In this document: in pieces, positions 1 to 64,000 of the stretch | How the letters are laid out: the number at the start of each line of letters is the position of its first letter | How positions within the stretch are numbered: the stretch's first letter is position 1 | Source: Pleodorina starrii | Taxonomy: Eukaryota; Chlorophyta; Chlorophyceae; Chlamydomonadales; Volvocaceae | Direction: 5' to 3' | NCBI GenBank assembly: GCA_030267565.1 | Contig: BRXU01000024.1 | Span: forward strand, 1,658,501 to 1,722,500 | DNA length: 64,000 nt | Notes under the pieces: generated by a model | What the model was told of the DNA's origin: nothing | The model's input: only the letters and a program-made list of their open reading frames with translations | The model's database searches: none | Translations under genes and position numbers: made by a program

Positions 1-364
1 CCCGGGTCGCGGGGTGGCGGCGCACAGCCCAAACAGCCCCCCCCCGGGTCGCCACGCGGCCTCTCACGCGGCCGCTCACCCTCGTGTCGTCAAGACCGAC
101 CCAAGTGATCACAGCAAGCCGACGAGCTCACTCCGCACCCCCCCAGCCCAGCCCAGCCCAGCGAGCTCGGCTTATTCCAGGCTTATCCCCCAGCGCGCAC
201 ACAGCGTCCCGCCGCGATGTCCGCATTACACAGCCCGGGTCGAGGCTCGCTCCCTCCCTCCCTCCCACCCCCCGTGTGTCCCCTCTCCTCCCCTTCCCTC
301 CGTGGAGACCCTTCATTTCCAGCTTCCCCCCCTCCGGCCCCCCTCCCCCCTCCGTCCCCCCCAC

Positions 365-1318
365 CTCCTGGGACAGCGAGTAGGCCGCCTCCTCCAGCAT
401 CTCCTCAATGGCCAACCAGCCAGAGCTCACCACAGAGGCGGCGGAGGCGGAGGAAGCACTGGCGCTGGCGCTGGCTGCAGGCGGCATGGACGCAGCGGCG
501 ACGACAACGGAGGCGGCGGTAGCGGCGGCGGCGTTCATGGCTGAGCGGCTGGCGGCGGTGCCGGCATTTGCAGCGGCGTTGGCTTCCGCTGATGCAGTCG
601 GGGGCTTCGCGGCCGCTGCAGCCGCGATCGATTCCGCTGCGGCGTTGACGGCGGAGATGCGGGCGGCGGCGAGGCGGGCCGCAGTGGTGGCGGAGGCGGC
701 TGCCAGCGAGCCGAAGGAGGCGAACGAGGCGCCCTCTGAGCTGTCGACAGCGGGGAGTGGCGCTGCCGAAGCAGTGGGCTGCGCCAACATCGCGTCTGCA
801 ATCGGCTCCCTGAACGAGTTGCCACCGTTGGAGTTGAAGCCGCTGCGCATGCCGCTGCGGAGGCCTGCCGCGTCAAGCGAGCCGCTGGGCGAGCTGCTAC
901 AGCCGTAGTAGCCTTCGCGGTCAACGCTACTCAGCGGCACAGACTGCTCGCGCAGCCGGCGGGACGCCTCCAGAAGCATCTGAGTTTGGCGGAGGAGAGG
1001 GTCCTCAGCGACCTTGTAAAGCGGCCGGCCCGGGCGTGCCCGCTGGCCAAAGCCATCGGCGGCAGGTTCGGCCGGCTTGTCGTCCTCCTGCCGTGCGCCA
1101 GCCACGGGTTGCTGGCCTGAGAGCGCGCCCGAATGAATTGAATGCCCGGCCTGCATGACCGCAAGGCGCGGCAGCTTGCCCGGAGACAAATTGCACTGCC
1201 AGCGTCTGCCGGAAGTAAGCTGCTTCAGCAGTCGTCGCTGATTACGAGATGTCCCCAGGCAGCATGTCGACATGCTGCCGGTTGCACCATGCAGTAGCGC
1301 AGTGTTGCGGCCCTGCAT
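365..1318 (-). CDS. Ala-rich protein with organelle-targeting-like N terminus (first exon, partial)
   Basis: An open frame runs 318 codons from an ATG at 1318 to a plausible splice donor (GAG|GTGGGG) at 365, and the gene presumably continues beyond the left edge. Residues 1-50 are rich in Arg, Ser, Leu and Thr with almost no acidic residues, as in mitochondrial or chloroplast transit peptides. A moderately charged stretch follows (about 75-140) and then a long Ala/Ser-rich low-complexity region (about 200-300) ending in an acidic helix-like segment (IEEMLEEA). I do not recognise a family. The opposite strand at 408-908 is also open and Ala-rich, because GC-rich alanine codons read as alanine on both strands. 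The minus frame is preferred for its transit-like N terminus and for the divergent promoter it would share with OEP21. The product is hypothetical. Confidence 0.45.
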
Positions 1319-1930
1319 TCTGGCTTTCAGACACTCGCTAACCGGTCGCGATGTCTACCGCGAATTAATCAATAACCGTTTATACGTGGGCTATAGAGGA
1401 ACAACGTGGTGTATTCGGGGCAATTAGCCCCACAAACGTTGGGGTCTATCCTGGCGTGAGGCACAATTTATAGCAGGGCAGTAAGAGCTGCCCAAAGGCT
1501 GATCCTAAAAAGCAATACCGTAAGTACAAACACTATGATGGAAGAAGTCATAACAGTCTATCGTGCAAGCGACACGCGGCTGCAAGAGCCGGGTCAGGAA
1601 AGGTTGTCGTGCACCGGATTCAGTCGCCCTCCGCCTCCCATTGCTGGCGTTACTTGCGAACCCACATTGCCCCGGCATTATTTTCTGACAATTGAAATAA
1701 TTTTGCGCTGGCTTGTTGTTATCTGGTTGTGTTGCAATAGACGCCACTCCCTCGATCGTGGTCGCCGGCACGGCGTGCGAAACAAGGTAGGCAAGTAGCC
1801 TCACGTCAAGCGGTAAAAAAGCAAGGCCTTCGTAGATAAGCAACTCAATTCGGGCAGCCGGCAGCTCGCTATCCACTTCCCACGCAAGTCTGTCGCACGC
1901 TTGCGCTTCAGAGTGCGTGCAGCCGCCACG
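1319..1930. promoter_or_regulatory. Divergent intergenic region
   Basis: This 612-bp stretch separates the minus-strand start at 1318 from the OEP21 start at 1931 and has lower GC than the flanking exons, so it probably holds both promoters. I see no convincing TATA box or known motif. Open frames here on either strand lack G/C-ending codon bias. Confidence 0.4.
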
Positions 1931-4900
1931 ATGGAGACGCGCTTCCAGTATGAACTGCAAGACAAGCAGCTGCGCTTCCATGTGCGCCAGCGGGTCAGCA
2001 CGGAGAACAAGCTGGAGTTCAAGGCGGTGGGGCTGCTGGACCCGGAGCGCTGCAACCTCAGGTCCGCAGATGCGGCGCCTTCAGAGGGGCGGTGGAGGTC
2101 GTAGTGGCGGTGGTGGAGGGGACGGGGAGCCTGGGTTTGAGGGGGCGTTGAGAATCGAATGACGCCGCGCTGGCAGGGAAGGAGAGGCTACAGCGGCAGC
2201 AAGGGGCCCCCTACAGTCCCCGCTGGACCCGGCTTCGTAGGCTGCTGCTGCTGCTGCTGCTGCATGGCTCCCGACACTCTGCCCCCCCTATACGTGGATA
2301 ACACCCCCCCCCCCCGCGCCGCCTCTTTTCCCGCCCCCGCCTAATCGCTCACCCTTCCATGCTGCGCTGCCCGCCGCAGCCCCTCCCTTCCCCCCGCTAT
2401 CGCGCTCGCCTGCCCACAGCAACCCCCCAGACAAATACCGTACAACCCCCCAGACAAATACCGTACAACCCCCCAGACATATACCGTACAACCCCCCAGA
2501 CATATACCGTACTGCAACGCCCACCCCGGCACCTCCCCGGCCGCAACCCGCTCCCCCTCCTCCCCTCCCCTTCCTCCCTTCCCCTCCCTCCCAGCTACCG
2601 GGCGGCTCTCAAGCAGTACGTGACGGGCTCGGGCCCCGAGCTCAAGGACTCGGGCAGCAGGCTGCTGAGGCTGGGTGGGTCGGGTGGGGTGGGGTGGGGG
2701 TGGAGCAGTGGTAGGTTGCGGTCGTGCAGCCCTAAACCCTAAGAACCCTAAAACCAAAAACCCTGCAAACCCTAAAACCCGTAAAGCCCTCCCGGGCTCG
2801 GGCTCGGAGTGGTGCTCCTGCTCGGGCTGGTGGCTTCACTGCAGCCGGGGCCTTGCAGGAGGGGCCTTGCGGGGCAGGGGAAGTGGGAAGGGGACAGCGC
2901 TACCTGCGCTGCCAGCGTGCAGGCCCAGGAGGACACCCCGCCCCGCCCAGCCCAGCCCAGCCCGTGTTGTGTAACCCAGCCCCAATTCCAGTCCCCTGTC
3001 TCCGCCGCCGCGCACTCCTCGGCTCGCGGTGCCTCCCACCGGCCGCTGTCACTCGTCCCTGCCCCCGCGCCCGCGGCCGTTGCCGCTGCTGCTGCTGCTG
3101 CTGATGCCGTGCCTGTCATCGTGCCGCCATGTCATCGCTGTCAACGAGCGCATCGACGTCTGCCCCCGCCCCTGCCCTCCCGCCCTCCCGCCCTTGCCTG
3201 GGCGCCCTTGCCTGGGCGCCCTTCCCCAGGCGCCGGTGTGGCGGTGGTGTCTCAGCCGGGTGGTGTGGCCTCCCAGCCCGCAGCGACCCGCGGGTCACCA
3301 GCGGCAGCGGCAGCAGCAGGGGGAGCACCCGCCTGCACCCCGCTGCTGACTGTGTCGGTGGACAAGAAGGTGGGGGGAGAGGATTGTGGAGTGTGGAGTG
3401 GCTGGCGGCGGTGGGAACAGAGGGAAGGGAAGGGGGGGCCTCACAGGGGATTGCTGCAGCGGAGATTGATTGGGGCGGGAGGGGGCCACCGAGGGCGCCA
3501 ACCTGCCTTGCCTGCACCACCACCACCACCACCACCACCCCCACCAGGGGGGGCAGGCAGCGTTACGATTGGCTTTGTCGTGTGAGCATGGGCGCATGGG
3601 GGACAGGTGTGTGCGCGGCTGGCGGCTGGCGGCTGGCTGGCACGGACCTGAAGTGGAAGCCCCCCTGTACGCTCGTCCGGTGTGGTGGGGAGCCGACTCT
3701 TCCCGGTCCGCCAGCCGGCCCCGCCATGCAGTCTATTTCCAAACCCTTGTCGCATTCCCTTGCACTGATTCCATGTCTCGGTTTTTGAAGTCACTTACTC
3801 CTTCCCGTTCCCCTTGCTCGTCCATATAGTCGTTCCCGTAATCCTCGCTCGCCCTCCGGTCCTGTCCTCCTTCGCACCACGTCGCCGCCGCGTCCTCTGT
3901 TGGGCCTCATGTCATTCTGTGTGCTTGCCTGCCTGCTTGTTCGCGCCCCTTGGTTCCTTTCCTTTCCTTGTCCATTGCCATCACGTACACTCTTCCCTTC
4001 GCTCTCTCGCCCGCTCCATCTTTCCTCTGTTGAGCTGTTGAGCTGTGTCCTCGTTGTTGTGTCGGGTTGTGCTGTGGTGGCGCCCCCGTGCCGTTGCTGT
4101 GCTGTGTGGGCCGTGTACCGGTATCTGTCCGTTTGGGTTGGTCCGGTATCCGGCGGCGACATGCTCGCAGCTCCTCCGCGATCGGCAAGGGAACGGGTAA
4201 CGGGTATGTCTGCTGCGGAAATGCGTCGCCCACGCCCCTGCGCTGCGGCATCGTTCTTGTTACCCTCCCCTCCCCTGCCCCCCTCCCCTCCGGCCCCCCT
4301 CCGGCCCCCCCCCTGTCTGCCCCCAGCTGGCTCTGCTGGAGGGCCCCAACACAGTGCTGACACTGCGGGCGGCTGCGGACTGGGACATCACCTCGCGAAC
4401 ACTGGTGGGGGCGGGTGGGCGGGCGGGGAGGGAGGGAGGGACGAGGGAGGGGCGGTCCAGAGGACAGCGCGGATGACGGGGACGAGCGGGCGGGCAGGGA
4501 GCGGCAGGGAAGGGGGGTCGCTTGAGTGCACCGTCCTCGAGGTTGGTACCGGTGCCGGTTGCAGCCAGCAGCCGGAGGGCACTGAGACAGCCATGAAACC
4601 CCAGGTAACGAAGCGCACGTGCGAAAAGGGGGGCACTTCAAACGGCTGGGCTGGGCTGGGCTGGGTAATGAAGATGAAGCACCGGTCTGGGAGGGAAGGG
4701 GTGTGCGGCCTCCCCACCCGTCCGAGTGCGCATGCCCTGGATGCCGCCCCTCCCGTCCCCTCCCCTGGGTGTGCCCCTCCACCTCCACGCCCCTACATGT
4801 ACATGTGCATGTGCCCAACTGCGTTTGGACGCTCCGCCCCTTTCACCCCGCTCACCCCTCCTGTCCGCCCTCTTGCCCCCACTCCTCCTCCTGCCCTCCC

Positions 4901-6173
4901 CTCCTGCCAGTCCTCCCGCACGGGTCTGCTCAAGGTTAGCCACACCCTCCCTGGATTCACGCGGCGTCAGGACCTGCGACTGGCGGCGGGGCTCACAGTG
5001 GACTGGCAGCCGGGCAGCGGGGGCGGGGGCGGCAGGGGCAGGGGCAGGGGGACACAGCCAAAGCCGGTGAGGGACTTGTGGGGGTGTTGGGGCTTTGGGG
5101 TGCTCAGGGGTTGGAGGGGCGGGGAGACCTAAGGGGGGGGATGGGCCGGAGGACAGACGAGGAGGGGGCCGAGGTCATGGGGACGACGGGGGAAGGGGCG
5201 CGAGCCGGTGCGAGAGGCGTGAAGGAGGGAGGGAGGGAGGGAGACCCGGGTGACTTGACGAGGCAACAGACGAGGCAACCGAATGAAGCCAGCGAGTGAA
5301 GACCCGCCTCCCTTCCCAACCCCCAGTTCTTGCGTGTTTCGAGATTCGTATGACACATGGCATCAACCCATACGAGTGACGTCATACCGTACGACTGCTT
5401 GCTCGCCAACACATAAATAGCACCCGCCTCCGCTTACTGCTTTCCACTCACTCCTTCTGGTTGCTCCGCTGCAGCTGCACAGCATATATTGCACCGCATT
5501 CCCGTCTCTGCCTGTACATCCATGTCTGACCATGCTGTCACCACGCCCTTCCCCTCGTCACTCGCCTGGGCCGCCGCCGCAACGCTGGTCACCTGCAGGT
5601 AGGCGCTCGTGTCCTGGGTGTTGGTTGCGTCCTTTTGCGGGCCTTTGAGCTGCCAGTCCTTGTGATTCTGGGAGTTCGGGCGGGGTACGCACGCGCATGC
5701 CAGCAACAGCGATTCTCTTCGCTTTCGCCCTCTGTTTTACTACCATCAGCCACCTACGTTTACCTCTTCGTTCAATAGTTAGCGTTGTTAACTACTACGT
5801 CTAATATGCTGGGCGGCGTGGCAGCTCCGACACGCTGCCTTACGTGAACTACTCCGACACGAGTTCGTTTGGGTCGCCGTCACGGTTGGTGTTCGGCGCA
5901 ACCACTGGTCGGCTACAAGCACTTGTTGGTATCTATCGGGGTTCGTAAGCAGCTCTTACTTCGGGAGGCTTGACAGGGGTCCAGTCGACCTTCAGACTAC
6001 AACGTCCGCAGGGCTTTTTCTTTCTTCCTTGCAAATGCACTCTTGAACCCCTCCCCCCGCCCCTGCACTGCCCCCCCTGCGCCCCTCTCCAGTCTCTGTT
6101 CCTGCAGGCCCGTGAGAACAACTGGGCAGCAACCCTCAGGCAGGGCCGCGTAACGCTCACCTACGACCTGTGA
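1931..6173 (+). CDS. OEP21: Chloroplast outer envelope pore protein OEP21
   Basis: OEP21 is a small beta-barrel anion channel of the plastid outer envelope that passes phosphorylated sugars and is regulated by ATP. Six exons give one continuous 221-aa frame with matching splice phases: 1931-2061, 2595-2674, 3230-3369, 4327-4404, 4911-5066 and 6093-6173. The N terminus (METRFQYELQDKQLRFH) and the C terminus (ARENNWAATLRQGRVTLTYDL) resemble land-plant OEP21, whose ends are MET-S-L-R-Y-like and RENNW...YDL. Between them lie alternating hydrophobic beta-strand-like segments, including LLTVSVDKK, VLTLRAAADWDI and DLRLAAGLTVDW. The start at 1931 is chosen over an in-frame ATG at 1901 because it matches the family start. 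The protein exceeds the usual 165-180 aa because of an Ala/Gly-rich insert in exon 3 and a Gly/Arg-rich insert in exon 5. The family call is firm. The exon 3 boundaries and the long last intron are less certain. Confidence 0.85.
2241..2262. repeat. (CTG)n microsatellite in OEP21 intron 1
   Basis: About seven perfect CTG triplets lie inside the first OEP21 intron. A second CTG run lies near 3081-3104 in intron 2, and a CAC run near 3515-3545 lies in intron 3. Confidence 0.9.
2423..2513. repeat. 23-bp tandem minisatellite, four copies
   Basis: Four adjacent copies of a 23-bp unit starting CCCCCCAGACAAATACCG lie in OEP21 intron 1. The last two copies have T in place of A within ACAAATA/ACATATA, so the array grew in pairs. 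Confidence 0.95.
2730..2789. repeat. Interstitial telomere-like tract
   Basis: The intron between OEP21 exons 2 and 3 contains a run of degenerate CCCTAAA, CCCTAAG and CCCTAAAA units. The Chlamydomonas telomere repeat is TTTTAGGG, whose complement is CCCTAAAA. The tract may mark an old repaired break or a telomere-repeat insertion. Confidence 0.7.
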
Positions 6174-6998
6174 AGACAGCGGAGGAGGGGGGCGGTGCAG
6201 CGAAGGGGCGGGGCGGGGCGGCACGCAGCCCACTCGCCAGCCCTCCAGGGAGCTCCGGGAGCGGGGCGGTGCAAGCAGTCGGGGGGGGTGCATGCGCTTG
6301 CGGGGGTAGAGCAGCGAGAGGGGGCTGCGAAGGGCCAGAAACAGGCGGGACAGAGGCGGAGGCGGGCACCTCATGTAGCGATGGCGGCGGGGTGGGGGAG
6401 AGGAAGGGGCTTGTGACGGGGTGGTCACAGCCTCGGCAGCCGGGGGGACAGATAGCGCCCTGCCCGGCTGGCGGCTGGCGCGCTCTTTTCCCCCACACAT
6501 GCCGGACGTGTGGTACATGAGGGGGGGCGGCAGTCGGCCGCGGGAGGGCGTGCGAGAGGCAGGAGGCGTTGCAGGCGGGCTTGCGGTGTGGAACGGAGTG
6601 GAGCACACCCCACCCCCACCCCTCTCACTCCACCCCCACCCCCACCCCCACAACGGAGTGGGCTCCCGCGGGAGTACAGAGACGGGGAGGAAAGGGGTTG
6701 GGGCAGCGGAAGGGGGGTAGCACCCATCCACACCCGCCGCTGCCGCTGCATGGGGGGGGGCGGGGGAGTGGCTCGGCCACCGCACCGCACCGCACCGTTG
6801 CAGCTCACGCAGCTCAGCTGTCACGTGCCGTACTCTGTACCGTACTCTTGTGCCCCTCTGGGCTCCGCCGAGCCGCTAGGTGACGAAGCAGCGCAAGGCA
6901 ACCGAGCCGTGTGAGCGGGGACCGTCTTGCGTGTATTGTGGTGTCGTACACGGCTGTGCGTGTGCTTGTGCCATCAGCTGTACTGAGCTGCTACCCCC

Positions 6999-7000
<2 letters not shown>
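6174..7000. other. OEP21 3' flank, no confident gene
   Basis: GC-rich sequence downstream of the OEP21 stop, with C-rich CACCCC runs near 6605-6650. Several overlapping open frames exist on both strands, but none has a recognisable domain or consistent splice signals. No TGTAA polyadenylation motif was noticed close to the stop. Confidence 0.4.

Positions 7001-7030
<30 letters not shown>
7001..7030. repeat. (AC)15 microsatellite
   Basis: Fifteen perfect AC dinucleotides. Confidence 0.95.
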
Positions 7031-7032
<2 letters not shown>

Positions 7033-7170
7033 CGGGGTCTCCACCACCCGGGGGGCAAAGGTACGCACAGCCGGATTCCTGGGGGAGTCCCAGGTATGTG
7101 ACACCAATCCTAAGGCACGGACAGCGGGGGGTCGCGGACCTGAGCTATACCACCCCGGGCCCCGGGCATC

Positions 7171-7464
7171 TCATCGTATGAGTAGTCGCCACGCGCCGCC
7201 GGGGCCGATGACGGCCGGATTGTCCACAAGGGTGTCGTACAGCACCAGGGGCCAGCCACAGCGTCGGGGTCGAGGACCCGCAGGGCCCGCAGCGGGGCAG
7301 TGGCGCCCAGCAGGCGGGCAGCTGCGGGGCTGTCGTGGGGCGCCGCGGCCCCCAGCACCGTGGCCGAGCCGGGAGCCAACAGGCACAACGGCTGTGCTGC
7401 TGTGTGGCACTTGCGCAGCACCGCTGCAGGGCCACGGTGGCCCAGCAGGGCGAGTCAGCCACAC
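7171..7464 (-). pseudogene. Unrecognised coding patch with apparent frame change
   Basis: On the minus strand about 60 codons, downward from about 7447, have strongly G/C-ending codons and a natural composition (Ala/Leu-rich, including SATVLGAAAPHDSP and LRALRVLDPDAVAG). Just after this the best coding frame moves by one base and continues as LVLYDTLVDNPAVIGPGGAW to a stop near 7171. No intron fits between the two parts, so this is either a frameshifted remnant or a sequence error in a real gene. I do not recognise the family. High GC in all frames makes the call weak. Confidence 0.3.
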
Positions 7465-7469
7465 TCAGG

Positions 7470-9343
7470 CCGGTCGCTGCGCGGCGGCAGCCACACAGTG
7501 GACGTCTGCAACCTCATGCCGAGCACAGACGTGGACCTCGAGGGGAAGGGGAAGGAGGCCAAAGCCACCCACCGCAGGGGGAAGAGCGAGGAGGTCCACA
7601 CAGACGCCCACCATAATTACATTTTGAGAAAGCGTACGCCGTACGGAGACCGTCTTGGGAACACATGCCCAAAGCGCGAGCGGGGCCCCTTCCAGGAGTG
7701 GGTTTATAATGGGTCGATGGTCAGTGCGAATACAACTGTCAGAGCCGATAAGGGATTGCCAAGTCCGCACAACAATGGGAGTCTGTCTGAACCCACACTC
7801 ACGCCATAAGAAACCAACACCTGCCAGGTGAGAGTGAACGCCCGCTCACATCACCGGTGATGTAAAACGCAAACGAACAGAGCGGACTGGGGTCGATAAA
7901 CGCACCCCCGATCTGCGTCCCTAGACGCCAACTTAAGGCCCGCCTGCTCGTATCAAGTTCCAGCTACCGTAACACCTCAACAGCGCGGCAGCATCAGAGG
8001 AAAGAACCGCGCTACTCTACCGGCAAACCGTCTGCCGCCTGCAGAGCCACCGCTCCGGAACCAGCCGCAGTACGGACGACCCTCCCAAACAGATACACGT
8101 AAGCAGCCAACCCAACTACTAATCTGAGAACGGTCTGCGCCGGCTCTGCGCTCCTTCAAACCCAATTTTAGCGTTCGCGTGGCTGCCTCTTAAATAAGAA
8201 TTACCATGACGAAGGACAATTGAAAGGGCGGTGCACCCGCCGCAACAAAGCTGCAAACATGACTTCCGTCTTCAGCCCGTGCACGCTTGCTGTGTGGCGA
8301 CCCATGAACGGCTGGTTTGCTGGTCGGGGGGTCGGAGTGGGTTGGGACCTTGCTGGCTGGAGTTTCTTGTCCGGACCTGTGCTCTTCCTGGTAATGCCTG
8401 GGGCGCCACAAACGACGGCTTGGTGGCGCTGAACTGCCTGCCGCAGCGGTCACACTCGGGTTTGAACGAGTTGCAAACGAGTAGGGTGTTGAATCGTTGA
8501 AGATCGCCCACCTACGCCCGCCTGCTTCTTACGCTTCAGTTCCTTCAACTTCGAGCTCGCGGGCCTCGAGACGTCGAGAGCGCGCGAGTAGGCTGGCCAG
8601 GCGGGGTGGTGAGAGCTGGTTCTGGTAGGGTCGGAGGTGTGTGACGCCTCTCGGGTGGCTCTCTCTTAGCGCGGCCCGCAGTCGTCTGCGCCGCTGTGTT
8701 GATTGGTCAGGGGCCGTGGAGGGTGCCTCTGGCTGGCGCGAGTGAGGCAGCGAGGCGCGCGGAGCGGAACAGATGGACATGGCCGCGCGCCCGCCCCTGC
8801 GCTGTGTCTCGGCCCGGTCAGGGGCCACGGTGCTCGTCCTACCTGAGGGCAAGTCGCCCACAGTGTAACACCCGTCACACAAGAGGCCCAGGGTGAAATA
8901 TCTACAAGATAATACACCGCCTGTACAAGGCCGACAGAGGCCGAAGGATATGACAAGCGGAGTATGTAGGAAACTTCGGGAAAAGGGACCGCAGTAGGAG
9001 GCATGAGGTGTCAGAAGGCCCGCGAACAACAATGCACGCGGACGGAAAGAGCTGAAAGAGTGCTGCCTTGAGCGCCGGGACAGCAGCCCAGCGCTTGCCA
9101 GGGCGAGACAGGGACCTCAGGGAGACACCACGTTTCAATATCGCAACGCCTAAATACGGTACAAGTAAATGCGGAACCGTGGAGGGCACTCGGGCCTCCC
9201 ATAGAGCGAACATGGCTGCGCTCGCGCTAGGCCACAGCTAGCTACGGTTGCTGCAAGAAAGCGTGATGCAGAGCAAGTCTCACAGCCTGAGGCGGGGCCG
9301 GGGTATTGCGGGGCGGGGCGGGGCGAGGCGGGTACGGCCGGCC
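7470..9343. other. Noncoding left flank of the repeat array
   Basis: Moderate-GC sequence with only short, biased-composition open frames on both strands. I see no domain, RNA gene or mobile-element terminus. GC rises over the last 60 bases (9290-9343) with GGGGC motifs leading into the hexanucleotide tract. Confidence 0.4.
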
Positions 9344-10831
9344 GGGGCCGGGGCCGGGGCCGGGGCCGGGGCCGGGGGCGGGGCCGGGGCCGGGGCCGGG
9401 GCCGGGGCCGGGGCCGGGGCCGGGGCCGGGGCCGGGGCCGGGGCCGGGGCCGGGGCCGGGGCCGGGGCCGGGGCCGGGGCCGGGGCCGGGGCCGGGGCCG
9501 GGGCCGGGGCCGGGGCCGGGGCCGGGGCCGGGGCCGGGGCCGGGGCCGGGGCCGGGGCCGGGGCCGGGGCCGGGGCCGGGGCCGGGGCCGGGGCCGGGGC
9601 CGGGGCCGGGGCCGGGGCCGGGGCCGGGGCCGGGGCCGGGGCCGGGGCCGGGGCCGGGGCCGGGGCCGGGGCCGGGGCCGGGGCCGGGGCCGGGGCCGGG
9701 GCCGGGGCCGGGGCCGGGGCCGGGGCCGGGGCCGGGGCCGGGGCCGGGGCCGGGGCCGGGGCCGGGGCCGGGGCCGGGGCCGGGGCCGGGGCCGGGGCCG
9801 GGGCCGGGGCCGGGGCCGGGGCCGGGGCCGGGGCCGGGGCCGGGGCCGGGGCCGGGGCCGGGGCCGGGGCCGGGGCCGGGGCCGGGGCCGGGGCCGGGGC
9901 CGGGGCCGGGGCCGGGGCCGGGGCCGGGGCCGGGGCCGGGGCCGGGGCCGGGGCCGGGGCCGGGGCCGGGGCCGGGGCCGGGGCCGGGGCCGGGGCCGGG
10001 GCCGGGGCCGGGGCCGGGGCCGGGGCCGGGGCCGGGGCCGGGGCCGGGGCCGGGGCCGGGGCCGGGGCCGGGCCCGGGCCCGGGGCCGGGGCCGGGGCCG
10101 GGGCCGGGGCCGGGGCCGGGGCCGGGGCCGGGGCCGGGGCCGGGGCCGGGGCCGGGGCCGGGGCCGGGGCCGGGGCCGGGGCCGGGGCCGGGGCCGGGGC
10201 CGGGGCCGGGGCCGGGGCCGGGGCCGGGGCCGGGGCCGGGGCCGGGGCCGGGGCCGGGGCCGGGGCCGGGGCCGGGGCCGGGGCCGGGGCCGGGGCCGGG
10301 GCCGGGGCCGGGGCCGGGGCCGGGGCCGGGGCCGGGGCCGGGGCCGGGGCCGGGGCCGGGGCCGGGGCCGGGGCCGGGGCCGGGGCCGGGGCCGGGGCCG
10401 GGGCCGGGGCCGGGGCCGGGGCCGGGGCCGGGGCCGGGGCCGGGGCCGGGGCCGGGGCCGGGGCCGGGGCCGGGGCCGGGGCCGGGGCCGGGGCCGGGGC
10501 CGGGGCCGGGGCCGGGGCCGGGGCCGGGGCCGGGGCCGGGGCCGGGGCCGGGGCCGGGGCCGGGGCCGGGGCCGGGGCCGGGGCCGGGGCCGGGGCCGGG
10601 GCCGGGGCCGGGGCCGGGGCCGGGGCCGGGGCCGGGGCCGGGGCCGGGGCCGGGGCCGGGGCCGGGGCCGGGGCCGGGGCCGGGGCCGGGGCCGGGGCCG
10701 GGGCCGGGGCCGGGGCCGGGGCCGGGGCCGGGGCCGGGGCCGGGGCCGGGGCCGGGGCCGGGGCCGGGGCCGGGGCCGGGGCCGGGGCCGGGGCCGGGGC
10801 CGGGGCCGGGGCCGGGGCCGGGGCCGGGGCC
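9344..10831. repeat. (GGGGCC)248 hexanucleotide expansion
   Basis: 1,488 bp are made of 248 consecutive six-base units. All are GGGGCC except one GGGGGC (9374-9379) and two GGGCCC (10070-10081). This is the repeat unit that is expanded at the human C9orf72 locus, where it forms G-quadruplexes and is translated as dipeptide repeats. Here all reading frames through the tract are open: Gly-Ala, Gly-Pro and Gly-Arg on the plus strand, and Pro-Ala, Pro-Gly and Pro-Arg on the minus strand. The right end joins directly to the first unit of the 22-kb tandem array, whose other units carry only two or four GGGGCC copies at the same position. The exact length depends on correct assembly of a hard repeat. 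Confidence 0.95.
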
Positions 10832-11068
10832 GGGGCTTCGTCAAGCGGGTCATACTCCGGAGGATCGTATTCCTCATCAGAGAAGTGGAGCTGGAGGCCA
10901 TCGCCTGCTCCATCCGCCTCGCTGCCGCTGCCACCGTATGCATACAAATCCTCCTCCATGCCATTGGCCTTATCAACACGCTTTACAACGCTTGGTGGCT
11001 GATAACCATTATAGCCAAAAGACTGGCGCAATGTTTTTTTGTAATAGACATTCAAAATGACAAGCGCG
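10832..11068 (-). pseudogene. Acidic coding fragment abutting the GGGGCC tract
   Basis: The minus strand encodes a coding-like segment with an aromatic/Pro part (SFGYNGYQPPSVVKRVDKA) followed by a Gly/Ser/Asp/Glu-rich acidic part ending in YDPPEYDPLDEA. The frame then runs straight into the GGCCCC repeat as Pro-Ala dipeptides. Copies occur in every array unit, starting at 13786, 16740, 20857, 24974 and 29091. The family is unrecognised. The upstream portion lacks coding bias, so this looks like the C-terminal exon of an element or host gene cut by the unit junction. The expansion may have begun in, or next to, a Pro-Ala-encoding stretch. Confidence 0.45.
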
Positions 11069-12603
11069 TGTCGCAAGCGGCAAGTTGTGACCGCCATGTA
11101 TTGAGCCCCGGCAGACAAGGGGTTGGTGTCGGCTTCCTTGAAGCCCGAAAAGGGCGGGGCCCCGTTCAATCCGTACGGGTTAGGTTGAGTGCTAGGGCGG
11201 CAAGGGCGTGAAGTGTGAGAGTGTCGACATTCCTGCTGATAGACAGGCGGAGCTTTATTCCCGAAATGCCTGCTAGCCGAGTCGTTAGCAAGGCCTGCCG
11301 GCGCCGCGCGAAGCGCGTCATCCCGCCGGGTGCATGAGCGCATCGACCGAAATACGGCATCATTTCCAAAGCGAGCGGCGAGGGCGTCAAGTGTGAGAGT
11401 GTCGACATTCCTGCTGATAGACAGCCAGAGCTTTATATCTGAAATGCCTGCGGCTTCAGCAATCCGCCCCATGTTTAGCATCGCGCGCCGTCTCGGCACT
11501 GTGCAACTCTTCCGGCCAGCGCATTGGCTGAAGTTACTTGATAGTAGACATAGAGTGTATCATTTACACATCACGCAGGCTGACTTGCCAATAGAAGGAC
11601 AGCGGAACTGTTTGCGAGGGTCGCGACGACGTGCCATGGAGACTGCCAAACTGGTTTTTACTCATGCGATGTTGGGTTCCTATAATAAAGATACCATGCA
11701 ATAAAGAATGTAATCTTTTACTTATTCAGTGTTTCCGTTGGCTGAGATCTTACACTTGCCCTTTTACACATATCACACATCACACGCACGGACATGGGCA
11801 ATCCTACAGGGCGGGGCCTCTTAATAAGTGGGGGCATAAGGATAGGCCGTCGGGCATCTACGAAAGGATATGTGCTCGGAAAGGATCGCTGTGCGGAAGG
11901 GGGCCCTGCCCAAAAAAGCAAAATGGAGCGGAACAAGGGATGTCGGCTTCCTTGAAGCCATTAAATCCGTACGGGTGGAGTTGAGTGCTAGGGACTTGGG
12001 CCGAACCGCTGGATGCCCGCTGCCTAAGCGAGAACGCCTCTGGGGCTATGACAATGTGGTTTCGGGCAGTTTCACCGCGAGAGGTTCGCTGGTGGGGCTT
12101 CGGCCCTGCCCGGGGAGTGGGCCCCGTGAACAAAGTGGCCGTCTGTCACGTTGGGATGTAGCCGCAAGGCGGCGCGGAATGTACGTCAGGCTGAACAGGT
12201 TGGCTCCTGTCCACTCAATACCGGTATTCCCACCCCGCATCCTGGGGACTTGGGAGCGTTAGGTAGGCGTGCGAGTCGGAAGAGACTAAGTGAAGGGCCC
12301 TGTCGTCTATCTACTTGCGCGGGAGACCCAAATGGGTGGAACAGCTCTACTGCAGCTTTTGACAGCGGATCTCGACAGCCATGGCTTCGATGCGTCCCAG
12401 GTGGAACCCGTACGGTCTGGCCTTCCCAACCCCAACCCCGCCGCGTGCCATTGTAGAAGGTCATTTGGCTCCAAGGGGACTAGGGGACAAGAGGACTCGG
12501 TGTGGTACCTTAGATGTTACAAGGGTTGGGTCCCGATCATAAGGGAACTGCTGGAAATAGCCTGCGACAGGCCTTAAGTACCGTCTGAAGCCCAAAGGGG
12601 GCT

Positions 12604-12679
12604 TATGCCGTACTGGGCCTTACACCGAGTTCCTCAGAAGTAGCTAGATCACTGGATAGCCAAGTACCTCTCGACGGTT
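12604..12679. repeat. 76-bp direct repeat (DR), unit 1 copy
   Basis: Begins TATGCCGTACTGGGCCTTAC and ends CTCTCGACGGTT. It recurs once in each of units 1-2 and twice in each longer unit. The second copy in the longer units (20572-20647, 24689-24764, 28806-28881, 32923-32998) differs at one base (TTCCTC versus TTCATC). The two copies bracket the hairpin plus inverted-repeat segment. Confidence 0.9.
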
Positions 12680-12778
12680 TATCTAACGCGGAAGCGCAAA
12701 GTTGAACATCAACAGTTGCATATTCAACATGTCTATAACAATGTAGCAGGCAGTGTAGCAGGCAATGTAGCAGGCAGT

Positions 12779-12831
12779 ATAATTCGTATTAATGCGACTG
12801 CAAATCTTGTAGTCGCATTAATACGAATTAT
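12779..12831. repeat. AT-rich perfect hairpin, 21-bp stem
   Basis: Stem 12779-12799 (ATAATTCGTATTAATGCGAC...) pairs perfectly with 12811-12831 across an 11-base loop. It follows three short GTAGCAGGCA repeats. It recurs at 15733, 18687, 22804, 26921 and 31038. A diverged relative without the perfect stem lies near 33490-33550. Confidence 0.9.
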
Positions 12832-12861
12832 TCTTAGATGTTCTTAGAGGTTCTTAGATGA

Positions 12862-13523
12862 GCTGCATCCAAGAACCTCCGAGCCGCGGCGGACCTGACA
12901 TTCATCAAGTATGACGCCAAGGCCGCCCTGGCGACCAAATACCCGTTCATCAATGACCGCCTCGCCCTGACTGACGGCGATCGAGACGCCGTCGGAAAGC
13001 AGCTCCAGGCGGCAGCTAAGTCGCTCACGAGCTTTGAAGAGCAGCTGACGGAGCTCGAGGTTGTTCCCAATACGACGGAGGCCTTCACCCAGACGCTGCT
13101 CATCACTTGCAAGTTGCAGGCGGCTCTCGAGGTGCCCCCGGCCGGAGCGCCCCCACCCCGGGGTACCCGGAGTCCATCCACGAGGTAGAGCGGCTGACCA
13201 GTGAAATCGCGTCCCTGGAGCAGCAGCACAACGAGGCCAACGCGCAGTTGGCGGAGGCCACTAAGGCGCTCGTGAAGCACGCCGAGGCGCTCAGCGAGGA
13301 GAAGGAGCGAGTTCAGGCGATCGAGGCGGAGCTAAAGGCCGAGCGCCAGAGGTTCATCGAAAAGTACGCCAAGGTGAAGCGGGACCTGAGCAACGCGGAG
13401 GACGAGCTGCACAAAACCCGGCGCCGCTCTGAGCCGAGCTCCGAAGCACTCACATCTCGGTTCATGGACTTCCTCAAGACGCTCGAAAACCCGAACAAAC
13501 GCGCGCGAAGCACGGACAACTAG
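12862..13523 (+). pseudogene. ORF-a: coiled-coil protein of unknown element, unit 1 (5'-truncated, frameshifted)
   Basis: Two overlapping frames with strong G/C-ending codons form what looks like one protein. The first (12862-13188) encodes a helical segment with AASKNLRAAADLTFIKYDAK and LTSFEEQLTELEVVP. The second (open from 13107, stop 13523) encodes a clear coiled coil (EVERLTSEIASLEQQ; AEALSEEKERVQAIEAEL) and ends in a basic tail NKRARSTDN. Moving between them needs a -1 shift in a C/G-rich overlap near 13130-13175. I see no canonical slippery heptamer, so it may be a fixed mutation rather than programmed frameshifting. The N-terminal part is missing in this orientation. A structural, gag-like or ORF1-like role is inferred from coiled coil, basic tail and repetition only. 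Confidence 0.5.
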
Positions 13524-13601
13524 TGGCCGTCTGCAGGCCTGCTGTCGAGCTCCCGGTGTTGTCGAGTTGGTCGTTCGGTGTTCTACCAAGTGTAACGAAA
13601 C

Positions 13602-13766
13602 ATGGATGACGAAATCGAGCCCGTGTCTGCCCGCTCCCGCACCGCAGAGTCACAACCAGCAGTCTTGCAAGCCGCCGCGTTGCAAGAAATAGTCACAGCA
13701 TGCATCCGCGGCGCCATCCCCGAGATCGTTTCCCAAGTACGTCGCGGCGGCGGCGGCTTGCAAGAC
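13602..13766 (+). pseudogene. ORF-b: truncated second ORF of the unknown element
   Basis: An ATG lies 78 bp after the ORF-a stop and opens a frame starting MDDEIEPVSARSRTAE, followed by a hydrophobic helix (LQEIVTACIRGAIPEIVSQV). It is cut off at the GGGGCC junction after about 55 codons. Copies at 16556 and 19510, and in later units, are likewise truncated, either at the junction or at the inverted-repeat turn. Close spacing after ORF-a suggests a two-ORF element whose second, possibly enzymatic, ORF is missing from the window. Confidence 0.4.
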
Positions 13767-13785
13767 CCGGGGCCGGGGCCGGGGC

Positions 13786-16739
13786 GGGGCTTCGTCAAGC
13801 GGGTCATACTCCGGAGGATCGTATTCCTCATCAGAGAAGTGGAGCTGGAGGCCATCGCCTGCTCCATCCGCCTCGCTGCCGCTGCCACCGTATGCATACA
13901 AATCCTCCTCCATGCCATTGGCCTTATCAACACGCTTTACAACGCTTGGTGGCTGATAACCATTATAGCCAAAAGACTGGCGCAATGTTTTTTTGTAATA
14001 GACATTCAAAATGACAAGCGCGTGTCGCAAGCGGCAAGTTGTGACCGCCATGTATTGAGCCCCGGCAGACAAGGGGTTGGTGTCGGCTTCCTTGAAGCCC
14101 GAAAAGGGCGGGGCCCCGTTCAATCCGTACGGGTTAGGTTGAGTGCTAGGGCGGCAAGGGCGTGAAGTGTGAGAGTGTCGACATTCCTGCTGATAGACAG
14201 GCGGAGCTTTATTCCCGAAATGCCTGCTAGCCGAGTCGTTAGCAAGGCCTGCCGGCGCCGCGCGAAGCGCGTCATCCCGCCGGGTGCATGAGCGCATCGA
14301 CCGAAATACGGCATCATTTCCAAAGCGAGCGGCGAGGGCGTCAAGTGTGAGAGTGTCGACATTCCTGCTGATAGACAGCCAGAGCTTTATATCTGAAATG
14401 CCTGCGGCTTCAGCAATCCGCCCCATGTTTAGCATCGCGCGCCGTCTCGGCACTGTGCAACTCTTCCGGCCAGCGCATTGGCTGAAGTTACTTGATAGTA
14501 GACATAGAGTGTATCATTTACACATCACGCAGGCTGACTTGCCAATAGAAGGACAGCGGAACTGTTTGCGAGGGTCGCGACGACGTGCCATGGAGACTGC
14601 CAAACTGGTTTTTACTCATGCGATGTTGGGTTCCTATAATAAAGATACCATGCAATAAAGAATGTAATCTTTTACTTATTCAGTGTTTCCGTTGGCTGAG
14701 ATCTTACACTTGCCCTTTTACACATATCACACATCACACGCACGGACATGGGCAATCCTACAGGGCGGGGCCTCTTAATAAGTGGGGGCATAAGGATAGG
14801 CCGTCGGGCATCTACGAAAGGATATGTGCTCGGAAAGGATCGCTGTGCGGAAGGGGGCCCTGCCCAAAAAAGCAAAATGGAGCGGAACAAGGGATGTCGG
14901 CTTCCTTGAAGCCATTAAATCCGTACGGGTGGAGTTGAGTGCTAGGGACTTGGGCCGAACCGCTGGATGCCCGCTGCCTAAGCGAGAACGCCTCTGGGGC
15001 TATGACAATGTGGTTTCGGGCAGTTTCACCGCGAGAGGTTCGCTGGTGGGGCTTCGGCCCTGCCCGGGGAGTGGGCCCCGTGAACAAAGTGGCCGTCTGT
15101 CACGTTGGGATGTAGCCGCAAGGCGGCGCGGAATGTACGTCAGGCTGAACAGGTTGGCTCCTGTCCACTCAATACCGGTATTCCCACCCCGCATCCTGGG
15201 GACTTGGGAGCGTTAGGTAGGCGTGCGAGTCGGAAGAGACTAAGTGAAGGGCCCTGTCGTCTATCTACTTGCGCGGGAGACCCAAATGGGTGGAACAGCT
15301 CTACTGCAGCTTTTGACAGCGGATCTCGACAGCCATGGCTTCGATGCGTCCCAGGTGGAACCCGTACGGTCTGGCCTTCCCAACCCCAACCCCGCCGCGT
15401 GCCATTGTAGAAGGTCATTTGGCTCCAAGGGGACTAGGGGACAAGAGGACTCGGTGTGGTACCTTAGATGTTACAAGGGTTGGGTCCCGATCATAAGGGA
15501 ACTGCTGGAAATAGCCTGCGACAGGCCTTAAGTACCGTCTGAAGCCCAAAGGGGGCTTATGCCGTACTGGGCCTTACACCGAGTTCCTCAGAAGTAGCTA
15601 GATCACTGGATAGCCAAGTACCTCTCGACGGTTTATCTAACGCGGAAGCGCAAAGTTGAACATCAACAGTTGCATATTCAACATGTCTATAACAATGTAG
15701 CAGGCAGTGTAGCAGGCAATGTAGCAGGCAGTATAATTCGTATTAATGCGACTGCAAATCTTGTAGTCGCATTAATACGAATTATTCTTAGATGTTCTTA
15801 GAGGTTCTTAGATGAGCTGCATCCAAGAACCTCCGAGCCGCGGCGGACCTGACATTCATCAAGTATGACGCCAAGGCCGCCCTGGCGACCAAATACCCGT
15901 TCATCAATGACCGCCTCGCCCTGACTGACGGCGATCGAGACGCCGTCGGAAAGCAGCTCCAGGCGGCAGCTAAGTCGCTCACGAGCTTTGAAGAGCAGCT
16001 GACGGAGCTCGAGGTTGTTCCCAATACGACGGAGGCCTTCACCCAGACGCTGCTCATCACTTGCAAGTTGCAGGCGGCTCTCGAGGTGCCCCCGGCCGGA
16101 GCGCCCCCACCCCGGGGTACCCGGAGTCCATCCACGAGGTAGAGCGGCTGACCAGTGAAATCGCGTCCCTGGAGCAGCAGCACAACGAGGCCAACGCGCA
16201 GTTGGCGGAGGCCACTAAGGCGCTCGTGAAGCACGCCGAGGCGCTCAGCGAGGAGAAGGAGCGAGTTCAGGCGATCGAGGCGGAGCTAAAGGCCGAGCGC
16301 CAGAGGTTCATCGAAAAGTACGCCAAGGTGAAGCGGGACCTGAGCAACGCGGAGGACGAGCTGCACAAAACCCGGCGCCGCTCTGAGCCGAGCTCCGAAG
16401 CACTCACATCTCGGTTCATGGACTTCCTCAAGACGCTCGAAAACCCGAACAAACGCGCGCGAAGCACGGACAACTAGTGGCCGTCTGCAGGCCTGCTGTC
16501 GAGCTCCCGGTGTTGTCGAGTTGGTCGTTCGGTGTTCTACCAAGTGTAACGAAACATGGATGACGAAATCGAGCCCGTGTCTGCCCGCTCCCGCACCGCA
16601 GAGTCACAACCAGCAGTCTTGCAAGCCGCCGCGTTGCAAGAAATAGTCACAGCATGCATCCGCGGCGCCATCCCCGAGATCGTTTCCCAAGTACGTCGCG
16701 GCGGCGGCGGCTTGCAAGACCCGGGGCCGGGGCCGGGGC
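13786..16739. repeat. Tandem array unit 2 (2,954 bp)
   Basis: Appears identical to unit 1 by direct reading, including the frameshift in ORF-a. The junctions at both ends consist of (GGGGCC)2 followed by GGGGC. Confidence 0.95.
15816..16477 (+). pseudogene. ORF-a copy, unit 2
   Basis: Identical to the unit 1 copy, with the same -1 frame break and the same basic C-terminal tail. Confidence 0.5.
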
Positions 16740-18767
16740 GGGGCTTCGTCAAGCGGGTCATACTCCGGAGGATCGTATTCCTCATCAGAGAAGTGGAGCT
16801 GGAGGCCATCGCCTGCTCCATCCGCCTCGCTGCCGCTGCCACCGTATGCATACAAATCCTCCTCCATGCCATTGGCCTTATCAACACGCTTTACAACGCT
16901 TGGTGGCTGATAACCATTATAGCCAAAAGACTGGCGCAATGTTTTTTTGTAATAGACATTCAAAATGACAAGCGCGTGTCGCAAGCGGCAAGTTGTGACC
17001 GCCATGTATTGAGCCCCGGCAGACAAGGGGTTGGTGTCGGCTTCCTTGAAGCCCGAAAAGGGCGGGGCCCCGTTCAATCCGTACGGGTTAGGTTGAGTGC
17101 TAGGGCGGCAAGGGCGTGAAGTGTGAGAGTGTCGACATTCCTGCTGATAGACAGGCGGAGCTTTATTCCCGAAATGCCTGCTAGCCGAGTCGTTAGCAAG
17201 GCCTGCCGGCGCCGCGCGAAGCGCGTCATCCCGCCGGGTGCATGAGCGCATCGACCGAAATACGGCATCATTTCCAAAGCGAGCGGCGAGGGCGTCAAGT
17301 GTGAGAGTGTCGACATTCCTGCTGATAGACAGCCAGAGCTTTATATCTGAAATGCCTGCGGCTTCAGCAATCCGCCCCATGTTTAGCATCGCGCGCCGTC
17401 TCGGCACTGTGCAACTCTTCCGGCCAGCGCATTGGCTGAAGTTACTTGATAGTAGACATAGAGTGTATCATTTACACATCACGCAGGCTGACTTGCCAAT
17501 AGAAGGACAGCGGAACTGTTTGCGAGGGTCGCGACGACGTGCCATGGAGACTGCCAAACTGGTTTTTACTCATGCGATGTTGGGTTCCTATAATAAAGAT
17601 ACCATGCAATAAAGAATGTAATCTTTTACTTATTCAGTGTTTCCGTTGGCTGAGATCTTACACTTGCCCTTTTACACATATCACACATCACACGCACGGA
17701 CATGGGCAATCCTACAGGGCGGGGCCTCTTAATAAGTGGGGGCATAAGGATAGGCCGTCGGGCATCTACGAAAGGATATGTGCTCGGAAAGGATCGCTGT
17801 GCGGAAGGGGGCCCTGCCCAAAAAAGCAAAATGGAGCGGAACAAGGGATGTCGGCTTCCTTGAAGCCATTAAATCCGTACGGGTGGAGTTGAGTGCTAGG
17901 GACTTGGGCCGAACCGCTGGATGCCCGCTGCCTAAGCGAGAACGCCTCTGGGGCTATGACAATGTGGTTTCGGGCAGTTTCACCGCGAGAGGTTCGCTGG
18001 TGGGGCTTCGGCCCTGCCCGGGGAGTGGGCCCCGTGAACAAAGTGGCCGTCTGTCACGTTGGGATGTAGCCGCAAGGCGGCGCGGAATGTACGTCAGGCT
18101 GAACAGGTTGGCTCCTGTCCACTCAATACCGGTATTCCCACCCCGCATCCTGGGGACTTGGGAGCGTTAGGTAGGCGTGCGAGTCGGAAGAGACTAAGTG
18201 AAGGGCCCTGTCGTCTATCTACTTGCGCGGGAGACCCAAATGGGTGGAACAGCTCTACTGCAGCTTTTGACAGCGGATCTCGACAGCCATGGCTTCGATG
18301 CGTCCCAGGTGGAACCCGTACGGTCTGGCCTTCCCAACCCCAACCCCGCCGCGTGCCATTGTAGAAGGTCATTTGGCTCCAAGGGGACTAGGGGACAAGA
18401 GGACTCGGTGTGGTACCTTAGATGTTACAAGGGTTGGGTCCCGATCATAAGGGAACTGCTGGAAATAGCCTGCGACAGGCCTTAAGTACCGTCTGAAGCC
18501 CAAAGGGGGCTTATGCCGTACTGGGCCTTACACCGAGTTCCTCAGAAGTAGCTAGATCACTGGATAGCCAAGTACCTCTCGACGGTTTATCTAACGCGGA
18601 AGCGCAAAGTTGAACATCAACAGTTGCATATTCAACATGTCTATAACAATGTAGCAGGCAGTGTAGCAGGCAATGTAGCAGGCAGTATAATTCGTATTAA
18701 TGCGACTGCAAATCTTGTAGTCGCATTAATACGAATTATTCTTAGATGTTCTTAGAGGTTCTTAGAT

Positions 18768-20476
18768 GAGCTGCATCCAAGAACCTCCGAGCCGCGGCGG
18801 ACCTGACATTCATCAAGTATGACGCCAAGGCCGCCCTGGCGACCAAATACCCGTTCATCAATGACCGCCTCGCCCTGACTGACGGCGATCGAGACGCCGT
18901 CGGAAAGCAGCTCCAGGCGGCAGCTAAGTCGCTCACGAGCTTTGAAGAGCAGCTGACGGAGCTCGAGGTTGTTCCCAATACGACGGAGGCCTTCACCCAG
19001 ACGCTGCTCATCACTTGCAAGTTGCAGGCGGCTCTCGAGGTGCCCCCGGCCGGAGCGCCCCCACCCCGGGGTACCCGGAGTCCATCCACGAGGTAGAGCG
19101 GCTGACCAGTGAAATCGCGTCCCTGGAGCAGCAGCACAACGAGGCCAACGCGCAGTTGGCGGAGGCCACTAAGGCGCTCGTGAAGCACGCCGAGGCGCTC
19201 AGCGAGGAGAAGGAGCGAGTTCAGGCGATCGAGGCGGAGCTAAAGGCCGAGCGCCAGAGGTTCATCGAAAAGTACGCCAAGGTGAAGCGGGACCTGAGCA
19301 ACGCGGAGGACGAGCTGCACAAAACCCGGCGCCGCTCTGAGCCGAGCTCCGAAGCACTCACATCTCGGTTCATGGACTTCCTCAAGACGCTCGAAAACCC
19401 GAACAAACGCGCGCGAAGCACGGACAACTAGTGGCCGTCTGCAGGCCTGCTGTCGAGCTCCCGGTGTTGTCGAGTTGGTCGTTCGGTGTTCTACCAAGTG
19501 TAACGAAACATGGATGACGAAATCGAGCCCGTGTCTGCCCGCTCCCGCACCGCAGAGTCACAACCAGCAGTCTTGCAAGCCGCCGCGTTGCAAGAAATAG
19601 TCACAGCATGCATCCGCGGCGCCATCCCCGAGATCGTTTCCCAAGTACGTCGCGGCGGCGGCGGCTTGCAAGACTGCTGGTTGTGACTCTGCGGTGCGGG
19701 AGCGGGCAGACACGGGCTCGATTTCGTCATCCATGCTTCGTTACACTTGGTAGAACACCGAACGACCAACTCGACAACACCGGGAGCTCGACAGCAGGCC
19801 TGCAGACGGCCACTAGTTGTCCGTGCTTCGCGCGCGTTTGTTCGGGTTTTCGAGCGTCTTGAGGAAGTCCATGAACCGAGATGTGAGTGCTTCGGAGCTC
19901 GGCTCAGAGCGGCGCCGGGTTTTGTGCAGCTCGTCCTCCGCGTTGCTCAGGTCCCGCTTCACCTTGGCGTACTTTTCGATGAACCTCTGGCGCTCGGCCT
20001 TTAGCTCCGCCTCGATCGCCTGAACTCGCTCCTTCTCCTCGCTGAGCGCCTCGGCGTGCTTCACGAGCGCCTTAGTGGCCTCCGCCAACTGCGCGTTGGC
20101 CTCGTTGTGCTGCTGCTCCAGGGACGCGATTTCACTGGTCAGCCGCTCTACCTCGTGGATGGACTCCGGGTACCCCGGGGTGGGGGCGCTCCGGCCGGGG
20201 GCACCTCGAGAGCCGCCTGCAACTTGCAAGTGATGAGCAGCGTCTGGGTGAAGGCCTCCGTCGTATTGGGAACAACCTCGAGCTCCGTCAGCTGCTCTTC
20301 AAAGCTCGTGAGCGACTTAGCTGCCGCCTGGAGCTGCTTTCCGACGGCGTCTCGATCGCCGTCAGTCAGGGCGAGGCGGTCATTGATGAACGGGTATTTG
20401 GTCGCCAGGGCGGCCTTGGCGTCATACTTGATGAATGTCAGGTCCGCCGCGGCTCGGAGGTTCTTGGATGCAGCTC
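18768..20476. repeat. 0.8-kb inverted repeat, unit 3
   Basis: Left arm 18768-19582 is the near-perfect reverse complement of 19663-20476, with a spacer of roughly 75 bp around 19583-19660. The arms differ at a few bases, for example GAAAC versus GAAGC beside the ORF-b start, so they are not a simple sequencing fold-back of one molecule. The structure would form a very stable cruciform or hairpin. Confidence 0.93.
18770..19431 (+). pseudogene. ORF-a copy, unit 3 left arm
   Basis: Identical plus-strand copy forming most of the left arm of the inverted repeat. Confidence 0.5.
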
Positions 20477-20571
20477 GGAGCTGGCCCACGGCCAGAGTGA
20501 CGCGCGCTGCTCTCTCGCCGAAGGTGCTCTCGACAGCCTCGATTACCTCCTGGTACTGCTCGGACTCCGTG
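19813..20571 (-). pseudogene. ORF-a copy, unit 3 right arm (longest version)
   Basis: The inverted copy extends further upstream than the plus-strand copies, adding about 33 codons with good coding bias (ESEQYQEVIEAVESTFGERA and VTLAVGQLR) before the shared helical segment. A possible acceptor lies just upstream (GGCCCAG|TACGGC). The same -1 frame break is present. This is the best copy for deducing the original protein's N-terminal side. No catalytic motif is seen. Confidence 0.5.
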
Positions 20572-22884
20572 TATGCCGTACTGGGCCTTACACCGAGTTC
20601 ATCAGAAGTAGCTAGATCACTGGATAGCCAAGTACCTCTCGACGGTTGGCTCGCCCCTATAGGGGCGAGAGCCTTAGTGGTCGGTAACAAACGGTCACAA
20701 CGGTGCATAGTTGAGTATTGGTGTACCTCTGTACCGGGGATATTGTCCTTTATACTCGTCCTATGTACATTGGGCACTGTACCATAGCGCTGCCGGAAAA
20801 GGCTCCGTGAGCCAAGACAGGACGTACGGGGCCGGGGCCGGGGCCGGGGCCGGGGCGGGGCTTCGTCAAGCGGGTCATACTCCGGAGGATCGTATTCCTC
20901 ATCAGAGAAGTGGAGCTGGAGGCCATCGCCTGCTCCATCCGCCTCGCTGCCGCTGCCACCGTATGCATACAAATCCTCCTCCATGCCATTGGCCTTATCA
21001 ACACGCTTTACAACGCTTGGTGGCTGATAACCATTATAGCCAAAAGACTGGCGCAATGTTTTTTTGTAATAGACATTCAAAATGACAAGCGCGTGTCGCA
21101 AGCGGCAAGTTGTGACCGCCATGTATTGAGCCCCGGCAGACAAGGGGTTGGTGTCGGCTTCCTTGAAGCCCGAAAAGGGCGGGGCCCCGTTCAATCCGTA
21201 CGGGTTAGGTTGAGTGCTAGGGCGGCAAGGGCGTGAAGTGTGAGAGTGTCGACATTCCTGCTGATAGACAGGCGGAGCTTTATTCCCGAAATGCCTGCTA
21301 GCCGAGTCGTTAGCAAGGCCTGCCGGCGCCGCGCGAAGCGCGTCATCCCGCCGGGTGCATGAGCGCATCGACCGAAATACGGCATCATTTCCAAAGCGAG
21401 CGGCGAGGGCGTCAAGTGTGAGAGTGTCGACATTCCTGCTGATAGACAGCCAGAGCTTTATATCTGAAATGCCTGCGGCTTCAGCAATCCGCCCCATGTT
21501 TAGCATCGCGCGCCGTCTCGGCACTGTGCAACTCTTCCGGCCAGCGCATTGGCTGAAGTTACTTGATAGTAGACATAGAGTGTATCATTTACACATCACG
21601 CAGGCTGACTTGCCAATAGAAGGACAGCGGAACTGTTTGCGAGGGTCGCGACGACGTGCCATGGAGACTGCCAAACTGGTTTTTACTCATGCGATGTTGG
21701 GTTCCTATAATAAAGATACCATGCAATAAAGAATGTAATCTTTTACTTATTCAGTGTTTCCGTTGGCTGAGATCTTACACTTGCCCTTTTACACATATCA
21801 CACATCACACGCACGGACATGGGCAATCCTACAGGGCGGGGCCTCTTAATAAGTGGGGGCATAAGGATAGGCCGTCGGGCATCTACGAAAGGATATGTGC
21901 TCGGAAAGGATCGCTGTGCGGAAGGGGGCCCTGCCCAAAAAAGCAAAATGGAGCGGAACAAGGGATGTCGGCTTCCTTGAAGCCATTAAATCCGTACGGG
22001 TGGAGTTGAGTGCTAGGGACTTGGGCCGAACCGCTGGATGCCCGCTGCCTAAGCGAGAACGCCTCTGGGGCTATGACAATGTGGTTTCGGGCAGTTTCAC
22101 CGCGAGAGGTTCGCTGGTGGGGCTTCGGCCCTGCCCGGGGAGTGGGCCCCGTGAACAAAGTGGCCGTCTGTCACGTTGGGATGTAGCCGCAAGGCGGCGC
22201 GGAATGTACGTCAGGCTGAACAGGTTGGCTCCTGTCCACTCAATACCGGTATTCCCACCCCGCATCCTGGGGACTTGGGAGCGTTAGGTAGGCGTGCGAG
22301 TCGGAAGAGACTAAGTGAAGGGCCCTGTCGTCTATCTACTTGCGCGGGAGACCCAAATGGGTGGAACAGCTCTACTGCAGCTTTTGACAGCGGATCTCGA
22401 CAGCCATGGCTTCGATGCGTCCCAGGTGGAACCCGTACGGTCTGGCCTTCCCAACCCCAACCCCGCCGCGTGCCATTGTAGAAGGTCATTTGGCTCCAAG
22501 GGGACTAGGGGACAAGAGGACTCGGTGTGGTACCTTAGATGTTACAAGGGTTGGGTCCCGATCATAAGGGAACTGCTGGAAATAGCCTGCGACAGGCCTT
22601 AAGTACCGTCTGAAGCCCAAAGGGGGCTTATGCCGTACTGGGCCTTACACCGAGTTCCTCAGAAGTAGCTAGATCACTGGATAGCCAAGTACCTCTCGAC
22701 GGTTTATCTAACGCGGAAGCGCAAAGTTGAACATCAACAGTTGCATATTCAACATGTCTATAACAATGTAGCAGGCAGTGTAGCAGGCAATGTAGCAGGC
22801 AGTATAATTCGTATTAATGCGACTGCAAATCTTGTAGTCGCATTAATACGAATTATTCTTAGATGTTCTTAGAGGTTCTTAGAT

Positions 22885-24593
22885 GAGCTGCATCCAAGAA
22901 CCTCCGAGCCGCGGCGGACCTGACATTCATCAAGTATGACGCCAAGGCCGCCCTGGCGACCAAATACCCGTTCATCAATGACCGCCTCGCCCTGACTGAC
23001 GGCGATCGAGACGCCGTCGGAAAGCAGCTCCAGGCGGCAGCTAAGTCGCTCACGAGCTTTGAAGAGCAGCTGACGGAGCTCGAGGTTGTTCCCAATACGA
23101 CGGAGGCCTTCACCCAGACGCTGCTCATCACTTGCAAGTTGCAGGCGGCTCTCGAGGTGCCCCCGGCCGGAGCGCCCCCACCCCGGGGTACCCGGAGTCC
23201 ATCCACGAGGTAGAGCGGCTGACCAGTGAAATCGCGTCCCTGGAGCAGCAGCACAACGAGGCCAACGCGCAGTTGGCGGAGGCCACTAAGGCGCTCGTGA
23301 AGCACGCCGAGGCGCTCAGCGAGGAGAAGGAGCGAGTTCAGGCGATCGAGGCGGAGCTAAAGGCCGAGCGCCAGAGGTTCATCGAAAAGTACGCCAAGGT
23401 GAAGCGGGACCTGAGCAACGCGGAGGACGAGCTGCACAAAACCCGGCGCCGCTCTGAGCCGAGCTCCGAAGCACTCACATCTCGGTTCATGGACTTCCTC
23501 AAGACGCTCGAAAACCCGAACAAACGCGCGCGAAGCACGGACAACTAGTGGCCGTCTGCAGGCCTGCTGTCGAGCTCCCGGTGTTGTCGAGTTGGTCGTT
23601 CGGTGTTCTACCAAGTGTAACGAAACATGGATGACGAAATCGAGCCCGTGTCTGCCCGCTCCCGCACCGCAGAGTCACAACCAGCAGTCTTGCAAGCCGC
23701 CGCGTTGCAAGAAATAGTCACAGCATGCATCCGCGGCGCCATCCCCGAGATCGTTTCCCAAGTACGTCGCGGCGGCGGCGGCTTGCAAGACTGCTGGTTG
23801 TGACTCTGCGGTGCGGGAGCGGGCAGACACGGGCTCGATTTCGTCATCCATGCTTCGTTACACTTGGTAGAACACCGAACGACCAACTCGACAACACCGG
23901 GAGCTCGACAGCAGGCCTGCAGACGGCCACTAGTTGTCCGTGCTTCGCGCGCGTTTGTTCGGGTTTTCGAGCGTCTTGAGGAAGTCCATGAACCGAGATG
24001 TGAGTGCTTCGGAGCTCGGCTCAGAGCGGCGCCGGGTTTTGTGCAGCTCGTCCTCCGCGTTGCTCAGGTCCCGCTTCACCTTGGCGTACTTTTCGATGAA
24101 CCTCTGGCGCTCGGCCTTTAGCTCCGCCTCGATCGCCTGAACTCGCTCCTTCTCCTCGCTGAGCGCCTCGGCGTGCTTCACGAGCGCCTTAGTGGCCTCC
24201 GCCAACTGCGCGTTGGCCTCGTTGTGCTGCTGCTCCAGGGACGCGATTTCACTGGTCAGCCGCTCTACCTCGTGGATGGACTCCGGGTACCCCGGGGTGG
24301 GGGCGCTCCGGCCGGGGGCACCTCGAGAGCCGCCTGCAACTTGCAAGTGATGAGCAGCGTCTGGGTGAAGGCCTCCGTCGTATTGGGAACAACCTCGAGC
24401 TCCGTCAGCTGCTCTTCAAAGCTCGTGAGCGACTTAGCTGCCGCCTGGAGCTGCTTTCCGACGGCGTCTCGATCGCCGTCAGTCAGGGCGAGGCGGTCAT
24501 TGATGAACGGGTATTTGGTCGCCAGGGCGGCCTTGGCGTCATACTTGATGAATGTCAGGTCCGCCGCGGCTCGGAGGTTCTTGGATGCAGCTC
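22885..24593. repeat. 0.8-kb inverted repeat, unit 4
   Basis: Second copy of the head-to-head structure, same arms and spacer. Confidence 0.93.
22887..23548 (+). pseudogene. ORF-a copy, unit 4 left arm
   Basis: Identical plus-strand copy with the same frame break. Confidence 0.5.
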
Positions 24594-24688
24594 GGAGCTG
24601 GCCCACGGCCAGAGTGACGCGCGCTGCTCTCTCGCCGAAGGTGCTCTCGACAGCCTCGATTACCTCCTGGTACTGCTCGGACTCCGTG
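23930..24688 (-). pseudogene. ORF-a copy, unit 4 right arm
   Basis: Identical to the unit 3 right-arm copy, including the extra upstream codons and the frame break. Confidence 0.5.
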
Positions 24689-27001
24689 TATGCCGTACTG
24701 GGCCTTACACCGAGTTCATCAGAAGTAGCTAGATCACTGGATAGCCAAGTACCTCTCGACGGTTGGCTCGCCCCTATAGGGGCGAGAGCCTTAGTGGTCG
24801 GTAACAAACGGTCACAACGGTGCATAGTTGAGTATTGGTGTACCTCTGTACCGGGGATATTGTCCTTTATACTCGTCCTATGTACATTGGGCACTGTACC
24901 ATAGCGCTGCCGGAAAAGGCTCCGTGAGCCAAGACAGGACGTACGGGGCCGGGGCCGGGGCCGGGGCCGGGGCGGGGCTTCGTCAAGCGGGTCATACTCC
25001 GGAGGATCGTATTCCTCATCAGAGAAGTGGAGCTGGAGGCCATCGCCTGCTCCATCCGCCTCGCTGCCGCTGCCACCGTATGCATACAAATCCTCCTCCA
25101 TGCCATTGGCCTTATCAACACGCTTTACAACGCTTGGTGGCTGATAACCATTATAGCCAAAAGACTGGCGCAATGTTTTTTTGTAATAGACATTCAAAAT
25201 GACAAGCGCGTGTCGCAAGCGGCAAGTTGTGACCGCCATGTATTGAGCCCCGGCAGACAAGGGGTTGGTGTCGGCTTCCTTGAAGCCCGAAAAGGGCGGG
25301 GCCCCGTTCAATCCGTACGGGTTAGGTTGAGTGCTAGGGCGGCAAGGGCGTGAAGTGTGAGAGTGTCGACATTCCTGCTGATAGACAGGCGGAGCTTTAT
25401 TCCCGAAATGCCTGCTAGCCGAGTCGTTAGCAAGGCCTGCCGGCGCCGCGCGAAGCGCGTCATCCCGCCGGGTGCATGAGCGCATCGACCGAAATACGGC
25501 ATCATTTCCAAAGCGAGCGGCGAGGGCGTCAAGTGTGAGAGTGTCGACATTCCTGCTGATAGACAGCCAGAGCTTTATATCTGAAATGCCTGCGGCTTCA
25601 GCAATCCGCCCCATGTTTAGCATCGCGCGCCGTCTCGGCACTGTGCAACTCTTCCGGCCAGCGCATTGGCTGAAGTTACTTGATAGTAGACATAGAGTGT
25701 ATCATTTACACATCACGCAGGCTGACTTGCCAATAGAAGGACAGCGGAACTGTTTGCGAGGGTCGCGACGACGTGCCATGGAGACTGCCAAACTGGTTTT
25801 TACTCATGCGATGTTGGGTTCCTATAATAAAGATACCATGCAATAAAGAATGTAATCTTTTACTTATTCAGTGTTTCCGTTGGCTGAGATCTTACACTTG
25901 CCCTTTTACACATATCACACATCACACGCACGGACATGGGCAATCCTACAGGGCGGGGCCTCTTAATAAGTGGGGGCATAAGGATAGGCCGTCGGGCATC
26001 TACGAAAGGATATGTGCTCGGAAAGGATCGCTGTGCGGAAGGGGGCCCTGCCCAAAAAAGCAAAATGGAGCGGAACAAGGGATGTCGGCTTCCTTGAAGC
26101 CATTAAATCCGTACGGGTGGAGTTGAGTGCTAGGGACTTGGGCCGAACCGCTGGATGCCCGCTGCCTAAGCGAGAACGCCTCTGGGGCTATGACAATGTG
26201 GTTTCGGGCAGTTTCACCGCGAGAGGTTCGCTGGTGGGGCTTCGGCCCTGCCCGGGGAGTGGGCCCCGTGAACAAAGTGGCCGTCTGTCACGTTGGGATG
26301 TAGCCGCAAGGCGGCGCGGAATGTACGTCAGGCTGAACAGGTTGGCTCCTGTCCACTCAATACCGGTATTCCCACCCCGCATCCTGGGGACTTGGGAGCG
26401 TTAGGTAGGCGTGCGAGTCGGAAGAGACTAAGTGAAGGGCCCTGTCGTCTATCTACTTGCGCGGGAGACCCAAATGGGTGGAACAGCTCTACTGCAGCTT
26501 TTGACAGCGGATCTCGACAGCCATGGCTTCGATGCGTCCCAGGTGGAACCCGTACGGTCTGGCCTTCCCAACCCCAACCCCGCCGCGTGCCATTGTAGAA
26601 GGTCATTTGGCTCCAAGGGGACTAGGGGACAAGAGGACTCGGTGTGGTACCTTAGATGTTACAAGGGTTGGGTCCCGATCATAAGGGAACTGCTGGAAAT
26701 AGCCTGCGACAGGCCTTAAGTACCGTCTGAAGCCCAAAGGGGGCTTATGCCGTACTGGGCCTTACACCGAGTTCCTCAGAAGTAGCTAGATCACTGGATA
26801 GCCAAGTACCTCTCGACGGTTTATCTAACGCGGAAGCGCAAAGTTGAACATCAACAGTTGCATATTCAACATGTCTATAACAATGTAGCAGGCAGTGTAG
26901 CAGGCAATGTAGCAGGCAGTATAATTCGTATTAATGCGACTGCAAATCTTGTAGTCGCATTAATACGAATTATTCTTAGATGTTCTTAGAGGTTCTTAGA
27001 T

Positions 27002-28710
27002 GAGCTGCATCCAAGAACCTCCGAGCCGCGGCGGACCTGACATTCATCAAGTATGACGCCAAGGCCGCCCTGGCGACCAAATACCCGTTCATCAATGACC
27101 GCCTCGCCCTGACTGACGGCGATCGAGACGCCGTCGGAAAGCAGCTCCAGGCGGCAGCTAAGTCGCTCACGAGCTTTGAAGAGCAGCTGACGGAGCTCGA
27201 GGTTGTTCCCAATACGACGGAGGCCTTCACCCAGACGCTGCTCATCACTTGCAAGTTGCAGGCGGCTCTCGAGGTGCCCCCGGCCGGAGCGCCCCCACCC
27301 CGGGGTACCCGGAGTCCATCCACGAGGTAGAGCGGCTGACCAGTGAAATCGCGTCCCTGGAGCAGCAGCACAACGAGGCCAACGCGCAGTTGGCGGAGGC
27401 CACTAAGGCGCTCGTGAAGCACGCCGAGGCGCTCAGCGAGGAGAAGGAGCGAGTTCAGGCGATCGAGGCGGAGCTAAAGGCCGAGCGCCAGAGGTTCATC
27501 GAAAAGTACGCCAAGGTGAAGCGGGACCTGAGCAACGCGGAGGACGAGCTGCACAAAACCCGGCGCCGCTCTGAGCCGAGCTCCGAAGCACTCACATCTC
27601 GGTTCATGGACTTCCTCAAGACGCTCGAAAACCCGAACAAACGCGCGCGAAGCACGGACAACTAGTGGCCGTCTGCAGGCCTGCTGTCGAGCTCCCGGTG
27701 TTGTCGAGTTGGTCGTTCGGTGTTCTACCAAGTGTAACGAAACATGGATGACGAAATCGAGCCCGTGTCTGCCCGCTCCCGCACCGCAGAGTCACAACCA
27801 GCAGTCTTGCAAGCCGCCGCGTTGCAAGAAATAGTCACAGCATGCATCCGCGGCGCCATCCCCGAGATCGTTTCCCAAGTACGTCGCGGCGGCGGCGGCT
27901 TGCAAGACTGCTGGTTGTGACTCTGCGGTGCGGGAGCGGGCAGACACGGGCTCGATTTCGTCATCCATGCTTCGTTACACTTGGTAGAACACCGAACGAC
28001 CAACTCGACAACACCGGGAGCTCGACAGCAGGCCTGCAGACGGCCACTAGTTGTCCGTGCTTCGCGCGCGTTTGTTCGGGTTTTCGAGCGTCTTGAGGAA
28101 GTCCATGAACCGAGATGTGAGTGCTTCGGAGCTCGGCTCAGAGCGGCGCCGGGTTTTGTGCAGCTCGTCCTCCGCGTTGCTCAGGTCCCGCTTCACCTTG
28201 GCGTACTTTTCGATGAACCTCTGGCGCTCGGCCTTTAGCTCCGCCTCGATCGCCTGAACTCGCTCCTTCTCCTCGCTGAGCGCCTCGGCGTGCTTCACGA
28301 GCGCCTTAGTGGCCTCCGCCAACTGCGCGTTGGCCTCGTTGTGCTGCTGCTCCAGGGACGCGATTTCACTGGTCAGCCGCTCTACCTCGTGGATGGACTC
28401 CGGGTACCCCGGGGTGGGGGCGCTCCGGCCGGGGGCACCTCGAGAGCCGCCTGCAACTTGCAAGTGATGAGCAGCGTCTGGGTGAAGGCCTCCGTCGTAT
28501 TGGGAACAACCTCGAGCTCCGTCAGCTGCTCTTCAAAGCTCGTGAGCGACTTAGCTGCCGCCTGGAGCTGCTTTCCGACGGCGTCTCGATCGCCGTCAGT
28601 CAGGGCGAGGCGGTCATTGATGAACGGGTATTTGGTCGCCAGGGCGGCCTTGGCGTCATACTTGATGAATGTCAGGTCCGCCGCGGCTCGGAGGTTCTTG
28701 GATGCAGCTC
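27002..28710. repeat. 0.8-kb inverted repeat, unit 5
   Basis: Third copy of the head-to-head structure. Confidence 0.93.
27004..27665 (+). pseudogene. ORF-a copy, unit 5 left arm
   Basis: Identical plus-strand copy with the same frame break. Confidence 0.5.
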
Positions 28711-28805
28711 GGAGCTGGCCCACGGCCAGAGTGACGCGCGCTGCTCTCTCGCCGAAGGTGCTCTCGACAGCCTCGATTACCTCCTGGTACTGCTCGGACT
28801 CCGTG
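28047..28805 (-). pseudogene. ORF-a copy, unit 5 right arm
   Basis: Identical to the unit 3 right-arm copy. Confidence 0.5.
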
Positions 28806-31118
28806 TATGCCGTACTGGGCCTTACACCGAGTTCATCAGAAGTAGCTAGATCACTGGATAGCCAAGTACCTCTCGACGGTTGGCTCGCCCCTATAGGGGC
28901 GAGAGCCTTAGTGGTCGGTAACAAACGGTCACAACGGTGCATAGTTGAGTATTGGTGTACCTCTGTACCGGGGATATTGTCCTTTATACTCGTCCTATGT
29001 ACATTGGGCACTGTACCATAGCGCTGCCGGAAAAGGCTCCGTGAGCCAAGACAGGACGTACGGGGCCGGGGCCGGGGCCGGGGCCGGGGCGGGGCTTCGT
29101 CAAGCGGGTCATACTCCGGAGGATCGTATTCCTCATCAGAGAAGTGGAGCTGGAGGCCATCGCCTGCTCCATCCGCCTCGCTGCCGCTGCCACCGTATGC
29201 ATACAAATCCTCCTCCATGCCATTGGCCTTATCAACACGCTTTACAACGCTTGGTGGCTGATAACCATTATAGCCAAAAGACTGGCGCAATGTTTTTTTG
29301 TAATAGACATTCAAAATGACAAGCGCGTGTCGCAAGCGGCAAGTTGTGACCGCCATGTATTGAGCCCCGGCAGACAAGGGGTTGGTGTCGGCTTCCTTGA
29401 AGCCCGAAAAGGGCGGGGCCCCGTTCAATCCGTACGGGTTAGGTTGAGTGCTAGGGCGGCAAGGGCGTGAAGTGTGAGAGTGTCGACATTCCTGCTGATA
29501 GACAGGCGGAGCTTTATTCCCGAAATGCCTGCTAGCCGAGTCGTTAGCAAGGCCTGCCGGCGCCGCGCGAAGCGCGTCATCCCGCCGGGTGCATGAGCGC
29601 ATCGACCGAAATACGGCATCATTTCCAAAGCGAGCGGCGAGGGCGTCAAGTGTGAGAGTGTCGACATTCCTGCTGATAGACAGCCAGAGCTTTATATCTG
29701 AAATGCCTGCGGCTTCAGCAATCCGCCCCATGTTTAGCATCGCGCGCCGTCTCGGCACTGTGCAACTCTTCCGGCCAGCGCATTGGCTGAAGTTACTTGA
29801 TAGTAGACATAGAGTGTATCATTTACACATCACGCAGGCTGACTTGCCAATAGAAGGACAGCGGAACTGTTTGCGAGGGTCGCGACGACGTGCCATGGAG
29901 ACTGCCAAACTGGTTTTTACTCATGCGATGTTGGGTTCCTATAATAAAGATACCATGCAATAAAGAATGTAATCTTTTACTTATTCAGTGTTTCCGTTGG
30001 CTGAGATCTTACACTTGCCCTTTTACACATATCACACATCACACGCACGGACATGGGCAATCCTACAGGGCGGGGCCTCTTAATAAGTGGGGGCATAAGG
30101 ATAGGCCGTCGGGCATCTACGAAAGGATATGTGCTCGGAAAGGATCGCTGTGCGGAAGGGGGCCCTGCCCAAAAAAGCAAAATGGAGCGGAACAAGGGAT
30201 GTCGGCTTCCTTGAAGCCATTAAATCCGTACGGGTGGAGTTGAGTGCTAGGGACTTGGGCCGAACCGCTGGATGCCCGCTGCCTAAGCGAGAACGCCTCT
30301 GGGGCTATGACAATGTGGTTTCGGGCAGTTTCACCGCGAGAGGTTCGCTGGTGGGGCTTCGGCCCTGCCCGGGGAGTGGGCCCCGTGAACAAAGTGGCCG
30401 TCTGTCACGTTGGGATGTAGCCGCAAGGCGGCGCGGAATGTACGTCAGGCTGAACAGGTTGGCTCCTGTCCACTCAATACCGGTATTCCCACCCCGCATC
30501 CTGGGGACTTGGGAGCGTTAGGTAGGCGTGCGAGTCGGAAGAGACTAAGTGAAGGGCCCTGTCGTCTATCTACTTGCGCGGGAGACCCAAATGGGTGGAA
30601 CAGCTCTACTGCAGCTTTTGACAGCGGATCTCGACAGCCATGGCTTCGATGCGTCCCAGGTGGAACCCGTACGGTCTGGCCTTCCCAACCCCAACCCCGC
30701 CGCGTGCCATTGTAGAAGGTCATTTGGCTCCAAGGGGACTAGGGGACAAGAGGACTCGGTGTGGTACCTTAGATGTTACAAGGGTTGGGTCCCGATCATA
30801 AGGGAACTGCTGGAAATAGCCTGCGACAGGCCTTAAGTACCGTCTGAAGCCCAAAGGGGGCTTATGCCGTACTGGGCCTTACACCGAGTTCCTCAGAAGT
30901 AGCTAGATCACTGGATAGCCAAGTACCTCTCGACGGTTTATCTAACGCGGAAGCGCAAAGTTGAACATCAACAGTTGCATATTCAACATGTCTATAACAA
31001 TGTAGCAGGCAGTGTAGCAGGCAATGTAGCAGGCAGTATAATTCGTATTAATGCGACTGCAAATCTTGTAGTCGCATTAATACGAATTATTCTTAGATGT
31101 TCTTAGAGGTTCTTAGAT

Positions 31119-32827
31119 GAGCTGCATCCAAGAACCTCCGAGCCGCGGCGGACCTGACATTCATCAAGTATGACGCCAAGGCCGCCCTGGCGACCAAATA
31201 CCCGTTCATCAATGACCGCCTCGCCCTGACTGACGGCGATCGAGACGCCGTCGGAAAGCAGCTCCAGGCGGCAGCTAAGTCGCTCACGAGCTTTGAAGAG
31301 CAGCTGACGGAGCTCGAGGTTGTTCCCAATACGACGGAGGCCTTCACCCAGACGCTGCTCATCACTTGCAAGTTGCAGGCGGCTCTCGAGGTGCCCCCGG
31401 CCGGAGCGCCCCCACCCCGGGGTACCCGGAGTCCATCCACGAGGTAGAGCGGCTGACCAGTGAAATCGCGTCCCTGGAGCAGCAGCACAACGAGGCCAAC
31501 GCGCAGTTGGCGGAGGCCACTAAGGCGCTCGTGAAGCACGCCGAGGCGCTCAGCGAGGAGAAGGAGCGAGTTCAGGCGATCGAGGCGGAGCTAAAGGCCG
31601 AGCGCCAGAGGTTCATCGAAAAGTACGCCAAGGTGAAGCGGGACCTGAGCAACGCGGAGGACGAGCTGCACAAAACCCGGCGCCGCTCTGAGCCGAGCTC
31701 CGAAGCACTCACATCTCGGTTCATGGACTTCCTCAAGACGCTCGAAAACCCGAACAAACGCGCGCGAAGCACGGACAACTAGTGGCCGTCTGCAGGCCTG
31801 CTGTCGAGCTCCCGGTGTTGTCGAGTTGGTCGTTCGGTGTTCTACCAAGTGTAACGAAACATGGATGACGAAATCGAGCCCGTGTCTGCCCGCTCCCGCA
31901 CCGCAGAGTCACAACCAGCAGTCTTGCAAGCCGCCGCGTTGCAAGAAATAGTCACAGCATGCATCCGCGGCGCCATCCCCGAGATCGTTTCCCAAGTACG
32001 TCGCGGCGGCGGCGGCTTGCAAGACTGCTGGTTGTGACTCTGCGGTGCGGGAGCGGGCAGACACGGGCTCGATTTCGTCATCCATGCTTCGTTACACTTG
32101 GTAGAACACCGAACGACCAACTCGACAACACCGGGAGCTCGACAGCAGGCCTGCAGACGGCCACTAGTTGTCCGTGCTTCGCGCGCGTTTGTTCGGGTTT
32201 TCGAGCGTCTTGAGGAAGTCCATGAACCGAGATGTGAGTGCTTCGGAGCTCGGCTCAGAGCGGCGCCGGGTTTTGTGCAGCTCGTCCTCCGCGTTGCTCA
32301 GGTCCCGCTTCACCTTGGCGTACTTTTCGATGAACCTCTGGCGCTCGGCCTTTAGCTCCGCCTCGATCGCCTGAACTCGCTCCTTCTCCTCGCTGAGCGC
32401 CTCGGCGTGCTTCACGAGCGCCTTAGTGGCCTCCGCCAACTGCGCGTTGGCCTCGTTGTGCTGCTGCTCCAGGGACGCGATTTCACTGGTCAGCCGCTCT
32501 ACCTCGTGGATGGACTCCGGGTACCCCGGGGTGGGGGCGCTCCGGCCGGGGGCACCTCGAGAGCCGCCTGCAACTTGCAAGTGATGAGCAGCGTCTGGGT
32601 GAAGGCCTCCGTCGTATTGGGAACAACCTCGAGCTCCGTCAGCTGCTCTTCAAAGCTCGTGAGCGACTTAGCTGCCGCCTGGAGCTGCTTTCCGACGGCG
32701 TCTCGATCGCCGTCAGTCAGGGCGAGGCGGTCATTGATGAACGGGTATTTGGTCGCCAGGGCGGCCTTGGCGTCATACTTGATGAATGTCAGGTCCGCCG
32801 CGGCTCGGAGGTTCTTGGATGCAGCTC
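31119..32827. repeat. 0.8-kb inverted repeat, unit 6
   Basis: Fourth copy of the head-to-head structure. Confidence 0.93.
31121..31782 (+). pseudogene. ORF-a copy, unit 6 left arm
   Basis: Identical plus-strand copy with the same frame break. Confidence 0.5.
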
Positions 32828-32922
32828 GGAGCTGGCCCACGGCCAGAGTGACGCGCGCTGCTCTCTCGCCGAAGGTGCTCTCGACAGCCTCGATTACCTC
32901 CTGGTACTGCTCGGACTCCGTG
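32164..32922 (-). pseudogene. ORF-a copy, unit 6 right arm
   Basis: Identical to the unit 3 right-arm copy. The sequence beyond it runs 255 bp to the array's right boundary. Confidence 0.5.
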
Positions 32923-33177
32923 TATGCCGTACTGGGCCTTACACCGAGTTCATCAGAAGTAGCTAGATCACTGGATAGCCAAGTACCTCTCGACGGTTGG
33001 CTCGCCCCTATAGGGGCGAGAGCCTTAGTGGTCGGTAACAAACGGTCACAACGGTGCATAGTTGAGTATTGGTGTACCTCTGTACCGGGGATATTGTCCT
33101 TTATACTCGTCCTATGTACATTGGGCACTGTACCATAGCGCTGCCGGAAAAGGCTCCGTGAGCCAAGACAGGACGTA

Positions 33178-33429
33178 TGAGAATGTAATTATTATACATG
33201 TACACTTTACATGGTAGAAAAATAGCTAGACGGAGGTGCTGGTCACGACAGGAACCGTTACAACGGTGCTCATCACTTTGCATCATTTATTATAACTTTT
33301 CGGTGGAAGGAACATGTCCTTGAGTAGCTGACACAGCCGTCATACAATGCTACACATCCTCGTTCACCGATTCGCCTCCGGTATGGCTACGTAATATAAG
33401 GGGCGAGCCGCAGATGAGGCAGATGCTGC
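33178..33429. other. AT-rich right flank of the array, no gene
   Basis: AT-rich sequence with no coding bias and no recognised element. It joins the array at GGACGTA|TGAGAATG. Confidence 0.5.
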
Positions 33430-34260
33430 GTAGCAGATGGGTTTATCCAAAGCGGAAGCGCAAAGTTAAACATCAACAGTTGCATATTCAACATGTTTAT
33501 AACAATGTTTATAATAAGGTTTGCAGTCGCATTATGATAATACGAATTATACTGCGCTGCTACAGCCATCATGAGGTTTACTTTGGGTGTTCAAAGCCCT
33601 CGCGAAGTCGCGCGTCGCAAAGTTATGACGTAATGGCACAATCCACAGCAAACATCCATTTTTATTCAGGCTTGCCAACCGGACATGTTGGGCGGCCCGC
33701 AGAAGACCGCATCGTGCGTGCATTTGCGGCTTGGCGTCCAACATCCAGTTTGCCCCTCATATTTCAGACCTTGCAACCTTGGCAATCTTTGTCATAGTGG
33801 TATGCGTCAAGGCGGTCGGACCGGCTGGCAAAGCTCTGGTGTGGTCGCGGGAACAAAGTTCGCTATGCAAACATAGTTGGTTAGATGTCGAAACAAAGAG
33901 ATGCCGTCATGTAAGAATTAATATATGAACAACACGGTATAAGTTGGAATGAATAGGAGTTCTGGATGCGTTGGAGAGGGTTGGAGCAAGTGCGGCCTCG
34001 GACCATGGACTCAGTCAAACATCTTTCTACTGATTCCTGCACTATTATTGTTTTAGATTGTAATAAATTTTGTCGAGGACTATTTGTATTGCTGAACATG
34101 TTATCGAGCGAATAGAGTAGGTCGTCACTCAGCCGGCCAGCCAGCCAGCCAGCAGGGACCCAGCCAGCCAGCCAGCCAGCCGCGGAAAGGGGCAACCCTA
34201 GGGGGCGGGGCCTCTTTTGCGCTGGGGCCCCGCCCAAAAATCCAGCGATGCTCAAGAAAC
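33430..34260 (+). mobile_element. Nonautonomous repeat family R1, copy 1
   Basis: This block recurs as reverse complement at 41379-42160, with an internal deletion at 60912-61250, and in diverged, interrupted form at 53225-54600. Its first ~120 bp (AGCGGAAGCGCAAAGTT...) also match the array unit near 12690-12790. Landmarks in order are GCGTCAAGGCGGTCGGACCG, CGCGGGAACAAAGTTCGC, GTTGGAATGAATAGGAGTTC and a CAGC/CAGCCAGC-rich end at 34130-34185 followed by GGGCGGGGCC. It encodes no protein that I can see. Its class (SINE, solo LTR or DNA-element derivative) is not determined. Confidence 0.7.
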
Positions 34261-34269
34261 CAGCGATGC

Positions 34270-35430
34270 TCAGCGCGTCTCTACAAGAACCGACAAAGGA
34301 TAAATAACAATTCGAACTGTCCTAATGCCTTTGAGGGGCTCCTTACCGTGGTCGATAACTTATGGCATGGAAAGCTTCCACGTCCCACCTAGCTGCAGTA
34401 ACCTAACAGGCGCAGGGAGCCTCAAGATTTGCGAGGCATCTGCCGGGATCAAACGCCACTAACTCCCACAGGACCGAGGCCCTATTGTTCCGCTGAGTGG
34501 TCCCGAAATCAAGGGACCGAAAGGGCAGGGCGGGGGAGGCCAGGGCAAACGGCCGTGCGCGTGTAATCCCCCTGTCTCGCCAGGTTAGAATGCGTACTAT
34601 GTTTGCGAAGGAGATGAGAGAGCTACGCTTAGAAAGGAACATATTTATGTGCGGCTGGACTAGCGCTGAGTGCGGATTGCGCATTGCGGAGTGTTCCCCA
34701 TCCAACGGTTCCGGCCGTCTGGGTGATTCGGTGCGCCGCGCTGGTGGTAGCGAGCGCAAACCCTACAGCGAGCGAGGCAGCCAGCGAGGAGGCATGTCCT
34801 TTCAGGGCCCCAATGCTTTGCGAAAGGTGCTTGGAACAGCCTTCCGGTGTTGCAGCGCCAAGTACCTTGTGAACGATCCCATACACATAACGCGGGGATC
34901 ACAAAGGTTCGAAAGGCTCGACGGCCCGCTCGGAGGGGAGGGAGGCAAATCGCTACGGAGGCGGCTCGCGTGCAGCATGTACGGTAGCTGGATTTGCGCA
35001 CTTGAAAGCAGTTCACGCACTCCTGCTCTCCGCTGTAAAACTGCAACCCCTTCCTGGAGGGCCCATTTCGCGATGCAGGCGCTGACAGCAGCCGCTGGGC
35101 AGGTCGGCAGCCGCTCGGGCAGCTGTGGCTTGAGCAGTCGAAGCAGCGGAGCTGCCCCATTGCCCACCCCAGCCTCCAGCTCCGCCCCCGGTACCCGTCG
35201 CGGCTCGCAGGCGAGGATTGCAAAGCAGCGGTAGTGAGTTGCGGCCTGGCGATCAGCACCTGGGATTGAGTGCGACGCTCTATGCCGTTGTAACGGTACC
35301 CAGCCGGCATGTGCCATTGTTGCAACGCATGGCACCTTACCTAACCCACCCGCCCAAAAATACAACCAAATGCCGACCTGGGAACTGCTATGAACTTTTT
35401 TAGAGATAACCCTTAGGTTCCTCAAAAATG
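34270..35430 (-). pseudogene. Possible decayed coding sequence, unrecognised
   Basis: Two minus-strand patches have coding-like composition: about 35068-35237 (APLLRLLKPQLPERLPTCPA... then CIAKWALQEGVA) and about 34700-34880 (KVLGAATPEGCSKHLSQSIG...). No start, splice pattern or domain links them, and plus-strand frames are also open. They may be exons of a degraded gene. Confidence 0.2.
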
Positions 35431-35855
35431 TTAATGAAGATATGCGCGGGAAGTACCCTACGTAATCCTGAATTGACGATTTGGTACTCGGTCGCTACCG
35501 AGTATCAATTTTTTTATCGCCAAACACTTTATCGTGTGAAAAGAAGTAAACTATCTGAATATAATCTTTCGAAAGCTCGTACCGGCGCGTAATTCTCCCC
35601 AAGGTCCCCATTGTAATCCGTCTAATCCGTGCTAATCCCGCAGATGTTAACATATGCGACGGATTAAGCCTTAATCCGCCCCTTTAATCCCAAGTGTAAA
35701 CATCTTCTAAGGCTGAATCCGTCGCATTTGGTACTGCGTCGCTACCGAGGATCAATTTTTTCCGCCAACTCCCAACACTTTCTCTTGCGAAAATGAGCAC
35801 ATAAGCGAAGTAGTTATCTGAATGTAATTTCCAAAAGCTCGTCCCGGCGCGTACA
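35431..35855. other. AT-rich stretch with repeated TAATCC motifs
   Basis: No gene seen. Two imperfect copies of a segment around GCTACCGAGNATCAATTTTTT (near 35490 and 35740) and several TAATCCGTC motifs suggest an old tandem or terminal repeat. Similar TAATCC-rich sequence reappears near 49060-49160. Confidence 0.5.
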
Positions 35856-35861
35856 ACGGTC

Positions 35862-35985
35862 TTCATCCGTCGGCCCGCCATGGTAATCCGTCGTGGTCGG
35901 CCCGCCACGGTAATCCGTCGTGGTCGGCCCGCCATGGTATAATCCGTCGTGGTCGGCCCGCCATGCTAATCCGTCGTGGTCACAT
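35862..35985. repeat. ~28-bp tandem minisatellite, about four copies
   Basis: Repeats of TAATCCGTCGTGGTCGGCCC plus GCCATGG-like ends, with small differences between copies. Confidence 0.85.
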
Positions 35986-36475
35986 CGTCACAAGTAGGCG
36001 AAACCGGGGTCGGATAGGTAGGATTCGGGGCGTCACAGCGAAACCTATTCGCATGTGCGACAGTACTAGGAGATGCATTACGGCCGCGCCCCATCACAAC
36101 CCACGGGATCCCGGTGCTATTTAGGAAGAGTACTTCATATCTTTCACCACTATTAATATGAATGTCTCATCACCAGGCTTGTACACGCATCGCGGAAAGT
36201 ACTAGTGGAAGGTCGGCTCGCGCTTTTCGTACACCTAATTGTTACATTAGAATACTTCAATTTTTTAGACGCAGGTTTGAGATTTGATTCTTTGAAGGAC
36301 GTTGTTTTCAGTCCAATCCAGGCGAATCCAGGCGAAACCGACCCAATCGGCCGCTCCAGACCCGGATTGGGATTCGACCCGGTTTCGCACAATCCAAGGT
36401 CGGCTTCGCACGAATCCACCCGGTTTCGCACACATGTGAACACAGCCTTAGGTTTAGATGAGAGGAAATAATTTT

Positions 36476-36820
36476 CTATACATATGCACAACCTAGGGGA
36501 GGGTCGGCCGCATTCTGGGCAGGGGCCATCTGCCGGTCGACCACAGCCGCCGTGAGACCCAGGATGCGGCCCAACTCGACGCGCGGCTTTAAGCCCATGA
36601 ACTCCATGTGGTAAAGGGCCTTGCTGAGGGCGTAATCAGAGGCGGCAGTTGCCCGGCCGAAGGTGGAGAGCGGGAGGAGTGCCACACGGGCCAAGGCCGC
36701 CATCTACCGGTACCCCACCAAAGAGGTCGATCGTTGGGAGGGAGGTGTTCCCCCTCGGTCTTGTCCTGCGTAACTGTTCGGAGGGTGCCTCTGAGGGTGC
36801 GACAGGAGCCAGCACCACGA
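36476..36820 (-). pseudogene. LINE reverse-transcriptase fragment (thumb region)
   Basis: The minus-strand frame from 36703 reads ARVALLPLSTFGRATAASDY followed by ALSKALYHMEFMGL. This fits the region after the RT palm in non-LTR retrotransposons (pattern LSxxGRxxxAxxxxLSKxxYxxxF). Just upstream, in another frame, is LFGGVPVDG, which resembles the LGVPV motif that normally precedes it. At least one frameshift therefore separates them, and the copy is dead and short. Strong G/C-ending codons suggest moderate age. Confidence 0.6.
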
Positions 36821-37214
36821 GGGGAGGCGGTCCGGTGGCCGCCGCGGGGGGGCAGATGTGCAGGGGTCGTTAGTTCTTGCTCCAGATCACTGCCATTGCC
36901 ATTCTGTTACAGAATTGTGATGCCAGAAGAGGCCTTGCTTCGAAGGAGCAGGTCTCCTGAACCGAAAAAAGAGAAACCACGAGCGAAGAACTACGCGGGC
37001 GACGCTCAGGGAGGGCGGGCGGGAGCGCGTGCTGAACAACAAAAACAAGATAAGATGTCAGCCATCAACGCGCCACTTTATGCGGTCCTGAGAACACGGA
37101 CCGCGGGCCGGGCAGTCGTACAACTGTCGGCCCCGTAGGCCTTACACCTAACTAACCCGGCTTACTCCAACGTAAGCCCGCATTACCGCGGGGGCTGGCG
37201 GGGCCGGGGCCGGG
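36821..37214. other. No confident gene
   Basis: A plus-strand frame ends in a charged segment (RRSRSPEPKKEKPRAKNYAG) and stops at 37138, but it has no start or splice support. A (GGGGCC)2-like motif lies at 37199-37217. Confidence 0.3.
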
Positions 37215-37443
37215 GCCAACGAATCAGGCCCAATGTGGCAATGTCGTCGAAGACCGACTGGTGACCTCCACAAAGCGCATCCCTCCTTCTTTATGGACGA
37301 CATATTATATTTTTAGTTAACCAACATTGACAAGGAATGTCCATGCCTCACCAAAGATACTTGGCAGGGTGTAGCAGTTGCGACGAGTCGCAACAGGCGC
37401 CGTGATGTTGTCAAACATGGAACCAGCCGTGATGTTGTCAAAC

Positions 37444-40400
37444 ATGGAATCAGGGAAAAGTCTGCGAACAGCATCTCTTGTGCTGGGCCTTTGCTTAGTT
37501 ATTTGCGTAAGGTCAGCGACCCCGACGTATACGTTTCACCTTGTGTTATCGGCCTTATGTGGATGATGTAAAGTGTAATCCCTAATGGCCTGAACTGGTT
37601 TAAGTTCTGCTGATGCTTCAGGTGGTCGGCGGGCCAGTCTGACCATCCAGCCAAATTGCTGCAATCCTGCTGGAACGATAACTTTGATTCTTCGCCGAGA
37701 ACATTTCAAGAATGGCTTGGTGGCCGCACACCAAGGTAAGCGTGGACTGCGCGCAAAAGACAGTTACACGCTCGCACCCGGGTGCAGGCGCTGTGCGCGA
37801 TAACAAGAATGTGATAAACTTTATGGGACTAGGAGTCAATGTGAATATAAATTTGATCAAAATGGAAAACGTGTCATACGTACAAAGCTACTCCTTGCGT
37901 AACAGCAGTAACGTAAAGGAGTGTTCGAATCGTCGTTGCAACCACTCCAGTGTTCATTCCCCTGAGGGGATGGAGTTGGCACATGCGAGCCGTCTTGACC
38001 ACTGAGAGCGCACACCGTGGGGTTTTCTCCCTCGTGCGCACCCATCCTCCCCTCCTGGAGCCCCGGCCAAGGCGCCACACTGTTTGCTCGCTTTAGGGAA
38101 CATGCAGGGGGTTGGCGACCGCATAGTCAACGAAGTCGCCAACCGTCCTATCAACCTACTTGCCACTCACGCCATCACACCCCTCTCCTCGTCGTTACAA
38201 AACGCAGTTTTCAGCTGACGGAGGTGTGGTGGTCGAAGCACAACAGCAGTGCGCCGCTGACGATCTTCACGTCAGCGTCAGTGGACCGGCTGCCAATGGT
38301 GGAGGCACAGTGAGTGTGTGGCCTGCTAGCCGCCATGCAAGCGGGTACTGGTGCTAGCGCTGGTTGTGCATGACCTTGTCGTCTGACATCCGGCCATCCG
38401 CGCATCCCTCATCGACCAGTCCCCACTTCCGCTGCTGCTTACATGTGGCAACCGGGACCTGTTCAGTCTTGGCTGTTCACGTGCTGCACGCGAATCCCTG
38501 TGACGTGGAGCCCGCCGTGCCTTCCACTCCCTCACGCCCGTCCGCAAGCTGCCACCTTAACACAAGAGGCCTTCGACTCTGCTGTTGACCGGAAGCCGTA
38601 CGCCCCTCATGCACGGCATTTCCCTACAGGTGCCGCGATTACGTGGGCCCTTTGGTAGCGGCCGTCTATGTTCCTGTGGTGGTGCGTCAAGTTGAGAGGT
38701 TCGTTGGCGATGATAGTGTCAGTGGCTTGCCCGCCCACCGCCGCCTCCGCCACCGAGCGCTGTTGCAGCAGCAGCAGCAGCTGATGAAGGAACCGTTCGG
38801 GAGCAAGGTCGCCGCCGTACGGGCGGACATGCAGGTTGGTGGGTCGGTTAGTGCGTGAGCGGCCCTCCTCTCCTCTCCCCCGTCCGCCGCACCTCGGCCG
38901 CTGGTAAGACTTTCCATCCTGGTTGCATGTCCACGCGCGGTGTCGTCACGTGCGCTGCCCCCGCCGCCTCGCGGCCACGGTCGCGCTCCTCTCTCTCCAT
39001 AATGTGCTGCGCTCTGCCCTTGGCCTTGAGGCCAGCGGCCTCCTTTCCTCGTCGCTTGTAACGGCCACGGGCTGCGATGCTTTCCTACGCAGCCAAGGAA
39101 GCAGTGCTCTCCATGTCTAAACACTGGGCGCGGGGATGCCTTGTTGCCTTGGCTCCCCGGCTGCGGCCCTGTGCTCCCTCAGCAGCAACTGGACTACCTT
39201 CACCCCCGCTGCGAAATTCTCTTTACACCCCCGCTGCTCACCACCTTTCGCTGCACCCTCCTGCAGGCGTTATTTGACCGAATGGAGGCCGGCGGCGGTA
39301 GCACCCTCCCTCCCGGTCGCAGCTGCTGCTGCCAGCTGCGGCTGCTACTGTTCACGGAGCGAGTCGCTGACCGGCAGATGGCGACACTCATGCCCACCAA
39401 CTCCATGCGCAACGCGGCCATGCTGGCAGTTCAAACCCCCCTGGCGGCCATGATTGACGTGGACCTGGGCGTCAGCGACACCTTCAACAAGGCCATCTCA
39501 AACAAGACGTGGTGGGTCACGGACTGGGGCTGGGGAGGGAATCGTATAGGGACCCACCGGGGGAGCGCTTACCGAATGGCGCTTTCTGTGACACACTGTT
39601 CCACCATGACACCTATTTTTGTGGAATGGCTCATCCTACACATTTTCAGTGAAATGCGGTAAGCCGGAAGAACGTGTGGCTGCTGGCTGCTGCGCGGGTG
39701 GCCGGGCATGTGCACTCGTGGCCAGTCGTGCCCATATGATCGAGCCGTGTGTTGCTGCTCCTGGTTGGCGTGCCGCCCTGCACGACTGCTGCACGTACTT
39801 GCTGCTTCCACATACAGGGCGGACCTGCTGGTCCAAAACGCGGTCGTTCCACAACCCAAGATATTCATTCCAACGGCCTGGGAGCCCAACCACACGCTCG
39901 ACATGCACACCGCAACCCGTATGGCGGAACTGGCCTTGAGAGGTGAGGACGCGAAGGGGCCTGACCCCGCGCCCAGGCTCTGATGCCCAGTGCGTGCAGT
40001 GCCGCGCTGTTCGGCGGCTTAGGCTTAGGGCGCTGCGGGTGGCTGCAGGCGGCAAGTAGGTTGGTGTGGGCAGGTGCGGTGCTCTGGGGAGTGCTGCTGG
40101 GTTCCACCGAACGCCCTTATTTGGGGCTTAGCCAGGGGACCAGTGAGCGATGTCGGGGCGTGTGGAAAGCTGGCGCGCCGTTTGCGGTGGGGTGTGCAGC
40201 TACCGTATGCGGAGTGCGCACGACGACACGCGCACACACACACGCGCACACATACAGCGTTCACCCAGTAAAACCTGCCTGGGTTCCTGTTGTATACCAT
40301 GCTGGCAAGCGCTCACACAAACAAGCTCATGTTACCTCATGGGGCCTCGCATACCCAGCGGGCATACACCTGTCTGATACGTGGCGCCAACCAACGAGAT

Positions 40401-43400
40401 GTGGCCGCCGGCAGCCGCAAAGCCGCAATGCTCTAAAGCGGGACAAATGAGCCAACCAAACACGAAACGGTCGGTGAAGGGGTTTAGCGACGGAGCCCAG
40501 CACAAAATGGATGATTGCCATGGTTGCCCAGCCACACGCACACAGTTTTGCGTTGATGCTCCTTCTAAGGAAGACCAAGGAGGACACTCATGCCACGTAT
40601 CGTATCGTATCGTATCATATGGTGCCGGGAGTGCAGGCAGCAAGGCGGACCTGATCCAGCTCTGGCTGAACAACACGCTACAGATCTTCCAGATCGATGT
40701 GTGCAAGCACTGCCACCGGCCGTTCAACCACTCGGTGTGGGCGAATGCGACCGCGGCCTACAGCGTGGAATTCAAGAAGTGGTTCGAGCCCTGGGGAGCG
40801 CTCTGGCGGTGAGTGCGCAGACGGTGTCGAAACAGATGAAATTGCACACGTCACGCTGGGGCGTTATCTCTGCCTGGGCGTATGTTCTATGCCCCTCCAC
40901 GCAGGAGCAGGAGAGCTGTTCAGTCCCGGGTTACCTTACCGTTACGGCCCTTCTCACCCCTTTTCGTGGGCAAATACGGAAGAGCGGGTCGTGAATGTGA
41001 ATTCACATGAGACGGCGTGGCTTGACTACGTGCACAAGCGTTGATGCCCGTATGCGTAGTGTATGGCCAGTCCCCGCGGACTCCCAACCTGGTGCGCTTT
41101 GGCCAGGGCGATCTCGGCGCGGTGATACCAGTCTGAGGTTCGTCCCACCCCACCATCATTAGCCTGGCTGGATCGACTTGGGTTGCCCTTCCCTCCCTTT
41201 TCCCGCCCTTGTCCTTGTTCTTACCGCTGCGATGATTCGACGGATGGACGGATGGACGGACCGGGCACATGGGTGCGGCGAACTGCTGACAACAAAAGTT
41301 TCCACGATCCGGGCTATGACGAGGTACGGAACTGCCGGTCGGGGGGGGGGGGTCGGGGAAGGCTGTCTCGCTAGCAGACGTACCAGCATACACGCCATGC
41401 GTCGTCATGCAGAGCGGGTGCAGGTTGCGGGGTGTCGTGGGCCAGGTCAGGTTAAGGGTTGTGCCTTGCGTTCAAGATGGTGCTTTTTGGGCGCGGGCCC
41501 CAGCGCGAAGCGCCCTGGGGGGCCCTGCCCGCTGCCCCTATGGTTGCCCCTGTCGGTGGCTGGCTGGCTGGCTGGCTGGCTGGCTGCCTGGCTGGCTGTC
41601 TGGACTGCTGAGTGACGACCAACTTTCTTCGCTCGATACGCTGTACGACAATACAAATAGTCCTTGACAAACTTTATTAAAATCAAAAAAGATAGCAGGG
41701 AAGGAATCAGTGAAGATGTTTTAGTTAGCCCATGGTCGGAGGCCGCATACGCTCCAACGCATCCATAACTCCTATTCATTCCAACTTTTATCAAGGTGTT
41801 CATATAGTATGTTCACATGACGGCGTCTCTTTGTTTCGACATTCAACTATATTTGCATAGCGAACCTTGTTCCCGCGACCACACCACAGCTCTGCTAGCC
41901 GGTCCGACCGCCTTGACGCATGATACTATTACGAAGAGTAACAAAGCTTGCAAGGGACAAACTTTGAGGGGCAAAGCCGCAGATGCACACACGATGCGGT
42001 CTTCTGCGGGCCGACTTATCAAGATTAAGATCAAAATCAGAATCAAAAGTCCAGTCGGCAAATCTTAATAGAAATGGATGTTCGCTGTGCACTGTACAAC
42101 ATACCGTCATAACGTCGCGACGTGCGACTTCACGACGGCTTTGAACTTCTCATGTAAACCTGATTGTGGCACGCGGCGGGGTTGGGGTTGGGAAGGCCGG
42201 ACCGTACGGGTTCCACCAGGGGCGGATCCAAGTCATGGGTGTCGAGATCCGCTGTCAAGAGCTACTGTGCTACTGTTTGCTTTGCACTGTGGGCACAGGC
42301 GGCCGCGTCCCGGCGTGGTTGGCCCCGCACTCGATTTGCTCGCCGGGTGCAACCACTTGGAATGTCCTGTCGAGTGCAAAGTGTTTTGGTCTAGCGGTGC
42401 TCCCTGACGTATCGTACCTTACCGTACCTCCGGCCGCCACCATAGTGTCACTTTGCACTGCGTCCCGCACTCCACATAGTTGCATGAACGCACCCTCGCC
42501 TCCATTACACACCTTCGCTGTCGACCTCGCCGTCCATGAAGTCGTGCGCATTCCTCTCCCTTACACGCACGCGTACGCATCCTTGCCCCGCATATGCAGC
42601 GCTTCCGTGGCTGGTACTTCAACAAGGTCTCCCACGTCGAGGCGATGGCGCGGCTGTGGCACTTCCAGTTCATCGTGCTGCCGGAATCCTGGCTGGTTCA
42701 CCGGCCGCACACCAAGATTGCAGCCGCGGAACTCCACCACGGAGCCAGCGCGAACAACACCAACGTAACCGCCAACAATGTTAACGATGCATCGTTGTCC
42801 GCTCTGCTGCAGGTGGGTGGGCGGGTTGGCGCCGGAGGGCCACCCGGGTGGGGAAATGGCAGAGCGGACCGGACAGGGAGGGCTAAGGGGCCAAGCACGG
42901 AAGAGGGAAGGGACCTCCGGGGTTAAGCCCAACTGAGCCAGTTGTGATGCTGCGCTTGCTCACGCAGCCACCTCACGTGGGGTCGGGGCGTCGGGCACAG
43001 CACTTTCCCGCCCGCTTACCGTGCTCTTCCGTGCCACCAAGCCTTGACATGCTGTGGGGTACCTCACGGCGGACGAAAAAGCAAACGATGGGCGTGCACG
43101 TGGACCCTCACATTATTGTCCAAGCGACGGCGCTTCCGCAGCCGAGCCGAGGGCGGGACCGCGCCCTCCCCCGCCCGCGCGCCCCCCCAATGGCTGGCGG
43201 GCTTTGTGGTGCCGTGATGACGAGTGAAACCCGTTGCACTGCACAAGTGACTTTCGGCCGCCGCACGCTTATCCGCTCGCCACAATCTTGCGTGTCCCCA
43301 GAAAAAACCGCTGGGCAACGCGCCCGAGGCCACCATGTTCGACCACTTCATGACCTACATCATGAACCTCTCTGAGCTGGTCCGGGAGCTCATGTCGCAG

Positions 43401-43727
43401 GGCAAGGGCTATGTGCCGCAGATCAACCACCAGCTCGTGCACTGCCGGCGGGTTCTGCCGTGGTGGATGGGGCAGGGAAGACCAGGTGAGCTTGTGTGTG
43501 CGTGTTTAATCCCAAGTGCCCCCCTTCACTTCACATCGTGCAAGCGCATGCACGGCTGCGTTAGGTGTCATCGTGCACTGTCTTGGGAGCGCTGCCAAAC
43601 CGTTACCGGACTGGCCCGGCCGTGTCTCCATCGGTTGTGGGCGCCTTCTTGACCCATCTCCTTGCTTTCTGTGCCTCCTGCCGCCCCTCTGCTCGCTCAC
43701 GAGCTCACAGGCGAGTGGCGCCACTGA
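37444..43727 (+). CDS. LARGE/B4GAT1-like glycosyltransferase, family GT49 (copy 1)
   Basis: GT49 enzymes transfer sugars (glucuronate or xylose in animal LARGE/B4GAT1) in the Golgi. Eleven exons give 489 aa with every splice phase agreeing: 37444-37511, 37622-37735, 38208-38309, 38630-38834, 39267-39511, 39818-39942, 40637-40808, 41299-41323, 42600-42812, 43302-43485 and 43711-43727. Residues 5-20 form a hydrophobic signal or type II anchor. Family landmarks follow: TIFTSASVDRLPMVEAQ, MPTNSMRNAAML with the metal-binding IDVDLGVS, KIFIPTAWEP, the FNHSVWANATAAYSVEF...FEPW block, and YDERFRGWYFNKVSHV followed by FIVLPESWLVHRPH. Exon 8 is a 25-nt microexon and exon 11 only 17 nt. ATG 37444 is preceded by a duplicated 26-bp motif containing other ATGs. 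The acceptor sugar is unknown. Confidence 0.85.
40240..40258. repeat. CA-rich microsatellite in GT49 intron 6
   Basis: GCACACACACACGCGCACAC-type tract. It is longer in the right duplicate (59760-59795), so it has changed since the duplication. Confidence 0.85.
41379..42160 (-). mobile_element. R1 repeat copy 2, inside GT49 intron 8
   Basis: Reverse complement of the 33570-34260 repeat, with the GGCTGGCTGG-rich end at 41560-41600 and GAACTTTGTTCCCGCGACCA-like landmarks (with small differences) near 41860. It sits in the 1.3-kb intron between the microexon and exon 9. Adjacent 42163-42270 matches the array unit near 12355-12450 in inverted orientation. Confidence 0.75.
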
Positions 43728-44110
43728 ACAGAATGACGCGAGCGAGCGAATAAAGCCAGCCGAGCTTGGCAGGTTCACCACGCGGTTGTCCTGCTGGCTG
43801 TGGGTCAGGCTCACGCGTGCAAGTGGTGGGGGTGTAGGCAATGGCGCAAGGTGATGTTGGTGCGAAGTGGCCAACCTCTTGGAGTCCAAGTTTGGTCATC
43901 TCTGGTTGAGGCGTAACCGACTCTTGTGGGTTGGCAGGAAGCCATAGAAAATGAAGGAGGCTGGCGGGCGGGTCATGGGCGGGGGGAATGGGCCTGGTGT
44001 GGCTTTGGGGCTCTGGGTAAATGAAGCATTTGGGCGGGGTATTGGTGTGTTGTGCGCCAGGCTGCACATCGGTGCGGTCGGTATGGGGATATCGCCACAG
44101 CCACAGCCAG

Positions 44111-44692
44111 GACTGTGGGCGACGGTGTGAGTGCGCAACCTGCATGTATTACTACAGTGGACCTAGAACAGCTTGCAGTGCAGCACGGAAGCGGCGTCCC
44201 GACTGCTTGACGCACGACACTGTCAAAGCGGATTCGGCCAAGGTGTGGAACTGCATTGGCAACGGACCTTAGGATATTGGAACCTTGTCACACCCAGGTA
44301 TTGCAAGGAAACCAGCAAAGACCCTAAAATGATCCGCCTTCCCTGCTGCCTCCGGATGAGGCAGGACAGCGACGGAGCTTCGGGTGTCCGTCCGCACAAA
44401 GGGAGTGCCGGTATCTAAGTGACAGGGAGCGGCACATGCACCCGAAATTAAGTGGATCGACTGATCAGGACGAACGGTAGCTTTCTCGAATGCCTTGTCA
44501 GGCAGGACAGCGCGACATGGTGAAAGCTGAAAGGCAGCCAGGCGGTACAGGAAAAACAACAGGGGCTCCTGGCACAAACAGCCCATCTCGGGTGGCGCAA
44601 GCTGCGTGCACTGGACAGCGTGCCCATCAACGTCTGCCCAGCAGCTTCCTATCAAGGCGAGGTTGTGCTGACCCCCATTTGCATGTGTCTGT
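44111..44692. other. No confident gene
   Basis: Sequence right of the left duplicate. The minus strand is open from 44802 to 44269 but is Cys-run-rich opposite a CAG tract and shows no domain. Possible upstream exons of the 44693 gene could lie here. Confidence 0.3.
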
Positions 44693-45344
44693 ATGCAACC
44701 GGCCAATCCGCCGGACCTGTTGGCATGCGAGGCGGCGGCGGAGGCGGCGCCGTCGGCAAATATTCTGGAGCAGCAGCAGCAGCAGCAGCAAGCACAGGGC
44801 ATAGAAGCGCTGCAGCACCCTGGGGCGGGGCCAGAGGCGGAAGGGGACGTACAGCCGGAGCCAGACCAGCAGGGGAGGACCGGTGGCTACACCAGGTCAG
44901 CAGGAGGCGCGGGCTCAATGGGCAACGCCGCCACCCAGCACAACCGAGGGGAAGTGTCACGGCGCAAGAAGCAGATGACGGCGGGGATGTGGTAAGCGTC
45001 GATGCCGTTAAGGCGCGTGTGCGTGCTCGCTTGTTTCAGCGGAAGGACCTTTCGATTGTGATCCGTCCCTATCCGCCTGTTTAGTCTGTCATTACTCCTT
45101 CGTTTGTCCCTATACATCTCCTACTGGGAACGCCTGCAGCCTGTGGTCCCCCCTTCCTACGATGCTCTCGTCCCTGTTGAAGCTGCGCCGTCATTGTTCT
45201 GGGCCAGCTCTGGCAACCAGAGCCCTACCAGAGCCACCCGCGGGCGCCGCACTTGATCCCAAAGCCGTGGCGGCTGCGGCAGCGGCTGCCATCGACGAGG
45301 TGGTGTTCATTCGTGGCTATAAGCTAAGCATATTACAGCTGTAA
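44693..45344 (+). CDS. Hypothetical Gln/Ala-rich protein, two exons
   Basis: Exon 44693-44991 ends at a strong donor (GATGTG|GTAAGCGT). Exon 45140-45344 follows an acceptor (CTGCAG) and restores the frame, giving 167 aa. Residues include a seven-Gln run encoded by CAG repeats, a charged middle (GPEAEGDVQPEPDQQGR), a basic patch (RRKKQ), an Ala run (AVAAAAAAAIDEV) and the end FIRGYKLSILQL. I do not recognise a family, and the true start may lie in an upstream exon. It is a gene candidate or a gene remnant squeezed between the duplication and a LINE. Confidence 0.4.
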
Positions 45345-45724
45345 AGCTGACAGTTTGGGCGTTCACACTTTCTTTGGCGCCAGGTCCTTTGCCGCCAGTG
45401 CCCGGAGGCCAAAGCGCCAAACCTTGGCCCTCAGATAATTCAGACCCCGCTGATCAGCTCCTCACAGAAGCTACAGACCTGATGACGTTAATCTGAATGT
45501 TCATGTGCTTATGCTGCAGAAATAGCCCCAAACCCATGATGGATGGATAAATGCAGAGCTTTTTGACCTGCCGACCTCAGTACCTTTTCAGAACTGTATA
45601 GAATAATTGTCAACAAGAGCGTTTGGAGCAAAGATTGCGTGCGAGGTGGTTGGTGCTGGCGGGGCCCTCTGCTGAGTTCCTGCGCGCTTTAGGCGCGGCC
45701 CGCACCTATGGGCACACCTAAGCC
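45345..45724. other. LINE 3' flank, no gene
   Basis: Sequence between the hypothetical gene and the LINE ORF stop. It probably includes LINE 3' untranslated sequence. No poly-A or tandem tail was recognised. Confidence 0.35.
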
Positions 45725-46375
45725 CTAGAGCTTCTGCCGCGCCGGCACAAGAGCAGAACACTCCAGCAGAAAATGTTTTTCATCCTCAATAGCACCGTTT
45801 GAGCGGCACGCCTTGCACACACAAAGCTCCCTAGGCCTGCTGCTCTCGCTATTAATCGCCAAGTCAGAAACGCACAACCGAAAACGAAGTAGGGAACGGT
45901 GGTGCGCCGGGGGAATGTAACCCTCAAACTGCTTCGGCAGCCCCATCCAATGCTTGTGACGACACATCTTAACACCGGGCTTCCTGCCGTCCGAAACGAA
46001 AGCGCCCGGGTCCACAGCCAACCCGTCACTGCCCCAGTCGTCGTGGACGCGACCTCTGAGGGTTTCCATGAGCGCCTCTACGTCAAGCCTGCAGGCCACG
46101 TACCGCCTAACCCTAGTGTCAGTGTTACCCCGCGCCGCTTCCTCGGCCCAGGCATGCCCTAAGTGGTTCAGAACCCGAATGACTTTGGTGCCCCAACCGT
46201 CAACTTGCCAATTCGTTTCTGAAGCCAACCGAATCTCTTGACGAAACGCACTGTGGCACACGCTACTAGTGTCCTCCACCAAACTATTCCAAAAACGGAA
46301 AACGGACTCGGTCCAGTGACCCATGATGTAACGCGGGCGACTCCGTATCGCGCGTACGGGAATACATTCATGGTG
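45725..46375 (-). pseudogene. LINE ORF2 C-terminal fragment with zinc-knuckle-like end
   Basis: The minus-strand frame reads a post-RT LINE region: RPRYIMGHWTESVFRFWNSL, then YIPPAHHRSLLRFRLCVSDL, then a cysteine motif CVCKAC...EDEKHFLLEC that is characteristic of the C terminus of many non-LTR retrotransposon polyproteins (CxxC...DExHFLxxC). It ends at a stop near 45725. The upstream part of the same frame is displaced to 48765-48816 by the inserted Mutator-like element. Codon bias is weaker than in host genes. The fragment lacks the catalytic RT core. Confidence 0.75.
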
Positions 46376-46619
46376 CGACGACCCTAAATCCGTCATGAGT
46401 TCGGCGGTTGGTCGTCCAGCTCACACCCGTACCATTGGCGTCATCCATATCGAGGATAGCGACTCCAAGTGCAAATTACATCGTAGTACTCGCACTTTTC
46501 AAACAACGACGTTCGCATTCAAGCGCTCGCAGAACGAGCTGCAGCAAACACTATGTAATCTATTTCACACGCCACTATATAAACGCAGAAGTGTCACTGT
46601 GAAAGAGAAATATCGCAAC

Positions 46620-47264
46620 AACAACATGCGTCCATTCCCGCATCAACCGGGTCCTGACCGCCCACATAGAAAGAATGGCGTGCTTTCAGCCGTGGCACTG
46701 TCAGCCCTGGCAAGCCTACACCCCATCGTGCTGGTATTTACAATGGTTATCGGTGGGAGTCAATCGGCCAGAGATCCTGCCAGCTTGACAGCAGCCATGA
46801 AGACCATCCGGGCTACAATTGAGGCTCTTGAGTATATTCCAGATATAATCAGCTATGGGTGCACGCCCCAACCACCCTGCCCCCAGGCGGGCCGTCGTGG
46901 CGTGACTGAACAGGAGGTACCCCGGGCTCCGGGGGCAACCCCGGCGCGAGAAGGCGTCCACGCCGGTGTCACCGGTGTCGCGGCCGCAAACCCCAGCTCC
47001 CGCAACTCCCACGGGAACTGGCCCCGCCCCGCACGTAAGGGAATCCGCGGCCGCCCACGCCCCGCCCACCGTAAGCTCCTTAGCTCCGCCAGCCGGTGTT
47101 CCTGCCGCCCGCACCTCCCCCACCGTGGGCCCAGCGGGACCCGGCGCTGCTCTTGTACCCACGGATGCAATGTCGACGGGATGCCTCAGACGGCGCGGCG
47201 GGCGAGCATCACCGCAGCGGCGGCAGAGTTGGCGGATGCGGCGGGCCTGCTAGCTCCCCGGTAG
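46620..47264 (+). pseudogene. Open frame inside the MULE, unknown
   Basis: A continuous plus-strand frame runs from the left TIR into the interior and stops at 47264. It contains a hydrophobic segment (LSAVALSALASLHPIVLVFT) and a helix-like end (ITAAAAELADAAGLLAPR). The middle is Pro/Arg-rich, and another frame (46966-47253) is equally plausible there. It could be a captured gene piece. The minus strand at 47340-48110 is also open with low-complexity composition. Confidence 0.25.
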
Positions 47265-47989
47265 CATATCATGTGCTGCCGCCCCACCCCGAGCCCCCGG
47301 GCCCCACCGCCTCTCCAGCGAGGCTGACCCCCGCCAGCGTCAACCCCGCCGGGGCTCCCGCCGACCTTGGCTTTCCTTGGCTTTCCCGGAGTTACCAGTC
47401 CGTCGCTGCCTCGCCGGCCTCCACCGCAGGCATCGGGCCGGTCCCCCCCACCCGGGTAGTCGATCCCCTGCCGTAGCCGATGCAGGAAGCGGTTGTAGGG
47501 TCCCACTCCAGGCCCCCAGGCTCCGGCGCCTGCTCTCCTGCCCCAGTCGTATCCGTTTGTGGGGCAGATCTGTAGGCGCCGCACCCGCTCCCGTGTCGCC
47601 CCGCCCCTGCCGGTGCCGGCCCGGGTCCCGGCCTCGGGAGGTGGGATCCCCTGTGTTCCCGACGGAATTCGGGTACAGTGCGTGGCTCAGCAAACGGAGT
47701 GCCGGTGCCCCGTGCGGTTGCACCTGCCCCCCCTGCGTGCCCGCCCTTTCTGGCGAGCGCCAGCTGCCCCACCGGCCCATGATCATGCTAGCTGTCCCCA
47801 TTTGGCCCGTGTTGGGTTCTTCGGTGTGCCGTGGGCCCCACCCCGTACCTCTCAACGCTGCTCGCCCATTCTCGGCGGTGCGGCGCCCCCCCCCCGTTAG
47901 GCCCAATCTGGCGCGTGGTGCACCCTCGCTGACCGACCCCCCTTGGGCCTGGCCCCACGTGTGACGCGCCCCCTCCCTGCCGACCCATC

Positions 47990-48310
47990 GACGCGTGCCA
48001 TCCCTTCCCCTTTGCCATGCACCCACTGCCCGCGGCACGTGAAGCCCCCTCTCTTTGTGCCCGGTTCCACGCGCGGCACGCCCCTCCCTTGCAGGCCCCG
48101 CGGCGTGCAAAGCCCCTCTTTCCCCCTGGCTCGGTCCCGTGCACGGTGCACCCTCCCCGTGGTGCGCGCCCCCCCTTTCCCCTTATATCTGGTCACGCGC
48201 GCGATGCATCCCTCCTGGCCGACCCCGCGGCGCGGCCGCTTCCCCTTTCGCCTTGTACCCGGTCTCGCGCCCGCTGCGCCGCTCCCCTGCAGGCCCCGCG
48301 GCGCACAGCC
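47990..48310. repeat. Degenerate ~55-60-bp GC-rich minisatellite in the MULE
   Basis: Repeated pattern of CCCGGTxxCGCGC, CCCCTCCCTTGCAGG and CCCCGCGGCG blocks, about five imperfect copies, ending just before the right TIR region. Confidence 0.6.
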
Positions 48311-48764
48311 GGGCCTTCAGGCAATGCGGAGACGCACTCGGGCGGCCAGAGTCCGAGTAGATGGAATTTCCAATTTAACAGCGCCATTATTACCGGTGTT
48401 ATCAGAGAGTGTTTTTGGGAAAGAGACTTGGGTCATGGTGGGCACGGCTGGAAGCACGCTATGCTTTTATGTGGGCGGTGTTTGCGCGGGAACGGACGCA
48501 TGTTGTTCTTGCGATATTTCTCTTTCACAGTGACACTTCTGCGTTTATATACGTAGTGGCGTGTGAAGTGCATTACATAGTGTTCACTGCAGCTCGTTCT
48601 GCGAGCGCTTGAATGCGAACGTCGTTGTTTGAAAATTGTGAGTACCATGATGTAATTTGCGCTTGGAATCGCTATCCTCGATATGGATGACGCCAATGGT
48701 ACGGGTGTGAGCTGGACGACCAACCGCCGAACTCATGACGGATTTAGGGTCGTCGTTCATGGTG

Positions 48765-48816
48765 AGTGGCGCAAGCCAGCTGTCGAACACTCTTTTCCAC
48801 TAAAGCATTTCAATTT
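48765..48816 (-). pseudogene. LINE fragment displaced by the MULE
   Basis: The minus strand reads NALVEKSVRQLACAT and joins in frame, through the target duplication, to HHECIPVRAIR at 46375. An in-frame stop lies just upstream, so only about 17 codons survive on this side. Confidence 0.65.
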
Positions 48817-49214
48817 TCTATTAATATGGGATGACATCAATAAACGCTCTCCTATGAACCACCGCGTTACACCGCGTTTACTAGTTGTTTTGATTTGCGC
48901 GAAAGGTGCTACTTCAATGTCCGTTCTTATGAGGCCCCCAAATAGTCCGCCCCCTGTGCATTTGCAATAATGATAAAATGCCTAATGTTTTCAGGAACTC
49001 AAATAATGTTTGCGTTTGCTTCAAACGCATTTTTATCTCTGCATTGCCCTTTGTACGGCCTTAATCCCCGCACCAATCCCCGGCCTTAGAAATAGCCGGG
49101 GATTAGCAGAGGATCAGCTAGGATTAATGGGACCCTAATCACAGACCGTTAATCCGCACTGGAAATAGGTACTCGTATCACGCCGGCGGGCGGTGGGCCG
49201 GTGGCAACCCAACC
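48817..49214. other. AT-rich upstream region of the DUF2264 gene
   Basis: No gene. It contains TAATCC/GGATTA motifs, including an imperfect inverted pair around 49075-49115 (AATCCCCGGCC...GGGGATTAG), similar in character to 35600-35700. Any DUF2264 promoter would lie here. Confidence 0.4.
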
Positions 49215-51651
49215 ATGCCGTCTGTACGCGCTTTCTGGATTAATGCAGCGCTCTTAATGGTGAAACCGGTGCTACATTCCATATGCAATGAGAAATTTAA
49301 GCAAGATTTTCCGTCGACGGAGCTGCGTAACTCCGGCACAGATAGGAATACGCATTTGGAGGCCCTTGCCAGGTCCCTTCAAGGTGTCGCACCGTGGTTG
49401 GAACTGCAGGAGGACCCAGAGGCTGTTGCACTGGCACCCATTGCGAGGTGCGTGCGACCAGTGGCAGAGGTTGTCAATTTGCGTAGAATATGTCTCACTG
49501 TATGTTAATGTGTGTGAAATTACAATACAATTGGTAGTACATGATAGCGTGTTGAAGGTCTTCTTGCCGTTTGTATCTCAGTTGATCCAAATGAACGCGC
49601 TGTCCAAATGAACGCGCGGTGATATAATTTGGGTTGTTCTAGAGTTTTTCGTTCAAGCCCGATATGGTAGTGCGTTGTGACTAAGGATGGGCAGACTCTT
49701 AGCCGGCTCTTGCGTCAATCTGATACCAATCTCTGCAAGAAACGATTTTTCCAGATATGCGCTGTAACGCAAAGAGTTCATTCCTGGTGCAGCACGGAAG
49801 GGGGCAGGCCAGCGGCCGGCGTGTTTTATGCCTGATACCAGTGCCTGGCTTTGCCCTCGGCATTCGCGTTGCCTGGGTCGCCCTGCTGGTGGTGCTCAAT
49901 TTTTAGTCCGGGACCTGTTCTCGCAGTTGCTTGCCCGCGAGTCGTGTTACGGGGCTGGGTTTGGGTTGTACTGCTTTTCCGGGGTGCTGGGCCGGCAGCA
50001 ACCCCCCTCCCCGTGACGTTCCAGGGGCACAGCGGTGTGCATCCCTTCCCAGGTGTTGGGTTGGCAGCACCGGCATGTCGCTTGCGGACTCTCCTGGTCA
50101 GGCCAGTCATGGGACCCCCCGGGTGCCCCGGGGGTAGGAGGATCAGTCCGTCTAGCCGGTGCGGCTTGCGATTGATGTGAAAGCTGGTCCCCCTCGCATC
50201 CTAATTCCAAAGCCTTCATAAGGTTGACAATGTTAGCCCCCCTGCAAACGCGTGGCCGCCACTGGAAAGGCACTAACAAGTGGCCGACACAAGCAACAAA
50301 GCCGCGTTTCCTCGCAGGTGTGCGATTGCGCTGGCCACCGACCCCAATTCAACACAGTACATGGCGTTTACGAGAGGGTCGCAGGTAGAGGACGCGCACC
50401 AGCGGCAGCCTCTGGTGGACGCGGCCATTCTGGCACACGCAATGCTGCGCGCGCCCCGGCAGCTGTGGGGCAAGCTAGAGAGGGGCGTGAAGAGAAATGT
50501 GATCGCCGCGCTCCACCTGACCCGCGGAATCAAGCCGTACATGAACAACTGGCAGCTCTTCGCGTCCATAATTGAGGCGTTCATGTACTCGCACGGGGAG
50601 CAGGTGCAGGAGGACCGCCTGCTGACGGGCCTCCGGCTGCACAAGTGAGCGGGTGGGCTCTGGTGCATTGCTTCGGCAGATTGGGAGGGAGCTGATTTGT
50701 CCACCACCCTGCAGGGATCGGCCTCCAATGGTCCCTGACTAGTGTCAACGCTATCTATCTATCTATCGGTTGTCTGTCGTACCGCGCGCACACGATCGCT
50801 GAAGGGCTGAGATTGTATAAGGAGCCCATGTGTGTGGTGGTTTCAGCGTACAGTGATTGCACGGCAAGGTACTATGCGGGGCTGACTGATGCATGCCGCC
50901 ACGCTGCGCCATTCATTTGCTCAATAGCAAATTGAAACAGTCAGCAGGCAGCACAACGCGCAAACTGACCCGTTCGTCCTCGCTAGGCTGAGCAGGGCTC
51001 ACACCAAGCGTGCATACCCTGCTTGTCTGCTTGCCTGTGCGCAGGGAATGGTACCTGGGCGACGGCTGGTGGGGTGATGGACCAGAGTTCGCCCACAACT
51101 TTTACAACTCATATGTCATCCAGCCAATGCTGTATGACATCCTCACCGCACTCCACCACCGGCAAGGCGTGGAGAGCACTCCCCAGTTTTTCATCCAGGA
51201 AGGCCTGGGCGAGCTGGAAACTTTGGTGTCCGAGGGTATGTCCCGCTGGTCCAGTTTGCTCGAGTCGTTTGTACATCCGGATGGCAGCTATCCTGTCATC
51301 GGGCGGTCCGTCGTATACCGCTGTGGTGCCTTCCACGTCCTGTCGCTGGCGGCTCTGAAGCACCTGCTGCCCAGCCACGTGCTGCCTGGGCAGGCGCGGA
51401 CTGCGCTGACGCGTGCCATCAACCGCACACTGGACGCGAGCGTGACGTACGACAGGAACGGCTGGCTGACCATCGGCCTCATCGGCAGCCAGCCACACCT
51501 GGCCCAGTTCTACTCGAGCCAGGGCAGCATGTACCAGGCGGCGGCTGTGTTTCTGCCGCTGGGCCTTGCAGCCAGTGATCCATTTTGGACGGACCCCCAG
51601 ATGCCCACCACGTGGGAGAAGTTGTGGCGCGGGGAGCAGGCAGCAAGTTAG
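49215..51651 (+). CDS. DUF2264 family protein
   Basis: DUF2264 proteins occur in bacteria, fungi and algae. Their function is uncharacterised, but they are thought to be carbohydrate-active, alpha-helical-barrel-like proteins. Three exons with matching phases (49215-49447, 50318-50644, 51045-51651) give 388 aa, a normal length. N-terminal landmarks are THLEALARSLQGVAPWLEL and ATDPNSTQYMAF. The middle has QPLVDAAILAHAMLRAP and KPYMNNWQLFASIIEAFM. The C-terminal half is highly typical: WYLGDGWWGDGPEF, FYNSYVIQPML, PDGSYPVIGRSVVYRCGAFH, GWLTIGLIGSQPHLAQFYSS and FLPLGLAASDPFWTDP. A second in-frame ATG at 49257 may be the true start, because family similarity begins just after it (KPVLHSI). The gene appears intact and lies between the two GT49 genes. 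Confidence 0.88.
49745..50215 (+). repeat. Repeat family R2, copy in DUF2264 intron 1
   Basis: Its right end (GGTGCCCCGGGGGTAGGA, CAGTCCGTCTAGC, then ATGTGAAAGCTGGTCCCCCT) matches the right end of 54650-54990. Similarity is weak over the rest. It may be a SINE-like or LINE-tail family, and no Pol III boxes were identified. Confidence 0.5.
50754..50767. repeat. (TATC)n short microsatellite
   Basis: A short TATC run in DUF2264 intron 2. Confidence 0.8.
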
Positions 51652-53224
51652 GGGCGTACGTGGGCAGCTGGAGGGACTTGCGGGCCGGTGCTTACTGGAT
51701 TGGTTGCGGCTTGCGGGGAAATGAATGGAGCAATTGGCAGCTCTATTGCTCTGCTGCGATGTCCGCGGCGATGATGAGGGGGAAGTATTTATACAACGTT
51801 GAAGGTGACAGCGGGGGTGACAATATCGAGCGGTGTATATGACGTCGAGCTTCGATTTTAGTGCTCGTGCGTGTACGGCAACGGCATCTGTGACGGGCAT
51901 GATAGGAACTACCAATTTTGCAGCATGTACATGTACAGCAGGCGATATGCGATATGGGCGATGCTGGAGACTGCCAGATAGATGATTTATGGAATGACAC
52001 GGCCGCCGTACTTTGACTGCCTTGACCACCATTTGTTCGTTTGCTACCGTTGGAAAGTTGAAGTTGGTCTTGTTTCCGCATATCGACCCCGCCGAGCGTA
52101 AATCATTAACACCTAGGCATCTTTGCAACTTCAGTCGAGAGATGCGTCGGTGTTGCATCCCAGGGCACTTATCCACTCTCCAAGTCTCCATGGTACTGCA
52201 TTTAGCCCTCCTGGCCCTTGGCATATAAGTATGTCGCAAGCTTCTTATCGCAGCCGTTGAGTATACAGGACTTTGAGACGAAGTGACAAGTCCGTAAAAG
52301 ACTTTTACCGCGCGAGTGGTGGTGTCCGTTTCCCGTCCGGCGCCCCGTCCAGAAAGCTGTCGTACCCCGTCCGCGACGCCTTTACAGCATGCGGTCTGCG
52401 AACTTATATTATTGAGTATGAAATGTAGGCAACTTGACTCAACTCAACTTGACTCAACTTATAGATTCTTTCGGCGGGCGGGCGGGCGGTGTTTACAGGG
52501 GCGTCAGCGATCGGAGTTCGCCAGCTTTAGGCAATATTTCTGACTGACCGACCGGACTGATCGGGGTGACTCCGGGGTCCGATTCCGTCCTATTCGATCC
52601 ACCACCTCCTCCCGTTCGTTGCACGTTTCCTGACTGCGCCAGACAGCGGCGAGGTAGGTACGGGCAAGGCGCGCAGGTATTATGATTCCATCGGTTCCCA
52701 TCCAGCCAGCGGCATGGAATGACCTGGCGGGCGGGCGGGCGGGCGGGTGGGCGGGTGTAGCACGATAGCTGTGGCAGCCGGCGGCTGCTGCATCGCGGCC
52801 TGAGGCCGCAGGCAGTAGTGAAAGTCTAGCTTACAGACTTGACAAAGCCGGAGAACTTAGCCCCTGGCGCCCGTAATGTAGGTCGGTGTGATCGGTAGAT
52901 GTTGTCGTTGGGGAGTTGGTGCTGGGATGGCAAGATTGATGCGAGAATGGAGTTGCATCAATGCATTACTGAATACGATGCGCCGTATGCATAATAGTTT
53001 TCCAGGCGTTGGGCCCGGCTGGGGGTAGGGGGGCTGCTGCCCCCCTCCCCCAGACCCCTCCCCCCCGCTGGTGGGGGGCGGGGGGCTGCCGCCCCCCATC
53101 CCCCCACACACCCCTTCCCCCCGCGCACTCTGAAATGCAGTGTCCGTGCTAACCTTGAAATTACAAAGGAAGGCGACCTCGGTCTCAAAACGTTCAGGTA
53201 TCACAAACATGAATGCAAACAAAA
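51652..53224. other. DUF2264 3' flank and low-complexity DNA, no gene
   Basis: Contains TTGACTCAACTCAAC direct repeats near 52433-52460, GGGC(GGGC)n runs near 52475-52490 and 52728-52750, and a C/G-run block at 53025-53120 whose GGGGGGC...GCCCCCC segments could fold into hairpins. The long minus-strand open frame opposite DUF2264 exon 3 is a shadow. Confidence 0.5.
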
Positions 53225-54600
53225 TGTATTCATTTGCGGCTTGGCGTCCAACAACCACTTTGCCACTCATAGTTTGTCCCTTGCCATTTTTGTTATTTTA
53301 TGTATTAGTAATATGCGTCAAGGCCGACGGACCGGCTAGCAGAACTGTGGTGTGGTCGCGGGAACATGTTCGCAGATGTTCGCTACGGGTAGGTTGCCCT
53401 ATTATGCCCACGTCCCTATTATGCCCCAACACTTTTTCCTGTGGCGACCATGCAAGTATAATTCCCAGGAAAAATCATACAAGCGTACAATTGTACGGTC
53501 TACATGCAAGATTTTTTCTACGACACATGTATGCTGTCTAGTCACAGTTTGTGACATTTCAGTCTGCTCGGAGGTTTTATGCCGTTGCAAATGCAAAGGG
53601 CGGGAGCGGCTGCGGGGCCGTAGAGAGCGGTTCTCAATTTTACAGAGTCCCTTTGATAGTATTCAATAGGATAAGTAAGATGGTTAAGACTAGAAGCACT
53701 TACGGACAAGCAAATAAAATTCTTGACACCCGACCCGGCGTGTGCACGGTGTTGGCGTGTGCACGGTGAGACCCGTGGGGTGATGGGGAACGTTGGCCTG
53801 CGCAGGCAGGATAGCCAACGCTATAATGTTGAAGTTCGCGTTTCAGGCTGAGTGTGAGCTACATTAGGATAGTTATAGGACCTTGGCAGGTTGCGCGCGA
53901 CGTTTTGGCGGTGTTTCCGTACCGTTCTGCACTCGCGGGCATAATAGGGACAACTGCCGAGCGCAAGGGCAAACATACCCCTCACCGCGTTCATTACCTG
54001 ACAGCATGCTACCATGTCCATTTGCAGCTGAACGGTTTGGGATATGTCCAGTACGTATGTAAGAAGCTTCCGTAATTGTTTGGGCATTTGTCGAGTACGT
54101 CGACCAATTTCAGAGACGATTGCAACGCTCGGATGGGCATAATTGGGCAACCTACCCGTATGCAATTATTTGGATGTCGGAAAGATGAAGCGCCGCTATG
54201 TAAATATTTATAATTGACGACAACGGTGCAATATGGAATGAACAGAAGTTCCGGATGCGTTGGAGCGAGTGCAGCCTCGGACCTGCTCGGACCACGGACT
54301 CAGTCGAACATCTTTCATACTGATACGTGCACTATTGCTTTTAAGATTCTAATATAGTATTACGAGTATTAAGGGCTATTGATATGCGTTGATAGCGTAT
54401 CCAGCCACGAAGGTTGCTCGTCACTCAGCCGGGCAGACAGCCAGCCATTCATACTGATACATGCACTATTGGTTTTAAGTTTCTAATATAGTATTACTAG
54501 TATTAAGGGCTATTAATTGGCCTTTACAGTGTATCCAGCCATCATGGTTGGTCGTCACTCCGCCGGGCAGCCAGCCAGCCAGGCAGGGCCAGGCAGTGAC
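53225..54600 (+). mobile_element. R1 repeat copy 4, interrupted by a MITE
   Basis: Left part 53225-53385 (GCGGCTTGGCGTCCAACA, GCGTCAAGGC, GGTCGCGGGAACA) and right part 54159-54600 (TATGCA...GGAATGAACAGAAGTTCCGG, then CAGCC-rich ends) match copy 1 in the same order. The right end is itself duplicated: the block around TGATACxTGCACTATTG to CAGCCAGCC occurs at about 54320-54440 and again at 54450-54580. Confidence 0.7.
53386..54158. mobile_element. 773-bp MITE with TA target duplication
   Basis: Ends are CGGGTAGGTTGCCCTATTAT... and its inverse ...ATAATTGGGCAACCTACCCG, about 24 bp with one mismatch. They are flanked by TA on both sides (53384-53385, 54159-54160). The uninterrupted R1 copies (TTCGCTATGCAA) show the empty site and confirm the boundaries. 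A subterminal ACGTCCCTATTATGCCC/GGGCATAATAGGGAC pair adds further symmetry. No transposase is present. TA duplication points to a Tc1/mariner-like superfamily, but the terminal bases are not diagnostic. Confidence 0.8.
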
Positions 54601-54649
54601 GAACAGGGCCAACACCCCCACGCAACAGAAATTCAAATTCCATAGTGCT

Positions 54650-54990
54650 ACTGCCCTCACGAGGTCGCTTTAATGTGTCAAATCGTTATACGCTCTGCCG
54701 TACCGAATGGTCACGCTACAATACCGGGCAGTCGCCCCTCTCTTGTTGGTCTGGTTTCGTTCTTCGTGCGTCTGGACCTCTTGCAGGCCCTGTGCTTATG
54801 GGGCTCTGTTTTCTGCTTTTTCCCACTTTGAGTGTTGTGCGGGCTTGGTGCTGGTGGGCCTTGGAGGCTTGGCTTTCGGCACCCCTCCGTGGGTGCCCCT
54901 GGGGTAGGATGAACAGTCCGTCTAGCATGTACGGCTAGCAACCGATATGAACATCGGTTCCCCTTGTAAACCTTGCATCCTCAACACCGA
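54650..54990 (+). repeat. Repeat family R2, second copy
   Basis: Shares the GGTGCCCCTGGGGTAGGATG, CAGTCCGTCTAGC and GATATGA..ATCGGTTCCCCTT end with 49745-50215. The body has weak coding-like segments but stops in all frames. Confidence 0.5.
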
Positions 54991-55865
54991 GACCCCATCT
55001 TAAACATACCTTTGCCTACATACATATTTTGCCGCTGAAAGCGACAGCGACACGCATGTCTCACTCTACCGCACAGCACGTGCCGTGGCGGGATGTGGAC
55101 GGCGATTTTGCTCCTGTCGGAGCCGTACTGCGGTCGTGCGTGTGTGGCTGCGGTCGCCGACTCGTGGCTTCGCCGGCGGTCGTTCGGTTTACCGGACTTG
55201 GTTTTGGGTTTGAGCCCCGGCCCACCCCACAAAAGAGCGGATTCGGGTGGCGTCGTCCCCTGGGTATCACCATGTCTTATTCCTGCAGTCTGCCCTTTGC
55301 CTGCGCCGGCATAATGTTTGAAGTCATGGCCCCAGCCTGCGGCAATGGGTAGACTTTATTCCTTCTTATCGGTAGTCTGCTTCTGAGGCAGGTCCAAACC
55401 AAAGTGGATCTCGGCAGATCCTCGCGCTCGGCACCTCTGGCTTCCAATAACTTGGCATCTCCGTTGCCGGCCCGATGGCCTCCGTTGGCGCGTCTAGTTC
55501 ATGTTGTGGACCCGGATCTCGGTGGCCTCGAGCCCCTACACAGCCGCATCTAGCTGTTTGGGTCTGACATGCAAGTAGTCGAAGGTAAATCTCCATGGGA
55601 TGTTGTTATAGGAATCTGGCCAGCCAGGTGCTCGCATCTGAGCGCCCTCACCGCTAGTACAGGTGGGCAGGGGTATTATGACGCAGGGGGTAATGTGACG
55701 CAGGGCGCTTTATTTCACGCAAACTTCAAATCAGGCAATGCCGCCTTAAACCCTGCATGTTTATGGTGTAAATGACTGGTTGACAACGGTGGTCCACGTG
55801 AAAACGATTTGGCAGTTCCGGGGCCAACGATCTTGGCAGGATCGACTCCGGCACATTTTCGTGCA
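54991..55865. other. No confident gene
   Basis: A 107-codon plus-strand frame (55029-55352) lacks splice support or a domain. Near 55665-55715 there are short near-repeats (TATTATGACGCAGGGGG, TAATGTGACGCAGGGCG). Confidence 0.4.
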
Positions 55866-56185
55866 TGGTTTACTTGAAGCCGGAAAAAGGGCGGGGCCCC
55901 GTTCAATCCGTACGGGTTAAGTTAAGTGCTAGGGTGGCGAGAGCGTCAAGTGTGAGAGTGTCGACAGTCCTGCTGATATACAGCCAGAGCTTTATATCCG
56001 AAATGCCTGCGGCTACAGCAATCCGCCCCAGGTATAGCATCGCGCTCCGTCTCGGCACTGTGCAACTCTTCCCGCCAGCGCATTGGCTTAAGTAGCTTGA
56101 CAGTAGACATGGAGTGGATTATTCGCAGAGCAGGCTGACTTGCCAATAGAAGGACAGCGGAACTGTTTGCGAGGGTCGCGAAAGT
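55866..56185 (+). repeat. Diverged relative of the array unit
   Basis: Matches array unit 1 at about 11130-11625, but with only one of the two GTGTGAGAGTGTCGACA blocks and with many substitutions. It begins at AAAAAGGGCGGGGCCCCGTT and ends at TTTGCGAGGGTCGCG. It shows that the sequence in the array belongs to a dispersed, older repeat family, and it carries no GGGGCC tract. Confidence 0.85.
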
Positions 56186-56779
56186 GCGTCAGAACCTGTC
56201 AGAATACCCCTGCCCACCTGTAGTACCGTAGCTGGAAAGAGTCAGAACTGGATACAATGAAGTCAGAGCTTATTTCGAGTTAAGAAATTATTTATGGTGA
56301 CACAAGGAAACCGCTATGGCGGCCGGTAAGTTGGCAGTGAGGTGACGTGCGCGGTGTGAAAGGGCGTGCGCATGGCGGACGTTAGTCGGCAGCGCCAACT
56401 GTCAATTACGCTGCGCGACTTCATGAATGTTTTGTACAATTGAAATGATACAAAGGTGAGCCTCCCGATGCATCGCCTATGGAGTATTGTTCATTCCAAC
56501 AATCGGCACGCCATACGGTAGCTGGAGTCGAACACCCAAGTACCATGCAATACATAACAATCTAGAATCTTTTGCCATTATAAGTAAATGGAATTAATAC
56601 TCGACGATCGACTGATCGAGGACTCTTGCTTGGTTATGGTGCGTGCGGATCCTTACTGACTTCAATGGCTCCTTATTGTTCCCTGCTGCGGTCAATTACA
56701 TCGATAGCATCAATGCAGTTATTCTTCGAGGCGGCCATCGGCTATTGAAAAAAGCCTGCATGCCACTCGTACTACCGAA
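56186..56779. other. No gene seen
   Basis: AT-richer DNA without coding bias or recognised repeats. Confidence 0.4.
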
Positions 56780-56981
56780 CCCAATGTCGTTAAGACCGAC
56801 CGGTGACCTCCACAGAGCGCATCCCTCTTGATGAACGGCATTTCCTTGATGGACGATGTTCTTAGTATTCTTATTCTAGGTTGACAAGGAATGTCCATGC
56901 CTCACCAAAGATACTTGGCAAGGTGTAGCAGCTTCGACGAGTCGTAACAGGCGCCCAGAACCAGCCGTGATGTTGTCAAAC

Positions 56982-59900
56982 ATGGAATTAGGGAAAAGTC
57001 TGCGAACAGCATCTCTTGTGCTGGGCCTTTGCTTAGTTATTTGCGTAAGGTCAGCGACCCCGACGTATGCGTTTCACGTTATGTCATCGGCCTTATGTGG
57101 ATGATGTAAAGTGTAATCCATTATGGCCTGAACTGGTTTAATCTGCTGATGCTTCAGGTGGTCGGCGGGCCAGTCTGACCATCCAGCCAAATTGCTGCAA
57201 TCCTGCTGGAATGATAACTTTGATCCTTCGCCGAGAACATTTCAAGAATGGCTTGGTGGCCGCACACCAAGGTAAGCGTGGATTGCGCTTGTGGAGTTAC
57301 ACGCTCGCACCCGGGTGCAGGCGCTGTGCGCGATAACAAGAATGTGATAAACTTTATGGGACTAGGAGTCAATGTGAATATAAATTTGATCAAAATGGAA
57401 AACGTGTCATACGTACAAAGCTACTCCTTGCGTAACAGCAGTAACGTAAAGGAGTGTTCGAATCTTCGTTGCAACCACTCCAGTGTTCATTCCCCTGAGG
57501 GGATGGAGTTGGCACATGCGAGCCGTCTTGACCACTGAGAGCGCACACCGTGGGGTTTTCTCCCTCGTGCGCACCCATCCTCCCCTCCTGGAGCCCCGGC
57601 CAAGGCGCCACACTGTTTGCTCGCTTTAGGGAACATGCAGGGGGTTGGCGACCGCATAGTCAACGAAGTCGCCAACCGTCCTATCAACCTACTTGCCACT
57701 CACGCCATCACACCCCTCTCCTCGTCGTTACAAAACGCAGTTTTCAGCTGACGGAGGTGTGGTGGTCGAAGCACAACAGCAGTGCGCCGCTGACGATCTT
57801 CACGTCAGCGTCAGTGGACCGGCTGCCAATGGTGGAGGCACAGTGAGTGTGTGGCCTGCTAGCCGCCATGCAAGCGGGTACTGGTGCTAGCGCTGGTTGT
57901 GCATGACCTTGTCGTCTGACATCCGGCCATCCGCGCATCCCTCATCGACCAGTCCCCACTTCCGCTGCTGCTTACATGTGGCAACCGGGACCTGTTCAGT
58001 CTTGGCTGTTCACGTGCTGCACGCGAATCCCTGTGACGTGGAGCCCGCCGTGCCTTCCACTCCCTCACGCCCGTCCGCAAGCTGCCACCTTAACACAAGA
58101 GGCCTTCGACTCTGCTGTTGACCGGAAGCCGTACGCCCCTCATGCACGGCATTTCCCTACAGGTGCCGCGATTACGTGGGCCCTTTGGTAGCGGCCGTCT
58201 ATGTTCCTGTGGTGGTGCGTCGAATTAGCAGGTTCATTGGCGATGATAGTGTCAGTGGCTTGCCCGCCCACCGCCGCCTCCGCCACCGGGCGCTGTTGCA
58301 GCAGCAGCAGCAGCTGATGAAGGAACCGCTCGGGAGCAAGGTCGCCGCCGTACGGGCGGACATGCAGGTTGGTGGGTCGGTTAGTGCGTGAGCGGCCCTC
58401 CTCTCCTCTCCCCCGTCCGCCGCACCTCGGCCGCTGGTAAGACTCTCCATCCTGGTCGCATGTCCACGCGCGGTGTCACGTGCGCTGCCCCCGCCGCCCC
58501 GCGGCCACGGTCGCGCTCCTCTCTCTCCATGATGTGCTGCGCTCTGCCCTTGGCCTTGAGGCCAGCGGCCTCCTTTCCTCGTCGCTTGTAACGGCCACGG
58601 GCTGCGATGCTTTCCTACGCAGCCAAGGAAGCAGTGCTCTCCATGTCTAAACACTGGGCGCGGGGATGCCTTGTTGCCTTGGCTCCCCGGCTGCGGCCCT
58701 GTGCTCCCTCAGCAGCAACTGGACTACCTTCACCCCCGCTGCGAAATTCTCTTTACACCCCCGCTGCTCACCACCTTTCGCTGCACCCTCCTGCAGGCGT
58801 TATTTGACCGAATGGAGGCCGGCGGCGGTAGCACCCTCCCTCCCGGTCGCAGCTGCTGCTGCCAGCTGCGGCTGCTACTGTTCACGGAGCGAGTCGCTGA
58901 CCGGCAGATGGCGACACTCATGCCCACCAACTCCATGCGCAACGCGGCCATGCTGGCAGTTCAAACCCCCCTGGCGGCCATGATTGACGTGGACCTGGGC
59001 GTCAGCGACACCTTCAACAAGGCCATCTCAAACAAGACGTGGTGGGTCACGGACTGGGGCTGGGGAGGGAATCGTATAGGGACCCACCGGGGGAGCGCTT
59101 ACCGAATGGCGCTTTCTGTGACACACTGTTCCACCATGACACCTATTTTTGTGGAATAGCTCATCCTACACATTTTCAGTGAAATGCGGTAAGCCGGAAG
59201 AACGTGTGGCTGCTGGCTGCTGCGCGGGTGGCCGGGCATGTGCACTCGTGGCCAGTCGTGCCCATATGATCGAGCCGTGTGTTGCTGCTCCTGGTTGGCG
59301 TGCCGCCCTGCACGACTGCTGCACGTACTTGCTGCTTCCACATACAGGGCGGACCTGCTGGTCCAAAACGCGGTCGTTCCACAACCCAAGATATTCATTC
59401 CAACGGCCTGGGAGCCCAACCACACGCTCGACATGCACACCGCAACCCGTATGGCGGAACTGGCCTTGAGAGGTGAGGACGCGAAGGGGCCTGACCCCGC
59501 GCCCAGGCTCTGATGCCCAGTGCGTGCAGTGCCGCGCTGTTCGGCGGCTTAGGCTTAGGGCGCTGCGGGTGGCTGCAGGCGGCAAGTAGGTTGGTGTGGG
59601 CAGGTGCGGTGCTCTGGGGAGTGCTGCTGGGTTCCACCGAACGCCCTTATTTGGGGCTTAGCCAGGGGACCAGTGAGCGATGTCGGGGCGTGTGGAAAGC
59701 TGGCGCGCCGTTTGCGGTGGGGTGTGCAGCTACCGTATGCGGAGTGCGCACGACGACACGCGCACACACACGCGCACACACACACGCGCACACATACAGC
59801 GTTCACCCAGCAAAACCTGCCTGGGTTCCTGTATACCATGCTGGCAAGCGCTCACACAAACAAGCTCATGTTACCTCATGGGGCCTCCCATACCCAGCGG

Positions 59901-62831
59901 GCATACACCTGTCTGATACGTGGCGCCAACCAACGAGATGTGGCCGCCGGCAGCCGCAAAGCCGCAATGCTCCAAAGCGGGACAAATGAGCCAACCAAAC
60001 ACGAAACGGTCGGTGAGTTTAGCGACGGAGCCCAGCACAAAATGGATAATCGCCATGGTTGCCCAGCCACACGCACACAGTTTTGCGTTGATGCTCCTTC
60101 TAAGGAAGACCAAGGAGGACACTCATGCCACGTATCGTATCGTATCGTATCATATGGTGTCGGGGGTGCAGGCAGCAAGGCGGACCTGATCCAGCTCTGG
60201 CTGAACAACACGCTACAGATCTTCCAGATCGATGTGTGCAAGCACTGCCACCGGCCGTTCAACCACTCGGTGTGGGCGAATGCGACCGCGGCCTACAGCG
60301 TGGAATTCAAGAAGTGGTTCGAGCCCTGGGGAGCGCTCTGGCGGTGAGTGCGCAGACGGTGTCGAAACAGATGAAATTGCACACGTCACGCTGGGGCGTT
60401 ATCTCTGCCTGGGCGTATGTCCTATGCCCCTACACGCAGGAGCAGGAGAGCTGTTCAGTCCCGGGTTACCTTACCGTTACGGCCCTTCTCACCCCTTTTC
60501 GTGGGCAAATACGGAAGAGCGGGTCGTGAATGTGAATTCACATGAGACGGCGTGGCTTGACTACGTGCACAAGCGTTGATGCCCGTATGCGTAGTGTATG
60601 GCCAGTCCCCGCGGACTCCCAACCTGGTGCGCTTTGGCCAGGGCGATCTCGGCGCGGTGATACCAGTCTGAGGTTCGTCCCACCCCACCATCATTAGCCT
60701 GGCTGGATCGACTTGGGTTGCCCTTCCCTCCCTTTTCCCGCCCTTGTCCTTGTCCTTACCGCTGCGATGATTCGACGGATGGACGGATGGACGGACCGGG
60801 CGCCTGGGTGCGGCGAACTGCTGGCAACAAAAGTTTCCACGATCCGGGCTATGACGAGGTACGGAACTGCCGGTCGGGGGGGGGGTCGGGGAAGGCTGTC
60901 TCGCTAGCAGACATGACGGCGTCCCTTTGTTTCGACATTCAACTATATTTGCATAGCGAACCTTGTTCCCGCGACCACACCACAGCTCGGCTAGCCGGTC
61001 CGACCGCCTTGACGCATAATACTATTACGAAGAATAACAAAGCTTGCAAGGGACAAACTGTGAGGGGCAAAGCCGCAGATGCACACACGATGCGGTCTTC
61101 TGCGGGCCGACTTATCAAGATTAAGATCAAAATCAGAATCAAAAGTCCAGTCGGCAAATCTTAATAGAAATGGATGTTCGCTGTGCACTGTACAACATTA
61201 CGTCATAACGTCGCGACGTGCGACTTCGCGACGGCTTTGAACTTCTGATGTAAACCTGATTGTGGCACGCGGCGGGGTTGGGGTTGGGAAGGCCGGACCG
61301 TACGGGTTCCACCAGGGGCGGATCCAAGTCATGGGTGTCGAGATCCGCTGTCAAGAGCTACTGTGCGCTTTGCACTGTGGGCACAGGCGGCCGCGTCCCG
61401 GCGTGGTTGGCCCCGCACTCGATTTGCTCGCCGGGTGCAACCACTTGGAATGTCCTGTCGAGTGCAAAGTGATTTGGTCTAGCGGTGCTCCCTGACGTAT
61501 CGTACCTTACCGTACCTCCGGCCGCCACCATAGTGTCACTTTGCACTGCGTCCCGCACTCCACATAGTTGCATGAACGCACCCTCGCCTCCATTACACAC
61601 CTTCGCTGTCGACCTCGCCGTCCATGAAGTCGTGCGCATTCCTCTCCCTTACACGCACGCGTACGCATCCTTGCCCCGCATATGCAGCGCTTCCGTGGCT
61701 GGTACTTCAACAAGGTCTCCCACGTCGAGGCGATGGCGCGGCTGTGGCACTTCCAGTTCATCGTGCTGCCGGAATCCTGGCTGGTTCACCGGCCGCACAC
61801 CAAGATTGCAGCCGCGGAACTCCACCACGGAGCCAGCGCGAACAACACCAACGTAACCGCCAACAATGTTAACGATGCATCGTTGTCCGCTCTGCTGCAG
61901 GTGGGTGGGCGGGTTGGCGCCGGAGGGCCACCCGGGTGGGGAAATGGCAGAGCGGACCGGACAGGGAGGGCTAAGGGGCCAAGCACGGAAGAGGGAAGGG
62001 ACCTCCGGGGTTAAGCCCAACTGAGCCAGTTGTGATGCTGCGCTTGCTCACGCAGCCACCTCACGTGAGGTCGGGGCGTCGGGCACAGCACTTTCCCGCC
62101 CGCTTACCGTGCTCTTCCGTGCCACCAAGCCTTGACATGCTGTGGGGTACCTCACGGCGGACGAAAAAGCAAACGATGGGCGTGCACGTGGACCGTCACA
62201 TTATTGTCCAAGCGACGGTGCTTCCGCAGCCGAGCCGAGGGCGGGACCGCGCCCTCCCCCGCCCGCGCGCCCCCCCAATGGCTGGCGGGCTTTGTGGTGC
62301 CGTGATGACGAGTGAAACCCGTTGCACTGCACAAGTGACTTTCGGCCGCCGCACGCTTATCCGCTCGCCACAATCTTGCGTGTCCCCAGAAAAAACCGCT
62401 GGGCAACGCGCCCGAGGCCACCATGTTCGACCACTTCATGACCTACATCATGAACCTCTCTGAGCTGGTCCGGGAGCTCATGTCGCAGGGCAAGGGCTAT
62501 GTGCCGCAGATCAACCACCAGCTCGTGCACTGCCGGCGGGTTCTGCCGTGGTGGATGGGGCAGGGAAGACCAGGTGAGCTTGTGTGTGCGTGTTTAATCC
62601 CAAGTGCCCCCCTTCACTTCACATCGTGCAAGCGCATGCACGGCTGCGTTAGGTGTCATCGTGCACTGTCTTGGGAGCGCTGCCAAACATACTTGCAACC
62701 TTACCGTTACCGGACTGGCCCGGCCGCGTCTCCATCGGTTGTGGGCGCCTTCTTGGCCCATCTCCTTGCTTTCTGTGCCTCCTGCCGCCCCTCTGCTCGC
62801 TCACGTGCTCACAGGCGAGTGGCGCCACTGA
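56982..62831 (+). CDS. LARGE/B4GAT1-like glycosyltransferase, family GT49 (copy 2)
   Basis: Paralogue of the gene at 37444, with the same 11 exons and phases and the same 489-aa length: 56982-57049, 57158-57271, 57741-57842, 58163-58367, 58797-59041, 59348-59472, 60172-60343, 60834-60858, 61688-61900, 62390-62573 and 62815-62831. No stop or frameshift interrupts the exons. Changes are few, for example MELGK for MESGK at the start, NFDPSP for NFDSSP, and RISRFIG for RQVERFVG in exon 4. The DVD motif and all family blocks are conserved. The upstream ATG-containing 26-bp duplication seen before copy 1 is single here, which supports the chosen start. Both copies therefore look functional. Confidence 0.85.
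60912..61250 (-). mobile_element. R1 repeat copy 3 (internally deleted), in GT49 copy 2 intron 8
   Basis: Same insertion as in copy 1, but 437 bp are absent: CTAGCAGAC joins directly to ATGACGGCG. The CAGC-rich end of the repeat is therefore missing here. Confidence 0.75.
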
Positions 62832-63208
62832 ACAGAATGACGCGAGCGAGCGAATAAAGCCAGCCGAGCTTGGCAGGTTCACCACGCGGTTGTCCTGCTG
62901 GCTGTGGGTCAGGCTCACGCGTGCAAGCGGTGGGGGTGTAGGCAATGGCGCAAGGTGATGTTGGTGCGAAGTGGCCAACCTCTTGGAGTCCAAGTTTGGT
63001 CATCTCTGGTTGAGGCGTAACCGACTCTTGTGGGTTGGCAGGAAGCCATAGAAAATGAAGGAGGCTGGCGGGCGGGTCATGGGAGGGGGGGAATGGGCCT
63101 GGTGTGGCTTTGGGGCTCTGGGTAAATGAAGCATTTGGGCGGGGTATGGGTGTGTTGTGCGCCAGGCTGCACATCGGTGCGGTCGATATGGGGATATCGC
63201 CGCAGCCA

Positions 63209-63683
63209 GGTTAAGGTTCGCGTGTGTCCAATTGTACCCTGCGGCGTGACAAATCACCCCGCTGATTCCCGTGTGTATGAGGGTTGGTGTTACAGGGTTC
63301 TCATGAGAGGGGCCACGTGGCGGGGTTTGGAGATCGGGGCAGCGCTTCGGCTCACCGTTACCGTTGGTGAGCGTTTGCAGGTGGGTTGTGAGGAAAGAGA
63401 GGAGTGTCACTTCAGGTCGGAAATATAAAGAGGGCATGATGATAAGTGGGGGGAGGAGATCAGCCCGGCCTGTGCTTCTTCAGCACTTGACATTGTAATG
63501 AATGGTCCGTACGCAGCAGCCGTAAGCGCCTGCATAAGACGTCCGATACAAATAACTGCATGGTGGTGCTTTCTTGTTCAAGCGCAACGCGGGTCAGGAC
63601 CGTGATGAATGGCAAGGAGCGTGGCTGGCCAGTTACTGCTGCTATGCCCCCTCCACAGGGTCCTCCGTAACTACCGTACTCAC
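63209..63683. other. Sequence beyond the duplication breakpoint, no gene
   Basis: Includes no recognisable PEP carboxykinase exon downstream of the one at 63684-63760, although that exon's donor points into this stretch. Confidence 0.4.
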
Positions 63684-63760
63684 CGGCCGACAGCGTGGTC
63701 TTTCCGGTGCCGCTGAGTCCGAAGAACAGCGTCACATCCCCGGCGGCGCCACACAGTGAT
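63684..63760 (-). CDS. PEP carboxykinase (ATP) P-loop exon, isolated
   Basis: The minus strand encodes GDVTLFFGLSGTGKTTLSA, the kinase-1a (P-loop) motif of ATP-dependent phosphoenolpyruvate carboxykinase, which makes PEP from oxaloacetate in gluconeogenesis. The exon is bounded by a plausible acceptor (GTAAG|ATCACTG) and a strong donor (GGCCG|GTGAGTACG). The next expected family block (LIGDDEH...) is not found in the 475 bp before the GT49 duplicate begins. The gene's 3' part is therefore either beyond a long intron, lost, or displaced by the duplication. Upstream exons would lie past the right edge. It could be part of a live gene or a pseudogene fragment. Confidence 0.7.
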
Positions 63761-64000
63761 CTTACTGATCTTATCTATGGTCGGCATCTGAGACGATAAT
63801 TTCAATCTGCAATGATAGTTCTAATCTGCAGCTATAGGAGTGTCCGCGAGTTGACAACAGCCCTGCTGATGCATCAATGATTTTCCTGAGCGGCAATAGC
63901 ACTAAGACCTGTCGGGCGGTCCCACACAGCCCCTGGCACGGTGCGAAAACCCCAAAATCCCAACACGCCCCCTCGAACCGAACCGAAACGGGGCTGTGAC
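63761..64000. other. Right edge, no exon recognised
   Basis: Presumably intron or flank upstream of the PEP carboxykinase exon on the minus strand. No second family motif is visible. Confidence 0.35.

Follow-up and report, generated by a model that had tools for sequence, protein, structure and literature searches.

Does a run of 248 GGGGCC hexamers in the genome of a green alga represent a counterpart of the human C9orf72 expansion, or is it a repeat of another kind? The run was met in Pleodorina starrii, in a stretch of 64,000 nucleotides (hereafter the window; C24:1658501-1722500) of an assembly of 136,057,477 bp in 95 contigs. A sequence-only reading had reported 248 near-perfect units of pathogenic length by human measure, open in every frame into non-repeat flank, and had drawn from them a specific parallel with C9orf72. 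The count holds. The tract occupies positions 9344..10831 of the plus strand and totals 248 hexamers, 245 of them perfect, in exact runs of 5 (9344-9373), 115 (9380-10069) and 125 units (10082-10831). These are split by one GGGGGC (9374-9379) and two GGGCCC units (10070-10081), the 6-base register being preserved through all three variants. Tandem Repeats Finder delimits the tract at 9340-10836, with period 6, 249.5 copies and 99% matches, and there is no N in the window. Both the tract length and the perfect unit identity described here are those of a single assembly. The G4Hunter score of the tract is 1.99, and its G strand should form G-quadruplexes.

Such a length is far beyond chance. An exact scan of prokaryotes, with one genome for each of 84,980 species, gave 86 GGGGCC stretches of at least 8 units, the longest of 27.3 units, and seven stretches came from viral contigs. 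The disease range of the repeat in humans lies above about 30 units, and in the assembly the 248-unit total and the 115- and 125-unit runs all fall within it, as had been proposed. The open frames carry less weight. Stop-to-stop stretches cover the tract in all six frames (9205-11208, 9242-10999 and 9291-11057 on the plus strand; 9153-10982, 9245-10840 and 9283-11559 on the minus strand) and extend from it into non-repeat flanks, so that the earlier statement is true for each of them. However, a motif with neither A nor T contains no stop codon; hence the openness is trivial and is no evidence of translation.

The window copy of the tract forms the left margin of a tandem array whose six units all lie on the plus strand. 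Unit 1, the edge (10832..13766), has the 248-unit tract on its left and ends in a junction that we call type A; unit 2 (13767..16720; 2,954 bp) has two GGGGCC at its start and junction A at both ends; unit 3 (16721..20826) also starts with two GGGGCC, includes an extra segment and ends in a junction of type B; units 4-6 (20827..33177), of 4,117 bp each, carry four GGGGCC at every start (20827, 24944 and 29061), and the array finishes at 33177. The starts thus read 248, 2, 2, 4, 4 and 4 units, while the 2,930 bp that follow the tract show 0 differences in all pairs of the six. Six identical segments beside tracts so unlike imply that the length changed without an adjacent substitution. Within the 4,117-bp unit there is an inverted repeat (18768..20476), present as well in array copies, with arms of 819 bp (18768-19586 and 19658-20476) that are identical at 818 of 819 positions and are separated by a 71-bp spacer.

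Each of the two junction types has an end that falls within the tract. At junction A (13767 and 16721) the sequence ...GCAAGAC meets CCGGGGCC, and no bases are clearly common to the two, the break being placed 17 bp into the second arm of the inverted repeat. At junction B (20827, 24944 and 29061) the array end, GACGTA|TGAG, is joined to the tract and shares GTA with the left flank of the tract, GGGTACGG. Equally, junction A can be seen as the product of a deletion of 1,163 bp from a unit of type B (4,117 minus 2,954), with the loss of most of one arm and two hexamers. A small feature bears on the order of events: a GGGGC pentamer precedes GGGGCTTCGTC in all five short units and in six of the seven tract-bearing dispersed copies (C39 being the exception), and the edge copy is without it. 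The edge copy has lost what the short units keep, so the long state of the tract looks derived by this comparison; the edge tract, we infer, grew once the array was in place.

The sequences on either side of the tract recur elsewhere in the genome. On the left, a remnant of about 55 bp around GAGGCGGGTACGGC (9288..9343, plus strand; boundary judged by eye) is common to the copies C13, C1a, C27, C1b, C24c and C39, and the window copy appears truncated left of 9288. On the right, the flank (10832..11013, plus strand) was searched with the 177 bp adjoining the tract; scoring of 40 out of 45 candidates gave 14 matches besides the six array copies, and the same 14 loci came out of a search at the protein level. 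The sequence that follows within the tandem unit (11014..11818, plus strand) is a further dispersed repeat found in at least 40 places of the genome, with 39 of 1299 candidates scored; a third search for the surrounding repeats scored 40 of 272. The dispersed set considered below contains 15 loci, namely the 14 right-flank matches and C1:5364193 (C1a), which may form with the match at C1:5369446 the two halves of one copy. Two of the dispersed copies share 95% identity over some 2 kb and diverge past one end, as is expected of a mobile repeat. The carrier is, judging by its copies, a dispersed repeat that is probably transposable; Pfam searches of 21 distinct window ORFs gave no transposase or other mobile-element protein at cut-off. 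The best reading of the tract is that of a G-rich hexamer microsatellite in a dispersed repeat, and not of a C9orf72-like gene feature.

Seven of the 15 dispersed loci hold GGGGCC units at the tract site, in numbers from 1 to 54: one in C39 and in C24c, three in C27, seven in C1b, 45 in C13, 43 in C1a (6+4+33) and 54 in C15 (19+2+33). Four others (C10a, C10b, C28 and C24a) are G-rich near the anchor with no run of at least two units there, although C10b and C28 each show a single run of two units at a distance of about 500-630 bp to the left, and the remaining four (C4, C24b, C2 and C1c) have other sequence at the site or are truncated; in our tally eight of the 15 loci have no run of at least two units near the site. 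The comparison of flanks drew on eight of the sites; C15, whose left-flank pattern was not found, is not among the pairwise identities. Copies C13, C27 and C1b are nearly indistinguishable outside the tract (174-175 of 175 positions on the right, 73-74 of 74 on the left) and carry 45, 3 and 7 units, respectively. C1a matches the family at 72 of 74 positions of the left flank and at only 108 of 148 of the right flank.

Long GGGGCC runs are not restricted to the window. Nine loci in the 136-Mb assembly have pure runs of at least 24 units, and the idea that such a run is unique to the window was rejected. They are the window itself (115 + 125 units), C24:814381 (127 + 33), C8:2317752 (199), C5:3328025 (90), C13:894722 (45), C1a and C15:1370333 (a 33-unit run each), C3:790716 (29) and C2:5962665 (24). 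The window tract has the greatest total length and C8:2317752 the longest uninterrupted run; four of the nine (window, C1a, C13 and C15) are at the tract site of the dispersed repeat. Overlapping exact matches numbered 564 forward + 329 reverse at 4 units and 351 + 249 at 24 units, the latter accounted for exactly by the pure runs of the nine loci. Other hexamers, counted at 8 units, are abundant too: GGGGCT with 476 + 188 matches, GGGGGC with 159 + 71, and GGGGTC, the reversed control of GGGGCT, with 121 + 76; reversed controls for GGGGCC and GGGGGC are uninformative because these motifs read backwards are rotations of themselves. GGGGCC is thus one of several long G-rich hexamers in this genome, and the notion that it is special among them was weakened, the arrays of GGGGCT, GGGGGC and GGGGTC being long as well. 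A search by array ends sees only arrays with an A or T within 11 bases of their right end and undercounts short ones; the 7-unit array at C1:8778106, found by the 4-unit search, was missed by it. Long arrays among those listed include C2:1327591-1327980 and C2:1346438-1346887 for GGGGCT, and C1:8924198-8924689 and C9:786029-786310 for GGGGGC.

Some of these loci have a setting of their own. C8:2308546 and C8:2317752 are 9 kb apart, have flanks 93-94% identical and carry 13 and 199 units, respectively; the pair adjoins long AGCCC pentamer arrays. At C24:814381 the 127 + 33 units lie within a minus-strand ATG frame that begins MATEVPGTAEDAPVTPG... and continues with Pro-Gly repeats; beyond the tract there is a stretch that we take to resemble the glycine loop of protein kinases, for which a 128-residue piece gave no Pfam match. 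At C3:790716, 29 GGCCCC units stand shortly before TTTATTTCAG and an exon-like frame; the tract is perhaps inside an intron, which would be the setting closest to that of C9orf72.

Further observations concern the window and the assembly at large. Arrays of TTTTAGGG start at base 3 of contig C2. Telomeres of this type have been described, in the part of the source consulted, from Chlamydomonas and certain other green algae (PMC9498494), so the arrays support an algal origin and make it likely. Several TTTTAGGG arrays are internal to a contig and far from its ends (C1:3588968-3594363), and degenerate telomere-like CCCTAAAA repeats are present in the window at 2730-2790. The segments 37327-44103 and 56881-63208 are a direct duplication, about 98% identical in two blocks, and both copies gave weak, below-cut-off Pfam matches to Glyco_transf_49. 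The contigs C24, C10 and C46 measure exactly 2,010,000, 3,477,500 and 679,000 bp, and such round sizes suggest automatic cutting during scaffolding.

Taking into account that: (i) the length at the tract site varies from copy to copy; (ii) near-identical flanks enclose unlike tracts, and (iii) the array junctions end in the tract, we favour, as the probable explanation, a hypervariable hexamer microsatellite carried by a probably transposable family and recently grown to 248 units in the edge copy of the array through the repair of breaks or stalled forks. In the model, the G-quadruplex-prone tract would stall or break replication forks. Repair copying, guided by homology or microhomology, would rejoin distant sequence to the tract and so seed the tandem array; re-copying of the tract during repair would then add hundreds of units to the edge copy. 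Expansion of this kind would not require any benefit to the cell. Large G4C2 gains in a C9orf72 knock-in mouse are reported to have come after a break close to the repeat and to have required homology-directed repair (PMC11162798). Two results weigh against the explanation, namely the eight dispersed loci with no run of at least two units and the lack of a mobile-element match at cut-off among the 21 ORFs. Several steps admit of variants. Gene conversion could be what keeps the units identical, and it would weaken the dating; a deletion may have produced junction A at a later stage, and unequal crossing-over may account for the growth of the array; and the few units found at the junctions could reflect template switching close to the edge of a tract that was already long. 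A stronger version, which we put forward tentatively and regard as rather doubtful, would make the GGGGCC tract a natural fragile site whose breakage seeded the array and drove the edge copy from a few to 248 units before a single substitution arose in 2.9 kb, in a lineage that tolerates long G-quadruplex-prone hexamers genome-wide. If it were true, the genome would contain three near-isogenic ladders of the C9orf72 motif (248/4/2, 45/7/3 and 199/13).

Replication slippage, or gains linked to mismatch repair, might have sufficed, with the position of the tract at the array edge coincidental to the duplication breakpoints. We consider this possible, though unlikely as a full account. The length varies also at dispersed copies that have no array in the flanks examined, a variation which slippage without breaks explains equally well, and further G-rich hexamers are long in the same genome. 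On the other hand, coincidence would have to place an end of junction A and an end of junction B each inside the tract, and, if the tract then measured about 30 bp, two independent hits in it within a unit of about 4 kb would be improbable, at least by an after-the-fact reckoning; moreover, 248 against 2-4 units with no adjacent substitution suggests large steps. Inflation by the assembler or by consensus polishing, whether of the tract, of the six identical units or of the two together, is a weaker candidate still. The absence of any difference over 2,930 bp in six units and the high purity of the 115- and 125-unit runs would be natural products of it, and the round length of contig C24 would be in keeping with automatic cutting. 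Yet the internal variant units hold register, the array is divided by two kinds of junction and is free of N, and runs of 24 units or more occur at eight other loci, several of them with unrelated surroundings.

Two further accounts would give the tract a product. In one of them it encodes the (Pro-Ala)n of an AUG-started minus-strand protein of the repeat family. The frame in question (9283..10959, minus strand) has its ATG at 10959, reads MEEDLYAYGG...DEEYDPPEYDPLDE and then (Pro-Ala)n, and opens with MEEDLYAYGGSGSEADGAGDGLQLHFSDEEYDPPEYDPLDEAPAPAP... across the whole tract; stops interrupt the matched stretch in only three of the 15 dispersed rows of the protein-level search, and third codon positions carry 69 of the 149 substitutions counted in 14 dispersed copies (C1a left out). 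Against this, the 45 synonymous changes among these 149 compare with an expected share of 0.20-0.33 without constraint, eight of the 14 copies contain one or more gaps of a length not divisible by three (the net frame being kept in four, C13, C27, C1b and C2), and the frame stops about 20 codons to the left of the tract. Pfam returned no match at curated cut-offs for the 21 distinct ORFs submitted, which are part of those in the window; below cut-off, 13038-13520 gave ten weak matches, and 39030-39659 and 59559-60344 gave a single weak match apiece. As a test of a functional coding tract, substitutions and gaps were indecisive to negative; the sequence fits a decayed frame, and a working protein is improbable. 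At C4:1120672, tried as a source gene, an exon-like acidic frame is present and the ORFs of the neighbouring 5 kb contain nothing that could be linked to it. The other account, a C9orf72-like element transcribed as part of a gene and yielding dipeptide repeats by AUG-independent translation, has in its favour the identical hexamer, the comparable length and the openness of every frame, but the last is guaranteed by the motif, no gene model was found around the tract, and its neighbours are dispersed and tandem repeats. We hold it to be very improbable. The specific parallel drawn at the outset is not supported: the carrier of the tract is a dispersed repeat bordering a tandem array, no Pfam match naming C9orf72 or a DENN-like family was obtained from the 21 ORFs submitted, and GGGGCT, GGGGGC and GGGGTC are long in the same genome.

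Hexamer microsatellites in mobile elements and GC-rich repeats in green algae are known; what is unusual here is the length of GGGGCC and the matched ladders. A survey of Chlamydomonas and Volvox found, in the portion consulted, that abundant motifs follow GC content and that introns and coding regions are the most repeat-dense in both (PMC3887541); its main text is without the string GGGGCC in that exact spelling, rotations such as CCGGGG apart, and the same portion describes no element-borne length series. In the literature searched, no alga is reported to have a long GGGGCC tract, and no element-borne GGGGCC series is described. A likeness is offered by the (CCCTCT)n of the human SVA at TAF1 in X-linked dystonia-parkinsonism, likewise a G-rich hexamer of variable number in a dispersed element; SVA repeat regions form G-quadruplexes, according to the parts of the sources consulted (PMC8775018, PMC12053379). 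The SVA, as far as those parts describe it, differs in its CCCTCT motif, in being a known retrotransposon and in having a known gene effect, so that for the GGGGCC tract of the window the likeness is a functional analogy only. With the C9orf72 G4C2 expansion the tract shares the hexamer, the hundreds of units and the large length changes, whereas it lies within a dispersed repeat that adjoins a tandem array, in a genome with many such tracts. Models of GGGGCC repeat disease mostly use inserted human repeats. If the lengths hold, one small genome would supply matched sites with little but the number of GGGGCC units to tell them apart, and the view that the locus is a useful natural case of repeat instability is strengthened by these paralogous short tracts. 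At such sites the effect of length by itself on instability, breakage, silencing and replication could be studied, as could the question of whether break repair is the source of large gains. Moreover, the toleration of several long tracts raises the question of what protects this genome from a hexamer that is pathogenic at such lengths in C9orf72.
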